Below are positions 1-22,011 of a stretch of 22,011 nucleotides of DNA, piece after piece. A program made the position numbers and the translations under genes. Where the stretch lies: IMG/VR virus record IMGVR_UViG_3300025872_000346, positions 1-22,011 of that record; one strand, written 5' to 3'. How positions within the stretch are numbered: position 1 is the stretch's first letter; the number at the start of each line of letters is the position of its first letter. Under the pieces are notes generated by a model. The model was not told where the DNA came from. It saw only the letters and a program-made list of their open reading frames with translations, and made no database searches. The DNA is from a virus.

Positions 1-3000
1 TAATGGCATACCATAATAGTCCCAGTGTATATTGAAAAATGATTTAAGGTCATTAATTATTTCTTTTTTTGTAACAGTATTTAAATCTAAGTTAATTGGA
101 TCTAACTTATAATAAAGATTTTGTGGCAATGAATTAGTAACTTTAAATTTTAGATACGAATCTGTACTGATGCCGATAGATCCATTTTTAATTACTTCAA
201 ATTCATTTGATGTTGAAGATGAATAAAAAGGAATTTCACATTTTTCGTCAAAATAAAGATTAAAATCAAAAGCCGAATAAGTTTCTGAATTTTTTGTAAA
301 TGATAAAGAAGAATGTGATAAATCAAACAAAACAGTTTGATTTTTTTCTATTAAAATTGGTGGATTTATTTTGGAAATAGTTCCACTAGAAGCACTAGTG
401 ATATTAACAAATTTTAAATTTGTTGAGGTTGAATCTAGAATAAATTCACTCAATTTAATTGTATTATCGTCTATTACAAAGACATAATAAATTTGATCAT
501 TAAGTAATCCTCCCGATGGGGAAGATGAAGTGTGAATTACTTTTTGTCCAGTAGTTAAATTGTGATTTTGAATTAAAATTGAATTTTCTAATATATTTAC
601 GTCTAATGAAGAGAAAGATCTTGGGTCCGTTACTAATCTTCGATTTAAATCATTATATCTAATATGTACAGTTGTAGTAAGACCAGAAATTATATTTAAA
701 TTAATTGAATTATAAACATTTAATCCGTGAGTAGACGCTGTAGAAACAGTAGCATAATTTTTATTGATATTTCCTTTTAGGACGTTGGGTGGTAAATATC
801 TAAAATTATGATTTTCTCCAGTACCAATTCCAGTAAGATATACAGTATCTACTAAAATTGAACTATTGATTCCAACATATAATCCTGTTGACCCCAATCC
901 AACTCTATATGTAGATATTCCAATTAAATCATCTGAAATTTTAGCAACATAAACACTTTCTCCCTCGTTAAGGAGAAAACTAGATACTCCATTCGTAGAT
1001 ATTGAAACCGCAGTTCCCCCATTAGAGTAATATTTGAGTTCATCTCCTGTTTTTAAATTATGATTGGGAATGTATAAAGATTTTGTTGGAATGAAAATTT
1101 CGGTTATGCCTGCACCGGGATTTGAAAAACTTAACGTTGTTCCAATTCCAACTCCATTAATTGTTCCAATACCTAGAGTTTCTTTGGGGTTAAAATAAAA
1201 ATCTTTTGTGAGATCAAATTTATATTGTTGAGAATTGATTGGGGAAAAATTAACTGTTAATTTTCGGGGAATTTCAAAAAGAAGTGTAGATGCGGTATGT
1301 GAAATGCCTACGGTTCCTTCATACTCCCTTTGAACTTTTATTCTAGAAGATTTTGTGTCAATATTCAATACTTTTATTTTTTCATTTTCAATTTGGAATA
1401 TATCATTTTCAGTGATATATGGATAAGATAAGTCTCCATAAACGCTAAAATAAGTTATGATTCCAGTTGTTGATGATGATTCTACATTTTCTGATAGTAA
1501 ATATGTGTTTGAAGAAACGCCAACTGTAAAGAATGATTTTAAATTTGTTCCAATAACAGTTGAAAATCCACTTATAGAAATGACATCATTATCAGTTAGA
1601 AAATGTGGAATTGTTGTAAATCCAATAAATGTTGAATTTGATTTATATGGAATAAATTCAACATTTTGGATTGTGCTACTTGATATAATAATATCTTCAA
1701 TTTTTTTTCCTAATATACTAGAAACTTTTGCTTGTGCTCCATATCCACTTGTATCAGAATCGTCAAATACTATAATATCATTTACCTTATAATTTGATCC
1801 GCCCGTGATTATTCCTACAGAGTCAACTTGACCATAACTAACTGAAGTAATAATCGTATCATTTTTATAATTTTTATTTTCATTGGATATAAAATCATAT
1901 CGAGAATTATTTTTCGATAAATTATATGGGGTTGTATTTCTAATTAATCCTATAGAATTTATATCAATATCATCTTGGTTTGAATATCTATCAAAATTGA
2001 ATTCTATTGGTTTAGATCTAAAATAGTTCCCAATGAAGTATGGAAATTCTGGTTTTCTGTATCTATTAAACTTTGAAGACGTATCATCTTCTAACCCATC
2101 TGGATTTATAGTTGTAAAATACACGTAAGTTCCTTTCGGAAATTCTGGAGTAACACAAAATCTTCCATTATATTCATCCAAATCTCCGTTTCTTTGGTAT
2201 TCATAATCTTCTACAAATATTCCCTCTGGATACATTGAAGTATCTGGTCTATTTTGGTTGGAAGAAATATTAGATTTTAGAGAATAACCAGATTTCATTA
2301 ACTTTATGCTTCCACCACTCAATGATGAATACCCATATGGTCCATATATTGGATTTCCATCATATGCCCACCCAATTATAGGTGAATGCGAATTTGATAA
2401 AACTTCTACCCCATTTTGCAGTTTTAGATCGGGAGTATATTGTAAATTTCCATCTACTATTTTTGAGGCAAAAACAGATTGTCGTAACTTTCTTGGAGAA
2501 TATAAGTGGGAATACTGTAGACCATAATTACTATTTGTTCCTTGTGTAATTACTCCGTCATCATCTACTATTTGGTTATTTCGCAATAATCTTTCAAAAA
2601 TATTGATTGTCCATTTTTTAGGAATTGATAAAAACTTTGCGTCAGATCCAGATGATATTACATTCAATTGAATATCTTTATCATTATATCCAATTCCACC
2701 ATTAACTACTTTTACGTCTATAATTGATCCATTAGAAATAATGGGTACTAATATTGCTCCACTTCCGGTAGATGTTACTATTTGAATATCTGGTTGCGAA
2801 TTATATCCATTTCCAGAATTAAAAATTAAAACATCAGAAATTTTTCCTTGAGAAATAACTGCTTTAAGTATTGCTCCAGATCCACTATTCAAAGAGAAAG
2901 TTGGTTGTCTATTGTAGTTTAAAATCTCAGAAGATCCATAACCAATACCACCATCATTTACAAATATAGACTCAATTTCTCCCCTAAAGATGGGTTTTAG

Positions 3001-6000
3001 AGTTGCATTAAAATCTTGCCCAGATAATGTAGAAACACCTATTTTTCCAGAAACAGAAACTTGTATTTCTGGGTAATTAAAAGTATGATTTCCAGATCCA
3101 GATGATTTAAAACTTACATATTGATTATTTTTATAAAAATAATCAGAAACAGTTAATCCAGTACCAATTTTTGACAATTTAAAGTTATTTTCATCAATTT
3201 TTGTGACGTAATAAGATTCTGTAGAAAGACCAGATATTGGAGATCCTTCTGGAGTATATGTAATTATTTCTCCACTCTGATATTTGTGATTTTTTATATT
3301 AATTGTATTTGACGCAGTATTAATTCCAGAAGAATTTGTAGTAATTTTTCTATTTTTATAACCTAATCCAGAATTAATTACTGTTACTGAACTTATGACC
3401 TTTTTTTTGTTTAATGTTTCTATAGTATGATTACCAGATCCATAAGATGTTAAATCGATTGGGTTGTTGTTTCTTACAGCATCACTATAACTTTTATAAA
3501 ATTTCACAGTATATGCATCTTGAACAGAAAGATAATATGTAGAATTAGTTGATAATCCTCCTACAGAAGTTCTACTGTTTGTTTTATAAATGATATGTTC
3601 ACCATCTCTAAACTTATGATAAGTTGAAAATGCAACAGTATTATTTGATAAATTAACTAATCCTGCACTTCCTAATGCATTAAATTGAACTTGATGATTT
3701 ATTGAAACAAGATTTGCCTTTGCTATTGCACCAATTCCATTTCCCCCAGAAATTGTGATAACAGGATCTTCAACATAATCGAATCCCCCATCAATCACAT
3801 CTATTCTACTTAATTTTCCCTCAACTTCACAATAGAATGAAGCACCTGTCCCAACAGGATCAGAAATAGATAAAATTGGAGGATTTATAACGTCATATTC
3901 CTTTCCCTTTGAAATAACTTCTACTTTTTCAATGGAACCATAAGAAATGATATCAGAAGATTTGTAGTTTAATATTTCTACGCCATTCAATAAAATACCA
4001 GTAAGTCCTGGAGAAGTTTCATATTTTTTGCTGTCTGTAACTGGATTAGATATTTTTCTTATTAATTTTTGAGGCTCTAAATTTTTATTTGCAAAAGAAT
4101 TGTATTCGAGTAATCCATTTACAATACTTCCAGATAAAGTTACATACTTATCAAAATAAATATTCGATCTACTTTGTGATAATTTTATATTATCTTTATC
4201 TACACGTTTTATAAAATAAATTCCCTCGTTAATATTTAACGTATTTGATGGATCTGATGATTTATAATATACGGAGTCGCCTGTGTAAAATCCATGATTT
4301 GGTATAAAAATATTTTCTCCATCAAATATCCCAGAAAAAGTAACAGATCTATTATTAATATTTAAAGATTGATTTAAATAACTTGGAATTGATGGAGAAG
4401 ATACAAATAAAGATTTGTTGTCAGTGTAAACATTCTGTACATTTGTATTGTAAATATTTAATTCTGGATAATTACTAGAATTTACTTTCGATAAAATTTT
4501 CTTTATCGAATATTTTTTTTGAGTATCTATTTCTCCCTGGTCATTTATAATAAATGAATATTCATCGACAATTGAAATTATCGTACAATTTTTTTCTATT
4601 CCGTCTGTCGATATTAATTTACATTTATCTCCTAAAACAAATCTATGCTTATCAAAAGTTTTTAACTCATATGAAAAATTTAAATTGTTTTTAATTTCTA
4701 TTTCTTTGACATTAAAAGTTACTGGAATATTAAAGAACCAATTATTTGAAATATTATCACTCAATTCTGTTCCAAGGGATTTTATTTCTATAGAATCTCC
4801 TTCCTCATAATAAATTTGTCCTGGTTTATTTAAAATATCTAGTTCGGATAATACTCCACAAATTCTCACTTTAACAACATTTGACGTAGATAAACCAGAG
4901 TATCCATAAGCATATGCATCTAATCTCAAATCTTGCGTAGATACAATATTTCTATCAATTCCAGAACATCCAAAAAATTGATTTAAAGTTTTTGATTGAT
5001 AATCAATTTTTGTTGAAGTGCCATCAGAATAATCTGCTACCAATGTTCCAGAAGTTGGAAATCCAACAGTAGAATCAACATCAAGAACTGTAGATCCAAT
5101 AGAAACTGAAGTAATTAGTTTAGTTTGTGGGTGAACAGAAAATGTCCCAAAAACAGATCCATAAACATTAATATCTTTATCAAAGTCATAATCTAAACTT
5201 AAAACGTAGTATTCATTTCCGTTTCTCTGTATTCTTTGAACATTGGTTACTGACCCACTTGCTTTTTGTAGAAAATCAGTTTGATCCTGGAAAATAGTTC
5301 TATTTAAAAGATCTTCTACATTACCTTCTAATTTTTCTACAACTAAATCTTTTGTTACTCTATACTGAGCATCCGAAGGAATGAACAAATAGTCTCTTGG
5401 TTTAATAACTTGAACATCTTCTCCATAAAGAGCTCTGAATAAAATTTCAAATGACTGATCAGTTCCCTTTGAAGAATAAAAATCTTTTGCTTGTTTAGTA
5501 AAAAGTTTTTCATTTACTTCAGAATATAACTGCCTATCCTCAAATCCAGGAACAATTTGTCTTTTTATTTTTTTGAAAAATTCTTTTAAAAATAAAATAC
5601 TTAAATTTTTTACCTTTGCTCCAGTTGAATGAGTTTCAATTTGAGATTCAGAAAAAACTAATTCATCTGGTTTATTACTACTTTTATAAGAGGTTACTCC
5701 ACTAAAACCTCTAACACATCCTGTAAAAGAATTTGTAGTAATTCCAGTATACGTAATAATTTCAGAATCTATTAAAATTAATCCATACTTACTTGGAAAC
5801 CCAGATGTTGATGATACTAATATAGTATCATCAACAAAATTAACATCTTGTGTTAATGTAGTAGAATCTATAAGATTCGTCAAATTATCAACTTTTACAT
5901 ATTGATCTATATTTTGAATAATATCTAATGTTGATCCTTGTCCTTCGATTGACAAATAATATTGAGATAAAAATTCATTGACAAGAGGAAATTCCTCTCT

Positions 6001-6060
6001 TACAAAATTTGGTAATTGATTTTCAACAATTGAACTGATTTTAACTCTATTATTTGCCAT
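1..6060 (-). CDS. Large YHYH-domain virion structural protein, 3' end cut by the window edge
   Basis: Open frame from ATG at 6060 to the left edge, at least 2,020 residues, so the C-terminus is missing. It starts MANNRVKISSIVENQLPNFV and continues with an N-terminal helical stretch (REEFPLVNEFLSQYY) that I associate with cyanophage baseplate or tail proteins. Around residues 1,225-1,245 it carries GWAYDGNPIYGPYGY, the signature of the YHYH domain. It is built of repeated modules: at least five copies of an H-x-TGD-x-V-x-Y type motif each followed by a Y-V-x-x-I-D-x-x-x-I-K-L-S segment, and several Gly-rich GGxGY repeats. The gene follows gp6 by 4 nt, so it is probably co-expressed with gp25 and gp6 as a late gene. 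Role as a baseplate or tail component is inferred from position; equivalence to T4 gp7 is possible but not shown. Confidence 0.85.
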   Translation of the reverse strand, partial: MANNRVKISSIVENQLPNFVREEFPLVNEFLSQYYLSIEGQGSTLDIIQNIDQYVKVDNLTNLIDSTTLTQDVNFVDDTILVSSTSGFPSKYGLILIDSEIITYTGITTNSFTGCVRGFSGVTSYKSSNKPDELVFSESQIETHSTGAKVKNLSILFLKEFFKKIKRQIVPGFEDRQLYSEVNEKLFTKQAKDFYSSKGTDQSFEILFRALYGEDVQVIKPRDYLFIPSDAQYRVTKDLVVEKLEGNVEDLLNRTIFQDQTDFLQKASGSVTNVQRIQRNGNEYYVLSLDYDFDKDINVYGSVFGTFSVHPQTKLITSVSIGSTVLDVDSTVGFPTSGTLVADYSDGTSTKIDYQSKTLNQFFGCSGIDRNIVSTQDLRLDAYAYGYSGLSTSNVVKVRICGVLSELDILNKPGQIYYEEGDSIEIKSLGTELSDNISNNWFFNIPVTFNVKEIEIKNNLNFSYELKTFDKHRFVLGDKCKLISTDGIEKNCTIISIVDEYSFIINDQGEIDTQKKYSIKKILSKVNSSNYPELNIYNTNVQNVYTDNKSLFVSSPSIPSYLNQSLNINNRSVTFSGIFDGENIFIPNHGFYTGDSVYYKSSDPSNTLNINEGIYFIKRVDKDNIKLSQSRSNIYFDKYVTLSGSIVNGLLEYNSFANKNLEPQKLIRKISNPVTDSKKYETSPGLTGILLNGVEILNYKSSDIISYGSIEKVEVISKGKEYDVINPPILSISDPVGTGASFYCEVEGKLSRIDVIDGGFDYVEDPVITISGGNGIGAIAKANLVSINHQVQFNALGSAGLVNLSNNTVAFSTYHKFRDGEHIIYKTNSRTSVGGLSTNSTYYLSVQDAYTVKFYKSYSDAVRNNNPIDLTSYGSGNHTIETLNKKKVISSVTVINSGLGYKNRKITTNSSGINTASNTINIKNHKYQSGEIITYTPEGSPISGLSTESYYVTKIDENNFKLSKIGTGLTVSDYFYKNNQYVSFKSSGSGNHTFNYPEIQVSVSGKIGVSTLSGQDFNATLKPIFRGEIESIFVNDGGIGYGSSEILNYNRQPTFSLNSGSGAILKAVISQGKISDVLIFNSGNGYNSQPDIQIVTSTGSGAILVPIISNGSIIDVKVVNGGIGYNDKDIQLNVISSGSDAKFLSIPKKWTINIFERLLRNNQIVDDDGVITQGTNSNYGLQYSHLYSPRKLRQSVFASKIVDGNLQYTPDLKLQNGVEVLSNSHSPIIGWAYDGNPIYGPYGYSSLSGGSIKLMKSGYSLKSNISSNQNRPDTSMYPEGIFVEDYEYQRNGDLDEYNGRFCVTPEFPKGTYVYFTTINPDGLEDDTSSKFNRYRKPEFPYFIGNYFRSKPIEFNFDRYSNQDDIDINSIGLIRNTTPYNLSKNNSRYDFISNENKNYKNDTIITSVSYGQVDSVGIITGGSNYKVNDIIVFDDSDTSGYGAQAKVSSILGKKIEDIIISSSTIQNVEFIPYKSNSTFIGFTTIPHFLTDNDVISISGFSTVIGTNLKSFFTVGVSSNTYLLSENVESSSTTGIITYFSVYGDLSYPYITENDIFQIENEKIKVLNIDTKSSRIKVQREYEGTVGISHTASTLLFEIPRKLTVNFSPINSQQYKFDLTKDFYFNPKETLGIGTINGVGIGTTLSFSNPGAGITEIFIPTKSLYIPNHNLKTGDELKYYSNGGTAVSISTNGVSSFLLNEGESVYVAKISDDLIGISTYRVGLGSTGLYVGINSSILVDTVYLTGIGTGENHNFRYLPPNVLKGNINKNYATVSTASTHGLNVYNSINLNIISGLTTTVHIRYNDLNRRLVTDPRSFSSLDVNILENSILIQNHNLTTGQKVIHTSSSPSGGLLNDQIYYVFVIDDNTIKLSEFILDSTSTNLKFVNITSASSGTISKINPPILIEKNQTVLFDLSHSSLSFTKNSETYSAFDFNLYFDEKCEIPFYSSSTSNEFEVIKNGSIGISTDSYLKFKVTNSLPQNLYYKLDPINLDLNTVTKKEIINDLKSFFNIHWDYYGMPL

Positions 6061-6064
6061 ATTT

Positions 6065-7981
6065 TTATAATCTTGCTAGATTCCCGTTTGTGTAACTTGA
6101 AGTTATTGTATATGTTGTTCCCGAGGGATCAGAACCTGATGAAATTTCGTCAGATAACATATTTAACACAGTATTATTAATATCTAGTTGTAAATATAAG
6201 TCTTGTAATCCAATGATATCATTTGATTTCGGAGAAGCTGAAATTTGTATAATCGGTTCTCCTTGAACATTTTTTTGCACTGATACTATATTTGTTGAAT
6301 TTAAAAGTATTTCTCCCTTTTCATAATTTATAGATCCAACAGATCTTCTAACTACTACTGGTTGAGTATTTGAATCTAGTTTAAAAAAGAAAATTTCTCC
6401 AGTAGTTTGTGATGAATTTGGAATATCGGAAAGATATAAAATATCAGGAATGCCAAAAATTTTGAATCCAGATGATTTAATATTATATCCATTTGTATTT
6501 TTAATATGAAATTTATTTCCGAAACAAATTTCATAATTTGCAATCTGATTTAATCTAGGACTTAAATCCCTTCTAATCTGAATTTTAGTTATATTTGATG
6601 TTATTGATTCATGACTGTTATCTACTATGTTTTGAAATTTACTATATTTAAATCTTGCTCCATATTTGTTTAATTCTGTAGAGTTTGCATAATTTTTGAT
6701 ATTATCAAAAATTATATCTTTTAAGTAATCTGCACTTGGAGATAGATTTGTATTATAATAAGCTGTTGAATCTACTTCAATATAAAGATATTTAAGATCA
6801 AGTATTTCTGGGACTATTCCAGCAACACTATACTTTCTTAATTCATTTTTTAAATTATCTTTTATTGTATTAGATAGAAATTGACCATAAAAGGGTTTAA
6901 TACTAATAAAAACTTTTCCGTACTGAGGTGGAACTAAATCTTCACCACCAAAAACAGAAACTGATTGAGTTTCTGGGTATATTTTTGGAATGATTGCTTC
7001 ATAATCTGCTGCAGTTACTGCACGATTATATGAAGAATATATTCTTGGTGCATATTTTTTAATAGAATCAATTGATTCTATTTCTTTTCCGTTTTGAGAT
7101 GAAACATTTGTTGTAATTAAAGAAATTCCACGAGTGATGAGATTATTATTATTATCTACTATTCTTCCATCAAATGAAAATAAAGAAACTCCGTTACCAT
7201 TCTCTCCATTAGTTACTATATAAGAGACTTCAATATAATTTTGACTTTGAAGTTTTTCACCAAAAACACCATCTCCAAAAATTAATTCATATCTTTGATC
7301 TTCAATTTCTTGTAAGAAAAATACCCTAGATGAAGAGGTAACTTCAAACAAATTATCTGACAAAATAAATTTTCTTGAAGATGTACTTGATTGAGTATTT
7401 CTTACTGTTACTGAGATTGTCGAAGTATCAATATTTGGATTATCTAAAATATATCTTTGTGGTGGAGATGGATTTTCTGACTGTACGGTGAAGTTTGATG
7501 TTATGAGAGATCCTTCGTAAATTTCTATATTATCAAAAAATGCTATTCCATTTACTACAGGAACTGTAATATCAGATTTAACTGAAAATATATAATTATC
7601 AACCCCAAAATTTACAGTAGAACAAACTGTTCCCTTTTTAAGAGTTAGGGTAAGTATATTTTGTGTAGATAATGATGATGTATCAACAAAAAACGATATA
7701 TTTGCTCTTGAACTTGTCCTTGATCTTGGTACATATCCTATATTTCTTGCTAGAGAAACAACATTTTCTCTTAATGTTGCACTATCAATAAAAACCTCAT
7801 TGCTAATCATGTTAGCATTATATGAGGAAATATAAGTATTATACGCTAAAACATCAATAAGAGTTGAAAGATTGGATCCTTCAAAATCATAATCAGTAAA
7901 ATTTGAGTTAGATCTAAGATAATCCCTAATAGAGGTTTTTATCTGATCAAAGTCTAAGTTTGTAAAGTTTACTAGTGCCAT
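6065..7981 (-). CDS. 6: Baseplate wedge subunit gp6 (baseplate J-like)
   Basis: 638 residues, close to T4 gp6 (660). The N-terminus (MALVNFTNLDFDQIKTSIRD, then FEGSNLSTLIDVLAYNTYIS) is the characteristic start of gp6/J-like baseplate wedge proteins, and the middle contains the typical IFGDGVFGEKL segment (residues about 235-245) followed by YAPRIYSSYNRAVTAADYEA (about 310-330), the best conserved part of the baseplate J family. In T4 a gp6 dimer joins neighbouring wedges and forms the ring that ties the baseplate together. Its ATG overlaps the gp25 stop by one base (TAATG), indicating translational coupling, and the large virion protein follows 4 nt after its stop. Order gp25-gp6-large structural gene is that of known cyanomyoviruses. 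Confidence 0.95.
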   Translation of the reverse strand: MALVNFTNLDFDQIKTSIRDYLRSNSNFTDYDFEGSNLSTLIDVLAYNTYISSYNANMISNEVFIDSATLRENVVSLARNIGYVPRSRTSSRANISFFVDTSSLSTQNILTLTLKKGTVCSTVNFGVDNYIFSVKSDITVPVVNGIAFFDNIEIYEGSLITSNFTVQSENPSPPQRYILDNPNIDTSTISVTVRNTQSSTSSRKFILSDNLFEVTSSSRVFFLQEIEDQRYELIFGDGVFGEKLQSQNYIEVSYIVTNGENGNGVSLFSFDGRIVDNNNNLITRGISLITTNVSSQNGKEIESIDSIKKYAPRIYSSYNRAVTAADYEAIIPKIYPETQSVSVFGGEDLVPPQYGKVFISIKPFYGQFLSNTIKDNLKNELRKYSVAGIVPEILDLKYLYIEVDSTAYYNTNLSPSADYLKDIIFDNIKNYANSTELNKYGARFKYSKFQNIVDNSHESITSNITKIQIRRDLSPRLNQIANYEICFGNKFHIKNTNGYNIKSSGFKIFGIPDILYLSDIPNSSQTTGEIFFFKLDSNTQPVVVRRSVGSINYEKGEILLNSTNIVSVQKNVQGEPIIQISASPKSNDIIGLQDLYLQLDINNTVLNMLSDEISSGSDPSGTTYTITSSYTNGNLARL

Positions 7982-8382
7982 TATCGGGTTGGCTGTAGTG
8001 CGAATGATAATTGTTGAGGAAGTACATCAATTCCAATAATATAATATTTCAATGTAACATTGAAATTATTGTTATCATAATCTGGATCTACAATCACATC
8101 AATAATATCAACTCTTGGTTCATAATTTCTAATTGTATTTTCTATTTCATCCTTTATAACGGACGCTGAAATTGAGTCAATATTCTCAAAGAGAGAACGA
8201 CTTACTTTTGAACCAAGATTTTGATTAAAAAAACGTTCTCCGGGATAAGTAAGAACTAAATTGCGAATAGAACGAGCAATTGCATTCTCATTTTTGAGTG
8301 CAATAAGGTCATAATTTATTGGATTTACTTGGAATGACATACTTAGGTCTTTAAAACCCTTACTTACCCGTTCTACAGGCAT
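7981..8382 (-). CDS. 25: Baseplate wedge protein gp25 (GPW/gp25 family)
   Basis: 133 residues, the usual length for T4 gp25 (132). It has the family core ENAIARSIRNLVLTYPGERF followed by FNQNLGSKVSRSLFE (residues about 30-65) and a C-terminal beta-rich part (VDIIDVIVDPDYDNNNFNV, then YYIIGIDVLPQQLSFAL). Members of this family form the inner baseplate that triggers sheath contraction together with gp6 and gp53. It is the first gene of the late structural unit here; its stop overlaps the gp6 start. No Shine-Dalgarno sequence is visible in the very AT-rich 38-nt leader. A late-promoter motif (AATAAATA) lies 29 nt upstream. Confidence 0.95.
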   Translation of the reverse strand: MPVERVSKGFKDLSMSFQVNPINYDLIALKNENAIARSIRNLVLTYPGERFFNQNLGSKVSRSLFENIDSISASVIKDEIENTIRNYEPRVDIIDVIVDPDYDNNNFNVTLKYYIIGIDVLPQQLSFALQPTR

Positions 8383-8410
8383 AAAAGTATAAAAATTAAT
8401 AATTATATCT

Positions 8411-8418
8411 TATTTATT
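8411..8418 (-). promoter_or_regulatory. T4-type late promoter motif upstream of gp25
   Basis: Minus-strand AATAAATA in the 38-bp gap between the 83-aa gene and gp25. It matches the ATAAATA core of late promoters recognised by gp55/gp33-type factors in T4-like phages and fits the late nature of gp25 and gp6. It lies just after the stop codon of the upstream gene and about 29 nt before the gp25 ATG. The sequence around it is AT-rich, so a chance match is possible. Confidence 0.5.
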
Positions 8419-8420
8419 CA

Positions 8421-8672
8421 CTATTTTTGGGCTTCGTAAAGTGGTTCAGTGCCATATTCCCAATCATCATAATCGTCATCATTACGAATTTTTGAGTGAA
8501 TCTCATTTTGAACCATAAAATCATGCTTTTTGGGAGTCAAATCATCATTTGAGATCTCACGTAACATTTTCTGTGAGTTAATATTTGATTCCCAACCGTA
8601 TTCACCTGACAAATACTGAGTTCCCCAGTTTTCTTTCATAAATTTTTCATCCTTATCGACTTTTTTAGTCAT
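8421..8672 (-). CDS. Small acidic hypothetical protein (83 aa)
   Basis: 83 residues, charged and polar, with many Asp/Glu and a WGTQYLSGEYGWES segment near residue 16 and an aromatic acidic tail (NDDDYDDWEYGTEPLYEAQK). No membrane segment or known motif. This is one of the few genes here with a good ribosome binding site: AGGAG sits six bases before the ATG (start supported). It follows the 163-aa gene by 12 bp and precedes gp25. I do not recognise a function; position next to the baseplate genes suggests a late or structural accessory role, but that is inference. Confidence 0.75.
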   Translation of the reverse strand: MTKKVDKDEKFMKENWGTQYLSGEYGWESNINSQKMLREISNDDLTPKKHDFMVQNEIHSKIRNDDDYDDWEYGTEPLYEAQK

Positions 8673-8684
8673 TTTAGCTCCTGA

Positions 8685-9176
8685 TTAGTGAAAATCAGAA
8701 CTTTTTACGGGGTTGCTATCCCGTGTTTCTATTATATCATAGTCATCTTCAAGTATTTCCTTTAGATATTCATCGTCCCAAAGGTCATAATACTCTGTTT
8801 TTGCCAGTTTTTCTCTAAATTTACGTAATTTTTGTGTTGGTTGCGCTAAAATTAAGTTATATTTACCATTATTTGTTTGAATTCCCTGAATATATGTATT
8901 GTATGACCCACAATCTTCAAAAAATTTCCAGTCTTTATGTTTCTCATTGTAAAAATTGACCCAAAATTGAACAGTTTCGAGATTAAAGTAGTCTTCTACA
9001 ATATAAATGATAACTTGATACCCTTCGATTGGATAAATCTCTTCCGCAGAGCACTCTACAATCTTATATTTTGCATTTGAAGCAAAGGGACAGATTGCAA
9101 ATCCCTTTAATTCTGGTCTCACTTTTGATACTTCTTTAATCCAGTTAAAAATATACTTTTCTTTTTCTGTTAACAT
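8685..9176 (-). CDS. Hypothetical protein with N-terminal GFAICPFA motif (163 aa)
   Basis: 163 residues. The N-terminal part reads EKYIFNWIKEVSKVRPELKG followed by FAICPFASNA, a pattern reminiscent of the short DUF1415-type families in which a Cys-Pro-Phe-Ala motif follows an amphipathic helix; this resemblance is by eye only. The C-terminus is acidic (YYDLWDDEYLKEILEDDYD). The only Met is residue 1, so the start is forced, yet the seven-T tail of the terminator at 9177-9210 ends exactly at the ATG and leaves no room for a ribosome binding site. Expression may depend on terminator read-through or leaderless initiation. No function can be assigned. Confidence 0.7.
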   Translation of the reverse strand: MLTEKEKYIFNWIKEVSKVRPELKGFAICPFASNAKYKIVECSAEEIYPIEGYQVIIYIVEDYFNLETVQFWVNFYNEKHKDWKFFEDCGSYNTYIQGIQTNNGKYNLILAQPTQKLRKFREKLAKTEYYDLWDDEYLKEILEDDYDIIETRDSNPVKSSDFH

Positions 9177-9210
9177 AAAAAAAGAGTGCTTATTTCTATT
9201 TAAGCACTCT
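9177..9210 (-). terminator. Intrinsic terminator after the 47-aa basic gene
   Basis: Perfect 10-bp inverted repeat (arms 9201-9210 and 9183-9192, AGAGTGCTTA / TAAGCACTCT) with an 8-nt loop, followed on the minus strand by seven consecutive T (9183-9177). It begins 5 bp after the stop of the 47-aa gene and is a classic Rho-independent terminator for the leftward transcript coming from the glycosyltransferase unit. Unusually, the T-run directly abuts the start codon of the next gene at 9176. Confidence 0.85.
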
Positions 9211-9215
9211 ATAAA

Positions 9216-9359
9216 TTATTTTCCTTGACCCCTATATTTTTTCTTACGTCCATTACGAGAGGTTGCACTCAGTAAAGTACGAGCAGAACGTCCTTGACGA
9301 GTCTTCTTCGGTGCTCCGGGTTCAAAAAGAGTCTTGTTACTTCCACCACCTTTAGCCAT
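9216..9359 (-). CDS. Small basic Gly/Lys/Arg-rich protein (47 aa)
   Basis: 47 residues, beginning MAKGGGSNKTLFEPGAPKKT and ending in SRNGRKKKYRGQGK. Very basic, without predicted globular core, so a nucleic-acid- or capsid-binding peptide is plausible but unproven. The start is strongly supported: a GGAGG sits seven bases upstream inside the end of the preceding gene, and the two genes overlap by 8 nt, so translation is probably coupled. The gene is followed 5 bp later by a strong terminator, making it the last gene of its transcription unit. I have the impression that similar short basic proteins occur in cyanomyoviruses, but could not check. Confidence 0.8.
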   Translation of the reverse strand: MAKGGGSNKTLFEPGAPKKTRQGRSARTLLSATSRNGRKKKYRGQGK

Positions 9360-9510
9360 TAATTTCCTCCATTTCTAAATCATTTGGATCAATGTCTTCA
9401 CCCGAGTAAAAACGTTCGGAGAAGTCTTGTAAGAGATCACTACAATCTTCTGCAGTGATCTCTGTATAAATTTTACGCCCTTTATAAAGAATATTATAAA
9501 GTTTATTCAT
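9352..9510 (-). CDS. Small acidic hypothetical protein (52 aa)
   Basis: 52 residues starting MNKLYNILYKGRKIYTEITA and continuing with an acidic helix-rich part (EDCSDLLQDFSERFYSGEDI) to a short C-terminus DPNDLEMEEING. Its ATG shares one base with the TGA stop of the glycosyltransferase (TGATG), and its own 3' end contains the GGAGG ribosome binding site of the 47-aa gene and overlaps it by 8 nt. These tight overlaps support a real coding frame in a three-gene unit (glycosyltransferase, this gene, basic peptide). The N-terminal 'YNILYKGRKIY' pattern resembles short early phage proteins with a single beta-hairpin plus helix; no function recognised. Confidence 0.75.
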   Translation of the reverse strand: MNKLYNILYKGRKIYTEITAEDCSDLLQDFSERFYSGEDIDPNDLEMEEING

Positions 9511-10274
9511 CAGATAATGCGAGTTTTCTCATGTCCCACTCTAATACGAGGATCGCACCAGATTTCAAATCCAGCTTCCTTCGCATCAAGACAGAATGAA
9601 ACGTCTTCGCCACACATATCCTGAACTGCACCAGATTCAAAAACTTGCATCTTAGGAGCAAACCAAGGATATTCAAGATTCTCAAAGACTCCGTTTTTAA
9701 TCATTACCCATCCAAAACCTGTATAATCTACAGTGAATGGTTTACGACGCTTGGAGATTGATTCAACGGTTTCGTGATTCATAACTCCACCGTTCTTGCG
9801 GAAGTCATCTTCTTCCAACCAGTGTGCGACAGAGGTTGTGTGACCATCTTCGGTTGCATACCAACCTGCGACCACTTCGCGCTCTTCTCCTTCTTCATTC
9901 AAAGCAACATCACATAGTTGCCAGAATTTTTGAGTATCAAATACAATATCACTATCAATCCATAATTGATAATCATACTGCAATTTTCCGTCCCAAGGAA
10001 TTTGCTTGGGACCACGAAGAACATTTGCACCCAAACATTTACAACGGGCAAAATTAACCATTGATGAGTAATCTTGAGAAATCTGAATACTCATATTATT
10101 TTGTACAAGATCAAAACAAAGTTGTACAAATGCTTTGAGGAAAATAAAAGAACATCCTCGTCCAGGAAGACAGAAAATAATACTCTTCCCTCTCATTCTT
10201 TCTTTAATCGCATCATAATCCCAATCTTCTTTGGGTTTAGGCGCTGCTGCTTTTACTGTAAATCCTTTTGCCAT
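9510..10274 (-). CDS. GT-A-fold glycosyltransferase-like protein (254 aa)
   Basis: 254 residues. The segment YDYQLWIDSDIVFD (residues about 100-113) contains a DxD motif (D107-S-D109) that in GT-A glycosyltransferases binds the metal and sugar nucleotide. Upstream, SIIFCLPGRGCSFIFLKAF (31-49) is a typical first beta strand and donor-binding loop, and SMVNFARCKCLGANVL (71-86) fits the helix before the DxD strand. The C-terminal CGEDVSFCLDAKEAGFEIWC (from about residue 219) resembles the ED-containing acceptor/catalytic segment (GEDxxFxxRAxxAGF) of family-2-like enzymes. Likely transfers a sugar to phage DNA, to a virion protein or to host surface glycan; substrate unknown. First gene of a unit with the 52- and 47-aa genes. 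A GAAGG lies 13 nt before the ATG, a rather long spacing. Confidence 0.75.
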   Translation of the reverse strand: MAKGFTVKAAAPKPKEDWDYDAIKERMRGKSIIFCLPGRGCSFIFLKAFVQLCFDLVQNNMSIQISQDYSSMVNFARCKCLGANVLRGPKQIPWDGKLQYDYQLWIDSDIVFDTQKFWQLCDVALNEEGEEREVVAGWYATEDGHTTSVAHWLEEDDFRKNGGVMNHETVESISKRRKPFTVDYTGFGWVMIKNGVFENLEYPWFAPKMQVFESGAVQDMCGEDVSFCLDAKEAGFEIWCDPRIRVGHEKTRII

Positions 10275-10322
10275 AAGTTAAAATAACCTTCAGATCAATT
10301 TTATCGTTCTATTTAGTGTTTG

Positions 10323-10523
10323 TCAATATGATGAATTGAGTGCTATCAATTTATTTGTGAGTACTTCCTCATACTCTAAATCTTTTATTGAAATATTTGC
10401 ACCTAATAAATCAACCATTCTGTGTAGCATCTCCCAGATTTCAGTGAATTTTTCCTCTGATAAACTGTGATAAATGCACTGACCCTTTGCATATATGTGA
10501 TATATTTTTTCTTGTTTTTCCAT
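10323..10523 (-). CDS. Hypothetical protein (66 aa)
   Basis: 66 residues (MEKQEKIYHIYAKGQCIYHS, then LSEEKFTEIWEMLHRMVDLL, then a C-terminal ANISIKDLEYEEVLTNKLIA). The pattern is a short beta hairpin followed by a long helix; the beginning 'IYHIYAKGQCIYHSLSEEKF' matches the layout of short phage proteins with a 'Y-x-V-x-x-x-G-x-x-x-x-x-L-x-x-E-E' start. A weak GGAA lies about 10 nt upstream of the ATG within TTTCCGGAAA, a small palindrome. No function recognised. It lies 48 bp upstream of the glycosyltransferase start and 22 bp after the 56-aa membrane gene. Confidence 0.75.
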   Translation of the reverse strand: MEKQEKIYHIYAKGQCIYHSLSEEKFTEIWEMLHRMVDLLGANISIKDLEYEEVLTNKLIALNSSY

Positions 10524-10545
10524 AAAAATTTTTCCGGAAATTTTT

Positions 10546-10716
10546 TTATTTCGTCATTGCATTATATATCAATACTATCAGAAATCCAAGCGGAACGCCA
10601 AATATTCTCAGCATTTTACCTGGATACCTTATCAACCACCCCGCAAAGACAACCTTCCAGAAATTCCAATATGGGCGTCTTTGATAATTTCTGTGGGGGA
10701 TTTTCAATGTTTTCAT
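10546..10716 (-). CDS. Small membrane protein (56 aa)
   Basis: 56 residues, starting MKTLKIPHRNYQRRPYWNFW, with a basic aromatic N-terminal part, then KVVFAGWLIRYPGKMLRIFG and a hydrophobic segment VPLGFLIVLIY (about residues 37-53) that can span a membrane, ending in NAMTK. Positive residues before the hydrophobic segment suggest the N-terminus stays in the cytoplasm. The start ATG at 10716 follows CCGGAAGT with almost no spacing, so the ribosome binding site is poor. The codon pattern, the membrane segment and the position next to the 66-aa gene make a real gene likely. Possible roles (inner-membrane modifier of the host, lysis helper) are speculation. Confidence 0.65.
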   Translation of the reverse strand: MKTLKIPHRNYQRRPYWNFWKVVFAGWLIRYPGKMLRIFGVPLGFLIVLIYNAMTK

Positions 10717-11183
10717 ACTTCCGGAAAATTTTTAAGAAAGTGATATTTAAAGGTCGATTTGTCACCTCTGTAGGTTAGGGACTTATCGATTTTTATAAAC
10801 GGGGGCAACGCCCGATATAAACAATAACAAATAAAAACAAATAACTGCTAACACGAATAACAAACTGCTGACGAATAAGTATTATTATTCGTCATTCTTT
10901 ATACTAACTGCCTGCAAAACGCTGTCTAATAGTATAAAACAACACGAATGTTTATACCAACTTCAACGAATTGTGCTACTTTATAGACAACAACACCCTA
11001 TAAAAATAGCTAACTGTCTCACGAATAGTATAAACAACTGCACTGTTTTATTCTTTATACTTTCAGAACGATGAGTTCTTTATATCAACGAGCACAATAA
11101 TACTATAAAACTCACGAAAGATATAAACAATCTGCTACAACTTGCGTGAGTTTTATGATTTTAATCGTGCTATGTAATAAGAA
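10717..11183. other. Gene-free stretch with an array of stem-loops
   Basis: No convincing open frame on either strand. The stretch is built from a few recurring words: GTATAAA or CTATAAA and their complements, CACGAAT, and AACTGCT. Inverted pairs I can place: 10870-10878 with 10885-10893 (GACGAATAA/TTATTCGTC); 10898-10905 with 10931-10938 (TTTATACT/AGTATAAA); 10932-10938 with 10951-10957; 10980-10986 with 10998-11004 (TTTATAG/CTATAAA); 11027-11034 with 11054-11061 (AGTATAAA/TTTATACT); 11079-11086 with 11120-11127 (TTTATATC/GATATAAA). Some pairs share an arm, so alternative folds compete. Function unknown; part of the proposed control/origin region. Confidence 0.6.
11088..11172. repeat. Long imperfect inverted repeat after the 54-aa gene
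   Basis: A perfect 12-bp stem (11105-11116, ATAAAACTCACG, with 11145-11156) and a 28-nt loop, extended outward by an imperfect stem up to AGCAC near 11091 and GTGCT near 11167. It starts about 12 bp after the stop of the 54-aa gene on the minus strand. It has no T-run on the minus strand after the stem, so it is not a standard intrinsic terminator. It may be a structured RNA 3' end, an RNase processing site or a cruciform. Confidence 0.6.
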
Positions 11184-11348
11184 TTACCAAGACACTGAGA
11201 GATCTTCTACATAACTCTCAACCTTTTCATTAGATTCAAGTTGAAAGAGTTTATTCCAATCTAACTGATGAGGATTAAAATCACCCATCACTTCCAATTC
11301 TAACGTGATACGATAACGCTGCTTTTGTGCCGACAGATAAGAATTCAT
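11184..11348 (-). CDS. Hypothetical protein in the control region (54 aa)
   Basis: 54 residues starting MNSYLSAQKQRYRITLELEV and continuing MGDFNPHQLDWNKLFQLESN to EKVESYVEDLSVSW. The alternating polar/hydrophobic RYRITLELEV strand followed by an amphipathic helix and an acidic tail looks like a small folded domain; I have the impression of similar short proteins in cyanophage early regions. It has no Shine-Dalgarno. A consensus sigma70 promoter (TTGACA, 17 bp, TAGAAT; 11384-11412) is placed to start transcription about 29 nt before the ATG, strong support for a real early gene. It is the only gene I find in about 1.9 kb of otherwise non-coding sequence. Confidence 0.75.
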   Translation of the reverse strand: MNSYLSAQKQRYRITLELEVMGDFNPHQLDWNKLFQLESNEKVESYVEDLSVSW

Positions 11349-11383
11349 AGTAGTACGTAGAGGGATTAGAACGAACTGATGCT

Positions 11384-11412
11384 ATTCTAACACTTATGAC
11401 CTGACCTGTCAA
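11384..11412 (-). promoter_or_regulatory. Consensus sigma70 promoter for the 54-aa gene
   Basis: Minus strand: TTGACA at 11412-11407, 17-bp spacer, TAGAAT at 11389-11384. Both hexamers are at or within one base of the bacterial sigma70 consensus with ideal spacing. Start of transcription would be near 11377, about 29 nt before the ATG at 11348. It would be read by the host RNA polymerase right after infection. Confidence 0.75.
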
Positions 11413-11488
11413 CAACACGCATCACGAAGATTTATACTATAAAACTACCCCTTCATAGAGAGAATTTATCAAGGAGTAAACTAAAACT

Positions 11489-11517
11489 ATTATACACGAA
11501 TGATTTATAAATGTCAA
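11489..11517 (-). promoter_or_regulatory. Perfect consensus sigma70 promoter
   Basis: Minus strand: TTGACA at 11517-11512, exactly 17 bp, TATAAT at 11494-11489: a perfect match to the consensus. Its spacer holds one copy of ATTCGTG (the complement of CACGAAT), the word shared with the nearby direct repeats, so a factor binding that word could block or modulate this promoter. It lies 77 bp upstream of the second promoter and reads in the same direction toward the 54-aa gene. Confidence 0.75.
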
Positions 11518-11548
11518 CAACTGTTTCGGTCGGTCTATAAAGATCTGA

Positions 11549-11784
11549 ACGAAACTTATCTAATCACGAATGAATTTCAAGTTGCATTCTATAAAGTTTT
11601 ATTAGAGAAGAATCTATACGAAACTTATCTAATCACGAATGAATTGACATTCTTATTCAGTTGTGATATGATATTATGAATTGGCATACGAAACTTATCT
11701 AATCACGAATGAATTTCGAATTAGATTGTATAAGTTAATGCTAATTCAGAAATGCTACGAAAAGCATCTAATCACGAATGAGTT
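11549..11784. repeat. Four-copy 28-bp direct repeat, period 69-70 bp
   Basis: Three identical 28-bp copies at 11549-11576, 11618-11645 and 11688-11715 and a fourth with four mismatches at 11757-11784; all contain TCTAATCACGAATGA. Start-to-start distances are 69, 70 and 69 bp, and the 41-42-bp sequences between them differ. A fifth, partial copy (ACACGAATGATTT) sits at 11494-11506. The regular spacing and lack of reading frame suggest protein-binding iterons. There is no internal dyad, no cas gene and no typical leader, so I do not call it CRISPR. Confidence 0.85.
11644..11672 (+). promoter_or_regulatory. Rightward sigma70-like promoter inside the repeat array
   Basis: Plus strand: TTGACA at 11644-11649, 17 bp, TATGAT at 11667-11672. 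The first two bases of the -35 are the last two bases of repeat copy 2. No plus-strand gene follows, so the product would be a non-coding RNA running through repeat copies 3 and 4. Confidence 0.55.
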
Positions 11785-11955
11785 TGATATTCTTCATCGG
11801 GCATTTGGCACATCGGGAAATCTTATGTTAAACCCTGTTCGCCTAATAATATAAACAGTTTCAGTTGTGTTTTGATTGTTTGTTTCTGTCAGATTGTTAC
11901 CTTATGACCCCGTAGGATAAGTTCAAGTGCTGCTCTGTGAATCAAATAATCGTTT

Positions 11956-11963
11956 TATTTATA
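11956..11963 (-). promoter_or_regulatory. Possible T4-type late promoter
   Basis: Exact minus-strand TATAAATA, the T4 late promoter core. The next minus-strand gene (54 aa) lies more than 600 bp away, beyond the repeat array, so the role is unclear; transcription through the repeats late in infection is one option. In AT-rich sequence an 8-mer like this may be chance. Confidence 0.3.
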
Positions 11964-12021
11964 CAAGTTATTTTGAGTTTTGTGAATTGATGTTATAAAA
12001 CTCTCACAATACTTTTAATTA

Positions 12022-12046
12022 TGGGGTATTAGGTGTCCTTACCCCA
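12022..12046. other. GC-rich hairpin in the control region
   Basis: TGGGGTA (12022-12028) pairs with TACCCCA (12040-12046) around an 11-nt loop; further CTTTT/AAAAAG pairing is possible with an internal bulge. There is only a run of A after it on the plus strand and no good T-run on either strand, so terminator activity is uncertain. Confidence 0.5.
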
Positions 12047-12244
12047 AAAAGTAATTATAAGCGTGTTATAGGTGATTCTAGAGGGGTCTGGGAGTGTCTA
12101 TAAGTATTACAATTTATCTTTGTATTTCTTATGAATCCTCCCTCCCTCACACCGCCCTAGAAGTCTACAGCAAAAACATTGAGACTCATAAGACAATATG
12201 CCAGTTTCTGATGTGTCTGAGTCTTTTGAGTCTTATGTATGAGT

Positions 12245-12280
12245 ATAAAAAATAGCACAGAATTGGCGTTCTGTGCTATT
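12245..12280 (-). terminator. Intrinsic terminator closing the small-gene operon
   Basis: Perfect 12-bp inverted repeat (AATAGCACAGAA 12251-12262 with 12269-12280) and a 6-nt loop, followed on the minus strand by a run of T. It is the first strong terminator after the leftward genes at 12582-13570 and would end the transcript that starts at cassette C1. Confidence 0.8.
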
Positions 12281-12304
12281 CTGATGTGTTTTTGTTGTTT
12301 TATA

Positions 12305-12338
12305 ACAATATAACACTTCTGTGATATTGTTATATTGT
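12305..12338. repeat. 11-bp inverted repeat near the DnaA boxes
   Basis: ACAATATAACA (12305-12315) and TGTTATATTGT (12328-12338) form a perfect 11-bp dyad with a 12-nt spacer; an alternative 8-bp pairing AACAATAT/ATATTGTT overlaps it. It is AT-rich and has no T-run fitting a terminator, which favours a protein-binding site or cruciform. Confidence 0.6.
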
Positions 12339-12365
12339 GGCGGTTTTATGAGTGTCTGGGGGTAC

Positions 12366-12394
12366 TTGACAAATGCGCGGAAGTGTGATAGAGT
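12366..12394 (+). promoter_or_regulatory. Rightward sigma70-like promoter facing the DnaA boxes
   Basis: Plus strand: TTGACA at 12366-12371, 17 bp, TAGAGT at 12389-12394. It would start a rightward transcript about 90 bp before two DnaA boxes. The 64-codon plus-strand frame that follows has no protein-like character, so a primer or antisense RNA is more likely than an mRNA. Confidence 0.5.
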
Positions 12395-12489
12395 GCAGGC
12401 CAAGATCACAAGGTCCTGACACATTTATAAGCACATTTACAAGACCTGAGAGCATTTATCAAGACATTTACAACTTAATTGTTTATAAG

Positions 12490-12519
12490 TTTTCCACAGA
12501 TTTAACAGACTTTTCCACA
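12490..12519 (+). other. Two cyanobacterial-type DnaA boxes, candidate replication origin
   Basis: TTTTCCACA occurs twice in the same orientation (12490-12498 and 12511-12519), 21 bp apart start to start, so on the same face of the helix. TTTTCCACA is the DnaA-box form described for Synechococcus, one base from the E. coli TTATCCACA. AT-rich sequence follows (12535-12600), as an unwinding element would need, and a rightward promoter, dyads and repeats lie upstream. That these boxes bind host DnaA and start phage replication is inference. Confidence 0.5.
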
Positions 12520-12581
12520 GGTATGTTGAAAACTCATATACATTTATTTACACCTTTTTTAATATAACGAAATCATTATAT

Positions 12582-12716
12582 TCACATAAACTCCATCATA
12601 TAATAATCAACAGTTACTTCTAGTTCTGCTGCTTTTTGTTCCATTTCCATTGCATATTCATCAGCAAACCTATCATCTTCGTGCTGACAGAAAAGATCAA
12701 GAGTTGAATCGTTCAT
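12582..12716 (-). CDS. Tiny acidic hypothetical protein (44 aa)
   Basis: 44 residues, starting MNDSTLDLFCQHEDDRFADE and ending in a Met-rich YYMMEFM. Mostly one acidic helix. Its ATG overlaps the stop of the 30-aa gene by ATGA, and it is the last in a chain of overlapping small genes, which supports a real coding frame despite its size. The coding part ends about 300 bp before the terminator at 12245-12280; the AT-rich DnaA-box region lies in its transcribed tail. No function recognised. Confidence 0.65.
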   Translation of the reverse strand: MNDSTLDLFCQHEDDRFADEYAMEMEQKAAELEVTVDYYMMEFM

Positions 12717-12805
12717 TTGATTTTGTAAATTGCTTGAAGAATAATCATCAATTCATTACCATCTATTGCACTATTCAATAGATGAATCATTTCCTTTCTT
12801 TTCAT
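12713..12805 (-). CDS. Tiny peptide gene (30 aa)
   Basis: 30 residues: MKRKEMIHLLNSAIDGNELM followed by IILQAIYKIK. An amphipathic helix with basic ends. The frame overlaps both neighbours by ATGA (its start with the stop of the 47-aa gene, its stop with the start of the 44-aa gene). Without that arrangement it would be too short to call. The sequence starts with a basic patch and AAAGGAAATG follows internally, so an even shorter version starting at residue 6 cannot be ruled out. Confidence 0.5.
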   Translation of the reverse strand: MKRKEMIHLLNSAIDGNELMIILQAIYKIK

Positions 12806-12945
12806 TCACTCATCACCTTATCAAATAGTGAATCATATGCTTCTTCATTTAACCATTCTGGAATCTCACAACCTTGATGAAATTCAATCAATGCTTGTAG
12901 AACTTCAACTTCATCAGGAGTGAACTTGTAAGTAATTTCTTTCAT
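12802..12945 (-). CDS. Small acidic hypothetical protein (47 aa)
   Basis: 47 residues, MKEITYKFTPDEVEVLQALI then EFHQGCEIPEWLNEEAYDSL and FDKVMSE. It reads as a beta strand followed by a helix-turn-helix-like pair of helices; the 'TPDEVEVLQALIE' part looks like a small DNA-binding or dimerisation helix, but no family is recognised. Its ATG lies 9 bp after the stop of the DUF7249 gene and its stop overlaps the next start (ATGA). Confidence 0.65.
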   Translation of the reverse strand: MKEITYKFTPDEVEVLQALIEFHQGCEIPEWLNEEAYDSLFDKVMSE

Positions 12946-12954
12946 TGGTGTGAA

Positions 12955-13200
12955 TTAGAAGTCGAACACATCGCTATTGATTTCGACCACATTTACCTTG
13001 GGGTCAGTATAGGAAACTCCATCACCAGTTACTGCATCAAACCCCATACAATCGCAGAAGGTTTGATAATCACCACACTGACGGGCAAGATTATACAAAC
13101 CCTCAGTATTGTTGATCCAGAGTGCAACATTCCAGGTTTCATAATTCGTCCAACCGTTATAGGAAGTGTCGGTCAGATTGGTTTGAAAAGTGTTAGTCAT
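12955..13200 (-). CDS. DUF7249-like protein (81 aa)
   Basis: 81 residues with the signature YNGWTNYETWNVALWINNTE (residues 14-33) that marks a small protein family widespread in phages (DUF7249). The rest, GLYNLARQCGDYQTFCDCMG, has conserved aromatic and Cys residues, followed by an acidic tail. Members are often found in early or accessory regions and have no known activity. The start overlaps the stop of the 53-aa gene by ATGA, so both are probably translated in sequence from the C1 transcript. Confidence 0.85.
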   Translation of the reverse strand: MTNTFQTNLTDTSYNGWTNYETWNVALWINNTEGLYNLARQCGDYQTFCDCMGFDAVTGDGVSYTDPKVNVVEINSDVFDF

Positions 13201-13358
13201 TTGGAGAAGAGTTGTTGAACTTGATCGAAATCCTTACATTGTGCTGCTTGAATTGCTTTTGTCATTGAATAGATGACATAACCACATTGATGTTGGGAGT
13301 TACAAACTGCATAAGCAGGTTGTTTGGTTTCAATGTCGAAAACAGTTTTGAGTAGCAT
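13197..13358 (-). CDS. Small Cys-containing hypothetical protein (53 aa)
   Basis: 53 residues: MLLKTVFDIETKQPAYAVCN then SQHQCGYVIYSMTKAIQAAQ and CKDFDQVQQLFSK. Three cysteines and a helix-rich C-terminal half; the Gln-rich stretch is hydrophilic and there is no membrane segment. Its stop overlaps the DUF7249 start by ATGA. Upstream it is separated from the 58-aa gene by 35 bp without a promoter-like motif, so it belongs to the C1 unit. No function recognised. Confidence 0.65.
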   Translation of the reverse strand: MLLKTVFDIETKQPAYAVCNSQHQCGYVIYSMTKAIQAAQCKDFDQVQQLFSK

Positions 13359-13393
13359 TTTGTTTGTTAGAATTGTTGGGGTGAAATTAAGAA

Positions 13394-13570
13394 TCAGACT
13401 TGAGAGAGTGCATCTTTCTTCTGACGGGGATTAGAAACTTGCTTTACCCAGGAAGACTTTTTATATGTCTTTGCTTGTGAAGGAAGTTTAGTCTTGTTAT
13501 TCTGAACTTCATTGATAAGTTCAATGAATTGAATAAAGAATTGGCGCTCCATCCGTTGAGCAGTGGTCAT
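13394..13570 (-). CDS. First gene of the C1 unit, basic hypothetical protein (58 aa)
   Basis: 58 residues: MTTAQRMERQFFIQFIELIN, then EVQNNKTKLPSQAKTYKKSS, then WVKQVSNPRQKKDALSQV. An N-terminal amphipathic helix is followed by a Lys-rich, probably unstructured tail. The start is well supported: it lies exactly 22 nt after the C1 -10 hexamer, and AGGGA stands six bases before the ATG. It heads a unit of six tiny genes that ends at the 12245-12280 terminator. No function recognised. Confidence 0.75.
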   Translation of the reverse strand: MTTAQRMERQFFIQFIELINEVQNNKTKLPSQAKTYKKSSWVKQVSNPRQKKDALSQV

Positions 13571-13573
13571 TTC

Positions 13574-13762
13574 TCATCCCTGAACTTCGTTCAGTCTACC
13601 ATGGCAGGGGGGTCTGTGCTCTTTTAGTGTGCCAGTGCTACAAGTGGCACAAGGGGTATGCGACTCAACGTGGGACAGATACATAAACTTGCGAAACAGT
13701 TGAGATTCATTTTCCAAATCATCATCAGATAAGATACTTGTGAAACTCAAAAGTTCCATCAT
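13574..13762 (-). CDS. Hypothetical protein reading into cassette C1 (62 aa)
   Basis: The first part, MMELLSFTSILSDDDLENES and QLFRKFMYLSHVES (residues 1-34), looks like a normal acidic helical phage protein. Residues from about 35 on (HTPCATCSTGTLKEHRPPCH) are simply the translated cassette C1: dyad, promoter and leader. In other cassettes the TGA of the TGAGTC box ends the upstream gene; here it is one base out of frame, so translation runs on until a TGA four bases before the next ATG. I infer an ancestral stop near residue 34 lost by a small indel. Its ATG overlaps the stop of the 44-aa secreted peptide gene. Function unknown. Confidence 0.55.
   Translation of the reverse strand: MMELLSFTSILSDDDLENESQLFRKFMYLSHVESHTPCATCSTGTLKEHRPPCHGRLNEVQG
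13593..13667 (-). promoter_or_regulatory. Cassette C1 (dyad plus promoter)
   Basis: Minus-strand order: TGAGTC box (13667-13662), dyad GTGCCA/TGGCAC (13650-13645 with 13634-13629, inner part mismatched), CTAAAAGAGCACAG, G/C-rich spacer, -10-like TAGACT (13598-13593). The -10 is followed by a small hairpin CTGAAC-GAA-GTTCAG and AGGGA, and 22 nt separate it from the ATG. C1 lies inside the open frame of the upstream 62-aa gene. Confidence 0.7.
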
Positions 13763-13893
13763 TTACAATCATTTGGATTGAGAGTGCAAATCATTTCAGC
13801 ACGTTGTTCTTGATATTCATTCACAGTTGCAAGTGCGTTCATTCCAATATGAAGTGAAGAGAAAGTAATAAAGAAAAACAGTGCGATTCGCAT
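13759..13893 (-). CDS. Short secreted peptide (44 aa)
   Basis: 44 residues. MRIALFFFITFSSLHIGMNA is a typical signal peptide: one basic residue, a hydrophobic core, and a likely cleavage after LA (residues 21-22). The predicted mature part, TVNEYQEQRAEMICTLNPND plus CK, is about 22 residues with two cysteines that could form a disulfide in the periplasm. The gene follows the 82-aa gene by 11 bp and overlaps the 62-aa gene by ATGA. A host-envelope or superinfection role is possible but not shown. Confidence 0.65.
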   Translation of the reverse strand: MRIALFFFITFSSLHIGMNALATVNEYQEQRAEMICTLNPNDCK

Positions 13894-13904
13894 TTGTAGA
13901 AAAA

Positions 13905-14153
13905 TTAGAGTTGGCAGAGAACTTTCATCATTGCACTTACCTCATCCTTTGTATTCCATCCAATCACATCATCAGTCATATTTCCATTCGGTCGATAGAT
14001 TGCTACTTCATATGTACCTTCTGGAATTATACCATATAATCCACTTCCATAAAGTCCAGAAACAACAGAAATACTCCATCCATTGCTGAACTTATACTTA
14101 CCCTGAATTGCACCAGGAATATGATGCGGGATGAATTGAAGTTGTTCGAACAT
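13905..14153 (-). CDS. Conserved-looking hypothetical protein (82 aa)
   Basis: 82 residues from MFEQLQFIPHHIPGAIQGKY. The centre, FSNGWSISVVSGLYGSGLYG then IIPEGTYEVAIYRPNG, has the Gly- and aromatic-rich look of a small beta-barrel, ending with WNTKDEVSAMMKVLCQL. I chose the ATG at 14153, not the longest frame: the extra 17 residues overlap the end of the DUF6011 gene and look non-coding, and the leader TTCTTTATTC..CAACA before this ATG matches the leader of the 113-aa membrane gene after cassette C6. No function recognised. Confidence 0.75.
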   Translation of the reverse strand: MFEQLQFIPHHIPGAIQGKYKFSNGWSISVVSGLYGSGLYGIIPEGTYEVAIYRPNGNMTDDVIGWNTKDEVSAMMKVLCQL

Positions 14154-14182
14154 TGTTTGTGTTGATAAAGGGAATAAAGAAC

Positions 14183-14761
14183 TCAGCCCAGGCGCTTGGC
14201 ACAAATAGGACCGATTCCCATCTGAATGGAAAGAGGATCACTCAACGTGCGAGCACAAATCGAACAAGTGCCAGTCTCGTGACCATAAATCTTTGCAAGT
14301 TGCAGAAGATTATCATTAGCATCTTCCAGAAGATTCATAACATCTTCGGAAACATTGCCAATCAGACCACCAGTTGCAGTAATCTTTGCAACATATTGAT
14401 TGTTCTCATACACATAAACACAACCAATGTTGGCACCTTTATTCACCGTGGAAAGAGTAATACCAGGCAGTCGCACTTGAAACTTCGTTGCGCGATAGGC
14501 ACCAGCATCATACATCTTGTTCACCAGTTGCTTGTAAGGACCAAATACAACAGGAGTTTCAGAATCAATCAAATCCTGAGTTGCAAGATAATGAATCCAG
14601 GACTCTTGCGAAACAGTCAGATTCTTTTTCGCAAGCAGATCATTCACAAAAGTATTGAACTTTACATTGTGGGACAGATAAGATTTTGCATCCGAGAGAG
14701 TATCAAACTTGCTCTCGAAGTTGATTTCTTGACCCTTTTTGTTGACGGTGAAAGTAGTCAT
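14183..14761 (-). CDS. DUF6011-type zinc-binding protein (192 aa)
   Basis: 192 residues. The last 30 contain C166-x2-C169 (TGTCSICARTLSDPLSIQMG) and IGPICAKRLG with C187, the pattern of the short DUF6011 treble-clef-like domain often found at the C-terminus of phage and bacterial proteins of unknown role. The N-terminal 160 residues (MTTFTVNKKGQEINFESKFD, then a helical part QESWIHYLATQDLIDSE) form a probable separate domain. The ATG lies exactly 22 nt after the C2 -10 hexamer with AGGGA six bases before it. First gene of the C2 unit. A DNA- or RNA-binding role is suggested by the zinc-finger pattern only. Confidence 0.8.
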   Translation of the reverse strand: MTTFTVNKKGQEINFESKFDTLSDAKSYLSHNVKFNTFVNDLLAKKNLTVSQESWIHYLATQDLIDSETPVVFGPYKQLVNKMYDAGAYRATKFQVRLPGITLSTVNKGANIGCVYVYENNQYVAKITATGGLIGNVSEDVMNLLEDANDNLLQLAKIYGHETGTCSICARTLSDPLSIQMGIGPICAKRLG

Positions 14762-14783
14762 TTCTCATCCCTGAACTCCGTTC

Positions 14784-14859
14784 AGTCTACCACCTCAGGT
14801 GCCCTTGTGCTCTTTTAGTGTGCCACCTCTACAAGTGGCACACGGTATCATTGGACTCA
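14784..14859 (-). promoter_or_regulatory. Cassette C2 (dyad plus promoter)
   Basis: Same order as C1: TGAGTC (14859-14854; its TGA is the stop of the 107-aa gene), 9-bp dyad GTGTGCCAC/GTGGCACAC (14843-14835 with 14826-14818), CTAAAAGAGCACA, spacer, TAGACT (14789-14784), hairpin CTGAAC-GGA-GTTCAG, AGGGA, then the ATG 22 nt after the -10. Confidence 0.75.
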
Positions 14860-15180
14860 GGCAGATGCGTGGGACAGGGCATATTTCACCAATTCAGTGC
14901 GATTATTCTTATATTCAAGAATCAATCGGATCACTTGATTGGTATCCTCTTTGTCTACCTCATATTCATTTTCTGAACTTGCAATTTGTCGAAAGATACT
15001 TGCAATCTCAAAATCATTTGGAAACAGCAAGTCTACATTCTCATCAATTTCAATAAAATCATCCACTGCATCAGCAGTAAGTTTCAGTGGAATATCAGCA
15101 GAAAGTAGACCCAAAGTTGCAAGTCGCTCAGCAGCACCAACAACCCACATCACTTTGCACTCGTTGACAGTCAGATTCAT
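14857..15180 (-). CDS. Acidic hypothetical protein (107 aa)
   Basis: 107 residues: MNLTVNECKVMWVVGAAERL, an acidic middle (DDFIEIDENVDLLFPNDFEI) and a C-terminal helix (VIRLILEYKNNRTELVKYAL) ending SHASA. The stop TGA is part of the TGAGTC box of cassette C2. The region before the stop (CTGTCCCACG) also recurs before cassette C1, so gene 3' ends seem to travel with the cassettes. It follows the 65-aa gene by 6 bp. Last gene of the C3 unit. No function recognised. Confidence 0.75.
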   Translation of the reverse strand: MNLTVNECKVMWVVGAAERLATLGLLSADIPLKLTADAVDDFIEIDENVDLLFPNDFEIASIFRQIASSENEYEVDKEDTNQVIRLILEYKNNRTELVKYALSHASA

Positions 15181-15186
15181 TTTCGT

Positions 15187-15384
15187 TCAGTTCAGAATAA
15201 TACGGTAATCAATGCTAAGAATACACCAACCAGAAGCAGCAGTGATCTCTTCAACTAGATCATCTTCATCATCTGCTTCCCACACATCACCAACGTATTG
15301 TGAGATGATTTCATCTTTCTCAAAGGAAGAAAGTTCTTCATCATCAAAATCAAACTCAATGTTTGTAATTTGGAATTGCATCAT
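15187..15384 (-). CDS. Acidic hypothetical protein (65 aa)
   Basis: 65 residues from MMQFQITNIEFDFDDEELSS, then FEKDEIISQYVGDVWEADDE and DDLVEEITAASGWCILSIDY. The layout (beta strand, acidic helices, GWC plus a final strand) is one I associate with a very common small cyanophage protein, without known role. The start at 15384 shares one base with the stop of the DUF2786 gene (TGATG); the longer frame would begin four residues earlier inside that gene, and residue 2 is also a possible start. Confidence 0.75.
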   Translation of the reverse strand: MMQFQITNIEFDFDDEELSSFEKDEIISQYVGDVWEADDEDDLVEEITAASGWCILSIDYRIILN

Positions 15385-16058
15385 CAAACACCGCAAAGTT
15401 GTTTGGTCACAGAACCAGTTGCTTGGCGATTCAATGAAACACCAGCACCAACATTAGAACCAGCATATGCACCAGCACCACTTGCGCCATTCATTTTCTT
15501 AGCACGTCCGAATCGCATTGCAGACAGTTTGTTATTCACTGCCTCTGCATCATCATGAACTCGATTCTCTTCCTTTTTCATTTCACTCAGTCGCAGAGCA
15601 ACTTTATCAGCAAATGCTTTGCGGAAGTTAATCTTGAAATTGCGAGGAACAGTATCACCACGCAGAGAAGCAAGAATCTTTTCTGCTTTATGTGCAACTT
15701 CTGCTTCTTTCTCCATCACTTGCACCAGATAATCATAATAGAGTCGCACTTGGATTTGTTGTGCTTCACTACCAATCACCTGAAGAGATTTGGTATCACC
15801 ATTCTTCAGATATGCCTTTGCATCATAGAAAGATGCAATCGCATTAAGCAACAGAGTGAGTGCAGCATTAACACGCTTGAATGACAGAAACTCTTCATCA
15901 AGAACTTGAGTTTCAGTTGCCTCACTGATAGTGATGCCATACTGCTTGCACAGTTTATCAATCATTGCGGCAGCAGCAGATGCCTCACCGTCAAATGTAG
16001 TATTTTCTTGAAGTTTCAGAATGGACTGAATCTTTGCAATAACTTGGGCGCGATCCAT
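15384..16058 (-). CDS. DUF2786 domain protein (224 aa)
   Basis: 224 residues from MDRAQVIAKIQSILKLQENT. Residues about 5-42 (IQSILKLQENTTFDGEASAA, then AAMIDKLCKQYGI) are the DUF2786 signature. The middle (residues 60-165) matches the companion region of such proteins with SFYDAKAYLKNGDTKSLQVI, and the C-terminal 45 residues are a basic, Gly/Ala-rich tail (SGAGAYAGSNVGAGVS). The frame is open for nine more codons upstream (MMNEVQTNA), but that ATG lies inside the C3 -10 TATGAT; the chosen ATG is exactly 22 nt after it, as in four other cassettes. Function of DUF2786 proteins is unknown; presence in many phages and plasmids suggests DNA-related roles. Confidence 0.8.
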   Translation of the reverse strand: MDRAQVIAKIQSILKLQENTTFDGEASAAAAMIDKLCKQYGITISEATETQVLDEEFLSFKRVNAALTLLLNAIASFYDAKAYLKNGDTKSLQVIGSEAQQIQVRLYYDYLVQVMEKEAEVAHKAEKILASLRGDTVPRNFKINFRKAFADKVALRLSEMKKEENRVHDDAEAVNNKLSAMRFGRAKKMNGASGAGAYAGSNVGAGVSLNRQATGSVTKQLCGV

Positions 16059-16080
16059 TGCGTTTGTCTGAACTTCGTTC

Positions 16081-16156
16081 ATCATACCACGGCAGGGGGG
16101 CGTTTGGGGGATATAGTGGACGGTGCTACAAGTGGCACAGTCTTACACTGGACTCA
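16081..16156 (-). promoter_or_regulatory. Cassette C3 (degenerate dyad plus promoter)
   Basis: TGAGTC (16156-16151; its TGA is the stop of the 37-aa gene), the conserved half GTGCCACTTGTAG, a decayed second half, a G/C-rich spacer and -10 TATGAT (16086-16081) followed by GAACGAAGTTCAG and the ATG 22 nt later. The CTAAAAGAGCACAG element is missing. Confidence 0.65.
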
Positions 16157-16267
16157 CCGATCCATAGTGATAAGATCCGCAACAGTGTAAAGTGTGTTTG
16201 CAGTTGCAACTCTCACACCAGGAGAGAAAATAAATGCAACTGCAAAGATAAGAACAATAACCTTCAT
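16154..16267 (-). CDS. Short secreted or membrane peptide (37 aa)
   Basis: 37 residues: MKVIVLIFAVAFIFSPGVRV then ATANTLYTVADLITMDR. A basic residue followed by a hydrophobic core and ATA gives a plausible signal peptide cut after residue 23, leaving a 14-residue peptide; it could also stay as a membrane anchor. Its stop TGA is inside the TGAGTC box of cassette C3. It follows the 70-aa gene by 38 bp. Resembles the 44-aa peptide of the C2 unit in design but not in sequence. Confidence 0.55.
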   Translation of the reverse strand: MKVIVLIFAVAFIFSPGVRVATANTLYTVADLITMDR

Positions 16268-16305
16268 TGAATCAGGTTTCTTAAACGTGAGAGTTTTAGT
16301 TCTCA

Positions 16306-16518
16306 TCAAGCATAAATGGCGCAGAGTTTCTTAAAGTCATATGAACCATCTTCATCTTCTTGCGCTTCATAAACGATGACCTTTTCACCGTCAAGATCAC
16401 AACTCCAATTTAGTGCATCTTGTTTTGCATCATACAGATCATCAAACCATTCTGCATCAATAAGATCAAAAGATGCGGGACAGGTGATAAACATTGGAAT
16501 CAAGAATAAAATTACCAC
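16306..16518 (-). CDS. Hypothetical protein with hydrophobic N-terminus (70 aa, GTG start)
   Basis: 70 residues. The frame begins with GTG and a hydrophobic stretch VILFLIPMFITCPAS, possibly a signal or anchor, followed by an acidic domain (FDLIDAEWFDDLYDAKQDAL, then NWSCDLDGEKVIVYEAQEDE). An internal ATG (residue 9, at 16494) would give a 62-aa soluble form. Neither has a Shine-Dalgarno. A perfect hairpin (16522-16540) lies just upstream and could influence start choice or end part of the transcripts. Middle gene of the C4 unit. No function recognised. Confidence 0.6.
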   Translation of the reverse strand: MVILFLIPMFITCPASFDLIDAEWFDDLYDAKQDALNWSCDLDGEKVIVYEAQEDEDGSYDFKKLCAIYA

Positions 16519-16521
16519 AGA

Positions 16522-16540
16522 GGGGAGAATAAATCTCCCC
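16522..16540. other. G/C-rich hairpin between 65-aa and 70-aa genes
   Basis: GGGGAGA (16522-16528) and TCTCCCC (16534-16540) form a perfect 7-bp stem with a 5-nt loop, 11 bp after the stop of the 65-aa gene. On the minus strand only a broken T-rich stretch follows, so it would be a weak or regulated terminator, or an RNA-stabilising element. Confidence 0.6.
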
Positions 16541-16551
16541 CCAAATTAAAC

Positions 16552-16749
16552 TCAGACTGCCGCCATATAGCGTGCAATCTCATCATCATTCTCAGGACAA
16601 TCAGCAATGCCCAGATCCTCACAAACTTGCTCGCGGGTGAGTTCAGTTTGCTCAGGAACAATCACATTCAGAATGTCCAGAATCTGAGTACCAGTAGCAC
16701 CCTTGCGGAGCATACCGAACATCACATCCTTAGAGAAATCAACAGTCAT
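16552..16749 (-). CDS. Hypothetical protein, first gene of C4 unit (65 aa)
   Basis: 65 residues: MTVDFSKDVMFGMLRKGATG, TQILDILNVIVPEQTELTRE, QVCEDLGIADCPENDDEIAR, YMAAV. The pattern 'GATGTQILDIL' recalls a short helix-turn-helix like segment, not enough to call. Start context ACAATGACTG is shared with the 64-aa gene of the C5 unit. The ATG is 55 nt after the C4 -10; the leader contains AAGGGTGG like that of C6. No function recognised. Confidence 0.7.
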   Translation of the reverse strand: MTVDFSKDVMFGMLRKGATGTQILDILNVIVPEQTELTREQVCEDLGIADCPENDDEIARYMAAV

Positions 16750-16804
16750 TGTAGTTTGTGTTAGTTTGACGTTTGAGGCGGGGCGTGACTCCCTCCACCC
16801 TTCT

Positions 16805-16876
16805 AATATAGCAGGTTTTGGGGTCTGTGCTCTTTTAGTGTGCCACTAGAACAAGTGGCACATCTCATCATTGGTC
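16805..16876 (-). promoter_or_regulatory. Cassette C4 (perfect dyad plus promoter)
   Basis: Perfect 9-bp dyad TGTGCCACT/AGTGGCACA (16862-16854 with 16847-16839) with 6-nt loop, CTAAAAGAGCACAG, 17-bp spacing from AGAGCA to an extended -10 TGCTATATT (hexamer 16810-16805), then a 55-nt leader. Confidence 0.75.
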
Positions 16877-17062
16877 TTGCTGAGATTCTAGTAGTTCTGG
16901 ATAGTATTCCTGAACTTCACTGAGAAGTTCATCATCACTATAACCAGAAAGATTTTCTTCCAGTTGATCTCCAACAATTCGCATCAAATCTTTGGTGCTC
17001 ATATTATCAAGAACCAGATCCACATAATCGGAGATCAGTTGCTCGCGGTTGAAATCAGTCAT
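16868..17062 (-). CDS. Acidic hypothetical protein (64 aa)
   Basis: 64 residues from MTDFNREQLISDYVDLVLDN then MSTKDLMRIVGDQLEENLSG and YSDDELLSEVQEYYPELLES. All-helical and acidic; I have seen similar 'ISDYVD-x-x-x-D-x-M' layouts among small cyanophage proteins. I prefer the ATG at 17062 to the longest frame (10 residues earlier) because its context CAATGACTG matches the start of the 65-aa gene of the C4 unit. Second and last gene of the C5 unit, after the ArdA-like gene. No function recognised. Confidence 0.7.
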   Translation of the reverse strand: MTDFNREQLISDYVDLVLDNMSTKDLMRIVGDQLEENLSGYSDDELLSEVQEYYPELLESQQDQ

Positions 17063-17098
17063 TGTGCTAGTAGGATTAGGAAGAGAAATCATTAACGA

Positions 17099-17500
17099 TC
17101 AAAAACAAGTATCAAACACATAACCACCTTCAGTGAAGACAAAATCAAGAGAATCAAAACTCTCTTCCCAGTCAATCACAAGAAAAGCAGGAAGATCCAC
17201 ACAATAACAGTCATTCACAAATTGTTCGGTGAATTGACCTTTGGATTCATACTGCCCACGGTAAGCATCTTGAAATCCACTGATAGATTCAATACCAAAC
17301 TCCTCAATGAAATCATCTACTGCACCATAGGAATACTCCTCACCAATTTCAACATATTCCTCATAATAGTTGATGAACTTATCTTCACCGTATTCTGCGA
17401 TGAAATTATAAATGTCATCAACAGAGAAAGAGTTTTCAACAAGATGAGTGATAAAATCCTCAGTCTCAACTTGCAGTTGCACTTTGGTTTCGGTAGTCAT
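17099..17500 (-). CDS. ArdA-like antirestriction protein (133 aa)
   Basis: 133 very acidic residues. Residues about 25-60 (YNFIAEYGEDKFINYYEEYV, then GEEYSYGAVDDFIEEFG) and above all GFQDAYRGQYESKGQFTEQF followed by LPAFLVIDWEESFDSLDF match the layout of the two C-terminal ArdA domains (the FxDAYxGxY and the xIDWE segments). ArdA proteins mimic about 40 bp of bent DNA and block type I restriction enzymes. Usual length is about 165 residues; here most of the N-terminal domain appears absent. Start chosen at MTTETK: it lies 22 nt after the C5 -10 hexamer, whereas the earlier MNEVQ start overlaps that hexamer. First gene of its unit, fitting early expression against host defence. Confidence 0.75.
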   Translation of the reverse strand: MTTETKVQLQVETEDFITHLVENSFSVDDIYNFIAEYGEDKFINYYEEYVEIGEEYSYGAVDDFIEEFGIESISGFQDAYRGQYESKGQFTEQFVNDCYCVDLPAFLVIDWEESFDSLDFVFTEGGYVFDTCF

Positions 17501-17522
17501 TTCGTTTGATTGAACTTCGTTC

Positions 17523-17582
17523 ATTGTAGAAAGTCTAGAGTGGGTTTGGGGAGTGTAGTGTGCCACTAAAAGAAGTGGCACA
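17523..17582 (-). promoter_or_regulatory. Cassette C5 (perfect dyad plus promoter)
   Basis: Perfect 9-bp dyad TGTGCCACT/AGTGGCACA (17582-17574 with 17567-17559), loop different from C4 and C6. CTAAAAGAGCACAG is missing. -10 TACAAT (17528-17523) is followed by GAACGAAGTTCA and the ATG 22 nt later. A TAGACT 9 bp upstream of the -10 is an alternative. Confidence 0.7.
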
Positions 17583-17588
17583 TCAGCA

Positions 17589-17882
17589 TCAAGATTTCAC
17601 AGATTTCTGATAGATTTCCATACCCTTACGGAGACGGATTGAATCTTCTAATACATCACCAATCTGTTCGTAGATGTAATCACAACCACCTACATCAGCG
17701 AGCACATCTTGAGTGAAAGGTTCAGGGAAATGAATCACTTCTTCTAGTGAATCACCAATCTCTTCATTATACTCAAACACATCGTTTTTGGTGAACACAA
17801 ACGCAGCACAAACTGCATCCTCACCTTGAGTATCAATCAGATGATTGATACTATCACGAAGTTCAGAAAGTGTGCGGTACAT
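17589..17882 (-). CDS. Acidic hypothetical protein (97 aa)
   Basis: 97 residues: MYRTLSELRDSINHLIDTQG, EDAVCAAFVFTKNDVFEYNE, an acidic middle (SLEEVIHFPEPFTQDVLADV) and a C-terminal helix (YIYEQIGDVLEDSIRLRKGM). Mixed alpha/beta, soluble, no motif recognised. The ATG follows the 62-aa gene's stop by 2 bp and the gene ends just before cassette C5. Third and last gene of the C6 unit. Confidence 0.75.
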   Translation of the reverse strand: MYRTLSELRDSINHLIDTQGEDAVCAAFVFTKNDVFEYNEEIGDSLEEVIHFPEPFTQDVLADVGGCDYIYEQIGDVLEDSIRLRKGMEIYQKSVKS

Positions 17883-17884
17883 AA

Positions 17885-18073
17885 TCAGTCGTCTCCAAAA
17901 TTGTTAGAAAGAAAATCCTCAAGTTCAACCAGTTTGGATTCACTCAAACCAGTCAAATACTCATCAACAATCATAGCAAGAAGATCAGGTTCTTCCCTGC
18001 ATTTTGCATACAGAAACTCAAACAGTTGAATCTTTTTGTAGTAAAGTTTGGTGAGTTCAGTGTCAGTCATCAT
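17885..18073 (-). CDS. Helical hypothetical protein (62 aa)
   Basis: 62 residues: MMTDTELTKLYYKKIQLFEF, LYAKCREEPDLLAMIVDEYL, TGLSESKLVELEDFLSNNFG, DD. All-helical and acidic toward the end. Two adjacent ATGs are possible; the first directly abuts the stop of the membrane-protein gene, so coupling is likely. No function recognised. Confidence 0.7.
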   Translation of the reverse strand: MMTDTELTKLYYKKIQLFEFLYAKCREEPDLLAMIVDEYLTGLSESKLVELEDFLSNNFGDD

Positions 18074-18415
18074 TCAAGCAAAAATGTATTGAAAGAACAG
18101 AGAATCAACCAGACGATTACTATTCAGTTTGACCCAACGATAAACTTTGGGAGTAGCAATCACAATCGCAGCAATGAAATCAATCAGATTCACAACAATG
18201 CGAATTGTATTGACTTGCACTGTTTCACCATTATCATCCCACCACAGTTGAAGTGCAGTCCAAACATAGGAAAACACACCAACCACAACAGCATAAACAG
18301 TCGCAGCAAATTGAATCACATTATCACCAAACTTCACATAATCAAACTCTTTGAGTTTCTTGTTGCTAAACTCAACCAGAGCATCAACAGGAGGGAAAGA
18401 ATTAGTCAGTTGCAT
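18074..18415 (-). CDS. Two-helix membrane protein (113 aa)
   Basis: 113 residues with two clear membrane segments: residues about 33-58 (VIQFAATVYAVVVGVFSYVW) and 71-89 (IRIVVNLIDFIAAIVIATPK), an N-terminal soluble part (MQLTNSFPPVDALVEFSNKK) and a short basic aromatic tail. Probably in the host inner or thylakoid membrane. It heads the C6 unit; its leader is long (about 53 nt from the -10) and ends TTCTTTATTCTCTACAACA, similar to the leader of the 82-aa gene. A holin is conceivable, but there is no lysis gene nearby and its promoter type suggests early expression, so I do not call it that. Confidence 0.75.
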   Translation of the reverse strand: MQLTNSFPPVDALVEFSNKKLKEFDYVKFGDNVIQFAATVYAVVVGVFSYVWTALQLWWDDNGETVQVNTIRIVVNLIDFIAAIVIATPKVYRWVKLNSNRLVDSLFFQYIFA

Positions 18416-18468
18416 TGTTGTAGAGAATAAAGAACTGGTGGATCAGGTCCATCCCTCACCACCCTTAT

Positions 18469-18543
18469 ACAATACCACACTTTGGGGTCTGTGCTCTTTT
18501 AGTGTGCCACTAGAACAAGTGGCACATCTCAACACTAGACTCA
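18469..18543 (-). promoter_or_regulatory. Cassette C6 (perfect dyad plus promoter)
   Basis: TGAGTC (18543-18538), perfect 9-bp dyad TGTGCCACT/AGTGGCACA (18526-18518 with 18511-18503), CTAAAAGAGCACAG, 17 bp from AGAGCA to TATTGT (18474-18469); TATAAG overlapping it is an alternative -10. The leader starts ATAAGGGTGG, as in C4. Confidence 0.7.
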
Positions 18544-18544
18544 C

Positions 18545-18919
18545 TCACAGTTGTGCTTGGATCAGGTCCGCAATCTGTGAGAAAGTATAACCAGTATCAT
18601 TTAGGTGTGAGACACAAAGTGATTCTTCCTCATCATCAACAAGCAAATAAGGATTATTAGTTTCCAGTTCCGCCCAATCCACTACTGATTTTGGCAGAAA
18701 CTCACTTTCTCCTTCATAATACCAATAGTCCATTGGTTGAAGATTAGTTTCTTCATTACCCCTGAACTTCCACTCAGTATTATGCTCTTCTGCATAAATG
18801 TCGCAAAGAACACCAAGGCAACAATAACCACTCACACTGCGGAGTTTCTCCTTGCCTTGCTCATACTTACCAGAATGCAGAGCATTTACCCACGCTTCTT
18901 TGATTTTGGAGTTCATCAT
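18545..18919 (-). CDS. Hypothetical protein of the YCCLGVLCD type (124 aa)
   Basis: 124 residues. IKEAWVNALHSGKYEQGKEK then LRSVSGYCCLGVLCDIYAEE (residues 5-44) is a recognisable pattern in phage and bacterial proteins of unknown function, with a W-x-x-x-L-x-S-G-K-Y helix and a double Cys. The rest includes WYYEGESEFLPKSVVDWAEL and a C-terminal LNDTGYTFSQIADLIQAQL helix. Two adjacent ATGs; either could be used. Last gene of the C7 unit; its stop lies just outside the TGAGTC box of C6. No activity known. Confidence 0.8.
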   Translation of the reverse strand: MMNSKIKEAWVNALHSGKYEQGKEKLRSVSGYCCLGVLCDIYAEEHNTEWKFRGNEETNLQPMDYWYYEGESEFLPKSVVDWAELETNNPYLLVDDEEESLCVSHLNDTGYTFSQIADLIQAQL

Positions 18920-18922
18920 TTT

Positions 18923-19129
18923 TCAGTTCGCAGAAAGAACAAGATTAGCAACACGGGATTCAGGAACAAAGTCCTGCAACTTATCATACACCCTTTGGAA
19001 TTGATTTCCAAGGTTCATATAATAAGCAGCAAGATGTTTATCATCTGCATCATAGAGAGCATTTTCTTTCTCTTCAAGTGCAGAGATAATATCCAAGATT
19101 TGACCCGAAGTAAAAGAAATGGTAGTCAT
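18923..19129 (-). CDS. Helical hypothetical protein (68 aa)
   Basis: 68 residues: MTTISFTSGQILDIISALEE, KENALYDADDKHLAAYYMNL, GNQFQRVYDKLQDFVPESRV. Mostly helical, possibly a small coiled-coil. Its ATG overlaps the stop of the 61-aa gene (ATGA) and its stop lies 3 bp before the next start. No function recognised. Confidence 0.7.
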   Translation of the reverse strand: MTTISFTSGQILDIISALEEKENALYDADDKHLAAYYMNLGNQFQRVYDKLQDFVPESRVANLVLSAN

Positions 19130-19311
19130 TGAATGTCAAAAATGTCGAACAGTTCGCGTTGCGTTTGAGTGAATAACGTATCCTCAGGGGGATAGTTATA
19201 CTTCTCATTCTCAAATTCCTTGTAGAAATAGAGAATATCACGAAGAGCATTAAGTTGCTTCTCGTTCAGGAGTTCTTCAACCATTAGAACTTTATCAAGT
19301 AAGGTTTGCAT
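19126..19311 (-). CDS. Helical hypothetical protein (61 aa)
   Basis: 61 residues: MQTLLDKVLMVEELLNEKQL, NALRDILYFYKEFENEKYNY, then PPEDTLFTQTQRELFDIFDI. Amphipathic helices and an acidic end. Start and stop both overlap neighbours (TGATG with the 56-aa gene, ATGA with the 68-aa gene), typical of a coupled operon. No function recognised. Confidence 0.7.
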   Translation of the reverse strand: MQTLLDKVLMVEELLNEKQLNALRDILYFYKEFENEKYNYPPEDTLFTQTQRELFDIFDIQ

Positions 19312-19481
19312 CAGTAATCACTCCCATCATTCACACAACGCTCAATCCAATAAGAATAAGCAGCAAAGTTGTGCGGATGATTCTTACACACTTTATAGTA
19401 ATTGAAAGCATACTTCACTCGATTCTCAGGCACTTTGAGTGCAGGAATCCAAGAGTGATGGGGAACATAACTGGAAACCAT
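19311..19481 (-). CDS. Hypothetical protein, first gene of C7 unit (56 aa)
   Basis: 56 residues from MVSSYVPHHSWIPALKVPEN then RVKYAFNYYKVCKNHPHNFA and AYSYWIERCVNDGSDY. His-, Tyr- and Trp-rich, with two Cys. Start reasoning: the frame is open 12 codons further up to a TTG, but that part contains the C7 -10 TATAGT. The ATG at 19481 lies 24 nt after that hexamer and has GAGGA seven bases upstream, so it is preferred; the ATG at 19499 would be at the likely transcription start. No function recognised. Confidence 0.7.
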   Translation of the reverse strand: MVSSYVPHHSWIPALKVPENRVKYAFNYYKVCKNHPHNFAAYSYWIERCVNDGSDY

Positions 19482-19505
19482 TGGGACTTCCTCAACCATA
19501 GAACT

Positions 19506-19580
19506 ACTATACCACAACCAGGGCGCTGTGCTCTTTTAGTGTGCCAGTCCTACAACTGGTCCAGTCTCACACCAGACTCA
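19506..19580 (-). promoter_or_regulatory. Cassette C7 (re-paired dyad plus promoter)
   Basis: TGAGTC (19580-19575; its TGA is the stop of the 54-aa gene), a dyad changed on both arms to CCAGT/ACTGG (19559-19555 with 19548-19544), CTAAAAGAGCACAG, 17 bp from AGAGCA to TATAGT (19511-19506), ATG 24 nt after the -10. Confidence 0.7.
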
Positions 19581-19742
19581 CCCAAAGTTGCTTATGTATT
19601 TTTTAAGAAAATGTCTACCTCTTTCCACATCAAACTTCTTCTCAAAGACTTCCATTAGTTCTAATACAAGATCAGCATAAACGATTGGAACTCGTATGTG
19701 TTTTGTTTCACCTGACTTTGGAAACTTCTTTGTGAATGGCAT
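19578..19742 (-). CDS. Basic hypothetical protein (54 aa)
   Basis: 54 residues: MPFTKKFPKSGETKHIRVPI then VYADLVLELMEVFEKKFDVE and RGRHFLKKYISNFG. The 'IRVPIVYADLVLELMEVF' stretch resembles a short family in cyanobacteria and their viruses with a basic start, a strand and a long helix, reminiscent of ribbon-helix-helix or arm-type DNA-binding peptides; this is a by-eye suggestion. It follows the helicase by 27 bp and ends in the TGAGTC box of C7. It is rich in Lys/Arg, unlike most neighbours. Confidence 0.7.
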   Translation of the reverse strand: MPFTKKFPKSGETKHIRVPIVYADLVLELMEVFEKKFDVERGRHFLKKYISNFG

Positions 19743-19769
19743 TGGTTTTGATGTGGGACATATAGTAAT

Positions 19770-21005
19770 TTATACCACAACCTCACCTTTCTCAAATACA
19801 ACATTCACCACATTTTGCAGTTGCCTTGCAATTCGGTCTCCATAGTTGTTATTCACAGGAATCACGATCTTACCATAAGATTTCTTGTACATTTGATAGC
19901 AACCAGCAGGAATCTTACCATCTTGAATTGCTTTGCGATCATCGCGGTGCATACGCACTACGCGACCGATTGTTTGACACATTTCAATCGCAGGAAGATT
20001 ACGCAGCATAATGCAATGCGTCAGACCGTGAACATTGATACCCTCAGACAGAATAGAGTAATGAAACACGATCATCTTTTGTTCGGGATCATTACCATAC
20101 TCATTCATCAGATCAAAGAACTTCTCACGGGACACTTTGCGATTATTCACATATGCACCGTGCTTTGCAGTGATATGAAATGTTGCATATCCCATTTCTT
20201 GCAATTCATCTAGCACATCACTCTCAGTAAACATATTCCAAATTACTTTGGTGCTGGGTGATGCAACAAGAACTTTGGGAGTAATGTCATCATCAATCTG
20301 TCGCAGAATACCAAGAATGTTTTCTGCATCTACAAAGTGTGCGTTTTCCTTTGTGCGAACAGTTTCTGATTCATAAGGAATCACCTGAGGAGGAATAATG
20401 CAACCTGCATCAATCAGTTCTTTTGCAGGAATACTAATGATATTACTACCATACACATCAGTATTATTCATTGACTCTTCACTGTTGTTATACTTTGGCG
20501 TTGCAGTGAAGAAATAAGCATTTTCTGCAACATAAGCAGTTTGTGCTATACCAACAAAATTGGATTTCTTCACACAATGATGTGCTTCATCAAAATACAC
20601 TACATCAATGTTGATGTCTGCTTCATTCACACGACCGATAGAATTGTAAGTCGTGAAGATAAAGTGATGCTTACCACTCCCAATCGCAGTATCATTGTTT
20701 TCTGCAATCTCATCAGGTCGGGTAGAGCGATTGTGATGAGTTTCTCCACTATGCACTTGCATATAAGAAATATCTAGATCCTTGAGATACTCCTCAAACT
20801 CACTGCAAAGTTGATTTGCAAGAAGAATACGAGGAGCAACAATTACAAATGTCTTAGGTTCTGTTGCATTGATGATACGTTGTTTTGCATCTTCCATCAT
20901 CACAACAGTCTTCCCACCACCAGTAGGAATATACACTGTACCCTTGATTGCTTGCTTCACTGCATCAAGAGCACGTTGTTGATAGGAATAAAACTGAACG
21001 GTCAT
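19770..21005 (-). CDS. SF2 DEAD/DEAH-type helicase (411 aa)
   Basis: 411 residues from MTVQFYSYQQRALDAVKQAI. Motifs in order: YQQRAL (8-13), Walker A TGGGKT (28-33), VVYFDEAHH with DEAH at 139-142, motif III FFTATP (165-170), and motifs V/VI in ILSEGINVHGLTH and QTIGRVVR (344-351). This is a complete two-domain superfamily 2 helicase of the UvsW/SSL2 type; T4 UvsW is longer (about 500), so whether it replaces UvsW in recombination and replication restart, or is an extra helicase, is open. The longest frame starts eight residues earlier (MYEYTSKL), but that ATG is two bases after the TATAAT; the chosen ATG is exactly 22 nt after it. Heads the C8 unit with the 54-aa gene. Confidence 0.9.
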   Translation of the reverse strand: MTVQFYSYQQRALDAVKQAIKGTVYIPTGGGKTVVMMEDAKQRIINATEPKTFVIVAPRILLANQLCSEFEEYLKDLDISYMQVHSGETHHNRSTRPDEIAENNDTAIGSGKHHFIFTTYNSIGRVNEADINIDVVYFDEAHHCVKKSNFVGIAQTAYVAENAYFFTATPKYNNSEESMNNTDVYGSNIISIPAKELIDAGCIIPPQVIPYESETVRTKENAHFVDAENILGILRQIDDDITPKVLVASPSTKVIWNMFTESDVLDELQEMGYATFHITAKHGAYVNNRKVSREKFFDLMNEYGNDPEQKMIVFHYSILSEGINVHGLTHCIMLRNLPAIEMCQTIGRVVRMHRDDRKAIQDGKIPAGCYQMYKKSYGKIVIPVNNNYGDRIARQLQNVVNVVFEKGEVVV

Positions 21006-21027
21006 CAATTTGCTTGTGTATTCATAC

Positions 21028-21087
21028 ATTATAGCACCCCTCCCGTGGATTCGGGAAGAGTGCTGGACGGTCCTACAAGTGGCACAG
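21028..21087 (-). promoter_or_regulatory. Cassette C8 (degenerate dyad, strongest -10)
   Basis: Conserved half GTGCCACTTGTAG with a decayed second half as in C3, a separate small hairpin TCCCG/CGGGA (21056-21052 with 21045-21041), and a perfect extended -10 TGCTATAAT (hexamer 21033-21028), 22 nt before the helicase ATG. Confidence 0.7.
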
Positions 21088-21095
21088 GACTATAT

Positions 21096-21407
21096 TTAAT
21101 CGTTCATTCCCATACCAATGAGAATAAGCAAGATGATTCCAATAGGAATAGCAATATACCAGTAAGTTACAACAGCATAAAGAACAAGTCCAATACCCAA
21201 TAACCATACAAGTCCTTCGCTATCTCCAGAATTAAAGGAAGAACCTCCACCACTAGAACTAACTTGTCTTAGATTTGTGATTTGTTGCACATCACCGTGC
21301 TTTGCATAGATTTGTTGCTTTGCACCACTAAATGTTGCTGCTTCAACTTCGGTGGTAATTCTACCAACCTGTGAATTAACAAATACTTCTGCTCTCCAAG
21401 TTGCCAT
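21096..21407 (-). CDS. Membrane protein with small N-terminal domain (103 aa)
   Basis: 103 residues. Residues 1-50 (MATWRAEVFVNSQVGRITTE, then VEAATFSGAKQQIYAKHGDV) form a compact strand-helix domain of a type I know from host and phage membrane proteins ('A-x-x-x-x-A-K-x-x-I'). A Ser/Gly linker (51-63) leads to two closely spaced membrane segments, about 65-82 and 83-99 (LVWLLGIGLVLYAVVTYWYI and AIPIGIILLILIG). Short hydrophilic end MGMND. Its stop lies just upstream of cassette C8. Probably sits in the host inner membrane with the small domain in the cytoplasm; function unknown. Confidence 0.75.
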   Translation of the reverse strand: MATWRAEVFVNSQVGRITTEVEAATFSGAKQQIYAKHGDVQQITNLRQVSSSGGGSSFNSGDSEGLVWLLGIGLVLYAVVTYWYIAIPIGIILLILIGMGMND

Positions 21408-21412
21408 AATAA

Positions 21413-21805
21413 TCAGAATGCGATGGGTTCAAGTGTAGGTTCAGCAAATCCAAATTCAGTCTTGGATACTTCCACAAACTTATCAGTACCTGGAACTTGC
21501 TTATAGCACGTCAACTTGCCCTTGAGGGACTTAGAAGAACTTGGTGAAGTCTCTACACAATTCTCATCAACCTCAGCAAAGGTATTATACTCATCATCAG
21601 AGTTCTTGTCAACACCATCAAAGATAATCAGGTTGATACAAGCATCCTTTGCATCTTTGAGAGTCTTAGAGACGTGTTGAGGAGTGTCTACAACATCAGT
21701 CACAATCCATTTCTGGGATGATGCTTTCCTTATGAATCCAACAGTGTTAGAATCCTTCTGGACCTCGTAGATACCAGCAGACAGACGAGGGAAAGTGAAA
21801 GTCAT
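21413..21805 (-). CDS. Hypothetical protein (130 aa)
   Basis: 130 residues: MTFTFPRLSAGIYEVQKDSN, TVGFIRKASSQKWIVTDVVD, then a helix (TLKDAKDACINLIIFDGVDK), an acidic Ser-rich linker and a second strand-rich part (LKGKLTCYKQVPGTDKFVEV). The N-terminal 45-60 residues look like a small domain of the type that reads G-x-Y-x-V-x-x-x-x-x-x-G-x-I-x-K-x-x-x-x-x-W, with a helix after it. Stop is 5 bp before the next start, start 2 bp after the 65-aa gene. Function unknown. Confidence 0.75.
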   Translation of the reverse strand: MTFTFPRLSAGIYEVQKDSNTVGFIRKASSQKWIVTDVVDTPQHVSKTLKDAKDACINLIIFDGVDKNSDDEYNTFAEVDENCVETSPSSSKSLKGKLTCYKQVPGTDKFVEVSKTEFGFAEPTLEPIAF

Positions 21806-21807
21806 AA

Positions 21808-22005
21808 TCAGAAAGAAGAGAGAACTTGAAACTGAGTTTTGAGTTTGCTTAGGTCAGCATAGATAGACTCTGCACCTTCAAGAGACATATTAGGACGCAA
21901 TCCTTCCTTACATTCACTAATCCTTTTATTCCATTTATACATCGCATCTTGAAGTGCCCAATACAGAGTCTCAAACTCTTGATTGGTAATTTCAATAGTT
22001 TTCAT
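21808..22005 (-). CDS. Hypothetical protein at the right edge (65 aa)
   Basis: 65 residues from MKTIEITNQEFETLYWALQD then AMYKWNKRISECKEGLRPNM and SLEGAESIYADLSKLKTQFQ. A short strand followed by helices, probably a small helical hairpin. The ATG at 22005 is inside the window; two further upstream codons are open to the edge (TTG), but the ATG is the natural start. Its stop is 2 bp before the next ATG, so it shares a transcript with the 130- and 103-aa genes. Promoter is outside the window. Confidence 0.7.
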   Translation of the reverse strand: MKTIEITNQEFETLYWALQDAMYKWNKRISECKEGLRPNMSLEGAESIYADLSKLKTQFQVLSSF

Positions 22006-22011
22006 AATCAA

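Follow-up and report, generated by a model that had tools for sequence, protein, structure and literature searches.

Eight copies of a putative promoter cassette with an operator-like inverted repeat separate small operons in a T4-like freshwater cyanophage

Why should consecutive small operons of a phage each begin behind a similar intergenic sequence? The question is raised by the stretch of DNA analyzed here (the window), the 22,011 nucleotides of IMG/VR record IMGVR_UViG_3300025872_000346, which is a fragment of a T4-like freshwater cyanophage. Eight related cassettes (C1 to C8) separate leftward units, and the original prediction saw in each a promoter preceded by a dyad, serving either as an operator or as an RNA-end/processing hairpin. 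The array is adjoined by gp6 (6065-7981) and gp25 (7981-8382), as in Syn9, which has related cassettes in this same hyperplastic locus. About 27 leftward ORFs, counted from the ORF list, lie beneath the eight cassettes, consistent with the "some 25" initially estimated. They include a DUF2786 gene heading the C3 unit (15384..16058, minus strand; phrog_421), an ArdA-like anti-restriction gene heading the C5 unit (17099..17500, minus strand; phrog_36653, E=3.4e-23; scanned as 17099-17521, with the start set at the ATG at 17500 by inspection), and a DNA helicase ORF under C8 (19770..21029, minus strand; phrog_16, Pfam ResIII/DEAD).

All cassettes share one order: a stop codon, a 22-bp inverted repeat (IR), a slot of 29-31 nt, an often extended -10 hexamer, a short leader, and the next start codon. 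The eight -10 hexamers, all on the minus strand like the IRs, lie exactly where they had been placed. In C1, an IR with arms A/A (GTGCCACTTGTAGCACTGGCAC, 13629..13650) precedes TAGACT (13593..13598), which is extended by a preceding TGG and has a leader palindrome, CTGAACGAAGTTCAG, downstream. C2 has the same hexamer, also with TGG (14784..14789), behind an A/A repeat (GTGCCACTTGTAGAGGTGGCAC, 14820..14841). C4 and C6 have letter-for-letter the same A/A repeat (GTGCCACTTGTTCTAGTGGCAC, 16840..16861 and 18504..18525, respectively), followed by TATATT extended by TGC (16805..16810) and TATTGT extended by TGG (18469..18474). C5, also A/A (GTGCCACTTCTTTTAGTGGCAC, 17560..17581), has the one hexamer that is not extended, TACAAT (17523..17528). 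Mixed arms are found in the other three: A/B in C3 (GTGCCACTTGTAGCACCGTCCA, 16117..16138) and C8 (GTGCCACTTGTAGGACCGTCCA, 21064..21085), and B-like/A in C7 (GGACCAGTTGTAGGACTGGCAC, 19541..19562). Their hexamers are TATGAT with TGG (C3, 16081..16086), TATAAT with TGC (C8, 21028..21033), the putative promoter of the helicase gene, and TATAGT with TGG (C7, 19506..19511).

A pattern search allowing ≤6 substitutions found the IR in all eight cassettes. It returned 14 cassette matches and two stray ones in the window, whereas shuffled patterns averaged 0.9 matches; the 14 are the eight minus-strand IRs plus six of the same cassettes matched on the plus strand too, because the IR is nearly palindromic. 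Some details of the common plan first described need correction. The left arm GTGCCACTTGT is not universal, since C5 reads GTGCCACTTCT and C7 reads GGACCAGTTGT, and the right arm of C3 and C8 belongs to another class (ACCGTCCA), so that the "dyad" there is not self-complementary. Similarly, the block following the dyad does not end in CACAG in C2, which reads CTAAAAGAGCACAA, and its distance to the -10, given as 17-18 bp, measures 14-15 nt from the block end (16-17 from GAGCAC).

The cassette extends well past this fragment. Related IMG/VR contigs contain 166 distinct copies, and six named phages carry cassettes as well (Syn9, S-PM2, S-RIM8, S-SKS1, S-SRM01, and P-HM2), with 15 sites in S-SRM01, 10 in S-SKS1, and 9 in S-PM2. 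The same search of T4 and Ma-LMM01 gave 0 sites in each. With the DUF2786 gene of the C3 unit as anchor, 55 of 56 relatives have a cassette at the same boundary, contrary to the outcome that the original prediction had named as refuting. In long records the copies are concentrated in a single stretch, at 152-168 kb in contig G002 (171 kb long) and at 3.6-33.6 kb in G003 (156 kb long). The Syn9 cassettes, among them those at 46290, 47205, 48559, and 52997, lie at 43-53 kb in a region of small ORFs, and those of P-HM2 at 35.7-39.8 kb, where a minus-strand copy precedes minus-strand genes. In 160/166 copies the end of an upstream ORF falls between -90 and +80 nt relative to the first IR base, with a median of 9 nt before the IR.

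These copies define the anatomy more closely. The IR consists of two half-sites, GTG[C/A]CA[C/G]TT or a [T/G]GGACA-type variant, with a constant width of 22-23 bp and near-invariant letters G-x-CA (repeat consensus GTGCCACTT...). Distinct sites at which the left half-site GTG[CA]CA[CG]TT has a -10 behind it number 137 for the cassette offset, versus 1-7 for six other offsets. This comparison is a cleaner control than the figure for the first-round copies, 142/144 of which have a -10 at 27-29 nt past the 24-mer (113 with TG), as the strand was there picked by the -10 itself. The hexamers are TATAAT, TATATT, TATGAT, and similar, and TG stands ahead of them in 77% of copies. The slot (consensus aaa....Cacag.cc after the repeat and.cCcc...a.GTGc before the -10) has no consensus -35, and about 43% of copies have a third, half-site-like GRGCAC block at the -35 position. 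Some copies have further palindromes at the start site, e.g. CTGAACGGAGTTCAG. The fixed spacing from IR to -10, together with an ORF downstream in 161/166 copies, makes the cassettes promoter-like, as proposed. Generic sigma-70 promoter and terminator scans showed no excess past about 1.4 sd, and no promoter that they listed was a cassette.

Is the IR an operator or an RNA hairpin? Forty of the 166 copies (24%) have mismatched arms at the same spacing to the -10, and these hardly fold, with median folding energies of -2.9 and -0.9 kcal/mol for the mixed-arm classes versus -12.9 kcal/mol for A/A. Constant width, a constant distance to the -10, and the lack of a stable hairpin in a quarter of the copies favor a DNA operator over an RNA hairpin. 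The operator would be centered some 52-54 bp before the start, for which the original prediction gave about 50 bp. The hairpin alternative, in which the repeat of a read-through transcript would be a terminator-like 3′ end, stabilizer, or processing site for the upstream operon and the promoter behind it incidental, draws on the good folding of A/A copies, on the position of the repeat directly 3′ of the stop codon, and on the correlation of the arms (the matched pairs A/A and B/B exceed chance expectation; Fisher odds ratio 4.7, p = 0.0005). IR positions 1, 3, and 6 also pair slightly more often than in shuffles. Some constraint therefore remains; it could act on a hairpin, or just reflect the symmetry of a dimer or common descent. 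On the other hand, the outer arms of the mixed copies cannot pair, the 8 nt after the repeat contain only 0-2 T in 135/166 copies, a terminator scan of the window predicted no intrinsic terminator at the cassette repeats, in line with the original remark that the dyad has no T-run, and an Rfam scan gave no family, only sub-threshold chance matches. We consider an RNA hairpin as the main function very unlikely.

Hairpins are found in the slot, where stems ≥6 bp occur in 30% of copies versus 4% of shuffles. That of C8 (ACTCTTCCCGAATCCACGGGAGGGGT, 21036..21061, minus strand), which separates the IR from the -10, has a 10-bp stem and lacks a T-run. Slot hairpins followed by a T-run, which lend the hairpin alternative some further support, are true terminators in S-PM2 (11369-11391) and a few others, e.g. 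at 17709 in contig L087. Where present, a slot hairpin could terminate the upstream transcript.

A property absent from the original prediction is that the cassettes behave as recombination modules, because near-identical copies precede unrelated genes. Among cassette pairs ≥90% identical, 111/178 precede non-homologous genes, with 44 gene families in all. Upstream of one anchor gene, 12 kinds of neighbor occur, and contigs L117 and L120 switch at the center of the IR. Identical cassettes ahead of unrelated genes, a junction at the repeat center, and the frequent TG would also suit plain constitutive extended -10 promoters with the repeat merely a recombination joint to which no regulator binds. 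However, recombination alone would not keep the G-x-CA half-site letters, the 22-bp width, and the -10 distance, all constant across Syn9, P-HM2, and freshwater phages despite differing flanking genes. This explanation is thus rather improbable.

Taken together, these findings favor, with a probability of roughly 0.7, a self-contained promoter with an operator, which fills the gap from the end of one small operon (stop codon) to the beginning of the following one (start codon) and doubles as a recombination joint. Host RNA polymerase would most likely initiate at the -10, aided by a dimeric DNA-binding protein on the two half-sites, more likely supplied by the phage than encoded by the host. 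The cassette is best read as a mobile unit whose promoter is specific to the phage, of the activator type, and probably early. Its anatomy, spacing, locus, distribution, and shuffling are observed directly, and from them we infer a transcription start, protein binding, and activation over repression. Early timing is probable, given the locus, an anti-restriction gene that suggests a takeover role for the C5 unit, and the element reported for Syn9 early genes.

Repressors as a rule bind sites that overlap the -35/-10 or the start, whereas activators act near -53. A repressor operator, on which the promoter would fire at once and later be shut off by a phage protein, is equally compatible with the geometry, and start-site palindromes such as CTGAACGGAGTTCAG could be additional operator sites. 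The IR is, however, centered near -53, in activator territory, and the -35 region is non-consensus, making repression unlikely. A host transcription factor, e.g. of NtcA or CRP type, would solve the problem that early promoters need reading before phage proteins exist. NtcA-activated promoters have GTA-N8-TAC near -41.5; no such match is found in the cassette, whose repeat is near-invariant at G-x-CA. In 81 host-family genomes the repeat does not rise above background (7 sites versus 12 for a reversed control), and the exact IR motif has nine matches in 257 Gb searched, one of them in a Cyanobium MAG whose genome holds no second copy. A host origin of the repeat was rejected at this search sensitivity. 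Although NtcA-type promoters have been reported for cyanophages (PMC3037559), a host regulon thus appears unlikely, and a host factor reading the repeat decidedly so. As for a protein that binds the dyad, for which a search had been suggested, family searches detected no HTH_3 in cassette phages and only scattered MazE/AbrB matches, mostly below cut-off. DUF1825 is present in 7/8 cassette phages, with none in T4 or Ma-LMM01; nothing ties it to DNA binding.

Such switches have probably been glimpsed before in marine relatives. T4-type phages carry PeSL (promoter early stem-loop) cassettes (Arbiol et al. 2010; Comeau et al. 2014; via PMC4503421), described as compact promoter and hairpin units between ORFs of hyperplastic regions, with many near-identical copies ahead of unrelated genes serving as recombination joints. 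The window has the same setting, and the shuffling described above matches the second feature. One cassette of S-PM2, a phage judged poor in PeSLs, contains the stem-loop 11369-11391 that was named in connection with them (PMC4503421). Unlike in PeSLs, what stays constant here is an operator-like repeat of fixed width, ~53 bp ahead of the start, that tolerates unpairable arms, the window copies have no T-run terminator (which also sets the repeat apart from intrinsic terminators), and the promoter has no consensus -35. Serial intergenic repeats of halovirus HF2, tested as promoters by reporter (PMC8707807), are alike by description and belong to an archaeal virus.

T4 middle and late promoters are likewise phage-specific, with an upstream element or factor replacing the -35. 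The MotA box of the former lies about 30 bp upstream of the start, and no MotA box is present in the cassette slot consensus; the -10s are TATAAT-like and mostly TG-extended, not the late TATAAATA. Syn9 early genes reportedly have a "novel regulatory element" that occurs across T4-like cyanophages. Our cassettes, likewise present in Syn9 and widespread in these phages, resemble it by description. Should the two be the same, what is added here would be the array of eight copies in a freshwater phage, the structure of the half-sites, and the evidence for shuffling.

In cyanomyoviruses, motA and asiA are absent, and how T4-like cyanophages activate early/middle genes without Alt, ModA, ModB, MotA, and Asi has been described as unclear (PMC2984593). 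The cassette would provide a precise target, since its 22 bp in double-stranded form could be used to fish for that factor. One factor might govern all units at once, as first proposed. We further propose, tentatively, a dedicated early-gene activation system, in which a dimeric protein of the phage, perhaps injected together with its DNA, would read the half-site pair and switch on the array of host-takeover operons together. As the cassettes are alike, they also serve as homologous recombination joints through which genes of the host-takeover region are traded among phages as "promoter + operon" modules, which offers a mechanism by which the many small unknown cyanophage genes may be swapped without loss of control. 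Under the proposed activation system, a captured gene would come pre-wired to the regulator.

The original prediction held that eight minus-strand intergenic cassettes (C1–C8), each composed of an inverted repeat, a slot, and a −10, precede consecutive leftward gene units of the window. All eight are indeed present, with −10 hexamers exactly at the predicted coordinates. As assessed by a scan of the window allowing up to six substitutions, there are 14 cassette matches (both strands read) and two strays, compared with 0.9 for shuffled patterns. The repeat has two types of half-site, class A (GTG[C/A]CA[C/G]TT) and class B (a [T/G]GGACA-type variant). Class A arms are found on both sides in five of the eight cassettes, C3 and C8 combine a class A left arm with a class B right arm (ACCGTCCA), and the left arm of C7 is GGACCAGTT. 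The ORF upstream of C1 (13574–13762, minus strand) is missing the stop normally seen there, and its frame continues through the entire C1, gaining ∼30 residues (...PCATCSTGTLKEHRPPCHGRLNEVQG).

The exact 31-letter pattern matches 34 stretches in IMG/VR. From the matched contigs and two long records (G002 and G003), we gathered 166 distinct cassette copies, with arms and −10 defined separately. Cassettes were also predicted to occur at equivalent boundaries in related phages, their absence counting against the idea. We therefore queried IMG/VR with the protein encoded by the first gene of the C3 unit (DUF2786, 15384–16058, minus strand), without using the cassette as query. Among 56 relatives having the upstream region, automatic scoring found the cassette in front of this gene in 45, and inspection by eye found it, with small deviations, in 10 of the other 11. 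The only relative without it is contig L129, and the expected conservation is thus borne out.

The 166 copies have a promoter-like geometry. A −10 lies downstream of the left half-site at the cassette distance in 137 distinct places, compared with one to seven at each of six other distances. The −10 lies 27 (59 copies), 28 (88), or 29 nt (19) after the 24-mer, and is preceded at one base by TG in 77%. Placing the −10 at −12 to −7 puts the center of the repeat at about −52 to −54. No consensus −35 was found in the slot of these copies; at that position, 43% have a GRGCAC block resembling a third half-site. In 160 copies, the end of an upstream ORF falls between −90 and +80 nt relative to where the repeat begins, with a median position 9 nt upstream; in 161, an ORF follows the cassette.

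Is the repeat a DNA operator or an RNA hairpin? The G-x-C-A letters are nearly invariant in both arms, which are A/A in 111 copies, A/B in 27, B/A in 12 (plus one variant), and B/B in 15. Mixed-arm copies, 24% of the total, hardly fold (medians of −2.9 and −0.9 kcal/mol), compared with −12.9 kcal/mol for A/A and −8.3 kcal/mol for B/B, and their spacing and −10s are the same as in other copies. The repeat is 22 or 23 bp wide nearly everywhere, which fits a dimer on DNA rather than a loop. Counting against this reading, like arms co-occur above chance (odds ratio of 4.7), and pairing at three positions slightly exceeds that in shuffles. Both could come from the symmetry of a dimer or from common ancestry. 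A secondary role as a hairpin is possible.

The slot contains a stem of at least 6 bp in 30% of copies versus 4% of shuffles. Within the window, a long slot stem is found in C8 only, without a T-run. The slot hairpin of the S-PM2 cassette at 11348 reads CACTCCTCCACCACAGGGGAGTG-TTTT, which runs into TATAAT, and is a genuine terminator. It is the stem-loop (11369–11391) listed in a discussion of the promoter early stem-loop cassettes (PeSLs) of T4-type phages (PMC4503421). Leaders at the start site (e.g. 13575–13600 and contig L040) contain short palindromes that are perfect and centered on GGA or GAA (CTGAACGGAGTTCAG, GATTGCGTAGCAATC; related GATTACGGAGTAATC), which could be either a second operator or a 5′ RNA hairpin.

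Cassettes appear to be shuffled between genes. Of 178 pairs of cassettes at least 90% identical from repeat to −10, 111 head genes without homology to each other, and cassettes serve 44 downstream gene families. The DUF2786 gene alone is preceded by no fewer than four types of leader and by 12 different sorts of upstream neighbor. Upstream of this gene, contigs L117 and L120 have the same sequence from the right half of the repeat to the gene, except for one right-arm letter, whereas the left half and the upstream gene differ. This pattern places the exchange point, a recombination junction, at the center of the repeat. Strong functional constraint could also keep cassettes alike, but it is less able to keep slots 96–100% alike, as they are, and copying accounts better for the resemblance.

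The window, a 22-kb fragment of a virus, has an AT-rich left part containing baseplate genes gp6 (6065–7981) and gp25 (7981–8382), and a right part (12.5–22 kb, ∼40% G+C) of small leftward genes and a helicase. Within this one record, G+C rises from ∼28% (1–9000) to 40% (13000–22000) near 9–13 kb, possibly a module boundary. In the AT-rich part, ACGAAACTTATCTAATCACGAATGA units recur at 11549–11784, as a 97-nt stretch present twice at a spacing of 139 nt, with a shorter repeat within. The helicase is ∼50–53% identical to those of T4-like cyanophages, and Syn9 has the same gene order (small ORFs at 43–58 kb, with the helicase lying at 49.2 kb, followed by gp25 and gp6). The array thus falls within the hyperplastic region typical of such a phage, here a T4-like cyanophage. 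This locus, together with the ArdA-like anti-restriction gene opening the C5 unit (17099–17500, minus strand; phrog_36653, E = 3.4e-23), suggests early expression of the cassette genes.

The same architecture, with diverged letters, is found in cultured Syn9, S-RIM8, S-SKS1, S-SRM01, S-CREM1 (few), P-HM2, and S-PM2. Using one common degenerate repeat (up to two mismatches) on whole records, we counted 15 sites in S-SRM01, 13 in G003, 11 in G002, 10 in S-SKS1, nine in S-PM2, six in P-HM2, two each in S-RIM8 and Syn9, and one in S-CREM1, with 0–1 per record for a reversed control. T4 and Ma-LMM01 have none at this threshold, and no phage-specific motif was reported in the Ma-LMM01 transcriptome (PMC5780444). 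The exact motif has nine matches in 257 Gb of genomes, close to the estimated chance level. The sole cyanobacterial match is a lone, apparently intergenic, perfect copy in a Cyanobium MAG (L052:3478–3500, GTGCCACTTGTGCAAGTGGCACA), in which no second copy was found. Across 81 host-family genomes, there are seven sites versus 12 for the reversed control, i.e. background, which makes a phage-supplied factor a likelier reader of the repeat than a host regulon. A search for candidate regulators in cassette phages identified no such factor. DUF1825, a cyanobacterial family encoded in seven of eight cassette phages (G002, S-SRM01, S-SKS1, S-RIM8, Syn9, P-HM2, and S-PM2) and in neither T4 nor Ma-LMM01, is a weak lead by co-occurrence.

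Taken together, the sequence comparisons indicate that the cassette is a real, conserved, phage-specific, promoter-like element. Doron et al. (2016) reportedly described a novel regulatory element that controls Syn9 early genes and occurs widely among T4-like cyanophages. If that is the case, the cassette is probably the same element, already known in marine isolates. In kind, the cassettes closely resemble PeSLs and, probably, the early element of Syn9. As a variant, they add a repeat that looks like an operator whose half-sites are interchangeable, a dense array in a freshwater phage, and direct sequence evidence for module exchange at a putative operator.
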